Source of the DNA: Porphyra umbilicalis
Lineage: Eukaryota; Rhodophyta; Bangiophyceae; Bangiales; Bangiaceae
NCBI GenBank assembly: GCA_002049455.2
Contig: KV919050.1
Span: forward strand, 37,120 to 101,119
Direction: 5' to 3'
DNA: 64,000 bases
This document shows, one piece after another, positions 1 to 64,000 of the stretch. Positions within the stretch are counted from its first letter, which is position 1. Every line of letters starts with the position of its first letter. The position numbers and the translations under genes are program-made. The notes under the pieces were generated by a model. It was not told where the DNA came from and did no database searches. It saw only the letters and a list, made by a program, of their open reading frames with translations.

Positions 1-1008
1 CAGGCGTGCAGCTTTTGCCGTGGTCCGGCGTGCCAAGGCCTCAGCCTCAGCGTCTGCGATTACTTGGACGCGCCTCGCTTCGGCGGCGTCGCGGGCACGC
101 TCTGCAGCGACCTCTTCCCGCCGAACTCGAGCTTGCTCGTCCTCCTCGTCCATTTCGGCTGCCATCCGAGCCGCTGTGCGAGCCCGGAACGCCTGCGCGG
201 CTGGCGTGCCGCGCATCGCCGCCGAATTGAAGAACACGGCCCGCTCCATATTCTTGAGGGTTTCTGCTTTGCGAACCGAAGATTCGGTCAGCTCTTTAAC
301 CCGCTTGTTCATGGCGGCGGTCGCGGCCAGCAGCCCGGCCTGGTCCTTAGTACGCTTAGACCCCATTGGCTGCACTGCAGGCTGGCCATCTGCGCGGGAT
401 GATGACGAACCACCCCGCCTCGACCCGACCCCGGCCGGGGCCGCCGAAGTGGACCCACCGCCCGCACCAGCCGCGACTGCCACGCCGGAAACCTCGTCCT
501 CCATCTCCAGGCCAACGATCACAGCCGGAGACGACAGTGAGGAGCCAGAGGAGGGGATAGGGAACGTGTCCGAGAAGCGGGGGTATTCACGCAGGAGTTC
601 CCAAGATGAGAGAAAGCGAAAGACACCACAGGACCCGGGAATGTCAGCTTTGTAATCATCTCGCTTGTTGAATGCCGCAATGGCCATATCAGTGAGGTCC
701 TTGGTGGTCATCCCAGTGTGGGGCGATCGAGTTATTGAAGCGAGGCAGGCGCTCAGGCGCGTGCAGTCAGGCGCGATATGGTCAAGCCAGCGCGTACGCA
801 CGGCGGCAACACTGCGCGCTTCCCAGTATCTCGGATCGTTCATTGTCTCAGGGTAGTTAGTTCGCTCCGCCAGCATATCGATGCGAATGCCCTCGAAAAA
901 CTGAGCCGACTTCAAGCTCGTCCCAACGTCGGCCCTGTTAGACCTCGCAATCCACCCCTTGGTGATCCCCAGCTCCTCCCCCTCAGTCCACTGGCAACCC
1001 TTGACCAT
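1..1008 (-). CDS. SANT/Myb-like protein with NAM-associated-type C-terminal region (partial)
   Basis: A 336-codon minus-strand frame stays open from an ATG at 1008 to the left edge, so the C-terminus lies outside the window. Near the N-terminus, GCQWTEGEE and GWIARSNRADVGTSLKSAQF resemble the SANT-like helix set found in plant and algal proteins (W..xE..L..W....P..G..Q...FW). A second conserved block, CGVFRFLSSWELLREYPRF, is followed by an acidic Ser/Gly linker and QPMGSKRTKDQAG, the usual order in proteins carrying a NAM-associated domain. The visible C-terminal part is a charged, Ala/Glu/Arg-rich predicted coiled coil. Proteins of this type are often DNA-binding partners of Harbinger transposases or domesticated relatives. 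The plus-strand frame at 20-655 is its antisense. Its DNA target is unknown. Confidence 0.75.
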   Translation of the reverse strand, partial: MVKGCQWTEGEELGITKGWIARSNRADVGTSLKSAQFFEGIRIDMLAERTNYPETMNDPRYWEARSVAAVRTRWLDHIAPDCTRLSACLASITRSPHTGMTTKDLTDMAIAAFNKRDDYKADIPGSCGVFRFLSSWELLREYPRFSDTFPIPSSGSSLSSPAVIVGLEMEDEVSGVAVAAGAGGGSTSAAPAGVGSRRGGSSSSRADGQPAVQPMGSKRTKDQAGLLAATAAMNKRVKELTESSVRKAETLKNMERAVFFNSAAMRGTPAAQAFRARTAARMAAEMDEEDEQARVRREEVAAERARDAAEARRVQVIADAEAEALARRTTAKAARL

Positions 1009-2461
1009 CTCGGCTGGGGGGACACGGCGGAGACGGTGTTGAGTCCAGACGCTAGCGCGCCGGTACGCGTCACTGCGATGAAGATGGGCGCGACGACGAC
1101 AGTCGACAACGCGGGGATGCGACCACGACGGCCAACGGATGCATGGCATAGAGGAGGATGCACGATTGAACAGCGATCGATCAACATCAGATTCTAAGGA
1201 GTTTCTGACCACTGATAATTATTGCTGGTATTTATTGCCGATCGATCGCGATCGATCAACGCTCTACGAATCAAGGGAGATACTCCCGATACTGTCTGCA
1301 CGCCACGGGTCACGCAGACCATTGGCGTACGTGTTCCGAACAGGGAACCAGGGGTTGGCCAAACGACTCGGGGCGTCTCCAAACAGGCCTGTTTGGAGTG
1401 GCGCTGCCGTTCAAGCTCCAAAAGAAGGGCGATCCCGCGAGACGACCACGAGATGCACTAAGGGATTAGAAAATGTGAACAGGTCTATTTATGGGTCGTC
1501 ACAGCCCCGTCACACCCTAGTTTTGGAGCGGATCCCAGCCACCAGTGCTCCAACCGTCCAAACGGCCAAACGGTGCCACGTTTGGCTGTTTGGACGGTTG
1601 GAGCCATTGGTGGAGACGCTCTGAGGTGTGTGGCCAGCACGTAGAACAGGCCCTCGAGTCATCGAGTTCTGCTAAAATAAACTTGTGTGGCCCCCGCTGA
1701 TGTGGAATTCAACACATTAGTATTTCCGTTCTGTACCTTCCAAATCATGATTCTGTTGTCAGTTGCCCACGATTTCATCAAAGGCAAGGGTTAGACAACT
1801 GCACGTCGTTGAAGGATGGTCACGAGGCCACGGTGGCACGTCGTCAGCGTACAAGTCAAGCGACGGTTGGCGTTCACGGTCTGCCTGGATGAAGCTGGCT
1901 AGACGAGACTTGCTCGACTGGTGGCCAACCGGCGGGTTGACAATGGCGTCCTAAGAGCCCTCTCGCGAGGGGTGACGACCACACCGCCTCTGGGATCTAT
2001 TGGCCTTGACCTTTCATTCGTGAGGCGCGCAGCGGGTCTGGTGGCATCGTCGTCGGCCACGAGTGGCCAACGTGCCGCCGCACGTGCGCGGCGTGCTTGC
2101 CACGGGTTGGCATCTGTCTGGGTAGCTAGGCCCCCGGGGGCCCCGCGGACCACTGCCACTCCCGCGCGGGCCGGCCCGGGCCCCCACCCGCGCCGCCGCC
2201 ACCCACCCCGAGTGTGGCCCGCATCGCGATCGCCGCGGGCATCGCCGGCGCGCCGCCCCGCCGCGTCCCCGTGTTGCCACCCCTGTACAGTATCCCCCGT
2301 CGGGCGCCCGGCTTCGACGCCTTCCCTTTCCTGGGGCGTTTCCTCCCCCCCCGGCCCCCGCCGTCCCCCCCCCCCCCCCCCCCCGCCCTCTTCTCCAGCC
2401 CCGCTCGCGCCGGTGGCCGCGCCGCTGTTGGGGCAAACGGCGGGCGCGCCCCGCGACACTC
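1009..2461. other. Intergenic region with palindromes, no gene seen
   Basis: No supported gene. The part just upstream of the minus-strand SANT gene is AT-rich and holds an 18-bp perfect palindrome at 1240-1257 (GATCGATCGCGATCGATC) near a CAATAAATA-type stretch that could serve as its promoter. A foldback structure occupies 1370-1622. From about 1900 the DNA becomes extremely GC-rich and leads into the plus-strand gene whose start could not be fixed. Confidence 0.5.
1370..1622. repeat. Foldback/MITE-like inverted repeat
   Basis: Arms at 1539-1572 and 1579-1613 pair over about 34 bases with a 6-base loop (GTGCCA) and a few mismatches. A perfect 20-bp palindrome, TCCAAACAGGCCTGTTTGGA, lies at 1378-1397 and shares the CCAAAC motif. 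The outer edges carry GCGTCTCCA (1373 onward) and its inverse TGGAGACGC (1611-1619), which suggests a small non-autonomous element. No target-site duplication was found. Confidence 0.45.
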
Positions 2462-3710
2462 GCCGGCGGGGGTGGTCCAACCGGGCCGTATGGGGCGCTC
2501 GACGCGCTGCCCGCGGGGGCCCCACCAGCGGCGGACGGGCGCGCTGCAGAGGCGGCGGCGCTCGCCGATGCTGCATCGGCACCCGTCCAAGCCGTGGCCG
2601 CCGCTTTGGCCCCGCCGGCCGCCGACCATGGCAACGGCCATGGCGCTGGCGACGGCGGCGGTGCGCCGCCCGACGTGGAGCTCGGCCCCCTCGTCGTGAC
2701 CTTTTTTGCGAACCCCTCACCCCCGTCGCTGTCGATGATGACGCGGGCCTGCTCTTTTGCGACCTCGTGCGGGACCGGCGGTCGCACGCCAACCGCGGGG
2801 TGCTGCCGCGCACCTTTTGCCCGACGGTTCTGCGGGCGGTAATCGACGTGGCGGCGACCGAGTTGTTGGTCATGAGCGCCTCTGCGTCGGGGGGGGCGTC
2901 GCTCGTCGAGTGGCTCGACTTGGCGCCGGACGGGGGGGGGTTGACCTACTCGGAATTTTTTCGTGGCACGCCCGCCGCCGGTGGCCCCCAGTGGCGGCCA
3001 CGGCAACGGCAATGGCGTCGGCGACGGCGGCGGCGGCGGCGGCGCGCAGCCGCCCGTCGGCAGCCGGCAGCTGGTGGCGGTTGCGTCCCCGCTCGTCGCC
3101 CACGCGTCGCCGGTCGCCGCGTCGCCGGGCGGGGGCTCCCCGAGCGCGGCGGCGGCGACGGCGGCGGCGGCGACCACCACCGCCGCCGCCGCCGCCGCGG
3201 GGGTGCCCCCCTGCCTCGTCGCCCTCCTCGCCAAGCAGGTCGGGCTCTTTGGTGGGTGGGTGCAGCGGCCGCCCGGGGCGGCCGCCGAGCGCCCCTCCCC
3301 GACCATTTGCGCCGTGTCGCCGGACAATGGGGCCGACGCGGACGCGGTGCGGCGGCTGCTGGTGCGGGCGGCGATGCTCGCGTCCGTGTGGCCGACGCGC
3401 GTGCGCGTCAGTGTGCCCGACGGGGGGGGGGGGGGGGGGGGGGGGGCAAGCGGCCGTTACGGGAAAGGGCAGGTGGGGAGGGGGGGGGGAGCGGCTGGGG
3501 GGGGGGGGGGGCGCCGCCCGCCCGCCCGCCGCGGCCGCCGTCACGCGGTCGGCCGCCGCGGCGGCTGCCACGCGCCCGGCGGCCGGCGGGGGGGGGGGTG
3601 GCCGCCGTCGCCGCCGACCGTGGCGTCGGGCGGCCGCGGGGGGCACCGCGACCCGCCCGGGCAGCCGGCCACGGGCTATCGGCACACCGCGGGGGCGTGG
3701 GTGGCCCCGC

Positions 3711-3751
<41 letters not shown>

Positions 3752-3789
3752 GTGGCGGGGGTGAGCTGATCACCGTCCGTGACGGGTGA
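2462..3789 (+). CDS. Unrecognised Ala/Gly-rich protein
   Basis: I do not recognise this protein. Protein-like sequence is seen in successive frames: about 2470-2700 (GPTGPYGALDALPAG... VELGPLVVTFF), 2703-2961 (VDDDAGLLFCDLVRD, LPRTFCPTVLRAVIDVAATE, SLVEWLDLAPDGGGLTYSEF) and 2963-3420 (PPCLVALLAKQVGLFGGWVQ, DADAVRRLLVRAAMLASVWP). The frame changes fall at T-runs (2702-2707, 2956-2961) and G-runs. The last frame ends in GGGGELITVRDG at a stop at 3787-3789. Low-complexity Gly/Ala linkers separate the ordered blocks. It is convergent with the minus-strand cyclase/reductase gene, about 520 bp away. The start is uncertain. The alternative is a decayed gene. Confidence 0.4.
3421..3595 (+). repeat. 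Dense G-run cluster (G-quadruplex potential)
   Basis: Several long uninterrupted G runs lie close together, the longest exceeding 20 G, separated by short spacers such as CAAGCGGCC and AGCGGCT. The arrangement satisfies the simple four-tract rule for a G-quadruplex on the plus strand. It falls within the 3' half of the unrecognised gene, where any reading frame would be poly-Gly. Confidence 0.7.
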
Positions 3790-4307
3790 GGGCGGGCGCG
3801 TCCGCGCCTGCTGCGCCCGCACCACAGGTGCGCCGTGGCGCCCGCCACCACGGCCGTGCCTCCGTCCCGCCAGCGAGCCAAGACGCCCCGCGCGCCGCCG
3901 CGTCGTCGGCCACACCAGCCGTCGGCGGCGGGCCCGGGGGGACCGCCCGCCCGCCGGCGGCGCACGCACGGTTCGCGACGGGGCGCGCGGCGGCCGGCAC
4001 GCGCACCGGCCGCCCCCGACGCGACCCGCCCCCACCACACATGGTCCCCGCAACGACCCGGCGGGTGGGTGTCCCCTCGCCCCCCTCCCCCTCCCCCTCC
4101 CCACGCGCACCGCCGTGGGGCGATTCCCCCCCCGTGGCGCCGCGCACGGCGGCGGGGGCGACGCCGGGGCAGCGACGCGACCGCGGCGCGCACGTCCACG
4201 GGGCGGCACGGGGCCACGACCGGCGGACGGAAAACAAAAAAAAACGCTTGGCTCGGCGGAACCGCCCGAGCCGCCGCGACCCGCACCCGTCGTGCGGCGC
4301 CCCCTCC

Positions 4308-5217
4308 CTACCCACCACCACCCGGCGCCACTGGGCGGCCGACGAGCACGACGTCCCCCCCCAGGACCGACGCGGTCACGTCGGCGAGGCGCGGGAAGCC
4401 CCCCCCCCCCCCCCCCCCCCCCCCCGCCGCCAACGCGCACCGCCCCCGGGGCGGCAACGACCACGGGCGCGACGGTCACGAGCGCCGCGTCGGCGAGCGG
4501 CCGCCCCCCGCCCGCCGTCGGCGCCAAAAAAGAGCCGAGGACGGCGCCGCCGCCTTCGACCATCACCGACCGCACGCCGCGGGCGCGGAGGTTGGCGAGC
4601 ACCGCCGGCAGGTGCAGGCGCGTGCGGGGGACGACCCCGCCGCCGTCGCCGCCGCCGCCACCGCTGCCGCTGGCGCCATTGGCGCCCGCCCCGTCGGCCG
4701 CGGCGTGCGTCGCGGGTGGCGGCGCGACGGCGGGGACGGGGACGGTGAGGAGCCCCCCCCCAAAGGGCGCGTCGCCCGCCCCCCCCCCCCCCCCCCCCCC
4801 CAGCGAGTCGGCCACGTACCGCAGCGCCGGGGCGACCCCCCCCCCCGGGCGGTGAGGAGCTTGGCGCCGACGGGCAGGCGACCCACCCCATCCAACACGA
4901 CCGGCAGCGGGTGCGCGCCGCCCGCGCCGTACCGCCGCACCGTCAGCGACGGGTCGTCGGCGAGGACGGTGCCGACGCCAACAACGATCGCGTCGTGCGC
5001 CGCCCGCAGGCCGTGGGCGACCGCCCACGTGGCGGGGGCGGAGAGGGACAGCGTCGCGCCGGCGGCGCCCGAGAGGGCGCCGTCGAGGGACTGCGCCCAC
5101 GTGGCCGTGACAAACGGGTGCGCCGCCGCCGGCGGGTGCGCGGCAATGGCGGCGCGGAGGGGGGCGAGCACCGCCTCCACGCCGGGGTAGGTGGGGGGGG
5201 GGGGACGGGGGGGGGGG
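4308..5217 (-). CDS. RibD/RIB7-type pyrimidine reductase domain
   Basis: This matches the reductase domain of riboflavin biosynthesis, which reduces the ribosylamino-pyrimidine 5'-phosphate intermediate with NADPH. Visible motifs in order: FVTATWAQSLDGALSG (substrate strand), HDAIVVGVGTVLADDPSLTV (the hallmark hD.i.vG.gTvl.DdPsL), PLPVVLDGVGRLP, then GVRSVMVEGGGAVLGSFL (glycine-rich nucleotide-binding motif) and LADAALVTVAPVV. The end, FPRLADVTASVLGGDVVLVG, stops at TAG 4308-4310. Frames change at the C-runs 4836-4846 and 4399-4425; one extra base at each would keep the frame. No methionine precedes the domain in its own frame, and no stop separates it from the cyclase upstream. An ATG at 5301 in another frame is the alternative start of a separate gene. 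Confidence 0.75.
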
Positions 5218-5417
5218 ACGCCACCGCCAACCGCTTGAGGCCGTCGTCGACGGCGCCGGCCGAGGCGTCGGCCGTGTCGACACCCGCCGCAGGGGCGCCA
5301 TCGGCCCCCTCCCGCGGCCGCTTCTTGCTCACCGCCGCGGACGTGGCGGCGGCGGCGGCCGCCGCCGCCGCTGCCGCTGCCGCCGCCGCCGCCGCCGCCA
5401 CCGTCGCGTCCCGGCCG

Positions 5418-6585
5418 AGGCGCACGGCCTTGCCGACGACGCGGAGCGTCGCCCACCCCCCCCCCCCCCCCCGTCAGCGTCGCGTCGACGCCCGCCGCCA
5501 CCGCCACCGCCACCGCCGTTTCAGTGTGGCGCGTCGGCGGCGCAATGCGCACCGCGCTGACGCCGGCGGCGAGCGCGAGGTACGGCAGCAGCTGATCCGC
5601 CGCGTGCGCGTCAACGGCCGCGCCCGCCGCCACGTCGGCGGCGAGCGACGCCGCCGCCGCCGCGCCGACCGCCTCGGCGCGGACCCCCTTTTCGCCGAGC
5701 GCCGACGCGCCAACGACGCGGCCGTCGGGGTAGGTGAGCGCAAGCGTAATGCCGCAGGCGCGGGGGGTGTAGGCGGGGGGGGGGGGGGGGTGGGGGTGCC
5801 CGCTGGGACGCTGCCGCCGCCGTCGGCGGCGGCGGCGGCGGCGGCGGCGCCGCTGCCGCCGTCGGGGTTGCCGCACCTGCCGCGGCGGCCGCGGTCGCGG
5901 CCCCTGCCGCGGTCGCGTTTCCCCCCCCTCCCCCCCCCCCCCCCGCCCTGTGGCCTTCCGCCACGGGCGTGCCCTCCACGTCGAGCATGACGCCGCTCGT
6001 GTCGGCGAGGCGCGCCCACGTGGCCGCCGGGAGGGCGCGGCGGAGCTCCGCCGCCGCGCCCGCAATTAGGCGCGCGCCGACGCTTTCGGGGAGGCCCGTC
6101 ACCCACGCGCGGCCGGTCAAGGCGGTCGGCTCCCCCGCGTCGGTCCAGTCGACGGGGGAGAGCAACCCCCCCCCCCATCCCCACCGCCGCCCCCACCGCC
6201 ACCGCCGTCGCCGCCGTCGCCGCCACCGCCGTCGCCACCGTCGCCGCCGCCTTCGCCGTGCGCCGCGGCGGCGGGCACGGCGACATCCCACGACGCGGCC
6301 CCCCCCCCCGCGGGTAGTAGCCCGGCACGACCCCCCCCGCGGGCGTCAGCGCCACGCCGACGCACCCGAGCAGCGGCGCGAGCACCAGCCGCACGTAGTC
6401 CACGGGCGGCGACGCGGCGACGGCGGTGCCGCCGCGGAGGGTTAGGCGCGCTGGCGCAACGGTGAGGGCGGCCGGCAGCGCCGCTTGGAGGATGAGGGTA
6501 ACCGCCCCGGCGGTGCCCGCGTCCGCCTCGTACACGCGGATGGCGGGCGTCGGCGCGTGGGGGGCGGGTGGGGGTGGGGGCAGCA

Positions 6586-6656
<71 letters not shown>

Positions 6657-6895
6657 CCGCCGGGCGCCGACACGGTCAGCGCGTGGGAGCCGCGGCTGGC
6701 GCCCACGACCGCCACGCCGGTGAGGGCGCCGACGAGGCGCGCGCCCGCCACGTGTTGGGCGCCGAGGCCGGGCGTCGGCCGCCCGCCGCGGATGTGGTGG
6801 ACGGTGATGGGGCGGCCGAGGGTGGCCGCGTAGGCGAGGGCGGCGCGCACGACTTGGCCGCCGCCCTCGCCGGCGGCGCCGTCAATGGTGATCAT
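5418..6895 (-). CDS. RTCA: RNA 3'-terminal phosphate cyclase (RTCA/RtcA type)
   Basis: This enzyme converts RNA 3'-phosphates to 2',3'-cyclic phosphates through a covalent nucleotidyl-histidine. The N-terminus MITIDGAAGEGGGQVVRAAL is the family signature and fixes the start at 6895; an in-frame ATG at 7057 would add a 54-residue Ser/Pro-rich leader. Next come ITVHHIRGGRPTPGLGAQHV, ADAGTAGAVTLILQAALPA and VPGYYPRGGG. Later blocks are GEPTALTGRAWVTGLPESVG, LALTYPDGRVVGASALGEKG, DQLLPYLALA and PPTRHTETAVAV. The last holds the expected catalytic His (codon 5526-5524), so this is cyclase-type rather than the His-less Rcl1 type. A poly-Pro insert is encoded by a GGC repeat at 6585-6651. Frames change at C-runs 6299-6309, 6166-6176 and 5456-5472 and near 5775-5790. 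Confidence 0.85.
6585..6651. repeat. (GGC)n microsatellite inside the cyclase gene
   Basis: An almost perfect GGC trinucleotide repeat of more than 20 units. Read on the minus strand it encodes a poly-Pro stretch between the first two conserved cyclase blocks, in a place where the protein can tolerate an insertion. The frame is kept across it. Confidence 0.9.
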
Positions 6896-7623
6896 GGGCG
6901 GGCGTCGGGGGGCGTGGGGGGGGGAAGAGGAAGCGGGGGGGATGCAAGTGGGAAGGGGAAGGGCGTGGGGGGAGGGAGGGGAAGACTGTGAGCTTGGGGA
7001 AGGGGAGGGAGCGGGGGCGGCGACAGGGGAGGCGGCTAAAAGCAGACACAGGCGCACAGGATGGGCTCTGTGACCAAATAAAAAGCAGCACGGGGGAGCC
7101 GACGCCAGAGCCGTTTGAAGACGTGGTCACGGTCGGCAGCTTTAGCCGAAACGCCAGTACAAGCCGCCAGTGGGACCCGGCCTTGAGGTCTCCTTCAACA
7201 GGGGCGGGCGGCACGTCGCGGGCGGCGGCGAGGCGCGCCGTCGACCAACGCCGCGGCAGACGTATCAATAGCCGGCAGCCGACGCAGACGGCGGCCGACG
7301 GGGGCCGCCGCGGGTGACGCGGAACACGTGGCAGGGTCGCACTTGATCCCGCAGCGGCCTCCACGTCGAAACATTCGTGTATGTTTCTGCGACACGTTTT
7401 CAAACTAAAGTGGCGTTCGCGAAAAATACCCCGGCCTGGGAACTCGTGAAGGAATCGGGCGCATCACCATTCACGGGTGCAGGCCGTGAATGCTGCCCGT
7501 GAATGCTACATTGGCCAATCAGAGAGCGTCGTTGTTTCAGTCTGAGCGCTCAGGGCACGATCAGACACGTCCCAGCTGTCGGTCTCCAATGGGCCGTTCT
7601 GACGCAGTCACCCGGCCGGCTTA
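6896..7623. other. Intergenic region upstream of the cyclase
   Basis: No gene is supported. Purine-rich sequence (6896-7020) directly precedes the cyclase start. Around 7465-7520 the octamer ATTCACGG or its inverse CCGTGAAT occurs three times in 40 bp, next to an inverted CCAAT box (TTGGCCAAT). The same octamer recurs at about 9980-10020. The region may hold the promoter of the minus-strand cyclase. Confidence 0.4.
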
Positions 7624-8216
7624 GGCCCAGTCTACACGGCGAGCGACGTGAACGTGATTCGGCGCCAATATGAACATAAGTCCGCCAAAAAACACGTGAT
7701 GTGGCGCCGTCTTTCTTCACGGCACGCACGAACACACTGTGCCAGAAGTTTATGGTCTGATCTGGCAGGGGGCGGGACGCGTGTCCCGCCGCCCCTGATG
7801 CCCCCTCTGGCTGACGCGTGTGACACCGACGCAGCGAGAGCTCATACGTGGCTGCACCAAGCAGGCATCTCTCGAGAACTGACGGGTCTCCCATCTCTTG
7901 ATCCGAGTGGTGCAGTCGTGAGGAGCCTTCTCGTCCAATCACTTCTGCGAAAGCCAAAAGACGCAAACGGCATATTGCTTTCCAAACACGTTCACGTGCG
8001 CGAGATATAAAAAAAAATCTCGCGCACGTGAACGTGTTCGGCTTGAATGCGCCGAATGAACCTGTTTCGGCTCGTAAGTCCTTTGTGTGCGGGATCGCAC
8101 GGTCGGCCGGATTGGGTCTAACAGTATTAGCGTGATTGGGGTGTGATTGGAACGAAGCGCTCCCATTGGCTAGCACGTGTCTGAGCACGCCGTGCACGCG
8201 CCGTGTAGACTGGGCC
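7624..8216. mobile_element. PIF/Harbinger-type MITE, 593 bp
   Basis: Perfect 18-bp terminal inverted repeats, GGCCCAGTCTACACGGCG at 7624-7641 and its inverse at 8199-8216, are flanked on both sides by TTA (7621-7623 and 8217-8219). A 3-bp TTA duplication is typical of PIF/Harbinger insertions. The internal open frames show no transposase motifs, so the element is non-autonomous. A perfect 21-bp internal hairpin lies at 7986-8037. The window holds a full-length Harbinger transposase gene at 33.3 kb, but its terminal repeats were not found, so the partnership is inferred. Confidence 0.9.
7986..8037. repeat. Perfect 21-bp hairpin inside the MITE
   Basis: Arms at 7986-8006 and 8017-8037 are exact reverse complements and contain two CACGTG E-box cores. 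The 10-base loop is ATAAAAAAAA. A related CGTGAACGTG motif sits near the left end at about 7647. The hairpin may be a remnant of nested inverted repeats or a transcribed stem-loop. Confidence 0.9.
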
Positions 8217-9268
8217 TTACTGACATGAATCCCTTCCTATTTCCTATAGATCATTGGGAATACCCAGCGACGTCCCGCTACCCCCCTACGATGCAGCCCG
8301 TCACCCCCGTCGCTCATCCCCTCGCTGCCCGGCTGCCTCCTGCAGCCCCCGCCGTCGTCCCCCCCCGCCTACAGCGCTACCTGGCCTCTGCCGCTGCCGC
8401 CGGCCGCGTCTTTGCTGCGGCTGCCTGGCTACCGCCTGCCCACGGCCGCACGGCCGCCGCCCGCCTGCGGCCTACCTGCCGGCTGTCGCTGCCGCTGCCG
8501 GCCCCCTGCCCCCCGCCGCAGTGCCGACTGCCTCCCGCGCCGCTGGTGCTCCCCCCCCGCCATGTCACCGGCGCCCGGCAGCGGCCGCTGCCGTATTCCG
8601 CTCATGCGGCGGCTACCCGGCCGCCGCCGCTGCCCCTGTCGCGCCTCCTTCGCTACCGCCCCCACTGCCGCCCCCGCTGCCGTCGCCATCGCTCTCTGCT
8701 GCCGCTGCGTGCCGGCTGCCCCCCCTGCCACCTTTGACCTCTCCCGCGGACCCCGTCGCGACACGCGCGTCCACCGGGGCCGCCACCGCGACAGCGCGGG
8801 GCGCTGCGGCGTTGTAAACCAGGGGCTTATTGACTGTTGCTGGGGAGGGTGGGGTGCTGATTCCTGGTGTGTGGGCGTAGCGCTGGGAAACGCGGTACGA
8901 GTGGTGGTGAAAGGCTGAGTGGCACACACTGCGGCCTTTTCCATGTGCAGAGAAGTGTATGAAGGAACTGTCAGTGAGCTTAGCAAGTAGCACTACCTTT
9001 CTCAGCGCCCTCAAGAGGTCTAGAAACAGCAGAGAGATGCCCTTGTTTCAACAACGTATGTTTGCACAGCGAGGGCATGTTCCGTATTGCCCTTCCTGCC
9101 GGGTTCCAGATCGGTTCACGTGGGGGGTGTGCACAAGACACTTCTTGAGACGATCACAACATCTTTTTCTTTGTGAGTCGTTCCTGGGTCTATCAAGTGC
9201 GCTATGAACGGTAGTATAAGTGGCTAAGCGCGCAGACAATTTCTTCGTGTCCTGTTCTACACTTCAAC
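8217..9268. other. C/T-rich low-complexity region
   Basis: From 8270 to 8740 the plus strand is strongly pyrimidine-rich and is open in more than one frame (Pro/Ala/Leu/Arg-rich), which reflects composition. From 8820 to 9268 base use is ordinary with no recognisable gene. A TATAAG motif at 9215-9220 lies about 50 bp before a small open frame. Confidence 0.4.
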
Positions 9269-9484
9269 ATGGCAGATGAAGACAATAGCACCCCAACCTC
9301 CGCCGGCTCACGTCCTGCTGCTCAGCCTCTGAACAGCAGTTCTTATGCCCCCCAGACATCAGAGATTATACACGCAGCATTAAACACTCTGATGAAAGCT
9401 ACAGGATCGTCCCACTCCATGTTGCATACCCGCCGCCGCCGCGCCCGGCGCCAGCGGTCCGCCGCCGGTCAACACTGCCCCTAA
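9269..9484 (+). CDS. Short open frame, unrecognised
   Basis: A 71-residue frame begins MADEDNSTPTSAGSRPA and includes TSEIIHAALNTLMKATGSS, which has an amphipathic helical look, before an Arg-rich tail. A TATAAG motif lies about 50 bp upstream and the ATG has a purine at -3 (AACATGG). It could be the first exon or a truncated copy of a longer gene. No family recognised. Confidence 0.3.
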   Translation: MADEDNSTPTSAGSRPAAQPLNSSSYAPQTSEIIHAALNTLMKATGSSHSMLHTRRRRARRQRSAAGQHCP

Positions 9485-11773
9485 CCGTCACCCGTCGTTC
9501 TTGACGCGTGATACACACACGTGGGGGAAGCGTGAGCGAAAACCAGGAGGAAGCATGTCAGGGGGGGGGGGAGGCGGGGGCGGCGGGGCGCGGCGCGGCG
9601 GGGAGGTGCCGCAACCGGCAAGCTGATGGAGCGGCGACGGCGGCGGCCGGACTGCCACCGCAGGTACTGGGCTCGTGGCGAAAGCGGCCCAGGGCATCCG
9701 CCGCAGGCAGGGAGTGAGCAGCGGGTAGCGGCTGTGGCAGCGGCTGCGGCAGCGGCTGCGACGGCAGAAGCCCGACGGTGGCCGTGCAGTGAGGAGAGGG
9801 CGGCTGGCAGCGGGGGGGGGGTGCACGTCGCTGGGTAATCCTATAGGTAAGGTCAGCGATGGTAAGAATCGACGAGACCATCGAAAATCACATGTTTTAT
9901 TTGTCAGCGATGCTCTAATTGTCCCCCCCCCCCCCCCCCCCAGCGCTCCCCTCCGCCCCCCCCCTCAGGTGCGAGCACAGCATTCACGACTGCATTCACG
10001 GCGTTCATCCGTGAATGCAATTTTCGGCGTTTTCCTATCTCTGGGAACTTGAAGTTGACAAAACTGAAGGCACGCTCGCGCAAAAACCCTGGCGCGAACT
10101 GGCTTAGCTATTTGACACGCTCGAAGTAAATACAGACCTCGCATATCGACCTGCCACCTTGTCGAGGACACCAGACAAATGAGCCATCCAGCCGCTACTC
10201 CCGCAGTTTGTCAGTCGCCCACCATTCTCGCCGCCCCACTCATCGCGCCCAGTGGCGAGGTCTCACCCGTCACGTCGCGCGCCTCGCAATGTCCTACTTT
10301 TAAGCGTTCGACTGCAAATAAACGCCCTCAGAGACATCCGAGACCGCCGCTCTCAAAGTACCATCGACATGCCTCTGTGTCACACCGCCGGAGGGCCCCG
10401 TAGACCGTGCACCCCGCCTCAAGACCCTTTCCATCTAGCTTGTTGCGCTATGAATACTGTCGCGAACAGTACGCGCGAACCAGACCTCACCATTGCGTCC
10501 AAATTGGTATGAGGCACCCGACTACGCGTACCAACGATCCCACTGCGAAGAGACGGTGGCGAAACCCTCAGGGGCTACAGAGCGAGCGAAAAGGATGTGT
10601 TTTTCGGTCTCAACAAGTACTCCCGCAACGTGCACTAGCTCTCAAAGAAATTAAAAACGGTCTTCACCATGTTGGGAGATACCCTGACCTGAAGGCCAAG
10701 GTAATGAATAAGATACGATCACTACACGTCACAACGGGCACCCACTGGCTCGTCAACTCCCCGCGGCCTGCCCGCACGCGCACGCGGCGCCGCCTGCCTC
10801 CGCCTACCACGACGCGCGCCACCCGTCGCGCACAGAAACCGGTCGCAGCCCCGCACGGGTTCACACGAGGCTCCCGAACCGCAGCCGGCCACAGCGACCG
10901 CATCGCGCCGCACATTAATCCCCCGTGCCCTCTCCGCACTTGTCCGATTCGCTGCCCTTCCGTCCGCCGACCCAGGACGCGCGCCACCCGTCGCGCTGCG
11001 GTGACGACCGGAGCCTGCCCCAGTGAACACTCGGCGACACATACAGCATCTGCAGTACACTCTCAGTAACCCTCCGCCCCCCCTACACACATTCACTCTC
11101 GGGGTAGCATTCCCGCCATCCAAGACGTTGCGAAGGACGCCAAAAGGCACCACAACCGTAGCCGTCCACAGCGCCAGCACCGCAGTGCTGTCCACATCCA
11201 CACAAGCACCACCGCCTCCAAGTCAACCAGACGGATCAAGCACGGCGCGTCGGCGTCACAACGAGGCGTTTCCCTTCGTATTGAACGCGCAGGCGGATGT
11301 CGGGACGCCGCCCGTAACCACGACGTAACCCCGTGCACCCCTATGCCACCTTCCCTTAGAAACGGCACGCTCTACTTTGAGACCACACGCAAACGCTCCC
11401 TCTCCGACACCATCCCACCGACGCCCGCCCGTCTGCACCCAGCCCCCCGGCTACTATCAGGACGTCGAGTTCGACACATGCTCACAAAATAGAAGCACCA
11501 GGAACGGCGCCGTCAGGAGATGAATCCCGCGGCGCCTTCGCAACACCTCGACGGTCAAGCCTGCGCACTGGCCGAGCCCGCGGCACTCACGCACCCGATT
11601 GGAATCAACTTAAAAACGATCGCTGTCTGCGGGGTTAGCAGGGCGGTCCTGGCGGAAGTCCCGTGACTTGCTTAACCAAGACCTCACGGAGCGCTTCGAT
11701 TAACCCGTTGCCGAGAGGGACGACGCCGTTGGAGACTCCCCCCGTACGTTGCGACCGCCGCTTGCAGGAAAAT
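9485..11773. other. Intergenic region, no supported gene
   Basis: Open frames here overlap on both strands and show no conserved motifs. Notable items: ATTCACGG-type repeats at about 9978-10020, a long C run at about 9924-9941, and a 48-bp segment at 10616-10663 related to sequence at 28112-28160 and partly to 60697-60717. The remainder is Pro/Thr/Arg-rich composition on the plus strand. Confidence 0.4.
10616..10663 (+). repeat. Dispersed repeat, copy A (YSRNV motif)
   Basis: AGTACTCCCGCAACGTGCAC begins this segment, which continues with CTCAAAGAAATTAAAA. The copy at 28112-28160 matches most of it, and 60697-60717 matches the first 21 bases exactly. Read in one frame, copies A and C give KYSRNVH and copy B gives EYSRNVN, but no copy lies in a recognisable gene. 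Confidence 0.7.
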
Positions 11774-12139
11774 TCAGTGGTGGCGCCTGTCACCCCCGCC
11801 GAGCCACCCCACCCCTCCGTTCCTCCTCACTCCCCGCTCCAGTCGCGCAACCCCACTGTCACTGGGCGGGCGACTGAGCTCGAGGCTTGCCGGTAGCTCC
11901 ACGCGTATCGGGAGCATACCACTGGCCACCGGGGTAGCGCAGTGCTCCTCCGGCGGCAGCTCGTTGAAAAACATGTTGATGGCGGCCAAGACCTCGAGGT
12001 CCCCCGCAACCATCGTTGCCTTGAAAACTGACGCGCATCCTGCCGACGTTCGGCCTTCGGGGTCCAAGAGGATGGCGCGCGCTTGGTCGTCAATCATCAC
12101 GTTGCCCGGTTGGTTATCCCCCCAAACGTACTTGGCCTC
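11774..12139 (-). pseudogene. Protein-kinase-like fragment
   Basis: The frame reads KYVWGDNQPGNVMIDDQ, then ARAILLDPEG. This resembles the catalytic loop and metal-binding motif of fungal and algal kinase-like folds (WGDxxPxNVLID...LIDPEG): the loop Asp and Asn are present and DPEG stands for the usual DFG. The sequence continues FKATMVAGDLEVLAAINMFF and then loses its protein-like character before the stop at 11774. The N-lobe is missing; upstream of 12139 (on the minus strand) a pyrimidine-rich tract ending in AG could be a splice acceptor. It may be a last exon or, more likely, a truncated copy. Confidence 0.45.
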
Positions 12140-13324
12140 GTGTAGATGAGAACAGCAGCTGTAACAAGAGCGACTGTGGTGTTAATGACGTTGGTTCAAT
12201 TACCTGTGTATTGAGACCTACCGTAGCCAAGCAATAAAGCGAGTTCCATCGACGTCGCGGCGAGGAAGAAAGACCTTTTGTTAAAGGGCATCTGATGGGG
12301 AGCCGGGTGGTGCCCACGACGGCGACCCCGGACCCATGGTGATTAATGTAAGCGAGGGAACCGGTCGATCGACCGTCCGATCACAAGCGATCGTAATGAG
12401 TGCCGGCAGACAGGTAAGACAGGCAAGCAAACAAACAATAAAAAATGAGCAATGCGGAAGTAACCCCCCAAAGGGCATGCCACAGGCCAATTCCCACAGT
12501 ACATGGGCTTTGGCCAGTCAAGGGGGCTACCTGTGGCAATTTGCCAATTGCGAGCAGAGATATGCTACATACCTCCCACGCGAGATTCGAACAGTCCCCG
12601 TGAGATCCGAGGATGATGACACCCGATTGGGCGATCGCGGATTCTTACGGGCTCGCGCGGGCGTAACCGCCCGGACGGCGGGAGTCGTGGAGGGGCGCCG
12701 ATCTATCCCGATCGGGGGGAGGTGGCGGTTCGCCGGCGTCGGTCGAGACCGTCCGACCACGCACGCGCGTGCGTATGTGGCGAGCAGCTTGCGCTGCGAG
12801 TTTGATAGACGCTTACGCACAAGCACGCCCGCGCAGGCGGGTCTACGCATGAGTGCGGGTGAGGGGGCCGGGTGCCGGGGGCCGAGGGTAAGACCCGACG
12901 GTGTGCAGGCACGTCGTTCAGCACGTGATGGGGGTACCGTCGTCGGTACCGGGAGGCGCCAGCTTCGTCCGGGTTTGACGAACCCGGCGGCAAGGCGAAA
13001 GCCGGGACGCGGGTCCGTGATGCCAAGGGGGTGCGTACCCTGCGGCAGGTTGACACCGTGTCTTGCGCGGGTCTGCGAGTTGCCGGCACGGGGCTACCCC
13101 ATGTCATCGCGCTCGCGCACACGTTGAGGCCCAACGGCATTGCTTGAGTTGGGGCGCTCCACCGTGAGGTGGGCAACCGCGAGGTTGAGGACCCGGAGAG
13201 TGTGGGTAAGGGGCCGGGGGGAGCGGCGTGCCCGGCGGCGGCGCGCAAGGGCGGAAAGGGCGGCAATGCCAGCGGCGCGGGCGACGAGCCCGTTGGCGCC
13301 GGCGGCAAGACCGGCGGCTGAGCG
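12140..13324. other. Region without recognisable gene
   Basis: A 263-codon plus-strand frame (12336-13127) is open but shows no known motif, and the opposite strand is also open over much of the interval, as expected for such GC content. From about 12900 the sequence grades into the GGCAAG-type repeat. Nothing else was seen. Confidence 0.35.
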
Positions 13325-13620
13325 CGGCGGTGGCAAGGGCGGCAAGGCCTACGGCAAGGGCGGCAAGGACGCGGCAAGGGAGGCAAGGCCGCGGCAAGGG
13401 AGGCAAGGCCGCGGGAAAGGGCGGCAAGATCTGGCGGCAAGGGTGGCAAGGCCTGGCGGCGCGGGCGGCAACGGCCGGCGGCGCGGATGGAAACGGCCAG
13501 CGGCGCGGGCGGCAAGGCCTGGCGGCGCGGGCGGCAACGGCAGGCGGCGCGGGCGGTTGGCCTTGCGGCGCGGGCGCCAAGCCTGGCGGCTACGTACGGA
13601 GGCGGTAAAGGTTAACGCCC
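13325..13620 (+). repeat. GGCAAG/GGCGGC tandem repeat
   Basis: Degenerate repeats built from GGCAAG, GGCGGC and GGCAACGGC, with units of 9 to 36 bp. In one frame they would encode Gly-Lys-Gly and Gly-Gly-Asn repeats. The array ends just before the ATG at 13631 of the next gene and may be part of its upstream region or an N-terminal low-complexity segment. Confidence 0.75.
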
Positions 13621-13630
13621 AGGTAACAGT

Positions 13631-14883
13631 ATGGTTGATCCCGCAGCGATGGCGGTGGACGGCGGCAACGCCATCGGCGAAGCGCACGTGGCTCATGCCG
13701 TTGCAGGTGACGGACCCGATGTCAATCGGTCCACCGACTTGGAGATGCTGCGCCAGTTTCGGCCTAGAGGCTTGTTTTATGTGCACGTTGGTCCGACCGA
13801 GGTGGTCGATGGTGTCCCATTCATCGCTGACCAAGGTCTGTATGACGTTTTCGTCCGCAACCGCGCTCGCGCGCACACTCTGCGTATCCACGCGCGGTAC
13901 GAGGCCCTGAAGGGCTTCGTCGACGTGTTGGCCAAACCCAGCACGCCCAGAAATGCTGGTGACCGCGTGGCCGAGGTCCATGGGGACCCGTTCTTTGGGA
14001 ACCAGGGGCCACAGCGCCTTACATACGAGGACATGTCGTTTGAAACGAGGTCAGTCGGTACCAAGTGCCGTTGCACCCATTCCATCGTTTGATGTACACC
14101 GACGCTCTGTTGTTTCCCATGAGGGGGACCAAGAATTTCGAGGCGGCGGCCAACTCGTTTTGCCTCTTGTTGTGGAACTGGCCGAAGGCCGTCTTCCTCG
14201 GGCGCTCAGTGGCCACGGACCTCGCGGTACCGATCGGCCACGACGCCGGTTTGGCGGAGTACCTGGATCAGCTTACGCTGGTGGCGGCGGAGGAGAACGA
14301 CGCGGTCGATGAAGATCGAAGCGCTCGCATGAGCGAGCTACCGAACCCCTTTCGGCTGCCGCTATTCGCGACCGACCATCGCCGAGCGGCGGACACGCGG
14401 TTCTTCTGCGGGCGCGGGCTACTGCCGACGGAGTGGTCAGCTGGATTCCTCCGGGCGCCGAAGACATTTGACTTGCCTTGTTGGCTTCCGCCAGTCCCTT
14501 ATTGGAAGCCCAAGACGGATATGTGTGTGGCGACCCCGGTGGTTGTGTCGTACCTGGCGGGATCGTTGCGAAACGAGTATAGCTCTGCTTGGCAGGTCGT
14601 GTACTCGGAGTACTACTGCAATCTGATTGCCGCGTGGGTTCGCACCCTCCAAGAGAACAAGGGTTTTGTCCGTCTGGACGAGAAGACACTTCGTCACTTT
14701 GAGGTCTTGGACACGTCCAAGCTGCGCGAGGCGCCTGATGGCGAGGTGTCACATGCCTTGTATGGCAAGATGCGCCGAGCCATCGACGTGTTCCCGTGGG
14801 GGGTCGTCCTTAAGGACCTGGTCCTTCGTGACCAAGAGACCGGCGAGGCACGACACGTGCGCGTGACGATCGATGCGACCAAG
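13631..14883 (+). pseudogene. Unknown gene truncated by a copia insertion
   Basis: The coding look is good but the family is not recognised. The first part reads FRPRGLFYVHVGPTEVVDGV and NRARAHTLRIHARYEALKGF; a one-base frame change near 14069 then leads into HRLMYTDALLFPMRGTKNFE, FCLLLWNWPKAVFLG, FDLPCWLPPVPYWKPKTDM and KMRRAIDVFPWGVVLKDLVL. The frame runs straight into the 5' LTR at 14884, and no continuation is visible after the 3' LTR at 19848. The gene therefore lacks its 3' end here. It has many aromatic residues and no transmembrane segment. It could be a host gene or the ORF of an older mobile element. Confidence 0.6.
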
Positions 14884-15301
14884 TGTTGGACTGTGATGCT
14901 CGTCGCCGACTCCACTGGCGGATCGCGGATGAATGATGGTCGGTGACCCTTATGGTATTGCAGATGGTACATTTGCAAGACGTGGTCAAGTTGCACACAT
15001 TCGTGTTGGGTCATCTTGGGGCGTTACTTTTAGCATGTTTTGGATTTGATCTTCGCTTTGCTCTAGTGGCTTTTGATTTGGTGAGTGATTCGATTTGGTG
15101 CGAAGGCGTGGGCGTCGGTGTGGGCGTGAGAGGGGAGAGCACTTGGGCCGGTGGGGATTATTTGACAGGTGCTCTCGGTTGGGAGAGGCGGGGGAACCTG
15201 AGGACAACCAACAAAGCACGTTCGCACACACACACACAAGCTCAAGCCACTCAACCACTTCACCGTGGTCCCCCAACCCCTATCCGCACTGCGTTTCAAC
15301 A
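14884..15301 (+). repeat. 5' LTR
   Basis: Starts TGTTGGACTG and ends GTTTCAACA. It contains GTGGGCGTCGGTGTGGGCG and a CA-rich tract near the end. It is the same length as the 3' LTR. The cluster TATTGCAGA against TACCCTACA (about 14954-14963) holds five of the twelve differences. Confidence 0.95.
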
Positions 15302-15319
15302 GGTTATGGGCCCAGAGCC
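15302..15319 (+). promoter_or_regulatory. Primer-binding site for half-length initiator tRNA-Met
   Basis: GGTTATGGGCCCAG follows the LTR with no gap. It is the exact complement of CTGGGCCCATAACC, the anticodon stem-loop of eukaryotic initiator tRNA-Met, rather than of a tRNA 3' end. This is the arrangement known for Drosophila copia, where a cleaved half tRNA primes reverse transcription. Confidence 0.85.
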
Positions 15320-15462
15320 GGGGCTGTGACAAGAGCAAGGTGTGCCAGCTGGTGTCGCGGCGGTCGCGGCAAAAGCGAAGAAGACGAGGTCAAGGTGGTT
15401 CAAGGACGTGACGGTCAGGGCGCACGACTCGGCAAGGTCGGGCGCTACGACAAGACGACATC

Positions 15463-18400
15463 ATGGACGGAGGCGCTGCCGGAATGGGCGGCATCAAGAT
15501 CGACAAGTTGACGGAGACGAACTTCCACGAGTGGCGTCAGCGTATTAAGGTGGTCCTCGCGCTGCGCGACCTGGACGATATGCTTGAAGAAGACGGAAAG
15601 CCGACGGACGCGGAAGACAGCAAGTTGGCTTTGTGGAAGCGTCGAGACACGAAGGCGAGCGCCATCATGGGGCTCACCCTTGGGTCTGAGCAGCTCGAGC
15701 ACGAGTCGGGCTGCAAGACGACGGCGGAAATGTGGTCGAAGCTGCAAGGTGTCTTCCAGCGCAAGAGTTTGATGAACAAGATGAAGGCGCGACGCGAGTT
15801 CTACACCGTCGAAATGAACGTCGGCGAGGGCATGCTGGGCTACATCAACCGCGTGCGCAACCTCGGCGAGAACCTCAAGGCCATGGGTGGCGAGGTGACG
15901 GAGATGGACGTTGCCATGAGCGTCCTCAACGGGCTGACGTCGAAGTACGAGAACCTGCTAGTGGCTCTCGACGCCAAGGGCGAGGACGAGCTAAGCCTCG
16001 AATTTGTCAAGAGCCGCTTGCTTCAGGAGGAGCGGCGTCAGGCGGACAAGTCACCGGCGACCAAGCGCATTGGCCACATGGCACTCGTCTGCGCCAACTA
16101 TCGAGGTCAAGGGCGCCGTGGTGACCTCTCCAAGATCGAGTGCTACTACTGCCATAACTTTGGGCACATCTCTCACGGTTGCCCAGAGCTCAAGGCCAAG
16201 AAGCAGAGACAGGACAAGGTGGCCGCGATTGCGGCTGACGATGGTAGCGACAGCGACGACGCCATCTGTCTGGTGGGCAATGCGGCTGACAGCGATGACA
16301 TCTCCAAGTAGTGGCTTGTCGATTCTGCGGCATCTGCACACATGTGCTGGATGCGCGCGTGCTTCGACAACTACCAGACGACCACGGGACGCAGCGTCAC
16401 GATGGGTGACAAGGGGTCCGCAGCCACGGCGGGCGTCGGAACCGTCGTGCTCAACGTCATCGTTCACAGCAAGACGCGCAAGATCAAGTTGGAGAAGGTA
16501 CTCCATGTTCCTACAATGGGCTTCAACCTCATGTCGGTCGGCATGAAGGAGGAGCGTGGGGCGGAAGTGTCATTCAAGGGCGGATAGACGACCATCAAGA
16601 TGAAAGAGAAAATTGCTGCGTGCGGCACGCGTAAGAACGGGCTCTACCACCTGGACATTGTCCCTATGTCGGATGTTGCTGCGGTGACCTCTGCGCAGCT
16701 ATGGCATGAGCGCCTTGGGCACGTCAACGTGGCTGGCGTTAAGCGGATGATCAAGAACAAGGACATTGACGGACTCAAGTGCTCTTCCATGGCGGTCAAG
16801 GACGTCTGCGAGCCGTGCGTGTATGGGAAGGCGGCTATGACGCCTATGCCTTGTGCAGGAGGAGGTCGAGTCAGCAAGCGCCTGCAGCTCGTGCACTCGG
16901 ACCTGGGCGGGCCAATGTCAGAGCCATCGCGTGGCGGTGGGCTCTACTTCGGCACCTTGACCGACGACTTCTCCCGCTCGACAGACGTGGTCTTCTTGCA
17001 GAAGAAGAGCGATCTGCTCTCTGAGTACAGGAAGTGGCTGACGAAGGCCCAGCTGCACACGGGAACCAAGATCAAGATCCTGCGCTCCGACAATGGCGGC
17101 GAGTATGTGTCGAACGCATTCAAGGCTCTCCACGATGAGAACGGCACGACGCACCAGACCACGGTGCCGGACACGCCGCAGCAGAACGGAGTTGCTGAGC
17201 GGCTCAACCGAGTTCTCGTGGAGATGGCTCGCAACATGATGCGACACAAGGACGCCGATCAGGATCTTTGGGCGGATGCCATCAAGACGGCGGTGGACAT
17301 CAAGAACCGCGTCACGATCCGGGCGCTTCCCGTCGGCAAGACGCCTTTTGAGCTGTGGACCAGGAATCAGCCCAACGTAAGCCACATGCCGGTGTTTGGG
17401 TCGACATGCTGGGTGGTGCTGCGCAAGAGTCACATGGACGGCAAGTTTGGCAACAAGGCGGCGAAGGGCGTCTTGTTAGGCTATCCCGACGGCAGCAAGG
17501 CGTACAAGGTCATCCGCGACGACGGCAAGGTCGTCAAGGCACTAAGCGTTGTGTTCGCCTAGAAAAACGTAAGCGAGGTTGCAGAAGTTGCAGAGGAGCT
17601 TCCCGGAGACGAAGACGTCGGAGTCGAGACGGCCTTGCGTTCTGCAAGCGACGGCGAAGCCGTAGATGCTGACAATGACGACAAGGATGACAAGCAAGAC
17701 GATGGATCTGAGAAGTCCGCGGACGACAATCAAATTTGTGACGGCTCTCAAGACACGCTGCGTCGGAGCGGCAGAGCGCGGCGACCACCTGTCGAGTACA
17801 GGCGCCCGGTGAGCCTGTTCGCTCACGAGGCGCCCACGACGTACGTGCAAGCCGTTCAAGGGCAAGAATCGGCCAAGTGGCGGATTGCCATGGATGCGGA
17901 GATGGAAGCCATCCGCAGGAACAAGACTTGGCGCTTGACAGATCGCCCGGCCATTCGAAGCGTGCTGAAGGGCAAGTGGGTGTACAAGGTCAAGAACGAG
18001 GTTAACAAGAACGGGAACAACACGACGCGGCACAAGGCGCGCCTGTGCTTCATGGGGAACTGGCACATCAAGGGGCTCGACTTTAACGAGACGTTCGCGC
18101 CGGTGGCCCAGTTCACCAGCATCCGATGCATCCTGGCGATGACGGCGGCGAACGGGTGGGAGCTACATCAGATGGACGTCAAGACGGCATTCCTCAACGG
18201 AGACCTTGACGAGGAGGTATCCATGGAGCAGCCAGACGGCTATGTCGATCCGACGTATCCTGACAAGGTGTGTCGTCTTCTCCAAGCGCTGTACGGGCTG
18301 AAGCAAGCCCCCAAGATGTGGTACGCCAAGCTCGACGACTTCCTCGAGTCGCAGGGGTTCGATAACATCGACCCAGATGCATGCCTCTACCTCCTTATGG

Positions 18401-19394
18401 ATGACGGCGAAATCATCATCGTCCTGGTGTACGTCGACGATCTTCTTTTGGTGGCATCAAGCCTGGCGGCGATCTACAAGATTAAGGACGCTCTGCACAA
18501 GCGTTTTGAGATGAAGGACCTGGGCGAGGCGAAGGTCATCCTCGGGCTAGAGATTAGACGTGACAAGACAAGGTGTTGGGCACCCTCAAGCTGTCGCAGG
18601 GCAAGTACGCGGCGCAAAAGCTGGAGAAGTTCGGGATAGCGGAGTGCAACCCGATCGGAACGCCGCTGGAGGTGGGCCTGCAGCTGGTCAAGGCCGACGA
18701 GAGCGACGACGTGCTGCCCTACCGCGAAGCCGTCGGCAGTCTAATGTACCTGACGGTTGGGACGCGTCCTGACCTCGCCTTCGCCATCGGGAAGCTGAGT
18801 CGGTTTGTATCGTGCTACGGCAAGGAGCATTGGGCGGCGATCAAGCGCTTTCTACTGTACGTCCAGGGTTCGATGGACAAGGGGCTAGTCTTCGACGAGA
18901 ACTCTTCCTGTGTTCTACAAGGCTTTAGTGATGCCGACTGGGCGGGTGACCACGAGACGCGACGTTCTACGACGGGCTTCACCTTCATCTTTGGCGGAGC
19001 AGCCGTCAGCTGGGGTTCTAAGTTGCAGAAGACGGTTGCACTGTCGACGATGGAAGCCGAGTAGATGGCTCTATATGAGGCCAGCAAGGAAGCTGTTTGG
19101 CTCAACAAGCTCGTGCAAAGCGTGGCATCTCAAGGGCAGCGGACAGCGATCTCGGGCGGGCCGATCAACATCAAGGTCGACAACAGCGGGTGCATTGACT
19201 TCTCCAAGAACCCCGTCGAGCACAAGCGCACCAAGCACGTCGACATTCGCTACCACTTCGTGCGCCAGGCCATCACGACGGACAAGGTTACACTGGAGCA
19301 TTGTGCAACAGACGACATGGTGGCGGACCCGATGACGAAGGAGCTCGGCAATACCAAGCACGACAAGCATGTCGAGGCCATGGGGCTTTGCTGA
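15463..19394 (+). pseudogene. copia Gag-Pol polyprotein, interrupted
   Basis: Gag begins MDGGAAGMGGIKIDKL and ends with a CCHC knuckle (CYYCHNFGHISHGC). Protease shows WLVDSAASAHMC, with DSAA in place of the usual DSGA. The integrase zinc region (LWHERLGHVN...CEPC) precedes a core with HSDLGGP, LRSDNGGEY and NGVAERLN carrying the D, D and E. Reverse transcriptase has VYVDDLLLV. RNase H has SDADWAG and STMEAE. TAG interrupts the frame at 16309, 16585, 17560 and 19062, and a frame change occurs at about 18570. The final stop is TGA at 19392-19394. The TAG at 19062 replaces the Tyr normally found after the STxEAE motif. Whether any TAG is read through is unknown; the frameshift makes this copy probably inactive. 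Confidence 0.95.
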
Positions 19395-19419
19395 ATACAA
19401 GAACCGCCGCGCCAACAAG

Positions 19420-19429
19420 CAAGGAGGAG
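19420..19429 (+). promoter_or_regulatory. Polypurine tract
   Basis: CAAGGAGGAG or similar purine-rich sequence (AAGGAGGAG at 19421-19429) lies directly before the 3' LTR, the standard position for the primer of plus-strand DNA synthesis. Confidence 0.8.
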
Positions 19430-19847
19430 TGTTGGACTGTGATGCTCGTCGCCGACTCCACTGGCGGTTCGCGGATGGATGATGATCGGTGACCCTTATG
19501 GTACCCTACATGGTACATTTGCAAGACGTGGTCAAGTTGCACACATTCGTGTTGGGTCATCTTTGGGCGTTACTTTTAGCATGTTTTGGATTTGATCTTC
19601 GCTTTGCTCTAGTGGCTTTTGATTTGGTGAGTGATTCGATTTGGTGCGAGGGCGTGGGCGTCGGTGTGGGCGTGAGAGGGGAGAGCACTTGGGCCGGTGG
19701 GGACTATTTGACAGGTGCTCTCGGTTGGGAGAGGCGGGGGAACCTGAGGACAACCAACAAAGCACGTTCGCACACACACACACAAGCTCAAGCCACTCAA
19801 CCACTTCACCGTGGTCCCCCAACCCCTATCCCCACTGCGTTTCAACA
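19430..19847 (+). repeat. 3' LTR
   Basis: A 418-bp copy of the 5' LTR, beginning TGTTGGACTG and ending GTTTCAACA. It is followed directly by AAAATGCCATG, which does not continue the gene interrupted at the 5' side. Confidence 0.95.
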
Positions 19848-20570
19848 AAAATGCCATGATTGTTTGTTGGCGACGGTTCCCGCATCCTGTGGCCAGCAGC
19901 GGCCGGCGTCGTGAGGACAATCTGAATCGGGGCCGGTACATATTTTTTGACCGTGATCATGCCCCAAGAGACATTAGGAATTCCGCCCAGGACGATCGCT
20001 CGCTTCGCGAGGATATCTTCTGGGTCAAGTCTCACGTGCGTGCAAGAATAACCGCACGTTTCGTGGGACGGGTGACTTTGTGCTCGTCAAAGGCCGATTC
20101 CGAGCGGTAGCCTGCTGTCCCGGGTCCAGTGCCTGTCGGGGCACTTGGAGAACGGAGAGTATGCGCCTCATTGGCCGAGATCTATCTCGTGTTCGAGTGG
20201 TCCACTTCTAGTTTGGGCAAACCATCACCCACCCAGGCTGGCCATTTTTCAGAAAACCACCATAGAACCGTTCAATCACGCGACTCGACCCAATTTTGTT
20301 GTTGTCCGAGTGTAATACGAGATTCAGAACGGTCATTCTGACGTCCGTTTACACAAACGGCGGGGAACCGCCTCGACGGCGTCCGTTGTGGCGTTGAAAT
20401 CAAGTGTGGATTTCAAGTCGTACTGGCGTCCATTTAGCACTCGAATAACGGCGGATGGCGTTCTTCTTGGGCTCTAATTGAGCTGTCCGTCGGACTTCGG
20501 GGATTATATTCGGATCCAATAACCCTATCCGGATACGACTATAATCTCCTCACATATCCGGTTCTGAAGG
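19848..20570. other. Non-coding flank with a hairpin
   Basis: No gene seen. A short hairpin, TTGAAATC-AAGTGTG-GATTTCAA, lies at 20394-20416. From about 20500 the sequence holds several ATCCGGAT-like motifs (CGGATCC, TATCCGGATA, TATCCGG) that match motifs near the other end of the following mobile element. Confidence 0.45.
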
Positions 20571-20595
20571 CAGATATGAGGCTCCCTACAATATA
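20571..20595 (+). repeat. Left terminal inverted-repeat candidate
   Basis: CAGATATGAGGCTCCCTACA followed by ATATA. It pairs with 26020-26043 on the opposite strand, with the core GGCTCCCTACAATA identical. Confidence 0.6.
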
Positions 20596-21517
20596 ATCTT
20601 CATTCTCACTGCGCAGTGCGGAACAAAGATACAGGGGTTTGAAAAATGTGCATCCGAAAGTATGCGGATCACCCCCCCCCAGATCGCATCGTGAGAAGCC
20701 CACCGCCTGGGACGGAGGCCTCCCCCGAGTCCGTCCTGGGGGGTCCACCACGGGCTTCTGAGCGCCGCTTTTTCCACGCGGTGACTTGCTGGCAGCCGTC
20801 TGCAGTCAGCCACGCGAGGGACCGCTGCGGCGGCGATCGCGCTGGCGCCGAATGAGCGTGCCCCACGGCTGCTGTGTGCTCCCTCGCAGAGGTCACTGGT
20901 CCTGCGGCCCTCCTAGGCGACCAGGATCACGACGTCTAACAACCGCCCCTTCCCGAGGCATCAACGGTCTGAGGAGTACGTACGGGTCCAGTCCTCTCCT
21001 GCAAAGTCCTGCTCCAGTGTACCGCTTGCTGATGAGTTGCAGGTGGAAGGCCATATGTCTGGTCAGGTGTCGTCGCTAACACTGGGACGCTTTGCTGTGC
21101 CGGACCGTTTCATCTGTTCTCTCAGTCCCACGCTGACCTTGTTGGAGATTGCTGCCATGAAGTAACGCTTGCTCCCGCCCAGCCTGAAGTTTTCGCGCCA
21201 AAAGCTGGTCTCATGAGTCGTGGCCATGTGGGCCGAAAGGTACGGGCATACGGGGGACGCCCGATTCCCTTTGCTTCAGGTGGAGCTCCCAGTTAGCATC
21301 TGTGAGTGTGCCAGGACAGGGGCTGGGGAGCAGCGAGGAGTGGGTAGGCTCGATATCCTGCTCATGCCTCGCCGTGCCTGACGTTGTGTAACTCGCTTCC
21401 ACACACCCCGCCCTCCCCCTCTGCCTTCTCTCGCCCCTCCCCCTCTCACTGTCGAATCTTACTTCTATCGTCACTTCCGCTCCCGCCCGCCCCCCGCTGC
21501 TCCTCTCTTGCGCGACT

Positions 21518-23524
21518 ATGGCGACCTTGCAGGAGTGGATGACTGCCAACCGCTTTGAGCAGTACGTGGAAGACTTTGAGAAGAAGCTGGGGGTCGGCAC
21601 GGTGTCGGACTTGGCCTACGTGACGGCGGACGGCCTCGAGTTGATTATGGCCATGCCCGTGCAGAGGCGGCGGTTTCTGAAGCTGATGAAGCCAGGGCGG
21701 GCTGCTCCGTCGCAACCATCCCGCGAGAGGTCTCCTTCTCGCATGCCGTTGGTTACAGCGATTGCTACCGTGGCGGGCAGCTCAGGCGTGCGCGTGGCGA
21801 GGCGCTTCACGGGCCGGCACGCCGACGTGGACTACACCATCGACGGCCTCTCTGGCGACGACACGGACTAGGACACAGCCACCGCGAACAGCATCGTCCC
21901 GGTGACGAAGCGCCGCAAGACAGTCCAGTCGCTCCTCCGCCGCCAGAAGGACAAGGACGTATTGGCCGACGGGTCTGGCCGCGCCCATCTGCCACCGTCC
22001 TACGCCAACCGCCACGTGCGCGACCTGTCGGCGGCCGGTACGAGCCGGCACACAATGGACGCGGATGGAAGCTGCACGTGTGAGGCCGTGCTGTTGTCTT
22101 ATGCCGGTCGATTGGCTCCAGCGCGGCGCAGTGCTAAGGGGCGCCGCCAAGCCGAGGAAGCGGGGGACCGCAAGGGCGGCCAGACGACGTACAACTACTC
22201 GCGGCTCGGGCGTATCGCCACGGAGCTCCTGTTTGACGGGCGGGGCAACTGGCTCGTTCACGCGTCGTGTGCTGGAGAGTTCCTCGGTGTCTGCAACGCG
22301 TGACTGGCGTCCCGACACAAGAACGCGGTGCGGCAGGCGAGGGAGCCCACCCGTTACATGACGAAGTCCGAGATCGTCTCCAGCCCCAACGTCAACCGCC
22401 TCATCCGACAGATCCTGCGCCCGGAATCGTGCCTGCTCTCTATCGGCCAGTTCTTCTCGAGCTCGGCGGCCGACGCGCGCGTCGAGCTCGTTTCCGACCA
22501 TACCGAGCACGGCCTTTCCGGAAAATCCTGCAATCGAACCAAGATCGTAGAGCGGAAGCTGTTTTCGGAGTTTGTCGCGGCGCACCGGACGCCCACCGGG
22601 CGCACGACGGACAGAAACGGGCGCTTCCACGGCGCCGCCTACTACCTCGACGGTAATTGGACGGAGATGCGGACCTACAAGGAGGACGATACGCGCCTGT
22701 CCTTTTCCACCGTGTTCAACAAGGCACTATTGGCCTCGGGCATGCCAGTGGTGCACCCGGACGTTCCATTGCGCTGGATGCAGGAGCTGTTTGGTACCAC
22801 GAGGCGCGTCGACGGCATCGTAGGGCCGTCGCCGGAGCACACCCTTCTCTACCCGCACAAATCCGACGCATGCCCTTTGTGATCGTGCCTGCGCGCTGAC
22901 CAGCGCTCCGCCAAGGAGTCACTGAAGCGGCGCGCGCAGCAGAACGACCAGGGCTCGCTGACGCGCCAGAAAGCTGTGTCCGAGTCCGTTCAGACAATCA
23001 AGGACCTGGACGCCGCGATAGAAAGCCACGAGGAGGAGGCGGGGCGGGCGACAGAGCACCACAACCAGTGCGTGAGCGCCACGGCAAGCAAGTACGGGCA
23101 CCTGCAGAGAAAGTTCCTTGAGATTATGGACATGACGGCGGTGGGGCAGCAGCCGACGAGCGGGGCGATGGCCAAGCCGGCGGCCTTCATCAACGAGGCG
23201 TGTGACGGATGGCTGGACGTGTCGAGCGACTACCAGCAGGACACGCAGCTGCCCTCGTGGCACGAGTCTCCTCAGCCGGGCCCCACCTACTTCATGTCAG
23301 GTGATACCCATTATGTCCATATCTTTTGCGTCGAGAGCTGCGGTGAGGCGAGCGGTGATAGCCGCCTCTCTCGCAACGTGGTGTACACACGTAGTGAGCG
23401 TGACGGGGGATCCAAGTCCTCTGATGATACTCTCTCGACTCTTTGCGACATGCTGAGGGGGGGGCTGACCCTCGGTGTTGGTGACCCGCCGGTGTACCTG
23501 TCTGGCTTTTGCGCGGAGGACTAG
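21518..23524 (+). pseudogene. Transposase-like protein, N-terminal half, with SAM-like start
   Basis: One reading frame spans 669 codons but contains TAG at 21869 and TGA at 22301 and 22880. The N-terminus (LQEWMTANRFEQYVEDFEKK, VTADGLELIMAM) looks like a SAM domain. Later blocks are GRGNWLVHASCAGEFLGVCN, FFSSSAADARVELVSDHTEH, RTYKEDDTRLSFSTVFNKAL and HTLLYPHKSDACPL, the last giving a D.C-type metal site. A coiled coil follows (ESVQTIKDLDAAIESHEEEA). These blocks normally precede the LHxDNCxGQNK region of DUF7869-like transposon proteins, which is found here on the opposite strand. The TGA codons would be CGA before a C-to-T change. The family name is from memory and moderately certain. Confidence 0.6.
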
Positions 23525-23833
23525 TCGCGGGCGTCTACCTTTGCCCCTCAGCCGCACGTATGCATGTGCATCTCTGTGCGTGGTGCCGATAGCAGCTTCT
23601 CGCTCTCTATTTTAGACGTAGTACAAAGAAAACACACCCCATGGACGACCATGTTTTTACTGGAAAATATCGGGGTTGTTATCTGCGAGTACCTTGGCGT
23701 GTCGCTTGATGGTTCTCACGTCCCACTCCACCACCACACTTGCTGGCATGCGAAACGTCAATGCAAGCCAGTCCTTGGGAGAGTGCGGCAGTCGACCATT
23801 GCATGGACCAGCAAGTAGCAACGCCCTAAGCGG

Positions 23834-25263
23834 CTAGGTGTGTACGGTGCGCTTCCAGCGGGCCTTGGCGACCGCCGGTGGTACATCACTGCCCTTCCCC
23901 CCGGTGCCCTTTCCGCGCTCTTGAGATGGCCCGTGCTGATCCTCAGCTGCCGGGGCGACAGTGGATGTACCGGGCTTGGTTGAGGGCTTCGTCTCATCGA
24001 CCTCAAGAGCCATTTGCTTCCACACAGACGAGGCCATCCCGCTTGCGCCGGATGTTGGCACCTCAAAGCGGTCAGGCACGAAGCGGCGGGGAACATACTT
24101 GGCGTACAAGTCCGCCAGCGCCTTGGCGCCGTACGGGATCTTGCGGAGCTCGGGGTGCTCGCTGTACGGCTGGATGGCAGCCAGCGCATCGTTGATCCGG
24201 GGCACCTCATGGGTGACCATCCAGCCGACCTGCTCGCGCCACAGCAGGTCGTCTGCCGACAGGCGCATAAACAGGCGGACCAACCTGCTGGTAGACACGC
24301 GCTCGGGCAGCAGCATCGCGTCTGGTGGTGCCCCGCTGCGGCTCGGCAGCGCCTCCTGCCCAACCCGCACGAACGTGCCCTTGTGCAGCGACGGGAACAC
24401 GTCATGACGCAGGCCCCTGGCGGCGGACTTCTTGCACTCCGCCATCAACACAATGTCCGACACGTGTGGACCTGGGTCCACAAACGGCTCAAAGCCCGGT
24501 GGGGTATGAATGACTGGGTCTCCCAGGTTGACTTGGCCGTCGTCGGCTAAGAGCACGAAACACCGGTATGACATGATGTGCGTGATGGCAGAGAAGATCG
24601 TCTTGGAGCCGTCCCTACACGTGTGCAGCATGCTCCCGTCGTAGGCACCGGAGGTGGCGTAGCTCTTGAACATCTGCACCAACTTTCCGTTGTTGAAGGC
24701 GTCCGACCTTTTGAACCTCCCGGCCAGAGCCTGCGCCACGCGGTCGGGCCCAAACTTGGTGTGGCCGACGACCATGTAGAGGACCATGGCGCAGTCAAGC
24801 AATCCGCACGACAGCAGCAAGCCAAGGCCCCCGTAGAAGTACTGCGACTTGTTTGTGCCCGCACAGGAGTCCAAGTGCAGTCGCAGTTTTCGCACGAAAG
24901 GAAGGGGCACGTTGGACCGGTGGCCGACTGAACCGCTCGTAGAGACGGCGATCCCGGACGAGTGGGTGTGCGGTTCCGAAGAGCGAGCCGGGGGCTGGAT
25001 GCAGCTGGCCGCCCAGGCGTCTGAAGGCGACGCTCTTGCGTCACCAATGCCGAGCGGCGACTCGTGGGCCGCACTGTCGTTGCCCCCGGCATCCTCATGG
25101 GCGATTGTAGCGAATTCCGCGTCCGCGGTTGACACGAAAGCGAGTAGGTCGAGGCCGCTGCGCTGACAACCGTCGATGTTGTCGACACCAGCAGCACCAC
25201 GAGATGAGGCCGCACTGCCGGGGGTTTTAAAGGGAGACAAGTCGGAAGCACCTTCACAACTCA
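23834..25263 (-). CDS. Transposase-like protein, catalytic-type half (DUF7869-like)
   Basis: An intact frame of 476 codons starts MSCEGASDLSPFKTP and ends ARWKRTVHT. The key block, KLRLHLDSCAGTNKSQYFYG then MVLYMVVGHTKFGPDRVAQA, matches the LHxDNCxGQNKN...GHTKFxPDR signature of DUF7869-like proteins of eukaryotic transposons, with Ser in place of the usual Asn after Asp. The N-terminal 150 residues are acidic and Ser-rich, and the C-terminal 60 are Lys/Ser-rich. The frame stays open upstream to 25981, but that part looks non-coding. It converges on the plus-strand gene with 309 bp between their stops. No internal stops are present, in contrast to its partner. Confidence 0.65.
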
Positions 25264-26019
25264 TGTTGTCGCCTGTGTGTGGGGAAGCATACGCGAAGGA
25301 AAGCAGACAAACGTGTGAAGAGACGATGCAATCCGGGAAAGTTAGAGTCAGCAACTGCCACCAGCACTCACAGGCCCATGGGAGATGGTCCGATACCTCT
25401 TCGGCAAGCAGACGGTACCAAATGCGCGCACACGCAGGGGTGACCGGACGCACCTGCTGGAGCCCGATGGAGCCGTGCTGAATGAGGGTGAAAGCAGCGG
25501 CGGACAGCCTCAGCGGTTCGGAGGTGGGCGGAGGACCGCCGGTTGACGGCCAAACGAAAACAAGAAGGCACGCGCCGCGTTGATGAGCATGCAGGGTGAT
25601 GCGCCGCGGAGGCGAGATGCATCGACAAGCGCGGGCGGGAGCGCGCTCGTGTTGGGGTGGCCAGCCAGTCCACCACACGGGATCACCCAGGAGGCGGGCG
25701 AGCCCGCCAAAGCCGTCGGCGCAGCGAGAACGCGTTTCGTTGTCGGCTGGCGCCCTGTTTCTGTCGCGAGAACTGTGACTAGCCCCCCTTTCTGGATGTC
25801 GTTTCCGATAGTAGCCCCCTCTTGAGGTCCTAAAGTCTTGACACATTCTTCGGCCCACTGGAAAGTCTGTAGAATGTGCCAAAAGTGACTTCTGCAAATT
25901 ATGCACGTCAATTCTTGTCCACTTTCTCTGGAAATAGCGGCGTTGGAGAGATCTCGATGCGGGCGTCACGGTGGTTGGCATAACTCCGAAATGTGCAGCC
26001 GGTCATACAGTGACGATTC

Positions 26020-26043
26020 TATTGTAGGGAGCCCCATATCCTG
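26020..26043 (-). repeat. Right terminal inverted-repeat candidate
   Basis: TATTGTAGGGAGCCCCATAT followed by CCTG; it is the inverse of the left repeat at 20571-20595. The final CCATATCCTG occurs again at 26125-26134, 91 bp further right, which leaves two possible outer ends. Confidence 0.6.
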
Positions 26044-26134
26044 ATCCGGATCTCAGCTGAGGGAGTTATACGTAATCAGATACGAAGGATCGGCGTGTAT
26101 CCGTATCCTATTACGGCCCAAAACCCATATCCTG

Positions 26135-26643
26135 ACAACCCCTGGTTCCCACTTGTCAATAATAAAGTGCGTCAGGCGGCGGGTGTACATATCAATGATG
26201 GAGCGGGAAAGGCGACATTACTCATCAGCGCCGTCAAAAGGCTCTCCATACCCAAGCACCCTCAACGCGGCAGACATATTCTGAATGGCATGGGCCTGCG
26301 GGCGACCGGTGGCGTTGACAGTGCGCCTCCACATGGGCTCGTTGCAAATAGCTCGGAACAGACGGTTGAAAACCGGCCGTGGCAGGCGGAAACACTCCTC
26401 AAACGCGTCCTCGCCGTAGACCGGTGGCGCCCCGTCCACACCAAAATAATCTCGCAAAATGGCATGCGCACCTAGGTCAAAATCGCGAGGCCGGTTCGGG
26501 CGACGGCCTGGACGGGAGCCTCCAACGCGCTTGCGCAAGCGTCCGGCTCGCACCGAGAGAAGCGCACGGCGCACAGAGAGGGTGGCTCGAGCCCCAAGCA
26601 CGACGGCCATCTGCAGCTCATCCTCAGCTACATCGTCGTCCAT
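26135..26643 (-). pseudogene. Truncated PIF/Harbinger transposase
   Basis: The frame from ATG 26643 (MDDDVAEDELQMAVVLGARA) is about half identical to the N-terminal part of the transposase at 33.3 kb: PNRPRDFDLGAHAILRDYFG, GVDGAPPVYGEDAFEECFRL and NATGRPQAHAIQNM. At 26218-26220 a TAA replaces the Tyr codon of the intact copy, yet homology goes on (CRLSRSIIDMYTRRLTHFII) to about 26135, where it ends abruptly at the adjacent element. All three catalytic acidic residues are missing. It is a dead fragment, probably cut by the insertion at 20.6-26.1 kb. Confidence 0.85.
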
Positions 26644-28391
26644 GATCCACGGGCCCGGCGCGGGCCGGAAAACTCAAAGCGGGATGATGACGGGAAAATG
26701 AGAGAGGGAAGAAGACGGTGCCCACGACGGGAGCATGTCGTCGAGCAGTCGGCGTGCGTCGTGCGGTGCGCGTCGCGCTCCCGGTGCCAGCCGGCTGACG
26801 GCGCATATACCGTGCCCAGGCGTCCTGGACAGGTGGTGCCCAATGTCACCGCCACCCCCACAATTTGGACACTGTGATGGGCGTGCGTCGAGCGCGACCC
26901 GCCCTCCACCTGGCCAATGAGGCCTGTTAGTGGGGTACAGCAGGGGGCACCCCCTCCTGCGCGCCCTCCTGCGCGCCCTGGTGGCCAGGAAGCGAGGCTC
27001 TCGACCCGATCGGCCACCCAGAGGCGATCAGCCACTACAAGCAGAAGCAGGTCCGCCAGCTGCATGACACAACGTCGCGACGCGTTGGGAGCGACCGGCC
27101 TCCACGGGGCCGTCATGCAGTGCATGCGAATCTCGTCAGTTGACAGCACGCGGCACGCTTGCAAGAGTGGTCCTGCTGGTGTTTCTCCGGCTCGTTATGC
27201 GGCCTCGAACGAGGCTGTGTCGGATGGTGGTCTGGAGTGAGAGCTCCTGTACGACCCCTACGTCCAACATTTTGGTTGCACAGATCGATACTCGGCAGCG
27301 AAACGTACGCCACTCGCCTGCGATGTCACACGATGACTAGTTTTAGGTTGGCTGATATTTGACAGGGGTCGGTCGCGTGATGGGCACGAATCACCACCGC
27401 GTGATGGACACGAATCACCCGGGCCGCCGACGTCCCAGCGCCAAAACCAGACGGTGCGATCAAGAGTGTCACACGTGGTGACCATCACGATCGTCTCGGA
27501 GCCCTCCTGAGCCAGTGACAGCGCTCCATTTCGCCTAAAATGGGCCGGCCCCTTTCGGACCGGTCGGTAATCAGCCTCTGACGTCCCCAAATCTGGCTTC
27601 TATGAGGAAGCCCACCCTTGATTCGCGACTGCCTCCGAACTCACCTCTGGGTTATCCGGTTGGACTTATCTCGGCGCTGTAAATCGTTTCTGGCCCGTTT
27701 GCGGAAGTTCTGCATGCGGGACGTTGTCGGTGGTGCTAGTTTCCGCATATGGTGCCACGTTAGACACGTGGGGACACGCGGTCCATATTATTACGATAAT
27801 CGACATTGTTGGTATTGCTCAATCACATACTTTTTTAAGTACGGCTTACTACTTCGACCGAGTGTAGCAGGAGTCGTCGCTACCAGCCTGTACGACGCAC
27901 TTGACAGCGTTTTTTGACCCCATTGAGAGCGATTCGTAACTGGAAAAATATACAAACGTCGCTCACAGATGACGTGGACATTTGCTCGAAAAAACAAACA
28001 CATGGGCGACATTGCCCCATGCTTGCGGACATGTTCTTATCAAGAACGTACAGCACAACGGCCTGTGTCATTTTCACGGTCCTGTTTCACGTCCACACCG
28101 TCCCATCATCGAGTACTCCCGCAACGTGAACTGCTCTCTGAAGAAATTAAAAGAGGCTCTTGGGTGTGGGTTGTTTGACGAAGCCGGAGTATCGCTGACC
28201 TCCAAAACATGGCGGTTGCAGAGTGGTTCCAATCATTCAACAGCGTACGTGGACCAATGGAAAGGCTAAGAATCATGTGAGTTCCTTACACAGTCTCATC
28301 GTGCAGCTCTGCGCACTGGAAATCATCAGGATCTCAAGAAATCTAAAGAAGTTTGTTGATCTCATTAGAAATCACATGTCTGGCTCAGAAC
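26644..28391. other. Intergenic region, no supported gene
   Basis: Nothing convincing on either strand. A 21-bp direct repeat, GCGTGATGG(G/A)CACGAATCACC, occurs at 27375-27395 and 27399-27419. From about 27750 base composition is AT-richer. A dispersed repeat (copy B) lies at 28112-28160. Confidence 0.4.
28112..28160 (+). repeat. Dispersed repeat, copy B (YSRNV motif)
   Basis: AGTACTCCCGCAACGTGAAC followed by TGCTCTCTGAAGAAATTAAA. It matches 10616-10663 over nearly its whole length, including the AAGAAATTAAAA core. It falls in a 95-codon frame (27982-28269), where it reads EYSRNVNCSLKKLKEAL, but that frame has no other recognised feature. Confidence 0.7.
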
Positions 28392-29056
28392 TAGGGTTGT
28401 TATGGGAGCCTTGGGGCGCTCATAAGGGGCGCAGATAGGGCGCTCATAGGGCGCGATTCGGGCGCTTTTACGCCCAGCGCCCCCAACCTGCTGGGCGCTA
28501 TTAGGGCGCTAGTTAACAGTTTTAGGATTGACCAGGAGCTGGCCTCGATCCGGAATGCTGCCTTGTCAGGGCTCCTCAGAATCGAGCATTGCAAAACAGG
28601 TCATCTGGGGGGAGGGGTGCTGTTTGACCACGCCTTGCAACAATGCTGTCGAGGGTACCTCAAGGGAGCAGTGCTCTGATTCGATCCATCGACGCAATAA
28701 CGACGTTTTGTCCATTCTGGGGGAATGGGGCGCGGACGCCTGAACAACGCCCGTTGAGCGCCGTTAGTTGGGCGCCAGCATCAACGGCCGAGGCGCTGTT
28801 CTTTGATCACGATCCCTCTTGACTCGCTCCGTCGGCTGCTTCGGAAAGACCAGACGAGGTCAAGTCTCCTTGAAACTGGTTATTCATAAGAAATCGACTC
28901 CTCGATCTGGAAGAGCATGGTGGGCTGCAGCTGTATTTGATGGGGGGCTACCGAGGGCGCTTAGGGCGCTGGGGGCGCTGGTAGGCGCTGTTAAGGCGCT
29001 CATAGGGCGCTAATACGCTCAGCGCCCCCAAAATAGGGGCTCACATAACAACCCTA
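28392..29056. mobile_element. hAT-like MITE, 665 bp
   Basis: Termini TAGGGTTGTTATGGGAGCC and its near-inverse (GGGGCTCACATAACAACCCTA) are flanked by CTCAGAAC (28384-28391) and GTCAGAAC (29057-29064), an 8-bp duplication with one mismatch. Terminal TAGGGTTG and an 8-bp duplication point to the hAT superfamily. Both subterminal regions carry clusters of GGGCGCT (at least eight on the left within 130 bp), the pattern expected for transposase-binding repeats. No coding capacity is seen. Confidence 0.8.
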
Positions 29057-29321
29057 GTCAGAACCCTCTCCATGCCCTCTCCAGGCCCAAGCAAGCGGCC
29101 CAAAAATCTCAGGAAATCTCATTGTGGGTTGCTACACCCTATGGCTCTGCATGACTCCTGGAAGACACGTTGATTGGCTTGCAAGATTACTGGCGGTAAC
29201 TCCCAGCCAATAGTTGATCGTGGCTTGTCGAACAGCCAATCCTACATCATTTCTATGCTCTGTCGTCGGCTCTGTCTCCCTTCGCTCTGCAACCGCCATT
29301 TTTTGGAGGTTAGCAATAATA

Positions 29322-29451
29322 CAGTGCGTTCTCGTTACAAGAGACAGCTGATTCAGCTCAATATGAGTAAAAGTGGCCTACACTGACTGGAATGGAAGAC
29401 TCGCGACCCATACTCCCTTGTAGACGATTTTCTTGTAACGAGAACATACTG
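29322..29451. mobile_element. TA-flanked MITE, 130 bp (pogo/mariner type)
   Basis: The left end CAGTGCGTTCTCGTTACAAG and the right end CTTGTAACGAGAACATACTG are inverted repeats matching at 18 of 20 bases, each bordered by TA (29320-29321 and 29452-29453). CAGT termini with TA duplications are typical of pogo-like elements. It lies 365 bp upstream of the exchanger gene's preferred start and could affect its promoter. Confidence 0.8.
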
Positions 29452-29816
29452 TACCCTAAACCGAAGTCCAGGGAGTTCGGAGCAGTTTGCCAACAGTTCG
29501 AGTGCAGGATTTTTTAGAGAACCGCTCTTGTCCAGACACGTCTCCACACAGTCTGTCTTCCACGCTTCGTTGCATAGTTGCCAGCGATGAGTCCTGCACA
29601 CTGCCACTCGACAGGTATGGCGCCGGGGTTCATTCCTTGGTCAGCTGCTGTCGGGACCCAGACCATGCGGCCCCGCCTGGCAGCCGTGCCATTCCAAACA
29701 CATGGTCGGCGACCAGGCATCTTGAGGTGACTGTGTCGGCACAGTGTGCTGCTGCTAGGCTTCCAGAGGTGGTGCACTTCCCGGCTCGCTGTCCGGCCCA
29801 GTCACTGCGCTGCAAA

Positions 29817-31686
29817 ATGGAACCCTACTACACCTTGTGCACAGGGCCAGATTCATTTGTCAACCGCCTGCCAGCGCTTGCCGTGTACGTCCCTGCCTTG
29901 GCATATGGCTATGTCGGTTTAGCCATCCTCACCGAAAACTACTTGCTTCCGGCCATCGCACAGTGTGCCGATGCTTTGGGTGTCCCGTCCGAGGTGGTAT
30001 CGTCTTTGATGGAAGCTGCCGCTTCGTCTGTCTCGGAGGTCGCCCCGACTATTGTGTCGGCGGTTTTTACGCGCGATGACGTTAGTACGGAGTCCTTTCA
30101 GGCGTCAGCCATGATCAAGATGCTCGTAGTCGTGGGCAGTACCGCCATCGCCACCCCGATCGCGGATGTGGTGAATTGGCGGCCGCTGGTGGGCGATGGG
30201 TTCTTCTTTACCATCATGGTAGCTGCCCTGATCCTCGTGTCCTACGCGTTGACGCCGCAATGGGCGCATTGGTTTGAAGGCCTCCTAGTTCTTCTGCTCT
30301 ACGCTGTGTACGGCGTCTTTGTGTTCGTTGCGGCAACCCCTCTTTCCAAATTTCTTCATCGGACCTGGCCACCGCGTAGTGCCGGCATCGTGGGTGTGGC
30401 CGGTGGACAACACGGCAACGATGCGGTCGAACGGTTGGAAGACGCGACCGAAGAGTATGCCGCTTCCGACGAGTCAGGACCAGCTCGGGATGGCGCACGT
30501 CGATGGCCTCAGTCCGTGGCGGCACTACGGGAAGCTGACGCGGACACGAGTCAACCACATTTGGTTGACGGTGCCGTACCGGTTTCGACCAACAGTCGTA
30601 CCGACAGACACCCATCATCATCGGCTACTACTTCTGACCTGATTGAGGGCAACGTCCGGGCCTTGTCACTTCGCCAAGCAGTGGTTGATACTGCCTCGTC
30701 CTGTGTCGTCGCGCGCGATGTGCCGTCGCAGACGGGGACAGTAGCCTCCTCTCAAGTACGGGGCCGTTTGTGTATTGTGCGTCTAGAAATCGTGGCGTTC
30801 ACTGCGCTCCGTGTTGTGACGGCACCGTGGCGTGGGCTGTTTTGGGTCTTGTTCTTAGACCGCTGGCGAACGCGCCAAGCCGACCGGTGGTGGCTGGTAA
30901 CGATGGCGGCCGCCGTGATCTACATGTATGGCTTGTCGTACCCTGTCTTGCAAGCGGCCCGGTGGATTGATTGCGTGCTGGAGAAGAACGGCATCGCCAG
31001 TGTGCAGGCGATAGTGCTGGCATTTGGTACGTTCTGTTCTGCTGTTCTCTGAATCTTCGCAGAGGTGTTTCGCTCACATTTCTCTTTGTCTTGCACTGGT
31101 ATGGTGCTCTGCAGCTCTCTTCGATTTGCATTGGGCACCGGTGCTCGGAAGGGTGCGGTTGGGGACGCTAACGGTCAGCTGAGTCCCTCTCTATGCGTGT
31201 GCTGACTCGGCGTGGACCATACCGTTGGTCCCGCACCCGGCGCGCAACGCTTCACGCGATTCTGTTGGTGATTCCTTATTATGCCTTCCGTTGCCTTGTG
31301 TGCACCCCACTTCTGTCTTGTCACCGATTGAAGGCGCAAGCGTACCCGACGCCATCGCCGCGGTGAAGCTTGCGCGCAGTGGCAAAGGTGGCGCCGTGCT
31401 CCGCAGCATCCTCAGCAGTTTGCTGCACGAGGCCGGGGTCGGCCTCAGCTTTGCGTGGATGATCTCTCATTACATCCAGTCTGGGCCGCATTTTCTGCCA
31501 GCGGTGCCATTTCTGCTCTACATCGAGCCGTGGATCCTCCTCGGCGCCGCTTGGGTGGGGCTGCTCATGAGCCTGGCCGCCTGCCGCTGGCACCTGCACC
31601 GGTCGCTCGGGTCGGTGCTGTTGCTTTCTTACTTCGCATACATGCTGTACAACATCATGGTGGTCTCTCCATTGGCCACACGGTGA
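29817..31686 (+). CDS. K+-dependent Na+/Ca2+ exchanger-like protein (two exons)
   Basis: Exon 1 is 29817-31026 and exon 2 is 31334-31686, about 520 residues in total. The protein belongs to the SLC24/NCKX-type cation exchangers. Start MEPYYTLCTGPDSFV is followed by about 11 hydrophobic segments and a hydrophilic central loop (about residues 190-300). Alpha repeat 1 reads SSLMEAAASSVSEVAPTIVS and keeps the Glu of the SAPE motif. Alpha repeat 2, formed across the splice site, reads GASVPDAIAAVKLARSGKGG and keeps the Asp. The usual GSAVFN and GSNVFD stretches are replaced by ASAMIK and SSLLHE, so ion binding may differ. An in-frame ATG at 29487 would add 110 residues that do not look like transporter. 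Confidence 0.8.
31027..31333 (+). other. Intron of the exchanger gene
   Basis: A 307-bp GT-AG intron in phase 1. The donor is TTTG|GTACGT and the acceptor GATTGAAG|GCGCAAGC. Splicing joins FG to ASVPD and completes the second alpha repeat exactly where the family has G(T/A)S(I/V)PD, which is strong support for the junction. Confidence 0.9.
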
Positions 31687-33163
31687 GAGGAAGATCGGTG
31701 AGATGCGGTGGGGAAAAGGGCCCTCGGTCGCCAGCGTATCAATTGTAGACCGCGGCGCGATGTGGTGAGGTGTGGCTGGCACGTGACCCTGGTCAGCCTA
31801 AAACTGTTTCCAATCCATCTAAATAAGTGTTACGGACGACCCAGGCTACAATTAGCCACTGGTTGCAGCCATTCCGGACCTTGTGCCCGTCCCTCGGCCG
31901 CCACCCGCCCTTGGCGGTCAGCGTCGCGGCACCCTGCGCCCAGCGCAGTGGTGCTTACGCCATAGGCATTGACAATCTCCCAGCAGTCAGCAGCCTGTGC
32001 AGCTGGCTCACAACAGCCACACATGCGGTGATGCGGTCGATATTGATTGACGATTGGATCATGGAGACCCTTAGCCGTCAGAGCAAACCTAGCAATGATG
32101 GACTAACGAAACGTGTCTGTTTTATTGGTGCAACGTGTCTATATTCGCTTATTGGTCCACGAACCACCCTCTTGTCAATGTAACCGTGCCCCAAACAACG
32201 TCGAATCACCTCGAACCACCCCCGACAATTTACATAACTCCTTCTCGGTCCAATAGTCCGGGTGGCAGAATAGAGGGTGCATGTTCTATTCGAAGGCGAA
32301 ATACGGCACGGCACCCCTATTCAGGACACGAGGACTATCCTGGACGCCCTCTCATTGGCTGATCGTCAAATGAGATGGATCCACCACGTGTCCCACGGCC
32401 TCGGATCACCTGAAACGACGACCGGCAAACGATCGCACGCTACAGACAGGGCTGTATCTGACATGTGACCGAACGTTTGACCGAACGTTGGACGCTCCCA
32501 GACAGACACAGCTGGCTTGAGGCGTCGGAACGTATGAGCGAGACACGGACGCCGGACGAAGGGACACACCAGTACCTTGACTCCATGGGCCGGACACATG
32601 ACACCTGAACGAAACGAGCCGTTCAACATCGGGGAAAGTGGAGCACATGCGGGCCTGTCACGTTGACACGGTCTCGTGTTGGTCGCGGTGATGGCGCACT
32701 CAGCTGACCGCAAATCGAGTACCCAAGGTGACGAAGTGTCAAGGACCTTGCACTAAACACGATACGTTGTCCTCGGAATGGCGAAAAAACGACCGCGGGA
32801 GTCGAATCCACAGTGCGTGGCAGGAAATGGTGCTTCGTGACTATCGGTCAACTTTCCAGTAAAGGTGTGTTGGTCAACTGTCCTCCTATTGTGACAGCCT
32901 CTGATACGTACTTGATTGTGGATTGTGTGGTCCAGCAGGGACCGTTCTGTTGAACAGGGGAGCATGCGTCAAACTTCCTCCCCGTTGGTATGATGCGAGG
33001 GGTAGCGGCATGTCCGATGTCCTGTATGGACCCGCCGATGCTCTGGGAGGGGTGGGGGCAGCAACGATATGCTGCCCAGGCCCGATGGCATTCTGGGGGT
33101 GGGGGGGCCGGCTGCTCAATCCGCGGCTGCACCCGTCGCGCTCCGTCCGCCAGCGACACTGAG
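31687..33163. other. Intergenic region, no supported gene
   Basis: Open frames are short and without motifs. GACCGAACGTT occurs twice at about 32467-32486. The last 150 bp before the minisatellite are GC-rich and may hold the promoter of the Harbinger transposase. Confidence 0.4.
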
Positions 33164-33283
33164 GCCGTGCTCGCGACCGCCGTGCTCGCGACCGCCGTGC
33201 TCGCGACCGCCGTGCTCGCGACCGCCGTGCTCGCGACCGCCGTGCTCACGACCGCCGTGCTCGCAACCGCCGTGCTCCCGCCG
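33164..33283. repeat. 15-bp minisatellite, eight copies
   Basis: The unit GCCGTGCTCGCGACC is repeated eight times; copies 1-5 are identical and copies 6-8 carry one to four changes. It ends 41 bp before the ATG of the Harbinger transposase and is open in several frames on both strands. Confidence 0.95.
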
Positions 33284-33324
33284 CCCTGTTCGCATCGTGC
33301 GCGCAAGCACAGTACTCCAGCGCC

Positions 33325-35294
33325 ATGGACGGCGGTTCCATGGGGGGTGGTTTCATGTCACTGGGCGGATGGGAGGGGGAGGAGGGTGGCAACGACGACG
33401 CGGCGACATCAGCCGTCGTCGCAGCGCATGTTGCTACGCTCCTGGAGTGGCGCCGTCGCGCTATGGCGGCGCGACGTGTGCAGCGCCCGCGATACCGCGG
33501 CTCCACGCCCGGCCGGGCGGCCAACAGGCCCCGCAATTTCGAGCTTGGTCTGCACAGTATTCTGCGGGACTACTTCGGCGTGGATGGCCTTCCCCCAGTT
33601 TACGGCCTGCGGGAGTTTGAGCGTCGTTTTCGCGTGCCTATGCCGGTTTTCCTGCGCATCTACCACGCTATTAAGGACCGCCCGTTCTGGGTACAGAGCG
33701 TGAACGCGACAGGGCAGCCGCAAGCGCATCCTCTGCAAAAGCTGGTTGCAGCGTTCCGGGTGCTCGGGTATGGGGAGTCGTGCGATCGCGCGGACGAGTA
33801 CGTGCGGCTCTCCAGTTCAACGATATCTCGGGCGGTGACGCTCTTCACAGAGTTCATCGTGGACGAGTTCAGCCCCCGGTACCTGCGACCGCCCACCACG
33901 GCGGAAATCGGTAACATCCTCGCCCGCAACGCTGAGCGTGGGTTTCCAGGGTGTCTCGGGTCGCTTGACTGTTCTCACTGGCAGTGGTCCGCTTGCCCCA
34001 AGGGGCGTGCGGGCACCTACCAGGGCCGCGATGGCCAGCGGTCCATCGTGATTGAGGCTATCTGTGACGAGGACACTTGGATATACCACATTTTTTCTGG
34101 GTGTCCCGGGAGCCTGAATGATATTAACGTCCTGTGCCAATCTCCGTTGTATATGGATGTGATCACCGGCAAATGGCCCCCGCGTGACTGTCCGTTCACT
34201 GTGAATGGCAATACTCGCACCTTGCTATATTACCTAGTGGACGGCATTTATCCCCGCTTCGCGTTTTTCGTCGCCCCTTATCCGAACCCCCAAACTCGAG
34301 AGCAACGGACTTTCAACCGCCTGCAAGAGGCGCTACGCAAGGACGTGGAGCGCCTCTTTGGGATCCTGACGGCACGCTTCCACATTATGCTGCACCCGTG
34401 CCGGTACTGGTCGGTACCTCGAATGGTGCTGACCACGCAAACCGTTGCAATTTTGCATAACATGGTTGTCGAGACCCGCCGCGACGGGTTTGTGTCGCGG
34501 TCGCGCTCGTCGGTGTACGGGGGGGTGGCGGCGGGGCTGTCGGGACGGTGGCCGCCGGAGCGGCGGAGGCGGATGGGGCGGACGGGGAGGGCGGCACCGC
34601 TGATGCGGGCGGCGCCGCGGGCGCGGGCGCCGCCGGTGGCGGTGGTGGAGCGGCGAGCGCTGGTGGGGCGGGCGGCACCGACGCGGGCACGGGCGCCGCC
34701 GGTGGCGGTGGTGGAGCGGCGGGCGCTGTTGGGGCGGGCGGCGCCGACGCGGGCACGGGCGCCGCCGGTGGCGGTGGTGGAGCGGCGGGCGCTGTTGGGG
34801 CGGGCGGCGCCGACGCGGGCACGGGCGCCGCCGGTGGCGGTGGCGGAGCGGCGGGCGCTGGTGGGGCGGGCGGCGGCGACGCTGGCGCGGGCGCCGCCGG
34901 TGGCGGTGGTGGAGCGGCGGGCGCTGGTGGGGCGGGCGGCGCCGACGCGGGCGCGGGCGCCGCAGGTGCCGGCCCTGGAGCGGCAGCTGGGGCTGGGGCC
35001 GGCGGCGCCGACGCAGGTGCGGGCACTGCCGGTGGCGGCGCTGAAGCGGGGGGCGCTGGCAATACGGGGGCCGTTGGGGTTGCTGCGGGTGCGCTAGGGG
35101 ATCTAGAGCAGACCCCCGGCGTCCCGCCCCCTCATGTCGGGGGCGCTCCAGTGGCGCCAATCAGCGAGTTTATGCGCATCCTCATGGCCACCGGCGAAGC
35201 AAAGTCCGTCGCAGAGCACAAGGCGCTTCGCGATGACCTGTGTGCGCATGTTTTTGCGCAGCGAGGTGAGCTGCTGGAGCCGTATGTTGATTGA
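33325..35294 (+). CDS. PIF/Harbinger transposase (HARBI1-like)
   Basis: A DDE_Tnp_4 transposase that cuts and pastes Harbinger elements. Start MDGGSMGGGFMSLGGWEGEE; a helix-turn-helix-like region follows (LQKLVAAFRVLGYG, SSSTISRAVTLFTEFI). Catalytic blocks: CLGSLDCSHWQW (first Asp), FSGCPGSLNDINVL (second Asp) and EALRKDVERLFGILTARFHI (Glu). After residue 398 the frame changes at a G-run (34519-34525, seven G; eight would keep the frame). The downstream frame is an Ala/Gly-rich 66-bp repeat ending in VAEHKALRDDLCAHVFAQRG and LLEPYVD, a C-terminus of the kind these proteins carry. The catalytic core is intact. Terminal inverted repeats of the element were not located. Confidence 0.92.
34610..35045 (+). 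repeat. 66-bp tandem repeat in the transposase gene
   Basis: Six or so copies of a 66-bp unit built around GGCGCCGCCGGTGGCGGTGG. Because 66 is divisible by three, the frame is kept; it encodes a 22-residue Gly/Ala repeat (GAAGGGGGAAGA...) between catalytic core and C-terminal tail. An array this long within a transposase is unusual. Confidence 0.9.
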
Positions 35295-35479
35295 GCCTTG
35301 TTGTCTTTCCTTTTTTTGCGTCATCTGATTCTTTGTCGCCATCTTTTTGTGATCTGGTACGATGTGCACCATGTTCTCTATTCAGTGGTTTTGTTTCTTA
35401 CGCTACGTTCGGGAAACGGTGATTCAACAGGTGCGATGGTGTGATCTTCCCCTTTTCCTTTCAGATTTTATTTGCGATG

Positions 35480-37805
35480 GCGGCAGCACAGGGTTGGGCG
35501 GCGGCAGCCGCCGCCCTTGTCGCGCTTGCACGACGGCAGCCGCACGAGCGGCCGACCGCCGAAGACGCTTGTGCTACACGGCACCCGCAGCGGCCGCTGT
35601 CGAACGTCACTTTGCACGGCGGCCACCACACTTGTCGTTGCGCTGCGGCCGCCGCCCTCGGTATTGTTGAGAGGCGGCTGCCGCACCTGCTGTTGTGTCC
35701 TGGCGGGGTGCCGGGCGGCACCAGCTACTGGTGTGATTGCACGGCGGCCGCCGCGCGTCTTGTCGTTCCGCTGCGGCCGCCGTGTGAACGGGCGCGGCGC
35801 GGCGATCGCCGCACGTGCTGTTGCTGAGCGGCGGCCGCCGCACGTGACGTCGTGGAACAGCGCGACGGTCGCCACACTTGTTGCTGCTGTGCGTCGGCCG
35901 CCGCCGTTGTTGTCACTTCGCGGCCGCCGCCGCACGTGGTCCGGCGCGGCGGCCGCCATACTTGTTGATGCACTGCGGCGGTCGCCCTTTGTGTGGTTGC
36001 ACGGCGGCCGCCCCGCGTCTTGTTGTTCCGCTGCGGCCGCCGTGTGAACGGGCGCGGCGGGGCGACCGCCGCTCGTGTTTTTGCTCAGCGGCGGCCACCG
36101 CACGTGTTGCTGCAGCGCATCGGCGGCCGCCGACCCCGTCGCCACGGCACGGCCGCCGCCGCACGTGGTCCGGCGCGGCGGCCGCCACATTGTTGTTGCA
36201 CTACGGCGGTCGCCCTTTGTGTGGTTGCACGGCGGCCGCCGCGCGTCTTGTTGTTCCGCTGCGGCCGCCGTGTGAACGGGCGCGGCGGGGCGACCGCCGC
36301 TCGTGTTTTTGCTCAGCGGCGGCCACCGCACGTGTTGCTGCAGCGCATCGGCGGCCGCCGACCCCGTCGCCACGGCACGGCCGCCGCCGGACGTGGTCCG
36401 GCGCGGCGGCCGCCGTATTGTTGTTGCACTGCGGCGGTCGGCCTTTGTGTGGTTGCACGGCGGCCGCCCCGCGTCTTGTTGTTCCGCTGCGGCCGCCGTG
36501 TGAACGGGCGCGGCGGGGCGACAGCCGCACGTGTTGTCGCTCAGTGGCGGCCACCACACGTGTTGCTGCAGCGCATCGGCGGCCGCCGACCCCGTCGCCA
36601 CGTCACGGCCGCCGCCGCACGTGGTTCGGCGCGGCGGCCGCCATATTGTTGATGCATTACGGCGGTCGCCCTTTGCGTGGTTGCAGGGCGGCCGCCGCGC
36701 GTCTTGTGGTTCCGCTGCGGCCGCCGCGCGTCTTGTGGTTCCGCTGCGGCCGCCGTGTGAACGGGCGCGGCGGGGCGACCGCCGCACGTGTTGTCGCTCA
36801 GTGGCGGCCACCACACGTGTTGCTGCAGCGCATCGGCGGCCGCCGACCCCGTCGCCACGTCGCGGCCGCCGCCTCACGTGGTCCGGCGCGGCGGCCGCCA
36901 TATTGTTGATGCACTACGGCGGTCGCCCTTTGTGTGGTTGCAGGGCGGCCGCCGCGCATCTTGTGGTTCCGCTGCGGCCGCCGCGCGTCTTGTGTTTCCG
37001 CTGCGGCCGCCGTGTGAACGGGCGCGACGGGGCGACCGCCGCACGTGTTGTCGCTCAGCGGCGGCAGCCGCACGTGATGTCGTGGAACAGCGCGACGGCC
37101 GCCACACCTGTTGCTGCTGTGCGTCGGCCGCCGCCGTTGTTATTACTCTGCGGCCGCCGCCGCACGTGGTCCGGCGCGGCGGCCGCCACACTTGTTGATG
37201 CGCTACGGCAGTCGCCCTTTGTGTGGTTGCACGGCGGCCGCCGCGCGACTTGGTTATCGCTGCGGCCGCCGTGTAAATGGGCGCGGCGGGGCGACCGCCG
37301 CACGTGTTGTCGCTCAGCGGCCCCTGCCGAACGTGTTGCTGGAGCGCATCGGCGGCCGCCGACCCCGTCGTCATGGCGCGGCCGCCGCCGCACGTGGTCT
37401 GGCTCGGCGGCCGCCACACTTGTCGATGCACTGCGCGTCTCGTTGTTGCGCTGCGGCCGCCGTGTAAACGGGCGCGGCGCGGCGACCGCCGCACGTGTTG
37501 TTGCTCAGCGGCGGCCACTGCACGTGTTGTCGTGGAACAGCGCGACGGCCGCCACACTTGTTGCTGCTGTGCGGCGGCCGCCGCCGTTGTTGTCACTTCG
37601 CGGCCGCCGCCGCACGTGGTCCGGCGCGGCGGCCGCCACACTTGTTGATGCGCTACGGTGGTCGCCCTTGGTGTGGTTGCACGGCGGCCGCCGCGCGACT
37701 TGGTTATCGCTGCGGCCGCCGTGTAAACGGGCGCGTTGGGGCGACCGCCGCACGTGTTGTCGCTCAGCGGCGGCCGCCGCACGTGTTGCTGCTGCGTGTT
37801 GCTGC
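35480..37805. repeat. GCGGCCGC-rich satellite, 228-bp higher-order unit
   Basis: Dozens of GCGGCCGC (NotI) cores alternate with CACGTG. A 228-bp unit starts at GGTTGCACGGCGGCC and repeats at 35995, 36223, 36451 and 36679, then with spacings of 257 and 289 bp at 36936 and 37225. Neighbouring units are about 95 percent identical. Since 228 is divisible by three, long frames stay open on both strands (up to 498 codons), but their Cys/His/Arg-rich products show no family motif and are regarded as composition artefacts. Confidence 0.9.
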
Positions 37806-39430
37806 AGCGCAAAACGACGGTTGCCGCGCTTGTTGAGGCTGTGAGGCATGGCGGATTGCCGCTTATGTCGTAAAGGCCCCGTGCCCTTTCCCAACCCCAG
37901 CCACCCCGGCAAGGCCGGGCCCGTCCCCCTCCCCCTCTCTCGCCACCGCGTCGCCAAAACGGAACCCGTCCCCCCCGCACCACACCAGTCATCTCATCGC
38001 CGTGCGGCTGCCGGTGGGAGGCGTCGCGAAAGCGGCGGCCGCCAGCCCTCGCAGTGGGCGCTTGTAGCCGCTGCACACACAGCGCAAAGTCGAGGCACAT
38101 GTCCTCCCCCCCAATGAATTCACCACATCGCCGTCCACGCCGCGCCACCCAGCTGGCCGCGAGGGCGGTGCGCGCACGCGGCCAAAGGTCCGCCACATCC
38201 CCACCCCCTCTCCCCGCGGGCGCACACACGTGGTCTGTTGTCGGCCGGCGGTTGGCGGTCTCGCGATCGCTGCGGCCGCCAGCGCTCGCACTGGGCTCTG
38301 GTGGCCGCCGGACGTAAGGCGCAAACACAGGTCCCATCCCTCCCCCCGACGAACGCATTGTCGTGCGCACCGAGCCACTCAGCTGTCGGCGCGGGTGGCA
38401 CGCGTGGACGCGCGCGGCCTAAGCTCCGGCGCATGCCCCCCCCCCTCCACACAGTCACGCAGGCTGTCAGCAGTCGGCTGCCGGTGGGCGGCCTCGCTAT
38501 AGCGGCGGCCTAGAGCTCTCGCAGTTTGCGCGCAGGCAGGCACGGCACACACAGCGCAAATGATGTACTGGGCGGATCCCCCCCGCCACACCAGCGACCG
38601 CGCTGGTGCGGGCCGCGCCACTCAGCAGGCTGCGCGAGCGGCTGGCGCGGGGGCACGTGGGCACTGGTCCGCCGCATCCCTCCCCCCCCGCCCCCGGGAG
38701 GCACGCGCGCGGTTGCCGCGCGGCCGCCGGTGGGCGGCCTCGTGGTGGCCGCGGCTGCCAGCGCTCGCAATGTGCGCTGTCGACAGACCCGCGGGCGCCT
38801 TTGCAGCCTTGATAGGCTGGATTGGCTGGATGGTGACAGTCGCCGAGACTGCTGACAGATCGATCACGAAAAGAGTGTATACCCATTAATACGTATTAAG
38901 ATTAGCCGCGGTGACGACCGAAAGAGCCCGACGTGCACACCAGTGACAGCCCCCCCCCCCGGCGACTGCGGCTGCACCCTCCCCTGTGGCACGAGAGGCC
39001 GATTTGGGGGCCCGCGCGGCCTGTGGCACGAGCAGCACTGTCTCTCGCCAAGTTGTGAGCCGCCCCCCAGCGTGCGCGCATGGCAAGCCGCCGTGCCAGA
39101 GCTGGTCGTGCCACGCGCCCGTCGTGCCACGCGCCCGTCCCGCACCCAGGCTATTTCGCGAGTACGACGGTGATAGGAAAAAAAAAAAACCCTGCCCAAC
39201 GGGGAAAAAAAAAAACCATCTACAGCTATGAGTACACACCCTGCAGCACTACACCGACCACGACACTACCGCACAGACAAAATGCACGACACATACACAG
39301 AAGCACAACGCAAACAAAGAAATCCCGTACAAAGATGCACCGCGAGCGACACACAAAGAGCATCTGCGGGCCAAGAAAAAGAGAAAAGACGAGAGCACGA
39401 ACAAGACGAGACGCAACAGGCATTGGTAAC
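37806..39430. repeat. Second degenerate tandem array and flank
   Basis: A block starting CGGCTGCCGGTGGG and including GCGGCGGCC and CGCTCGCA recurs at about 38006, 38249, 38478 and 38727, giving four diverged units of about 230-250 bp. Between 38800 and 39430 the sequence includes two A-runs and a region rich in ACAC and AAGA, with no gene seen; it may hold the 3' untranslated part of the minus-strand SANT gene. Confidence 0.65.
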
Positions 39431-41770
39431 TCAGGCACCCTCTTCCGAGTCGCTCCCGTCCGAGTTACTCGACTCGGACGAGGAGCGGCCGCCGTAGCGC
39501 GCGAACTTGGCAAAAATGTCGGAGTCAAAGCCGTCAAAGCCGCCGCCGTCGGACGTCGACTCGTCGGACGACGACACCGACGGCGGCGGCCGCTTGCGGC
39601 GCTGCTGTGGACGCTCAGGGGGGGGAGCGGTCGCCGCGGGCCCGGACGTAGAGGCGGCGGCAGCCGCTGGTACAGACATTGCGGCCGCCGCCGCGGACAC
39701 GAGTGACATGGACGGCATGGCAGCAGCCGCGGCCGCTTCTGGTGACGGCTTGGTCATATCGATGGTCGTCGGCAGCGGGGACGCCAAGGCGGCGGTCGCG
39801 TTCTTGAGCTTGGTCGCCATCGCCCGGCGGCCGCGCAGAGTCAAAGCCGCTTGCCTCGCGGCCACCGGCGGTGTCGGCAAAGTCTTGTTGGCGGCCGCCG
39901 CCAATGTGAGCAGCTCAGCACCCGCAGCCGGCCTCGGCGGCATAGCGGCGGCCGCCGTAGAGGACGAAGCAGCGCCTGGGCTAAGAGCCGGCGACGCAGG
40001 AGCGGCGGCCGCCAGCGGCAGACCCTGAGGTGCACTAAGGGCGGCCGCCGCCGCCGGTGGCCGAGCACGAGACGCAGCCGCGCGAGTAGACGCAGGCCGA
40101 GCACGCGATACGGCCGCGGCCGTCGTCAACGGCCGCGACGGCGGAGCAGTAGCGGCCGCCGCTCCTCGAGCGGCCGCCTGCACCGCGCGAGTAGCCGCGA
40201 GCCGAGCCCGCGATACGGCCGCGGCCGTCGTCAACGGCCGCGTCGGCGGAGCAGTAGCAGTAGCGGCCGCCGCTCCTCGAGCGGCCGCCTGCACCGATGA
40301 CGCCGCTGCGGCAGCCGCCACCGAAGCAGCGGCAGCCGCAACGGCGGAAGAAGCGGTGGGCGTCTTAGACGCTTGCGTCCTGCCCGAAGTGGGAGCAGCA
40401 CGGCCGCCCCCTGGTGGCGAGCTCGCCGCCGCCGGTGCCGATGTTGATCTAGCGGCAGCCGCCGACAATGCGCGTGCGGCGGAGGCAGAGCCGGCAGCCA
40501 CCGATGCAGGGGATGAAGATGCACCTTCGGCGGCCGCCGACGCTGTAGAAGTACCTTCGGCGGCCGCCGACGCTGGGGACGCCCCATCCGCGGCCGCCGG
40601 CGCGGCACCTGACGACTTGGCGGGATGCGTGTTGCCTGAGGGCACCAGGAAGACGTCGCCGTCGCCGTCGACGGGGATGGCCTTGATCAACTCGGGCACC
40701 GCTGCTTCCCCCGAGGCCGAGACGTCGTCAACGGGTGACCCGCTGGCCGCCGCACCGGCGGGGGGCGGAGCCGCACCACCAGCCCCGTCGGCGGCGTCGC
40801 CCGACACCCCCCCGGCGGCGGCCGGCTCGCCACGAGGCACCTTGATGCCCTCCTTGGCCATCATCTTCTTGGTCTGATGCGCCCAGTACGCCGCCCCCAT
40901 CGCCGTCTCGCGCATGAAGGGCTGGCTGAATGCCATCATCATCGTCCGCTGCTCCGTCGCGTCGCCAAGCTTCTCCACCGCGCTGGCGACACGGCCGATC
41001 GTTCGGTCATCCGCAATGGTCTCGGCGCGGGCACGCTTGGCCGCCTTGGTACCAAGGGGGCGGTCCCCCCACGGCTCGTCGTCACTGTCGATGACGTCGA
41101 CCGCCGCCGGTGCGCCACCAGCATTGTTACCGGCGGCCGCATTCGCTGCGGCCGTCGGTGCCGGGTCGCCGTCGACAGCCTGCTGCTCCGCGGCGTCGCC
41201 GCCGCCATGGACACCAGCGGCGGCCGCCGCCCTTGCCGCCGCTTTCAATTGCTTGTCGGCGGCCTTCTTCTGCATGGAGGCAAAGGCGGCGGCCGCCGAC
41301 TTGAAACGGTCTTGGTCCTTGAGCTGCTCCCAATAATGCGCCCAGGGGCACGACACCTGCTTCTTGCGGCGCTTGGTGGTCTTGCCCTTGGCGACATCGT
41401 CCTCATGGTCGCCGCGGATGCGGCTGTAGATGTTGCTGCTGCAGTAGAGCCCCTCCGCACAGTTGACTAGGTCGGCGTGGGTCGCAATGCCCGTCGGCTT
41501 CGAGAGACGTGCCTGCACAACACAGCTGGAGAACTCCATCACGCCGGCCACGATCTTGGCCCACTGCTTCCTCATCGCGTCAAACCCCCGCTGCTCCCGC
41601 GCCGCGCCGCCCGGCTCTCCGCGGAGCAGCTGCAGCCAGTCCGTCAGAACCCGGCGCCAAAAGTCCTTGCCCGACTGGTCGGTCCCACGGATTGGGTTGT
41701 TCGCCTCAATAAGCCACGCCTTGATTATTGCATCGTTCTCCGCCATCGTCCACGCTGGTCCGCGCCCCAT
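39431..41770 (-). CDS. SANT/Myb-like protein with long Ala-rich region
   Basis: A 779-residue frame. The N-terminus MGRGPAWTMAENDAIIKAWL, then NPIRGTDQSGKDFWRRVLTD, matches the SANT-like domain of Harbinger-associated and NAM-associated proteins (W...D..i..aW....P..G..Q....FW..v). WAHYWEQLKDQDRFKSAAAA is the second conserved helix. An acidic VDVIDSDDEPWGDRP and nuclear-signal-like KAAKRARAE follow. A central conserved block (TMMMAFSQPFMRETAMGAAY) precedes about 380 residues of Ala/Pro/Ser repeats and a Ser/Asp-rich tail (SDGSDSEEGA). It shares architecture with the gene at 1-1008. It probably binds DNA in the nucleus; the target is unknown. The second Met (41746) may be the true start. Confidence 0.75.
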   Translation of the reverse strand: MGRGPAWTMAENDAIIKAWLIEANNPIRGTDQSGKDFWRRVLTDWLQLLRGEPGGAAREQRGFDAMRKQWAKIVAGVMEFSSCVVQARLSKPTGIATHADLVNCAEGLYCSSNIYSRIRGDHEDDVAKGKTTKRRKKQVSCPWAHYWEQLKDQDRFKSAAAAFASMQKKAADKQLKAAARAAAAAGVHGGGDAAEQQAVDGDPAPTAAANAAAGNNAGGAPAAVDVIDSDDEPWGDRPLGTKAAKRARAETIADDRTIGRVASAVEKLGDATEQRTMMMAFSQPFMRETAMGAAYWAHQTKKMMAKEGIKVPRGEPAAAGGVSGDAADGAGGAAPPPAGAAASGSPVDDVSASGEAAVPELIKAIPVDGDGDVFLVPSGNTHPAKSSGAAPAAADGASPASAAAEGTSTASAAAEGASSSPASVAAGSASAARALSAAAARSTSAPAAASSPPGGGRAAPTSGRTQASKTPTASSAVAAAAASVAAAAAASSVQAAARGAAAATATAPPTRPLTTAAAVSRARLAATRAVQAAARGAAAATAPPSRPLTTAAAVSRARPASTRAAASRARPPAAAAALSAPQGLPLAAAAPASPALSPGAASSSTAAAAMPPRPAAGAELLTLAAAANKTLPTPPVAARQAALTLRGRRAMATKLKNATAALASPLPTTIDMTKPSPEAAAAAAMPSMSLVSAAAAAMSVPAAAAASTSGPAATAPPPERPQQRRKRPPPSVSSSDESTSDGGGFDGFDSDIFAKFARYGGRSSSESSNSDGSDSEEGA

Positions 41771-41775
41771 ACTCG

Positions 41776-43520
41776 CTAAAGGGCGCGGCCGCCGGCACGG
41801 CGACGGGTCGCTGGCGGCAGGGGGGGACGGCCACCCGTGCGGCGCTTGACGGGCGGCCGACCGACAGCACCGTCGGCAGGTACAGAGTCGGCCACCGGCC
41901 GACCGGATGCGCCGGCGGCAGCGACAGAGTCGGCGGCCGGCCGACCAACGGCAGCGGCGGCAGCGACAGAGTCGGCGGCCGGCCGACCAACGGCAGCGGC
42001 GGCAGCAACAGAGTCGGCGGCCGGCCGACCGACGGCAGCGGCGGCAGCGGCTGAGGCGGCGGCGGCACCACCAGGGTTGGCGGCGGCCAAGTACCGTCCT
42101 CGTACGTACGCCAAGGCCGCCGCCGCTCTGCTCGAAGCCTGTGCCGCCTTCGTCGCAGCAACACTCGCGTTGGTAGCCTCAACTTTGGCCCGCGCTGCGG
42201 CGGCGACCGCCGCCCGGTACTTCGCCGACGCGGTCGCCGACTCGGCTGCCGCTGCGGTCGCAGTAGCCGCCGCCTCGGCGGAGGCGACCGCAGCCGCAGA
42301 GGCGGCGGCGACCGAGGTGCGATGAACAGCCGCCCGATCCTCAGAAGTGCGAATGAGGACGAAGCGCCGCTTGCGGACGGCAGGTTGCGCCCACTGCTGC
42401 CGGGGCGGCCGCTTGCCAAAGAGGGACAGCGCGGGGGTGGCGGCAGCCGCAGCCCCGACCGCAGTGACAGAGGGTGCCTCTACTGGAGTTCTCTCCCCGG
42501 CGGCCTCGGGCTCGGCCGCCGCTCGTCGGGTGGCGGCGGGTTGTCCCCCGGCCACCTGGGCGGGCTTAGCGGTCGCTCCTGCCCTGGTTGCTGGCCTACC
42601 GACGGGCCGCCCGCCGTCCACCGACCCGGGCTTGGAGGCGGCTCGTTGAGCGTCGCGCCGCCCGTCCACCTTGGTGGGCTTGGCTGCCGACCGTTGGGCG
42701 GCCCGCCGCCCGTCCACCTTCGCGGGCTTGGCTGCCGACCGGTGGGCGGCCCGCCGCCCGTCCACCTCGGCGGGCTTGGATGCCGACCGTTGGGCGGCGC
42801 ACCGCCAGTCCACCTCGGTGGGCTCGGCTGCCGACGGTTGGGCGGCGCGCCGCCCGTCCACCTCTGCGGGCTTGGCTGCCGACCGTTGGGCGGCGCGCCG
42901 CCCGTCCACCTCGGTGGGCTCGGCTGCCGACGGTTGGGCGGCGCGCCGCCCGTCCACCTCTGCGGGCTTGGCTGCCGACCGTTGGGCGGCGCGCCGCCCG
43001 TCCACCTCTGCGGGCTTGGCTGCCGACCGTTGGGCGGCCCGCCGCCCGTCCACCGCGGCGGGCGTGGCTGACGACGGTCGGTCGGCGCGCCGCTCGTCCA
43101 CCGCGGCGGGCTTGGCTGACGACGGTCGGTCGGCGCGCCGCCCGTCCACCGCGGCGGGCTTGGCTGCCGACGGCCGGGCGGCGTGCCGCCCGTCCACCGC
43201 GGCGGGCTTGGATGACGACGGTCGGGCGGCGCGCCGCCCGTCCACCGCGGCGGCGTCCACGGCCGTCGTTCTTGTGGTGGCGCGCCGCCCGTCCACGGCG
43301 GCGGAGGTGGTCGACGGGTTGGTGGCAGACGACCACCTTGCAGAACTGGACGCGGTGGGGGGGGCGGGCAGCAGCAGTCGCACTGGCAGTGCGCCAAGTG
43401 CGGGGCGACCGCGTCGGTCCAGTCGCGAAGCAGCCGCCGATCTTCGTCGTTCCGCCACCGCTGCCGCCTCCGCTGGGCCCTCCGCCGCTTGGTGTCGGGA
43501 GGCTTCTTCTCCCAAATCAT
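41776..43520 (-). CDS. Repeat-rich protein with basic Myb-like start
   Basis: The start MIWEKKPPDTKRRRAQRRRQ, then RWRNDEDRRLLRDWTDAVAP, has the W..DED..L...W spacing of a SANT helix. After a G/C run at about 43357 the frame changes into about 13 copies of a 16-residue repeat (type AAKPAEVDGRRAAQRS). The end is Ala-rich with RKRRFVLIRTSEDRAAVHRT and AKYRAAVAAAARAKVEATNA, then four 14-residue copies of VGRPAADSVAAAAA. It stops at TAG 41776-41778, five bases before the next gene's ATG on the same strand. The very close spacing suggests a shared transcript or a broken single gene. Function unknown. Confidence 0.5.
41880..42055. repeat. 42-bp tandem repeat
   Basis: About four copies of a 42-bp unit containing GACAGAGTCGGCGGCCGGCC. 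It keeps frame on the minus strand and encodes the C-terminal VGRPAADSV repeats. Confidence 0.9.
42640..43290. repeat. 48-bp tandem repeat, about 13 copies
   Basis: Unit of 48 bp with CCCGTCCACC at fixed spacing (for example at 42901 and 42949). Variants fall into at least three types (CGGTGGGCTCGG, CTGCGGGCTTGG, GCGGCGGGCTTGG) that alternate, as expected from unequal exchange. The length is divisible by three and all copies keep the minus-strand frame of the repeat-rich protein. Confidence 0.92.
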
Positions 43521-44024
43521 GGCGTCGGCAGCTGCCCCTTAATAGGAGAGGACCAACCACCGGGGGCGGCCACCGGCCACGCGAGCCACGGGCGGCAGCC
43601 AGCCGCAGCAGCCGGGGGCGGCAGCCGCCCACACAACCAGCGCGCGGCAGCCGCCCACACCGCCGATGGGCGGCAGCCGCCCACACCACCGACCGGCAGC
43701 CGCAGCAGCCGGTGACGGCAGCCGCCCACACAACCAGCGCGCGGCCGCCGCCCACACCGCCGACGGGCGGCAGCCGCACACACCACCGGCGAGCGGCCGC
43801 CGCCCACACAACCAGCGCGCGGCGGCCGCCCACACCGCCGACGGGCGGCAGCCGTCCACACCACCGGCGCGCGGCCGCCGCCCACAGCACCACACCACCG
43901 GCAAGCGGACGGCAAGCGCGCGCGCGCCAAGCGCGTCAACGCGTGCCCCCCTCTGGCAGCGCAGGCGGCCGCCAAGCGCGCACTGGCGCGGCAGGCGCCC
44001 CCGCCGTGGCCGCACCCGCCGCAC

Positions 44025-44068
<44 letters not shown>

Positions 44069-45249
44069 CCCCGGAAGCCGCCCACAAAAGGAGGGGGGGG
44101 GGGCCCGGGAGAGGCAAACCGACGTGGGAGACGGAACGGGGTGGTGGGGGGGTATCGCCCCAGAAGGGGCCCACAAAGCAAGTCAAAAAGCGCGCGCAAG
44201 CTCGAGCCCAAACCTGCCGTGCACCGGCCGCTGTCAAGGGCACGGCCGCCGCAAAAAAAGGGCGCGCAAAAAAAGCGCGCGCACGACGGGCAGCCGCGTC
44301 AGCGACGATGGCGCTGGCGGGGGTGTGACGATACCGCGCAAGAGAGGCGGGTGCTGGGCGGCACGCCGTGGGGGGCACGAAGCAAGCTTCCAACACGACG
44401 GCACGCCCTGCGAGCGTATGCCCCACCACCGACGCCACCGCCACATCCACACCCCCCCCTCAGGGACACGCACCAGGGGTGGCCCGCGCCCGCGCGGGGC
44501 CCAAGACTGAACGCGTCGCCTCGAGCCCCGCCACCACACGCCTGCGCTGGGCCTCGACGGCAGCCGCCGCCACGCTTCTCAGCACGAGGCCGACGATGCG
44601 GGGCGTGACGGCTGCCGCGCGCGAGCCCGCCCGAAGAGCTGACAACCCCAGGCCGAGGCTGACAGACCGAGAAAAAGGTGCGAGCTAGAGCAAGGCGCCA
44701 GAAACGGGTCACGGGCACGGCGCAGAGAGAGGGCTCCAACGGTCGCAGACATGAGCCAATCAAATGGAAGTCAGCTGGAGGCACGATTTCTGGAGAAATT
44801 GTCCTGCTGATGGTGGTTCGCCTCAACCAATGAAAAGTGGCTGTACTGCTGACCATGCGGAAGCGGCAGCCAGGCATCTTGGCCCAGGTCCCTCAGTACT
44901 GTCGCGCCCACCTGTCGGCTGTCAGCCGTCACTAGGGACTGCGAGCCGCCTGCGGGGGGGCACGCCAGCGCGGCCTGCTCATGTCCGACGGGCGAACGGC
45001 CAGCAGCGCACGACGCGGCCGCGGTGGGGGGAAGTGGTGGACTCAGACAGCCTGGTCGGGGTGTCATAAGCAGGGCCTGCGGATCGTCCCTAAAACGATC
45101 CGCGGCGCGCGCATGACGCGAGGCGATCGCGTGGCAAGCCGCCACGCGGTGGCGTTCGCGGCCGCCGTGTCTCGGTCGCGTCGTCAGCACGACGCGTGCC
45201 GGACACGAGATTCGATAGAGACCGGCCCTTCCCACACACAGTCGGACAC
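43521..45249. other. GC-rich low-complexity region
   Basis: From 43560 to 43890 degenerate CGGCAGCCGCCCACACC repeats; at about 44026-44073 a (GCC)n microsatellite; a G-run at about 44092-44103. Frames are open on both strands without motifs. From 44700 to 45249 base use is ordinary and no gene is seen. Confidence 0.5.
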
Positions 45250-45850
45250 AGTGGGGCACGACCACGCTCGCAGCTGTTGGTGGTGGGCCCTGCCCGGGAG
45301 GATGTGTGACGGGAGGGCACCACCACGCTCGCAGCTGTTGGTGGTGGGCCCTGCCCGGGAGGAGGTGTGACGGGAGGGCACCACCACGCTCGCAGCTGTT
45401 GGTGGTGGGCCCTGCCCGGGAGGGGGTGTGGCGGGATGGCACCACCACGCTCGCAGCTGTTGGTGGTGGGCCCTGCCCGGGAGGGGGTGTGGCAGGATGG
45501 CACCACCACGCTCGCAGCTGTTGGTGGTGGGCCCTGCCCGGGAGGGGGTGTGGCGGGATGGCACCACCACGCTCGCAGCTGTTGGTGGTGGGCCCTGCCG
45601 GGAGGGGGTGTGGCGGGATGGCACCAACACGCTCGCAGCTGTTGGTGGTGGGCCCTGCTGGGGAGGGGGTGTGGCGGGGGGGCACCACCACGCTCCCAGC
45701 TGTTGGTGGTGGGCCCTGCTGGGGAGGGGATGTGGCGGGGGGGCACCACCACGCTCCCAGCTGTTGGTGGTGGGCCCTGATGGGGAGGGGGTGTGGCGGG
45801 GGGGCACCACCACGCTCCCAGCTGTTGGTGGTGGGCCCTGCCCGGGCGAT
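45250..45850. repeat. 61-bp minisatellite, ten copies
   Basis: The core GCTGTTGGTGGTGGGCCCTG starts at 45274, 45335, 45396, 45457, 45518 and 45579, then at 60-61-bp spacing to 45822. Copies differ mainly in TGCCCGGGAGG against TGCTGGGGAGG and in CTCGCAGC against CTCCCAGC, so the right-hand copies form a subtype. The unit is not a multiple of three, which argues against a protein-coding role. Confidence 0.95.
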
Positions 45851-46634
45851 GTGTGGCGGGCGGCCACGAAAAGTCTTGGCGCGCCTCTGCGCTCGCCACT
45901 TTGAGCTGTCCTCCCAGGTGCTTGTCATTTTTCAGTCTCGAGCTGTATGCAACAGCTGGTACGGCAGCGCCGCATCACAGAGAGCCACAAACAGGGATCT
46001 CAGGCCAAGACTCGTTGCCCTGGATCTGCCTCCTTTTCTCGATCTCGAGGCCGACGACACTCGTTCTGGGGCGGATCACTCGAATGCCGGTCGATCATCT
46101 GAGACATCCGTGCCAACGTGCGGCTCCCATGCTCCGTGGTGTGGGCCGGGGGAGAATACGTCTCACTCTTCATTGTGATTCTCAGCGATTTCTCTCTGGC
46201 GAGAGTACCATTGGCTGGGAGAATACCTTCGCCGTGTGCCGTGGCAGCCCGTGGCGCCGCCATGTGGCGCTCAATCGACGTTTTTAACGACGATCTCTCA
46301 CTTTGTGTCATACATGTGCTTCGTGTCTGCATCGTGTCAAACGATCGCTGCCTTTCGTCGGCCTGTCGACCGCAATCTGCAGCGGATCTCGCGGATCGCC
46401 CCACCTCAGAGGCTCCGAGATTCCGCGGAAAGTTTACTCCAAGGGATTGGGCCACGGACCGCCCACCAACACGGAGGACTATCGATGGAAAAGTAGCCCG
46501 GTACGGAGTAACTCTATTGCACATATGGCCCATTTCAGGACCCTACAATAGGCGGCCCGTGAGGGGGCGCCACGTCGCAAGGCCAATTGAGATTTTAAGG
46601 ATAGTCCTTTGACATTGCTAGGTTTGCTCTCATG
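45851..46634. other. Intergenic region, no supported gene
   Basis: Ordinary base composition, with no conserved frame on either strand and no clear repeat. Confidence 0.4.
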
Positions 46635-46769
46635 GCTAGATGTGGCCTTGTTGTCCCTTGTCACCTTCCTCTTGCTCCATCTCACATCATGCTGTTCTAC
46701 ATCACTTGAAGGCGCTCTCCGTGACGGTCATGAAGCATCGAAGAACAGTGTCAAAAATGCAAATACTGT
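46635..46769 (+). repeat. Left 135-bp inverted repeat
   Basis: GCTAGATGTGGCCTTGTTGT begins it and AATGCAAATACTGT ends it. It is AT-richer than the segment it encloses. Confidence 0.9.
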
Positions 46770-46859
46770 ACGTAGCCACAGACAAGCAGAATATGGAATT
46801 CGACGAGAAAAGCTCTCACAAGGGCCTTCAAGGGGGATTTTTCACCAGCTTGACAGATT

Positions 46860-48288
46860 TCTCGTCGCCGAATCGAGAAAAAAGGGCCTCGTCGTGGATC
46901 CTGCAACGAGCCCCACTGTCGGCGTCGGGCGCCGCAAGCGGGGGCGGCGGGGGAAGTGGCGGCGGCGGCGGGGGCGCGAGCTCCCCTTGGGCGGCGCCCG
47001 AGCAGCGGCGCCTGCGCGTGGCGCGGCCGGCGGCGCCGCGCGTCGGGCTGCCGGCGCTCGCGCCGCGAGGCAAGACATCCTTTGGGGCGGCGGCGGCCGC
47101 CGCCGCGGGGAGCGGGGGGGTGGGTGACGATTGGGCGGGCGATGGGGCGGCGGGGGAGGCTGGGGGGGGGGGGGGGCAGACGCCGACCACGCCATAGGCG
47201 CCGGCGACGGTGGCGTCAGCGGCGGCGGCGGCGGGGCGGGAAACAAGGAGAATTGGGCAGCAGCGTCGACGGCGGCGCACCCCGTTGCGTATGGGGACGC
47301 TTCCCCAACGGCGACGGCCACGACCGCGTCGCTGGGCGCCTCCCCCGCGCGTTTGACGCTGACAGGCGTCTCCAAGACCGACGCCCTCTCCCGCACGTCG
47401 GGCATGGATGGCAGTGCGCCGCACGTGAGCCTCTATGGGGAGGACGTCGCCGCCGCCGTGACCGCTGTCGAGGACCGCGACGACGACGACGACGAAGGGG
47501 CGGGGCCGCTGGTCTTGTGCCGCCCCCCTCCGGTGGCCTCGCTTCACCGCATCCTCGACTCCGCCATGGTCGGCGCGCCTACCGCCCCCGTGTAGCGGCC
47601 GGTGGTCGGCGCCCGTGGCGGCGGCGGTGGCGGCCGCGGCGCGGGGTGGGCCCCCCCCGGCAGCGGTGGGGGCGGGGGGGGGGGACGCCGCTTGGCGGCC
47701 GGCGGCGTGCGTGCGGCCGCCGCCGTCGCCGGCCGCCTCGGCGGCCGCACCCCGTGGGCGGCTGCGGCGTCGGCGACGCCCATGGCGCCCGTGGCCGACC
47801 TTGCGCGCCTCAACAGCCTCTCTCACTGCGCGGGGCGGGCAGCGTAGGCGCCCGACGGCGGCGGGGCCGTGGGTTGGGGAAGCCCCGCGGCAGGGCCGCT
47901 ACCGCCGCGGGGGCCCCCGCGTCGGCCCGCGCGGCGCGGAAGGGGCGTGGACGACCCGGATGCTGCATCGGGGGTCGGCGTGCCGGCCGACCGCCCGCCG
48001 GCGGGCGCGGGCGGGGGCGGGGGCGCGCCAGAGGAGCTGCCGCCGTCGCTCATTGCGTTGCTGTCCACGGCGCCACCGGCGCCGTCGGCGGCGGTGAGCG
48101 ACGCGTCGTGGGCGGCCGCGTCGGGGCGCGTGTGGGCGGTTCTCGGAGCGCTCCTCGCGGCGCACCGCGCGCTCGGGGTGCGGGTGGGCAAGCTGGGGGC
48201 CGCCGTGCGGTGCGTCGGCGCCACGTCGGCGCAGCTGGGCCAGCTGCTCACGGAGCTGGAGGGGCGGCTGCGGGCGGCGGGCGGGTGA
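46860..48288 (+). CDS. Captured gene segment, unrecognised
   Basis: Protein-like stretches follow in order but in changing frames, with switches at G-runs: FSSPNREKRASSWILQRAPL and APRGKTSFGAAAAAAAG (to about 47160); LTLTGVSKTDALSRTSGMDG and VSLYGEDVAAAVTAVEDRDD (to 47595); MAPVADLARLNSLSHCAGRA (to 47847); and PPSLIALLSTAPPAPSAAV with VWAVLGALLAAHRALGVRVG and AQLGQLLTELEGRLRAAGG (stop 48286-48288). The last part is predicted to be a long helix or coiled coil. I do not recognise the family. The segment sits wholly between the inverted repeats, so it may be a captured fragment and not the functional host copy. Confidence 0.4.
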
Positions 48289-48726
48289 GGCGCGTGCGGC
48301 GGGGGGGGTGGCGACGCCGCGCCGGCGGGCGGGTGCACGGGGGGTCGAGCGTGGCCGCGTCTCGGCTGGGGGGGGGGGGTGCGACGCGGGCGGCGCTTGT
48401 ACCAGTGGAGTTGGGGGTGGCCCCCGTTCGGGCCCAGCCGGCGGCGGCACGGTGTCTCTGCGTGGGCGGTCCTTCTTGCCGCGGCGGCCGTGCGGTGTTG
48501 CTCGTCATCCATGGATACACGGCCCGCAGACCGCAAGTGGTCCAGTCTTTCTCCGTTCTTGTCGCTTCCGTTCTTGTCCAGGGGGGGATAGCAACGAACG
48601 CGGTCGACCGGCCTCTACGGTACAATCAACGGCGGTCGTGGCTCCCGATCATCCTCTTCTGCACGAAAAATGTGGGCTACTTTCTGGTCGTACGATCGCC
48701 ATAGAGGAGGACAGCATTGGAGAAAG

Positions 48727-48861
48727 ACTGTATTTGCATTTTTGACACTGTTCTTGGATGCTTCATGACCGTCACGCAGAGCGCCTTCAAGTGATGTAGA
48801 ACAGCATGATGTGAGATGGAGCAAGAGGAAGGTAACAAGGGACAGCAAGGCCACATCTAGC
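48727..48861 (-). repeat. Right 135-bp inverted repeat
   Basis: Inverse of 46635-46769; ACTGTATTTGCATTTTTGAC begins it on the plus strand and CCACATCTAGC ends it. Confidence 0.9.
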
Positions 48862-49116
48862 AAGCGAGTAGGGTCGCAACGATGTTTGAACATGAAGCTC
48901 GTTGAGCTCTTAAACCCCGCTGGGAGCAAGCGGTCATATTAAGTCGCTCACAGGGTGCGGAGATACAGATAATTTTCGTTTGTACCCATCGCCAGTTGTT
49001 TACAGTCACTGACAGTACCTGGGTTCCTCTGGCTCGACTTGCGATCGGCTGCCGTCAGATGATCTGCGCGATCGTCTCGATTACGTACCACACTACTGGG
49101 GTGCGCAAAGGGTGTA

Positions 49117-49317
49117 CAGTCAATATCCGCTTATATGCGCTCCGGTTATATGACACCCTGTCATATAACTGGGAGAGCAATTATCTCCAGAATCGGCCCT
49201 TCTGCCACTGTGGAGCAGGAGAGAAGTTATTTCTGGTCGCGGCGCGGACGTTTGTAGCCCACCTTTTCCTGCATGGCTGTGCGTGCGTGGGGGTGATACA
49301 TAAGCGGATATGGACTG
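49117..49317. mobile_element. pogo-related MITE, 201 bp
   Basis: Ends CAGTCAATATCCGCTTAT and ATAAGCGGATATGGACTG are near-perfect inverted repeats flanked by TA (49115-49116 and 49318-49319). The first 12 bases, CAGTCAATATCC, equal the outer end of the full-length pogo element at 51.7-54.7 kb, so that transposase is its likely mobiliser. A perfect 11-bp hairpin (GTTATATGACA, loop CCC) lies inside at 49145-49169. Confidence 0.85.
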
Positions 49318-51698
49318 TACTGGGGCGTACTGCGGCCTAGAATTTGTACCCAGAAAGTGAAATCAATGCTGGGGTGGCGCGGGCTCCACTGGCCTCTCAC
49401 CAGCCCGTGGAAACGCAGGCTACAAGTGGCGCCCTCAGTCCTGGTGTTGTCCCCGCCGACGGCGGTGGGATTCGGCGGGATTCCTCATCATGTAGCCTCG
49501 CCGGATCGCTAATGTAGCCTCACCGGGTCGAGAGGGAATTCTCGTGCGTGAGACGATTCAATGCCTCGATGCAAGGCCTGGACGAGACTGGTCACGGATC
49601 AACTCCGGCGGTTCATCGCTGGATTTCTGGAACGCTGCGCTGCGCTCTACGTGGCCCTCACTGAACCCCCTGTGATACCCCAGGTCAGATCTCATCGTAA
49701 CGACTGCATCTGCTTTCAAGGCTACGGCCACGCCAACGCCTCCGCTTCGTCGATGCCAACGTCGACGGTCTCTCCATCGACGCCTGATACGCACCCCCCC
49801 CCCACACCCGCCGCAGTTGCTCACGGGCGCCGATGCCCCCACTCCGTCAATGCCCTACACACACCCACCGCCAGCAATCATTCGGCCGGTCACATCTCGT
49901 AGTACCTGACGTCACCGGCTTGCAGACTGCGCCCACGGCCACCCATTCAACTAGTTGACAGTAAAATAACCCTCTCAAGAACGCCCCTAAATCGGGTGTA
50001 GAAGTTACTGGTCAGCCGAGGTGTCATACTTCACTGTGCTGTTCTGTCAACCATCCGCCATATGGAGAGCTGCAAGCCTCGTGTGTGGACCCAGCACGCC
50101 TCACCATCAGTTGCGTGGAGGGCGGCACGCCTTTTGCGGGGATCTCGACCCTCATTTATTGACACTGTGAGCCTTACTGGGCGGTCAATCGTCATTTGTT
50201 CTCACAGGCATAGGCTGGGATCGGATCCTCAGTGGCCGCGTTTTGACTACCCGTTGCTTCGGGCGATCATCGATTGGTGCAGCGTATGTCGCTCTTAGGA
50301 GGGTCAGCCGACGTGGAAACTCCCCGGGGAACGGCGTCCAGTGGGCCGTTGGCCCTCAATGGTACCACCTGGCCGTGCCCCCCACTCCGGCAGCCCTCGC
50401 GAACCCCCGCCCCTCCGCACCCCCTGCGCCTTAAAGGCGTTCGGCCGCGGTACAGCTACCGCTGAAGGCTACCGCCGTCGTCGCGCATGAAGGAGGGGCC
50501 GGGAGTCACGCCGGCGTCAAGGCTTCCTCTACCGCGTACGGATCCCGTCACGCTCGAGCTGCGCGTCGTTGACAGCCCCCTCGCCCGTCTTGTATTTTTA
50601 GTTTTCAAGTACGTTACGTGTCGTGAGGACTAGTAGGACAAGGAGAGTGGTATGATGTGTGCACTGCGTATCGTTTGGTCCGCCGTTCTCCCTCCGTAAA
50701 TCTGCACCCGTCCAGTGATGTGCTTCTTCTCTCTCTGCCCATGTGGCCTTTGCCGCCACCTTTTCGCCTACTGCCGCTGTTCTCCTACTGCCTGTTTCCT
50801 GCCCACTGCTCTTTTCCCTCCGCTGCCTCCTTTCCCAATACTTCCCCTTTTAGCCCTACTGCCCATTGTTCTTCTACTGCACCATGTATTTCTACAGTCT
50901 CATTTGCTCCTACGGCCCCTGCTACCCCTACAGTCGTCGCGGACGGCGCGGATGCGGACGGCGAGGGGGTGGGGCGCTGCATGTGCTGATTTTCCTGTCC
51001 TTGCTTCGTTCTGGCTTTTTGGGTGCGGTTCGGGTCCGGTGGCGAGGGGCGGGGGAAGAGCGCGAGGAGGTAGGAAGAGGGTGTACTACCCCCAGGCAGA
51101 GGGCGCTACAGAACCATAAAAGACGCTTCTGTTTTCTGCAACGTATTCAGCTGGTGCGGCCCTGTACGACAGCTCTCCTGCTGGCATCACGTATCAGACC
51201 GCTGATTGAATACGAATCCAGCCCAGGCACGCTCGCAATCGTGGCACCAAGGGGGGCCACGTGACTTGTCTCAGCAGGTGCGGTGATGCCCCCAATTGGA
51301 GCTGTGACGGGGGGGGGGGGCGGCTCCCGGACATGTCGTTGAACAGTGTCAGAACCGTGCTGGCCGCGTACTGTTGCTCTAAAATGCAAATATGCCATCT
51401 ATACTGATAGTGTAGACACTGAGGAAAAGCGGGGTCGAATATGGCCCAGTACAGCCATTTCAGACGTACTGGCACCAATCTGAAAACCGCCGGGGTAAGT
51501 CCCCAAGTAGCGTGGTACGGAATCGCGACGATCTTCCTTGTCCGAGGGCGCACGAGAATGCAGCATTCGACTGTTTGCAGACAATCGAGTCGCCAAAGTG
51601 CATCTTGGTTAGGTCCTGGTCAGATCCTGCTGAAGGGGTCCAGAAGCCCGCATCCTTGACAGTTGAACACGTGCGCAAGGGTGTCAAAAAACCGGGTA
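49318..51698. other. Intergenic region, no supported gene
   Basis: Mixed composition. From 50700 to 50990 the plus strand is strongly pyrimidine-rich (CTCT, CCTTT tracts) and gives Leu/Pro/Ser-rich frames without motifs. A G-run is at about 51307-51320. No gene or RNA is recognised. Confidence 0.4.
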
Positions 51699-51703
51699 CA
51701 GTA

Positions 51704-51835
51704 CAGCCGTTCTCGCAAAAACCTCGCACGCCAACTGTCGCACCACTCTTAACAATCGGCCTTCACGGGGTCGCAGAGGCCGATTTGTGAGAGTGGTGCA
51801 ACAGTCGGCGTGCGAGGTTTTTCAGAGAACGGCTG
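51704..51835. mobile_element. Foldback MITE nested in the pogo terminus, 132 bp
   Basis: Two arms of about 59 bp (CAGCCGTTCTCGCAAAAACC on the left; inverse ending GAGAACGGCTG on the right) match at close to 90 percent around a short loop near TTCACGGGGTCGCAGA. TA flanks both sides (51702-51703 and 51836-51837). It splits the left terminal repeat of the larger element five bases from its end. Confidence 0.88.
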
Positions 51836-52332
51836 TATCCGTCTGGCACCAGTTTTTCACAACTGCCTCAGAACATGGGATTTTCTGTTCGTTCTTCGAA
51901 CGAAAAAAATATGGACGGACTCCTGAGAACCTCACGAGGAAGCACGTCGTTTCAGTTTCCAACGAAGTGCTCCCGTTCGTTGTCTAGAAAATGCACCTAA
52001 AATAGGGCCTGTACCAGTTCTTCACACAATCAATCTCGAGTGTGCACGGCCACAGATCGGGCTGAAAAACTTACATCAAACATGTATTTGATTTATTTCG
52101 TCTGTTGGACGCGGATCTGGAATCCGACTCGTCGAGCGTTGTCAAGCGGTTCAGACACGACATGAACATGCAGACAAACGCCCCGCATCCCTCGCCGTCT
52201 GCCCTGTGGTCACAAAGCAGTGCCCCTGACCGTTTACGATGCCCCCTTCCCATCCCCATCAAGACGAAACGAATGACGTACGCCGCCACTCCACATGCGC
52301 CCTACACACTATGGCACGCGCCAATCACAAAA

Positions 52333-54138
52333 CTAAATGTGCAGGCGACTCCTCACCCCAGCAGCTTCACCCGCAAGCACTCGCCAGAGAATGCGGGGAT
52401 GCACACGCGGCACGCGCACTCTGGCGGCTGCCAGCCGCCGCCGCGACTTTGCAGTGGATGGCAGAACCATGCCCAAGTCACGCAATCGGCACCCAGCCTC
52501 GTGTGCTGCATCCGATGCAATCTCCGCCCACACGATGCGACGGTTGGAGGCCTCCCGCTCCACAACGCGCGCGTGCCTGGCACGTGCCACGGCTGCTCCC
52601 TTCCGCTTCTTGTCCTCGGCAGTCAGCTCTCGAGCCTGCTTCTTTGCCGCCTTGGCCTCCTTCACCGCCTCTGTTCCCGCGGCAGCGTCTGCCATCGCTG
52701 CCAGAATCTCGGGTGCGGTCAAAACCGTACCCCTCCCGGCCGTCGACAGTGTGCCGTTGACGAGGATGGGTTGCGACATATCCTTGCGGACAGTAGGGAT
52801 CAACCGAGATGTCAACCTCTCGAGGTCAACGTCCGGAAGGACAGTGTCAGCGCCCTTGCACAGCTCGGAGTTCTTGATGACCGAGGGGTCGAGGGGCCAC
52901 ATCCCCACTTGGCGAAAGGCCGACACTAACGCGTCCGTCGTGAGGGACTCGGAGGCGGCACGGCCAATACAGGACATCAAGTCCGCCGTATTGAATGGCC
53001 GGCCAGCATCCCGACACCCCATAGCAATCTCGCGGACGCGGCGCCGCACTTTTGGTTGATATCGCCCGAACGCGCTTGGATTGTCGAGCGCCCGGAGGAT
53101 GTGGGACATCTTTGACGGTTCTGCCACGACGTGCACGTTGGCCTTCAGGAGGGTGAGAAGGCCGGCCGGCGAAAGGTGTACCTTGGCACCGTCGAGGGAG
53201 AGGAGCTTTGCCTCATCTTTGAAGTAGGACTGTGCAAACTTGGCGAACATGGTGGCCCAGACATCAAACACGCTTTTGTCAAAACCTGGTGGGGACCGCC
53301 GCCACACAACCGCCCCGTCATTAAGGAGGGAGGAAAGCGCCGTGACGGTCTTGGTGCCGTCCTGCTTCGTCTCGGTCAGGTCGGCGTGTCCTGGTACCTG
53401 GCCCTCCACCACGATGAAGTGGGGCGCCATAACGCCAGCCGCCGACACACAAAACGCCGCGGTACACGCGCCCGCACCGGATGCAAACGGCGGCAAGATT
53501 ACCTCCGGCTTGAGCATCCCGACCTCCCCGAGAATCCCTTGACGACCCGACATGGCCGACATCCGGGCGTGGACGTGTGTCTCGTCCATATTCCAAACCT
53601 GCCGAGGGGAATTAATCCGCAGGTCCCGGTACAGGAGCGTCAAGAGGGCAAACCAGTTGGCGACGACGTCGGGTCTCGCGTTTCGAGCACGGCCCTCCTC
53701 CAACGTGCCGACCCGGTACCGCCGCAGCTCGGGGTGTCGCGAGAGGAAGCCCCTAACCCAGCTACGGCCCGGCACTAGCGTGCCACCAAACCGCTCACGG
53801 GCAGCCGCCTGCCTCTCCACAGAGAGCTCGCCCAGGTACGAGGCACACACGCGACACAGATCTTCCTGGGACAAGCCCCGCCCAATCGTCGCGTTGGTGA
53901 TCAAATATCTGGCCAACAAGGCCTCCTCCTCAGCCGTAAAAAAAGGACTAGGCCCACGCCTCCTCGTCGTCCCGCCCGTGAGGACGTAGTACCTTGCACG
54001 GTTGTACGACAGGTTGAGACGGGTGGCAAAGTCTTTGACCGTCAGACCGCCGGACCGAACGACGGCTAGAGCTGCCTGCTTCCTCTCGTGGTCGTCATCA
54101 GGACAGGCCTGCGGCCCAGGGCGTGCTCCACCCGGCAT
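52333..54138 (-). CDS. pogo-type DDE_1 transposase
   Basis: 601 residues, no internal stops. An N-terminal Psq-type helix-turn-helix (ALAVVRSGGLTVKDFATRLN) is followed by a CENP-B/Tc5-type DNA-binding domain (RSWVRGFLSRHPELRRYRVG). The DDE_1 catalytic domain has QVWNMDETHVHARM (first Asp) and AKLLSLDGAKVHLSPAGLL (second Asp); ALDNPSAFGRYQPKVRRRVR corresponds to the region before the third acidic position, which lies near VGMWPLDPSVIKN. A basic, Ala/Lys-rich C-terminal segment (EAKAAKKQARELTAEDKKRK) is predicted helical. Length and order fit the family. It is the sole gene of the transposon at 51.7-54.7 kb and probably also mobilises the MITE at 49.1 kb, which shares its terminus. GC content is close to its surroundings. 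Confidence 0.93.
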   Translation of the reverse strand: MPGGARPGPQACPDDDHERKQAALAVVRSGGLTVKDFATRLNLSYNRARYYVLTGGTTRRRGPSPFFTAEEEALLARYLITNATIGRGLSQEDLCRVCASYLGELSVERQAAARERFGGTLVPGRSWVRGFLSRHPELRRYRVGTLEEGRARNARPDVVANWFALLTLLYRDLRINSPRQVWNMDETHVHARMSAMSGRQGILGEVGMLKPEVILPPFASGAGACTAAFCVSAAGVMAPHFIVVEGQVPGHADLTETKQDGTKTVTALSSLLNDGAVVWRRSPPGFDKSVFDVWATMFAKFAQSYFKDEAKLLSLDGAKVHLSPAGLLTLLKANVHVVAEPSKMSHILRALDNPSAFGRYQPKVRRRVREIAMGCRDAGRPFNTADLMSCIGRAASESLTTDALVSAFRQVGMWPLDPSVIKNSELCKGADTVLPDVDLERLTSRLIPTVRKDMSQPILVNGTLSTAGRGTVLTAPEILAAMADAAAGTEAVKEAKAAKKQARELTAEDKKRKGAAVARARHARVVEREASNRRIVWAEIASDAAHEAGCRLRDLGMVLPSTAKSRRRLAAARVRVPRVHPRILWRVLAGEAAGVRSRLHI

Positions 54139-54651
54139 TGTCGGACGGCGCAGAGGGGGGCAGGGGGAGGAGGGGGCGCCAGGATGGTTGTGGCGGGACA
54201 GAAGGAAATAGTGTTGAGTGCGGGGGGCGTGGGGACCTGCTTGAGCCTTGGCTCAAGCGGAAATCGGCCGCAGAGCAAGGTGCCACGGCGGGGAAGGAGG
54301 CATGGGGGACCTTTGGTGGGACGAAGAGGGTGGCGGATCGCCTTTGTCGTGCTGAATGGGGCGTCCAGGCGATGTATTTAGGACTAAGTTTGCCTTCAGA
54401 AGCGCGCGCTTTTCTCGCCTCGGACGGCGCCGAGAACCCCATTGGGCTTCTTTTGGCGCGCTCGTTGCACCACTGGAGAGCTCTTGAGTTGGCGCGTGCA
54501 ACGGTGCGCCCCACTGTACGCGTTCATTTTTCTATCTTTTTACAAAATCTCGCAAAGAAAGAGCGAGCGTGCTTTTGGGTGCTATCGAACTCGATTTTCG
54601 GCGTCCACACTGTGAATTTCCCACACAAGCCGCGATTGTGAAAAACTGGTA

Positions 54652-54688
54652 CAGTTGTGAAAAACTGGTGCCAGACGGATATTGACTG
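54652..54688 (-). repeat. Right terminal inverted repeat of the pogo element
   Basis: Read inward: CAGTCAATATCCGTCTGGCA and onward through CACAACTG. The inner 28 bases equal 51838-51865 in inverse orientation. Confidence 0.9.
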
Positions 54689-54690
54689 TA

Positions 54691-57600
54691 GACAGCTCCT
54701 GCCAGGCCTCTGCGCTGGCCGGCCAGCGCATCGAGGGCCGGCCCTCGATGCCGTCGAGTGGCGCGCCGGTCGGCCATCCGTGCGGGTACATGCTAAAACC
54801 AGTTCCTGTTCGAGTCTGTTTCTGCCAATGAATCGCCGTTCGAGTCTCCGCTCCGGGCGAGGCCTGCGTCCCCCAAATCGGCGTTTCCTGTGTCTGGGGG
54901 CACATCCGTTCGAGTCTGTTTCAAGCATATGGGGAGGGGTGTCAGCGCACGAGCGTGCTGGGGGTCGTTTTCGATACGTAGCCGCGTCCTGTTGGAGTAA
55001 TTGACTGCATCTCAATACTCCAGCTCTAACACTCAACTGCTTGCTTGTAAGGTCAAGAAAGTCGCATCGCTATAGGTAAACCTGTCGAAGCCGATACCGG
55101 CTGTGACGGCCCTGGGCTGCTCGTGGGCGGCGACGACCGGGTCGCCGTCCGCTTTGGTGCCCGCTAGCGGACCAAGCAGAACGAAGGGGAAAGTGCTGGT
55201 ATATAAACAAGGACGGGTGAGCAACCAGAACATGTAACATCGGCCAAGCGGTGGTGCGGTGAGGGTCGAAGTGCGGGGACACATCAACTGTGCGGTGGTC
55301 AGGTCTGCGCTGGAGCCATCGGATGCATACATCAACAGAAACAAAGGAAAAGAACAGCTGAACATGACCGGGGGGGGGAGGGGTGGGGGAGGACGGGGAC
55401 AGACATCAGAGGAGAAGGGAAGGTGCGGCTCGTCAAAGAATGGAGAGGGGGGCGTCGAGGAAAACACAACGAAGCAGAGGGCAGTGTTACACAAAGGTAG
55501 GAGAGGGGGGGGGGGGGGCTGGCAGTCCGGGGGTGGCGGCAGAGGCAGGGGAAAGGGCCATGGTGGCGCCTGAGAGACACTGGCGGCCCATGTTTCATGC
55601 ACGTAGCGTTATTCAGCATTTGAATTCGACCGAGAGAGAAGGATGGGGGCCACTTCACTATCCGGCGAATTATTTCACAATTCGAAATAGGGGCTCTGGG
55701 CACCTCACTGGAGCCTGCAAATGGAAAAAATCTTTAGCACACTTGCACAGGAGCTCTCTGCCAGTGAGTGGGCTCGCAACTTTTCCGCTCATGCTCTTCC
55801 TACCGGCCGATCACGTTCCAATTTTTGGCGACTGGTACTAAGCTGGGTTGTGGAGAACATGGATCAGTAGCGCTCTTATTTGTGAGCCTCTCTTATGGAG
55901 TTGGTCACTGTTGTCTTCTTTTTTTTTCATACCGTCTTTCATCGGCTGATGCGTTAGGAGTTTAGTTAGAAACGTCTGTCTTTCTTAGATGAGGATGCGG
56001 GGGTTACATTCCTAATGTCGCAAAGGTATAATACTTCATTTGCCGAAGTCGTTGCAAATTACGCGGAATAGAATGCACAGTATCAGGCTGGATGAGGTGG
56101 GTGAAAGTTCACATGACAGTATGACGTCAGACCTGGCGTGTTGCCAATGGCATCTCGCGGACGTTCTCATCTCAGACGCGCGATGCGTAGCTGTCCCGTC
56201 GCTCTGTGTTTCTGGACCGTCAGGGCGTGGCCACTAAGGTTGGCATTTACCGAACATTGCGATGAATGCTCTTTCCCAACCGGAATACTCAATTATCGAT
56301 TTTGTACCGATATCTCGGTAGTCTCACGTTTCATAAAATTTCCATTTTGTGGCATATGTGGTTAGAGCCCCACTCGCGTCCGCACCCTCATCCACACAGT
56401 GCAACGACCACCGCATGACCCCGACCATACCAACCTCCCCGCCTCTGCACTCCACCCAAGTAGCACCACGGCCTCGACTGTGTCTGACCTGGGCAAGCTC
56501 GGATCCATCCCTTCGCCTCCCCACCAATAACACTCCTGCGTACCACAGCGCGCCATACATTCCCCACACATCAAGGCACATACATCGACAAACATACCGC
56601 TCGCCCACTCTGCTACCAACATTATGACGCAAAGGAAACTTGGAGGCGCGGAAGTTCCGCAGCCGCAACACTACCTCTTGGGGATACCAGGCATCTTTTG
56701 AAAGGGCAGAGGACACGCTTGCTTGGGCAGAGGAGGCGAGCTGGACTGAAGCAGGATGGCCTGCATACTAGACGCGGGTGTCTTGTGCGATCAATATTGC
56801 ATCGTGGCTGTTTTGCTGGTCTATCTGGTCGGCGACTAATGGGACCGGTGAGTGCCTCGCCCGGTATGTGGCGTCGGTCGAGCTCTCCCAGGATTAAATA
56901 CGAATATTATTACATTACAGACCTGTACCGACCATTGAGAAAATGGACGATACCGACTATTGATCGGGGTACCGAGACCTTACCGACCAAATTTACCGAT
57001 ATACCAACAATATGGCCACACGGCCCGACATGCGAGACGTTTCACCCACCCTGACAGCGGCGATGACAGCATCGCCAAAGAACCAAGAAAGTATTAGAAT
57101 TACGTATTTGTCATGCGCCCTCTGGACACGAATAAACTATTGTTCAGTCACCCTAAATGCTACGGATTGTCTTAACTATGACTGTTCCGAAACGGCGGCC
57201 TCGCAGACAAGCGTGGACTGGGGGCATGATGAAGCGCGGAATGGCGGCACGGCGCGATTTCTGCGTTGGTACCTGTTGATCGTACACCCACAGAATGTTC
57301 ACTTTTCTCGTGGTGGGGTGGTGCAAACTGGATACACGAACGTGCGCGCAGCATACAGAAAAGAGATGCACAGTGTCAAAACATTCGATGCAAGGTAGCG
57401 TGCGCAACGCCGGGGTTTAATCGCGGCGTTTTCAACAAGCACAGACACATCACGAGCGTCCTTGGAATTGCGCCGTCGGTGGGAAAGGGATGTGGGTGAG
57501 CATAGAAATGGACGAGGCCGGAGAAGTGTTTTATTGACGAGGCTGTTCGGCCGCACACCGCTGGGGGGGGCACCCTGAGGGCGCGATGCTCTGGGCCTGA

Positions 57601-58606
57601 ATCGCCAGAGAGTATTAGTTCCTTAGAACTCATCTGGGGTTCGTACTGATGCCTTTAGGTACCAAGGGCGGAAGTCATAAAATCCCATATGAAAATCTCG
57701 CAGATAATCAAGGACATGCGCTACACATGCACTGAAGAGGGGTTGAAATCGGAGCCAGCTTTGGAATGGCTTAAATATTTCAATGTGTGATGGGACGCGG
57801 ATAACTGTGTGGATCAGAGTGAATGCACGTGGAGCACGCATATCCAATCGTTACCAAGCATGGCTGAGAGCCGTCCTGAGGAAGCCGTGGTAGCCAGTCG
57901 TTACAATTTTCGAGTTGTAACGACTGGACAGGAATTCGTCTCAGTATCCGATTATCCTACGTGCATGGTGCGTGGGCCACACTGGCGAATGCAGCGGACG
58001 TCCTCACAACGGCAGGACGAGGGCGCCACGGCGTGCCGTTAGGACCAGCTCAGAGCCCCTGCTTGGGCCTTCCTCAGGGTTTGAAGCAGTTTGGGCGGGC
58101 ATCTCAAGCGAACCAACGTCTGCTCAATCCGAGCTGTGATTGGCTTAAACGCTTGATCTGTCTCTTTGTACGATGATCCAGGACATGATTGGCCAACAAT
58201 CTGCGATGATGATTGACCCGAAGGGCGCCACTTCGACTTCGAGCGCACAAAATGTTGTCAAACGATCGGCTTCGAAGCCGCCTGCGGCTTTCTGCGTGGC
58301 ACTGGCCGCGTCAGTGACCTATCCCCTCCCCGACTTTGACCCTCGCCTACCGCCGTCATCCCCTCCTTCCTTTGCATGCTATATCCTCGAGCGCCCCGCT
58401 GTTCCCCCCCCCGAGCCGCTGTCCGACCCCGCCGTCCTCGTCTTGCTTCATTCTGCCCGAGCACCGCCGTTCTGGTCGTCGAGCTACTGCACCTTTCCCC
58501 CGTCCTCTCCCCCCCCCCCTCTTCATTACCCCCCCCCCTTCCTTCCTCGCCCCTCATGCCCCCCCTTCATTGCTTTTGCTCACTGTTTCTCTTGTGCTCC
58601 ACTCAG
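54691..58606. other. Intergenic region, no supported gene
   Basis: Items seen: GTTCGAGTCT three times (54808, 54838, 54908); a G/A-rich stretch at 55365-55560; the hexamer TACCGA five times at about 56929-57003; a perfect 13-bp hairpin (CCAGTCGTTACAA, 57894-57927); and a C/T-rich stretch at 58320-58600. A 130-codon minus-strand frame at 56324-56716 has no motif. The interval is AT-richer than the gene blocks. Confidence 0.4.
57894..57927. repeat. Perfect 13-bp hairpin
   Basis: CCAGTCGTTACAA and TTGTAACGACTGG are separated by TTTTCGAG. No T-run follows, and no flanking duplication was found. Confidence 0.85.
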
Positions 58607-58873
58607 ATGGCCAGGGGAGCCAACAACCAGCAGTCACCCCGCGGCTCCCGCCTGTCGCAGCCGGCCCCCGCGGCACCCGCCGCCGTCACCCTTATCGCTG
58701 TTGGGGCTCTTTACCAATTCACATGCCTTTTCAGATACGTGCTGCGCCCTCTTCTAGTGCTATCGCCCGCTAGCCGCACCAGCGGGGCTGGGGGCGGACG
58801 ACAGCCGCCTCCTGGCCCGACGGCTGTCATTGCCACCGAGTCATCTGGACTGGCTACCTATGAGTATGGGTAG
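58607..58873 (+). CDS. Possible small membrane protein or exon
   Basis: MARGANNQQSPRGSRLSQPA follows a pyrimidine-rich tract ending CTCCACTCAG, which resembles a 3' splice site, so this could be an internal exon rather than a start. The 88 residues include a hydrophobic stretch, AAVTLIAVGALYQFTCLFRY, and end SSGLATYEYG at TAG. No family recognised; support is weak. Confidence 0.25.
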   Translation: MARGANNQQSPRGSRLSQPAPAAPAAVTLIAVGALYQFTCLFRYVLRPLLVLSPASRTSGAGGGRQPPPGPTAVIATESSGLATYEYG

Positions 58874-59376
58874 TCATCTAAAGGAAGAAATTGATAGTAT
58901 AGCACAAACTCCCTCCAGACTGCGCCAGTACATTACGTGCTCCCGAACCGTGGCTGCAGGGTGTTTTCCAGTGCCTGACAAGTGACATAGACTCGAACAC
59001 TTCGCGGTCTGGAGGCTGGAAACCGTGGTTGGAGAATCGTCGAGTGCGGGGTCTGTGAGAGACTCGAACGCGAACTGGTTTTCTCACCCTCCCGTGCGGG
59101 GCGGGCGGGGGGCGGGCGGGGAGGCGGCTGCGAGCAGCGGCCGCCCCGAAACGCTCCCCGTCTTCGTCTCACGCCGAGCTGCGATGGCCTGGTCATGACA
59201 GGAGCACGTGCGCCCAGCGCGGCGGTTGGCCGCTGCCTCGTCCGCGGGCGACGGGCGGCGGGGCCCAGCGGTGCGCGCGCGGCGAGTGGAACCTCGGTGG
59301 TGGGGGGCTCGACTCGTTGCGGGCCCCCTCCTGGGCACGCCTAGTTAAGAGCCAGTGTACCTGCTCTTCTGGGTTT
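58874..59376. other. Intergenic region, no supported gene
   Basis: Contains GACTCGAAC twice (about 58991 and 59062), the inverse of the GTTCGAGTC motif seen at 54.8 kb, and then a GC-rich Arg/Pro-type composition. No gene recognised. Confidence 0.35.
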
Positions 59377-60240
59377 TCAAGAGTAATGTTGGTCACGGTT
59401 GGTCACTGCTTCAAATGCGACAACCACTGAAAGCGCGTTCGCGAAAACACCCTGGACTTGCAAAACGATAGAACTGTTTTCGCACGACGAAAGATACATA
59501 GGCAAGTCGAGCACCGCCTCCCGGGTGAGCGTCACCTGCACGACCGGCGCCGCTTGGGAGCGCACGTACAAGCGGGAGATCAGAAAAAAGGAGATGAGGA
59601 AGGCGGCCATGGCGGCGGTGGTGGCGGTCGCCGACGGTGGACCACCGGCTTGCTGGCGTAGGGGGCGCTTCCGCCCACCTCCGCCGCGGCGTCCACCGCG
59701 GCCCGCACGAGCGGGCAGCTGCTGCCGTCGGGGGGTACCCGCCCACTGGTGGGTAGCGGCCGCCCGCACGCTCCTCGACGACCAGCGCTTTGTCTTCGTC
59801 CAAGGGGGGTAGGTGATCGCCGCGGAGGGGCTCCTGCCGCACCCACCGGAGGTCAGCAGCGGCCGCCACCGCCGTGGCGGGCGGCGGCTGCCACCGAGGC
59901 ACGGCCGCCACCATCCGAGCAACCACCGGCCGACGCTGGCTGGGCAGTCGTCGCTTGCCGCAGCGCAGACTCGAGGCCGAGCTGCGCGATGCGCACGTGC
60001 GCGGCGGGCGACGCGGTGGATGGGGAGGGGGGGTATGTGGGGCCACAGAGGGGGAGGGGGGGGAAGAAGCCGTCGATGGCACGGGGGGCGGGCGGCGGGG
60101 TGGAGCGAGAAAATAGCAGGGGCGCCACGCCGCCGCCGCCGCCGCCGCCGGCCCCGCCGCGGCCCGCGGCCGCCCGGCCGCGGGCGCCACTCGCTGCCGT
60201 GTGCGGGCGCGCGTCGTGCGCACGGTCGTCCACTGCTCAC
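59377..60240 (-). CDS. Unrecognised gene, weakly supported
   Basis: Protein-like pieces occur in different minus-strand frames: AHVRIAQLGLESALRQATTA (about 60000), DEDKALVVEERAGGRYPPVG (about 59780), SSCPLVRAAVDAAAEVGGSA (about 59710), and finally MAAFLISFFLISRLYVRSQA with VVQVTLTREAVLDLPMYLSS (59611-59377, stop at 59377). The last could be a membrane-anchored small protein of its own, starting at 59611. No family is recognised and the opposite strand is also open, so the call is tentative. Confidence 0.3.
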   Translation of the reverse strand: MSSGRPCARRAPAHGSEWRPRPGGRGPRRGRRRRRRRRGAPAIFSLHPAARPPCHRRLLPPPPPLWPHIPPLPIHRVARRARAHRAARPRVCAAASDDCPASVGRWLLGWWRPCLGGSRRPPRRWRPLLTSGGCGRSPSAAITYPPWTKTKRWSSRSVRAAATHQWAGTPRRQQLPARAGRGGRRGGGGRKRPLRQQAGGPPSATATTAAMAAFLISFFLISRLYVRSQAAPVVQVTLTREAVLDLPMYLSSCENSSIVLQVQGVFANALSVVVAFEAVTNRDQHYS

Positions 60241-61046
60241 CGCCGCGTCGGCGGCAGGCCGCGGCGGCAAACCGCCAGCGGCGGTGGCCGCCGCCCCCAC
60301 CGCCGCGCGCGGTGTTGCGGGGAAGGGACGCGACCACGCAGGCCGCAGCGCATTCAGCGCCGACACGACCCCCTGTTTGAAAAATCAAAAACCGACGTCC
60401 CCACAGGGGCCCGCAGAGCCCGATTCTGGCCAACTACCGCGGAATTGCGACATCATGGCCGTTCGTGGCGCGTCCACCTGCCCCCACGACCCGTAATCGC
60501 CGCACCTGCCCTCACGCACCTTTTTAACCACGATTCTGCTTCCGCGGACCGTACGGGCGATGAAGACGTCGCCACCTCTAGCAACTTCACAAAAGATGCG
60601 GGCAGCCCCGGTGCATGTTCCCATAGTCAAGAAAGCGCCGGGGGACGTCCTCCATCGGCGGAGGGAGCCAAACGGACCGCCAAAAACGTTTTTTTAAGTA
60701 CTCCCGCAACGTGCACTGGAAAAAAGGATTTTTTTTTCGACGTGTGGGTGTGAGAAAAGCACCCTAGACTAAAGTCCAGGGAATTGGTCGCCCTCGCCGT
60801 TGTCACATGTCTATCCCATGGGATGCCCACCGCTCGGCTGCGCGCGCGACGTGCGCGCCGCTGTGGCATGTGTCTGTGCCGTGGCCTTCACGACCAACCG
60901 CGTCGCCCCATTGTTGGTGTTTCCCCCCCCCCTCCGACCCCCACGCCGACCCCCACACCGACCGCCACCCCTCCTCTTGTCATCCTCTGCGGCAGCCCCC
61001 AGAGCGTGCACCGCTCGTCCCCATCGCGCGTGGACGTGCCCCCATC
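60241..61046. other. Intergenic region
   Basis: No gene seen. Contains dispersed repeat copy C (60697-60717), a poly-T stretch, and a small inverted repeat CCCTAGACT-AA-AGTCCAGGG at about 60763-60782. The last 200 bp are C-rich and lead into the hydrolase gene. Confidence 0.4.
60697..60717 (+). repeat. Dispersed repeat, copy C (YSRNV motif)
   Basis: The 21-mer AGTACTCCCGCAACGTGCAC plus T is identical to the start of copy A at 10616 and differs by one base from copy B over the first 19. It is followed by a different sequence (GGAAAAAAGG). Confidence 0.8.
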
Positions 61047-62348
61047 ATGGGGCCCCCCGCCATCTACCGGCGCCGGCGGCGCCTCGGGTGGCTGCCGCTG
61101 GCGCTCCTCGCCGCGGCAGCGGCGGCGGCGGCGTCAGCGTCGGCCACCCCCCCCCCGGTGCCCCCCGCGCTGCTTCAACGGCGTCTGCCGGGGCACCGCG
61201 TCGATGGCGCACCCCCGCGAGGACCCCTACTCGGCCGCCCCCGCCGATGTCGTCGACGTGCCGCTCCACCTGACGTGGCCGCGGTCGCGACGCGGCTCGA
61301 CACCTCGCCCCGTCCCGCTGATCATCTTGCTCACCGGCGCCCTCGTGCGCCCCGTCGACTACACGCTTCTGCGCACCGCCCTCGGGCGGGAGGCGGTGGT
61401 GGCCGCCCCCGAGTACGCGGCGCGCAACTTTACGCCGCCCGCGCAAGCGCCGCCCGGCGCTGGGGGGAGCCTCTTTGACATCTTCCTCGAGCAGGTGGCC
61501 TCCAAGGGCGGCCGCCGTGGCTGCCCGCGCCTCGGCTCCCTGCCGTCGGCGCGGCTCGTGCAGAGTGTGTTGGAGCACCTTGCCGACGCCGCCGCGGCCG
61601 GCGGGAATGACGCGTCGGCCGCCGCTGCCGCCGTCGCCGACGCGTCCCGGACGGTGCTGTATGGCCACTCGGCGGGCGCCCTGTCGGCCCTGATGCTCGC
61701 GACGGGCGGCTGTGCGGCGCCGGGCCTGCCGCCCTTTGTCGCCCGCGTCGTGTGCGAGGGTGCCTCCGCGCCCCCCCGGGCCTCCGTGGCGTTGCATGGT
61801 ACGGGGGCGGCGCTCCGCCGGGCCCGCCCGTCACCCTCCCCCCCGGCGTGTGGGGCCTCGGCCTCGACGGGGACACGCCCGGCTCGGTGACGTTGCTGGC
61901 GGCGGTGACGGCCGCCGTCGGGCCGCCCCCAAACGGCACGGCCGTCGTCCTCACCGCCGGCATGGTGCGCGCGGGCCACTTTGGCGTCTCTGACTTTGTG
62001 CCGGGCGCCACGGCGCCATCGGGCGCCACGCCGTGCACGACGGACAACCCCGGCGACGGCAACTTTACAACGACCGCCGCGGCGGCAGAGACGACGGCGC
62101 GGCGGGTGGCGTGGGCGACGCGCGCCGCGCTCGCCGCGTACGTGCCGCCACCCGCGGGGGCGGTCGGCCACACGGCGGTGGCGACGGAGCGCCGGCGGCG
62201 GCGGGGGTGCGCCTACCTGACCGCCATTGTCAGCGGCCGGGCGCCGGGCTTTGAGCGCGTCACCGTGCAGGGGGGGGGGGGGAGGGGGGTGCCCGGGCGT
62301 GCGGAAGGGGTGAGTGGTCGCGGGTGCGCCGGGTTGATGCTGGTGTGA
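61047..62348 (+). CDS. Secreted/ER-targeted alpha/beta hydrolase
   Basis: The ATG at 61047 begins MGPPAIYRRRRRLGWLPLAL, a basic start followed by an Ala-rich hydrophobic core typical of a signal peptide, cut near SASA. After a C-run (61147-61156) the next frame gives VPLIILLTGALVRPVDYTLL (first core strand, oxyanion region) and RTVLYGHSAGALSALMLATG, the GHSAG nucleophile elbow. A second frame change near 61775-61807 leads to LPPGVWGLGLDGDTPGSVTL and GMVRAGHFGVSDFVPGA, where GHF carries the likely catalytic His. The stop is at 62346-62348. The overall plan recalls chlorophyllase-like and lipase-like hydrolases; the substrate cannot be inferred. Confidence 0.7.
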
Positions 62349-62512
62349 AAAGGTGTTCGGGGGGGGGGGGGGGAGTTAGGTGGGGGGTAGCCGACATGGC
62401 GAGGCGCGGCGCTTGCGCGCGGGTGGCGCGGTGTGCGGGGGCCCACCGGGGTTTACACTGCTTGCAGACGATGCTTTGATCGGCCGACACGTGCAGTGCA
62501 AAGTCCCGCTCA

Positions 62513-63110
62513 GTGGAGTGTCAGTGTCGCGCCCGCGTGGCGGCCGGGCATCGCCGACACTGTCCGATGCGGATGGCCTGCGGCAACCAGCCGAGCCCCC
62601 CGCAGGCCCTCCTCAAACGCTTTGGCGCAACGGTATGGGCCTCCCCCGCCCTCGTGACCACGGTGACGGCCGCGGCCGCGGCCGCCGGGACGGCCGCTGA
62701 CGACGCGCCGGCGGTCGCGGCAGCCGCACGCTCCCGCCGCAGCGACAACCGTGACGGCCCGCCCCGCAGCAGGCCCGCTCGCCTGGGCGCGGCGGCGCGC
62801 AGCAATGGCGACTGACACCGGGCGGGGGGCGCGTCGCGCCCGCCAGGCAGCGGCCGGCGGCGCTGCCGCTGGGCCGGTGAGGCGGCGCACGCGCACGTGC
62901 CGACCCTGGCGGGGGGGATACCGTCCACGCTGAGGGGGCGCTGCTGCGGTTGGCCGCGGCCGTCGGCGTAGTGGTGGTGGTCGCGGCGCTCACCGCGCAC
63001 CGGGGGGGAGGGGATGGACCGCCGCCACGACGGGGAGTGGTCGCCGCCATGCACGTGCACCTTTGGTCACCTCAAGGAAAAAGAAGCTACTCCGGCCGGC
63101 CCGCCGTCAA
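62513..63110 (+). CDS. Possible small membrane protein, weakly supported
   Basis: One frame gives MACGNQPSPPQALLKRFGAT and SPALVTTVTAAAAAAGTAAD; after a frame change, ALLRLAAAVGVVVVVAALTA reads as a transmembrane helix followed by MHVHLWSPQGKRSYSG. The minus strand is also open. No family recognised. It may be a single-pass membrane protein or a chance frame. Confidence 0.25.
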
Positions 63111-63253
63111 ACCTCGGTGCCGGTCGGCCCTGACGGGAAAGACCCCCCGACTAGACCCCGGTGGGAAGGAACGTGCTGCTGGTCACTTTAGTGTTAGGCC
63201 GTCATTGTCCCCCCGCCCGCAACGCAGCGTCCCTGCGCCCCCACCGATACGGC

Positions 63254-64000
63254 TCACCCTCCCTCCCCGCAGCAGCTAGTAGTCTCTCCGCTCACTGGCG
63301 CCCTCACTCCTCCCCGCCGCGGCCGCCGGCGCTTCCGCGGGCAATCGATGGGCGCCTTTTGAAACTCCACGCCGCTCTCCACGTCCGCAACGATCACCGT
63401 CCCATTGACCGCCCCCGACGTGCCGCGGAAGCGCGTTTCCGGCGCAAGCACCGCCGCCACCCCCTTCCGTCCTGTACCGTGAGCGTGCCGACGTTGCACA
63501 TGGAGAGTAGCGTCGCCGACGATTCCCAGCCGGCAAACCCCATATTCGTAAGCGTCACATTGTCGGCGGCCGCCGCCGCCGCGCCCTTGACGGCAATTTC
63601 AACCATGGACGACGGGTCGGGGCGGCCGACCACCTCGACGAGGGAGGCGGCGGTCAAGTCGGCGGCCCCGACGGTGCAGTGGGCCGGGCCCCGCCCGCGA
63701 CGGGCGTAATCGCAAAGCGCAGGAGACCCCCGTCGCCGGTCGACGTTTGGCAGCCGGCGACCGGCGCCGCGCACGTCGACGTGTGCGTCGTGCGCGCCCA
63801 CTGCTCGACGGCGCCCGCGTCGACGTTTTCCTGCTCCACGGGGCACGCGACTGTGGTCCCCCCCCGAGGAGGGGCTGCTCCGCCACGACGCGCCCATGGT
63901 CAATAACCCCGTCCTCGGTCGTCAGGTTGCCGCCCGCCGCCAGCGCAATCGGCGTGGACGACGTGGGGCACTCGCGCACACGCCGGGGGTGCCGCGCGAG
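63254..64000 (-). CDS. Surface/beta-helix-type protein, partial
   Basis: The gene enters from the right edge on the minus strand: RECPTSSTPIALAAGGNLTT, then after a C-run near 63860 VACPVEQENVDAGAVEQWAR, AAPVAGCQTSTGDGGLLRFA and HCTVGAADLTAASLVEVVGR, then DNVTLTNMGFAGWESSATLL and SMCNVGTLTVQDG, then FRGTSGAVNGTVIVADVESG. Short beta-strand-like repeats (xVTLTNxx, GTLTVQDG, GTVIVADVE) with scattered Cys recall right-handed beta-helix or secreted cell-surface proteins. Frames change at least twice. The C-terminal stop at 63254 follows an Arg-rich stretch and may not be authentic. The N-terminus is outside the window. Confidence 0.45.

What the first reader, a model, noticed from the sequence alone, without database searches (positions are those of the whole stretch)
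4308..6895. RNA 3'-phosphate cyclase apparently fused to a riboflavin-pathway reductase
Following conserved motifs along the minus strand, the cyclase ends (ATLRVVGKAVRLGRD) in a frame that runs without a stop through a poly-Ala linker and a basic SKKRPRE motif, then reaches the reductase domain, which has no methionine of its own in frame. One protein would join RNA end-healing to a RibD/RIB7-type reductase; I know of no described fusion of these. The alternative is two tandem genes, with the second starting at ATG 5301 in a different frame and entering the reductase at the G-runs 5193-5217.
Basis: partly seen in the sequence, partly recalled or inferred. Interest (0 to 1): 0.75.

Follow-up and report, generated by a model that had tools for sequence, protein, structure and literature searches.

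The report
RNA cyclase–riboflavin reductase fusion gene
A gene from what is probably a red seaweed appears to join, in one protein, an enzyme that remodels broken RNA ends and an enzyme that helps make vitamin B2, two activities that also sit side by side as separate genes in one group of archaea.

Summary
Both domains are real. On the minus strand 6895-4308 lie a catalytic-type RNA 3'-phosphate cyclase and, downstream, a RibD_C/RIB7-type reductase. One change lies at the fusion junction (5217-5193), so no single open frame joins the domains. One protein is still best supported: the linker to 5220 codes in the cyclase's frame; the only stop and only ATG in the gap lie in a third frame; a pyrimidine-rich leader precedes ATG 6895 but not 5301. 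New: in the archaeal class holding Methanomassiliicoccaceae the same pair occurs as neighbours in the same order, within 1.5 kb in 67 of 72 genomes with both on one contig; in Halobacteriota 2 of 35 lie within 5 kb, on opposite strands. The algal reductase does not group with the archaeal ones (p-AU 0.0099), so the pairing seems independent. No red algal relative or transcript could be examined.

The parts
6896..7015 (-). pyrimidine-rich leader-like stretch before ATG 6895
   Evidence: these 120 bases are 84% C+T; 0 of 2130 sampled 120-base stretches of the window (both strands, step 60) reach this
6302..6895 (-). RTC domain, piece 1 (frame f2), ATG 6895, MITIDGAAGEGGGQ...; holds a poly-Pro insert
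   Evidence: Pfam RTC 6e-35 on 6895-5474; 1qmh RNA 3'-terminal phosphate cyclase 1.5e-24
6171..6299 (-). RTC domain, piece 2 (frame f1) after G run 6309-6299; Gly-rich, exact frame inside the Gly tract unsure
   Evidence: AASWDVAVPAAAAHGEGG follows GYYPRGG
5782..6165 (-). RTC domain, piece 3 (frame f0) after G run 6176-6166; first part of the RTC_insert domain
   Evidence: Pfam RTC_insert 5e-5
5466..5780 (-). RTC domain, piece 4 (frame f1) after C run 5790-5775; HAADQLLPYLA and PPTRHTETA, whose His aligns with the His of 1qmh
   Evidence: Pfam RTC 1.1e-7 and RTC_insert 1.1e-5; 4o89 2.1e-7 and 1qmh 5.3e-4
5420..5458 (-). RTC domain C-terminal strand (ATLRVVGKAVR), frame f2 after G run 5472-5456
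   Evidence: codon score for 5455-5420 +8.1 bits in f2, -16.2 and -16.7 in the others
5201..5419 (-). linker: poly-Ala, SKKRPRE basic motif, D/A-rich stretch, Pro stretch; frame f2
   Evidence: codon scores and leave-one-out control
5193..5217 (-). C11-GT-C12 double run at the fusion junction; frame change f2 to f1
4842..5195 (-). RibD_C / RIB7-type reductase, piece 1 (frame f1): HPFVTATWAQSLDG ... GVGTVLADDPSLTVR
   Evidence: Pfam RibD_C 1.2e-16; 4ha7 pyrimidinone 5'-phosphate reductase 2e-13
4411..4839 (-). reductase, piece 2 (frame f0) after G run 4846-4836; RSVMVEGGGAVLGSFL
   Evidence: Pfam RibD_C 3.7e-6; 7lrh 0.0018
4308..4400 (-). reductase C-terminal end (FPRLADVTASVLGGDVVLVGRPV), frame f1 after G run 4425-4399, stop TAG 4310-4308
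5299..5301 (-). only ATG between 5475 and 5080; frame f0; start of the rival second gene
   Evidence: this frame scores -19.6 bits over 5300-5220

Best explanation
This is one nuclear gene, probably of a bangiophycean red alga, encoding one polypeptide of roughly 850 residues. The N-terminal domain is an RtcA/RTCA-type RNA 3'-phosphate cyclase: it would adenylylate the 3'-phosphate of an RNA end through a His-AMP intermediate and close it to a 2',3'-cyclic phosphate. The C-terminal domain is a RIB7-type reductase: it would use NADPH to reduce the ribosylamino side chain of an early riboflavin intermediate to ribitylamino. A flexible Ala/Pro linker with a basic, nuclear-localisation-like motif separates them, and each domain most likely works on its own substrate. 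Because the cyclase fold begins at residue 1 there is no room for a plastid transit peptide, so the reductase would act in cytosol or nucleus. The frame changes are most likely wrong or variable homopolymer lengths, not programmed events. Shown: both domains, their order, conserved motifs, coding-like linker. Inferred from the families: catalysis and chemistry. Inferred from the sequence: one transcript, location, taxon.
For: Both domains pass Pfam cut-offs on one strand within 2.6 kb. All seven net frame changes can be placed on runs of 11 or more, which make up 154 of 2588 bases; 7 of 9 clusters of such runs carry one, the three separate runs of 8-9 none; shifts go both ways, four of -1 and three of +1 modulo 3. 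In the chosen frames the eight pieces (852 codons) hold no stop but the last. Linker 5300-5220: +11.9 bits in the cyclase frame against -19.6 and -31.3, with 84 of 84 leave-one-out windows right. Between 5475 and 5080 there is one stop (TGA 5331) and one ATG (5301), both in f0, which is neither the frame of the cyclase end nor that of the first reductase piece; so that piece has no ATG of its own. A leader-like tract stands before ATG 6895, not before 5301 or 5192. The His aligned with that of 1qmh is kept, as are SLDG, GVGTVLADDP and MVEGGG-like stretches of the reductase.
Against: No transcript, proteome or red algal relative could be examined; no genome is held. The junction itself needs a frame change at a double C run, exactly where an assembly could be wrong. 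TIGR03399 (RtcA equivalog) scores 235.7 bits, under its curated 250.05, and no NCBIfam reductase model reaches its cut-off. The stretch is very low in complexity, and the codon model was trained on this same gene. The frame inside the Gly tract 6255-6166 is ambiguous (one search finds a 23-bit segment in another frame there). In 5 of 76 windows of the flank 6900-7320 some frame also scored 5 bits or more with a margin of 29, and the best window there reached 11.1 bits, so such scores are not unique to coding DNA.
Confidence: 0.73

Rival explanations
1. Two tandem or overlapping genes: the cyclase ends in the linker, and a second transcript starts at ATG 5301 in frame f0. Its first residues (MAPLRRVSTRPTPRPAPSTTASS...) resemble a plastid transit peptide, and it enters the reductase through the C runs, placing the reductase in the plastid as in plants.
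For: ATG 5301 is the only start in the gap. The f0 peptide is rich in R, S, T and P and has no D or E over 5301-5220, as expected of a transit peptide (recalled; no predictor was run). Plant riboflavin synthesis is plastidic (recalled). It needs a frame change at the same runs as the fusion does, so it is not costlier there.
Against: f0 scores -19.6 bits over 5300-5220 while the cyclase frame scores +11.9; wrong frames in this DNA are R/P-rich everywhere. The cyclase frame has no stop before 4943, f1 none before 4563, and f0 none after 5331 until 3676. 39% pyrimidine upstream of 5301 against 84% before 6895.
Confidence: 0.13
2. Assembly artefact: two separate loci were joined at the low-complexity C runs 5217-5193.
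For: The junction lies in a C11-GT-C12 double run; seven run-associated frame changes suggest that run lengths in this assembly are unreliable.
Against: At the six other switch sites of the same gene pieces of one known domain are joined in the right order. Strand, order and codon usage agree on both sides.
Confidence: 0.07
3. The run lengths are right, and the gene is a dying copy or is expressed only by slippage of RNA polymerase or ribosome at G/C runs.
For: Taken literally, the sequence has seven net frame changes.
Against: No stop inside the eight pieces (852 codons); both domains keep their motifs. Shifts in both directions do not fit one programmed signal.
Confidence: 0.05

Closest known systems
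RtcA/RTCA RNA 3'-terminal phosphate cyclase (PF01137 + PF05189; 1qmh, recalled as E. coli; 4o89, recalled as archaeal)
   Same: whole domain with insert, GEGGGQ, IRxGR, ADQLL and the aligned His; scores far better in the RtcA model (235.7 bits) than in the Rcl1 model (48.9)
   Different: below the curated TIGR03399 cut-off (250.05); very long branch in the tree; low-complexity inserts; followed by a reductase. Known RtcA is a stand-alone cyclase (recalled)
RIB7 / RibD_C 2,5-diamino-6-ribosylamino-pyrimidinone 5'-phosphate reductase (4ha7, 9l1f; PF01872)
   Same: PFVTxTxAQSLD, GTVLADDP, VMVEGG; the tree places it in one starred clade with these two chains (fungal by recall; the calls name no organism) and eight bacterial rows
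   Different: lies behind an RNA cyclase; its first piece has no ATG of its own
GTP cyclohydrolase II-reductase fusions of Chloroflexota (L001, L003)
   Same: the same reductase family as C-terminal partner in a fusion
   Different: the partner is another riboflavin enzyme, not an RNA enzyme
rtcA-arfC gene pair of Thermoplasmatota (arfC is a recalled name)
   Same: same two families, same order, same strand: within 1.5 kb in 67 of 72 genomes with both on one contig
   Different: separate genes, in 9 of 21 loci looked at with an opposite-strand PAC2 gene between; the algal reductase is not of this lineage (p-AU 0.0099)
RtcA-RtcB operon of some bacteria
   Same: cyclase gene paired with another enzyme
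   Different: the partner there is an RNA ligase; a review states that red algae show loss of RTCB (PMC13247085, passages seen)

Membership tests
RtcA/RTCA RNA 3'-phosphate cyclase | RTC and RTC_insert domains over the Pfam cut-offs | tested here: met
   171.8 bits (cut-off 27) and 52.8 bits (cut-off 23) on the joined domain; pieces alone
RtcA/RTCA RNA 3'-phosphate cyclase | catalytic His (absent from Rcl1; recalled) | tested here: met
   PPTRHTETA aligned with PSCHLLTN of 1qmh; that this His is the catalytic one is recalled
RtcA/RTCA RNA 3'-phosphate cyclase | score above the curated cut-off of the RtcA equivalog TIGR03399 | tested here: not met
   235.7 against 250.05 bits; still the best of the four models listed (Rcl1 48.9)
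RIB7 / RibD_C reductase | RibD_C domain over the Pfam cut-off | tested here: met
   95.8 bits against 24.1
RIB7 / RibD_C reductase | score above a curated NCBIfam reductase model | tested here: not met
   TIGR00227 107.3 of 150.15; TIGR01508 89.6 of 186.45. NCBIfam serves bacterial and archaeal annotation
RIB7 / RibD_C reductase | groups with eukaryotic RIB7 in a tree | tested here: inconclusive
   in a starred 11-row clade with 2 chains held to be fungal and 8 bacterial rows; in the free trees it pairs with L009 (a Spirochaeta MAG; 89/86 and 93/71); alga + fungal chains as one clade not rejected, p-AU 0.563
plant-type RibD/PyrR (reductase with N-terminal deaminase-like domain; recalled) | deaminase domain before the reductase | tested here: not met
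   no such Pfam match in any piece given
transfer of the Thermoplasmatota rtcA-arfC pair | reductase nested with Thermoplasmatota | tested here: not met
   alga + 8 Thermoplasmatota rows as one clade rejected, p-AU 0.0099
transfer of the Thermoplasmatota rtcA-arfC pair | cyclase nested with Thermoplasmatota | tested here: inconclusive
   drawn inside them, 81/62, branch length 2.51, alga + Thermoplasmatota 91/92; but Thermoplasmatota without the alga as a clade gives a slightly better likelihood, p-AU 0.643
single fused polypeptide | one transcript and one protein across the junction | not testable with these tools
   no transcript or proteome data; no genome held

The most novel reading that the evidence does not exclude
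RNA 3'-end cyclisation and the riboflavin-pathway reductase are functionally coupled. The coupling was reached independently as a gene pair in Thermoplasmatota and as a gene fusion in red algae (reported to lack the RNA ligase RTCB), so RTCA there has a job outside RNA ligation, for example an RNA-end or small-molecule cyclase step tied to flavin or NADPH supply.
Probability: 0.12. Interest if true: 0.87.

Novelty: new variant of a known kind. Interest (0 to 1): 0.58.

Why it matters
What keeps RTCA in many organisms is not settled (a 2026 review calls its cycle with CNP seemingly futile and its role potentially regulatory, and says red algae show loss of RTCB, with which RtcA shares an operon in some bacteria; PMC13247085, passages seen). 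A fixed partner from another pathway, the same one found next to rtcA across an archaeal class, is a testable hint at an unknown role. It would also suggest that a riboflavin step in a photosynthetic eukaryote is made outside the plastid. The seven run-associated frame changes in one housekeeping gene also warn that GC-rich algal gene models may be badly broken by homopolymers.

Tried and rejected
Single open frame through the junction: rejected; the first reductase piece is in another frame.

Programmed frameshifting: rejected as the main account; seven net changes in both directions, all placeable on long runs.

Transfer of an archaeal rtcA-arfC pair into the alga: tested because of L050 and rejected for the reductase; inconclusive for the cyclase.

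A fused ORF in prokaryotes: none in the 130 loci held, in which 41 ORFs matched the cyclase, 111 the reductase and none both. These loci are a small sample, chosen for the reductase or for Thermoplasmatota and Halobacteriota.

Red algal or contaminant relatives: two viral-contig scans gave none.

Pairing in Chloroflexota: 5 of 101 genomes have a cyclase; of the 4 that also have a reductase at E <= 1e-20, none has both on one contig. This says little. Rfam (gathering threshold) and tRNA searches of the window found nothing.

Papers: ten searches ran. Those on the pair (14: 20 of 302 listed; 24: 0; 50: 10 of 12 listed; 58: 0; 59: 2; 60: 0; 69: 1) listed no paper whose title or abstract start points to this fusion or gene pair. 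Only two papers were opened, by passages: PMC7423979 and PMC13247085.

Second, weaker reductase matches were mostly not typed either. In one search I left out G276 (cyclase, no reductase), the reductase rows of genomes without a cyclase, and rows beyond the printed list. The boolean 'PAC2 between' printed was too strict (true in 5 of the 9); the count of nine is mine from the coordinates it printed.
Full report
What is there. On the minus strand, from ATG 6895 to TAG 4310-4308, the window encodes an RNA 3'-phosphate cyclase followed by a RibD_C reductase. Pieces taken straight from the window match PF01137 (6e-35 and 1.1e-7), PF05189 (5e-5, 1.1e-5) and PF01872 (1.2e-16, 3.7e-6). Joined and trimmed of low-complexity stretches they give 1.6e-50, 5.7e-14 and 3.9e-27. 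The cyclase is of the catalytic RtcA type rather than Rcl1: TIGR03399 235.7 bits, just under its curated 250.05, against 48.9 for Rcl1. A His aligned with one of 1qmh (recalled as E. coli RtcA; that it is the catalytic His is recalled too) is present. The reductase keeps the SLD(G), GTVLADDP and VMVEGG stretches shared with RIB7 and RibD chains, but stays under the cut-offs of the NCBIfam reductase models.

The frames. The gene is read in eight pieces with seven net frame changes. Every change can be placed on a G/C run of 11 or more: 6309-6299, 6176-6166, 5790-5775, 5472-5456, 5217-5193 (a double run), 4846-4836 and 4425-4399. The gene holds ten such runs in nine clusters (154 of 2588 bases). 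Two clusters (at 5944-5930 and 4801-4779) bring no net change, nor do the three separate runs of 8 or 9. The changes go both ways, three of +1 and four of -1 modulo 3. This is what wrong or variable homopolymer lengths would give: two thirds of random lengths would change the frame, 7 of 9 do. Within the Gly-rich tract 6255-6166 the exact frame is unsure.

One protein or two. Open frames mean little in DNA of about 82% G+C: a shuffled linker has no stop in a given frame in 57% of trials. Codon use says more. A codon model trained on the conserved pieces of this gene picked the right frame in 84 of 84 leave-one-out windows. For 5300-5220, without the poly-Ala, it gives +11.9 bits for the cyclase frame, -19.6 for the frame of ATG 5301 and -31.3 for the third; 12 bits or more with a 29-bit margin occurred in 0.015% of 20,000 shuffles. 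Against this, 5 of 76 windows of the upstream flank 6900-7320 also had some frame at 5 bits or more with such a margin, though none at 12; of 98 windows of the downstream flank 3780-4300 none had. Between 5475 and 5080 there is one stop (TGA 5331) and one ATG (5301), both in f0; the cyclase ends in f2 and the reductase begins in f1, so the first reductase piece has no ATG of its own. The 120 bases before ATG 6895 are 84% pyrimidine, more than any of 2130 sampled stretches of the window; those before 5301 are 39% and those before 5192 56%. In 7 of the 80 prokaryote loci the match to the reductase begins at query residue 3 to 5, that is, next to the C runs; in most it begins near residue 24, so how far the natural N-end reaches is not firmly known. 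Together this favours one protein, with a linker of poly-Ala, SKKRPRE, a D/A-rich stretch and a Pro stretch. A misjoin at the C runs, or a second overlapping gene with a transit-like N-end, cannot be excluded.

How it would work. Inferred from the families: the N-terminal domain makes 2',3'-cyclic phosphate ends on RNA through a His-AMP step; the C-terminal domain reduces the ribosylamino side chain of the riboflavin intermediate with NADPH. The alignment with 1qmh starts at residue 1 of the algal protein, leaving no room for a transit peptide; the basic motif in the linker resembles a nuclear localisation signal (recalled pattern, no predictor run). So I expect a cytosolic or nuclear protein, unlike the plastid reductase of plants (recalled).

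A lead found on the way. A scan of prokaryote genomes with the reductase returned 80 loci. In one, L050 from a Methanomassiliicoccaceae archaeon, a cyclase gene lies upstream on the same strand. The other five are 6.7 kb or more apart, and 16 genomes have the two on different contigs, 17 of 89 with G145, which I had left out. In the loci looked at (20 fetched, plus L050), the nine with a gap all show an opposite-strand PAC2-like gene there by the printed coordinates, and the twelve without a gap show none in the stretch held (PAC2 named for L104). The reductase of L094 passes the cut-off of the archaeal reductase model TIGR01508 (196.4 of 186.45). On the cyclase tree the gapless loci fall into two separate sets, so the linkage may have outlived changes of what lies between, though the backbone there is weak. 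As a control I took the phylum of an Archaeoglobi genome (Halobacteriota is my label, after GTDB; 120 genomes): of 97 with both, 35 have them on one contig and only 2 within 5 kb, on opposite strands. In Chloroflexota the cyclase is too rare to tell (5 of 101).

Common descent or coincidence. In the tree with solved chains, the algal reductase falls in a starred clade with 4ha7 and 9l1f (fungal RIB7 by recall; 4ha7 only in part) and eight bacterial rows (99/90); putting it with Thermoplasmatota is rejected (p-AU 0.0099), putting it with the two chains is not (p-AU 0.563), and the free tree pairs it with a Spirochaeta MAG (93/71; 89/86 in the tree without the chains). The bootstraps of both trees had not settled, and the alga's composition is unlike the rest. 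Two of the eight bacterial rows are C-terminal halves of GTP cyclohydrolase II fusions (L001, L003). The cyclase is drawn among Thermoplasmatota, on a branch of 2.51 with weak support (81/62; alga plus Thermoplasmatota 91/92), and Thermoplasmatota without it are not rejected as one clade (p-AU 0.643). Eukaryotic RTCA was not available. So the algal pair was not inherited whole from the archaeal pair, at least not its reductase half; the same partners in the same order seem to have come together twice. That may be chance, since I noticed it after the fact and the archaeal genomes are related to each other, or it may reflect a shared need.

Taxon. The window has 64.8% G+C, the gene pieces have 93% G+C at third codon positions, and a Pyropia paper gives 65% for that genome and 71% for its coding regions, with 64 to 67.9% in other Bangiales (PMC7423979, passages). 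This fits a bangiophycean red alga but does not prove it. A review states that red algae show loss of RTCB (PMC13247085, passages); if so, RTCA there lacks the ligase it is paired with elsewhere.

Verdict. Known enzymes in an unusual arrangement: a probable RTCA-RIB7 fusion, not described in any paper that my searches listed, with a striking archaeal gene-pair parallel. The homopolymers of the assembly, above all at the junction, are the main weakness.

Noticed in passing
window 14937-19911, + strand: Copia-type LTR retrotransposon: gag (PF14223) and reverse transcriptase (PF07727) ORFs, with similar translated stretches at 14937 and 19486 that look like its two LTRs; its reading frame is broken although one search lists no run of 8 or more there.
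   Followed up: partly
window 33163-35091, + strand: intact 643-residue ORF matching Plant_tran / DDE_Tnp_4 transposase; no run of 8 or more inside it and no frame break.
   Followed up: partly
window about 1903-3789, + strand: a second G+C-rich coding-like region converging on this gene; its coding signal (2993-3421) stops at a G25 run starting at 3422, as if the frame changed there too; no Pfam match at 0.01.
   Followed up: partly
window 61312-62186, + strand: coding-like stretch with a GHSAG motif, possibly an alpha/beta hydrolase (recalled motif); no Pfam match at 0.01.
   Followed up: partly
window 23840-26002, - strand: 721-residue ORF with a DUF7869 match (5.4e-7).
   Followed up: no
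window 4263-4236, - strand: short hairpin followed by a T run downstream of the gene's stop; one terminator-like site found in 4000-7300, 0.9 expected by chance.
   Followed up: partly
window 45093-45974: repetitive stretch open in several frames (HHQQLRAWWCHPATPPPG... recurring); period not measured.
   Followed up: no
L050 and L091-L110: rtcA-arfC gene pair in Thermoplasmatota, with or without a PAC2 gene between; a Mut7-C RNase gene follows in L104.
   Followed up: yes
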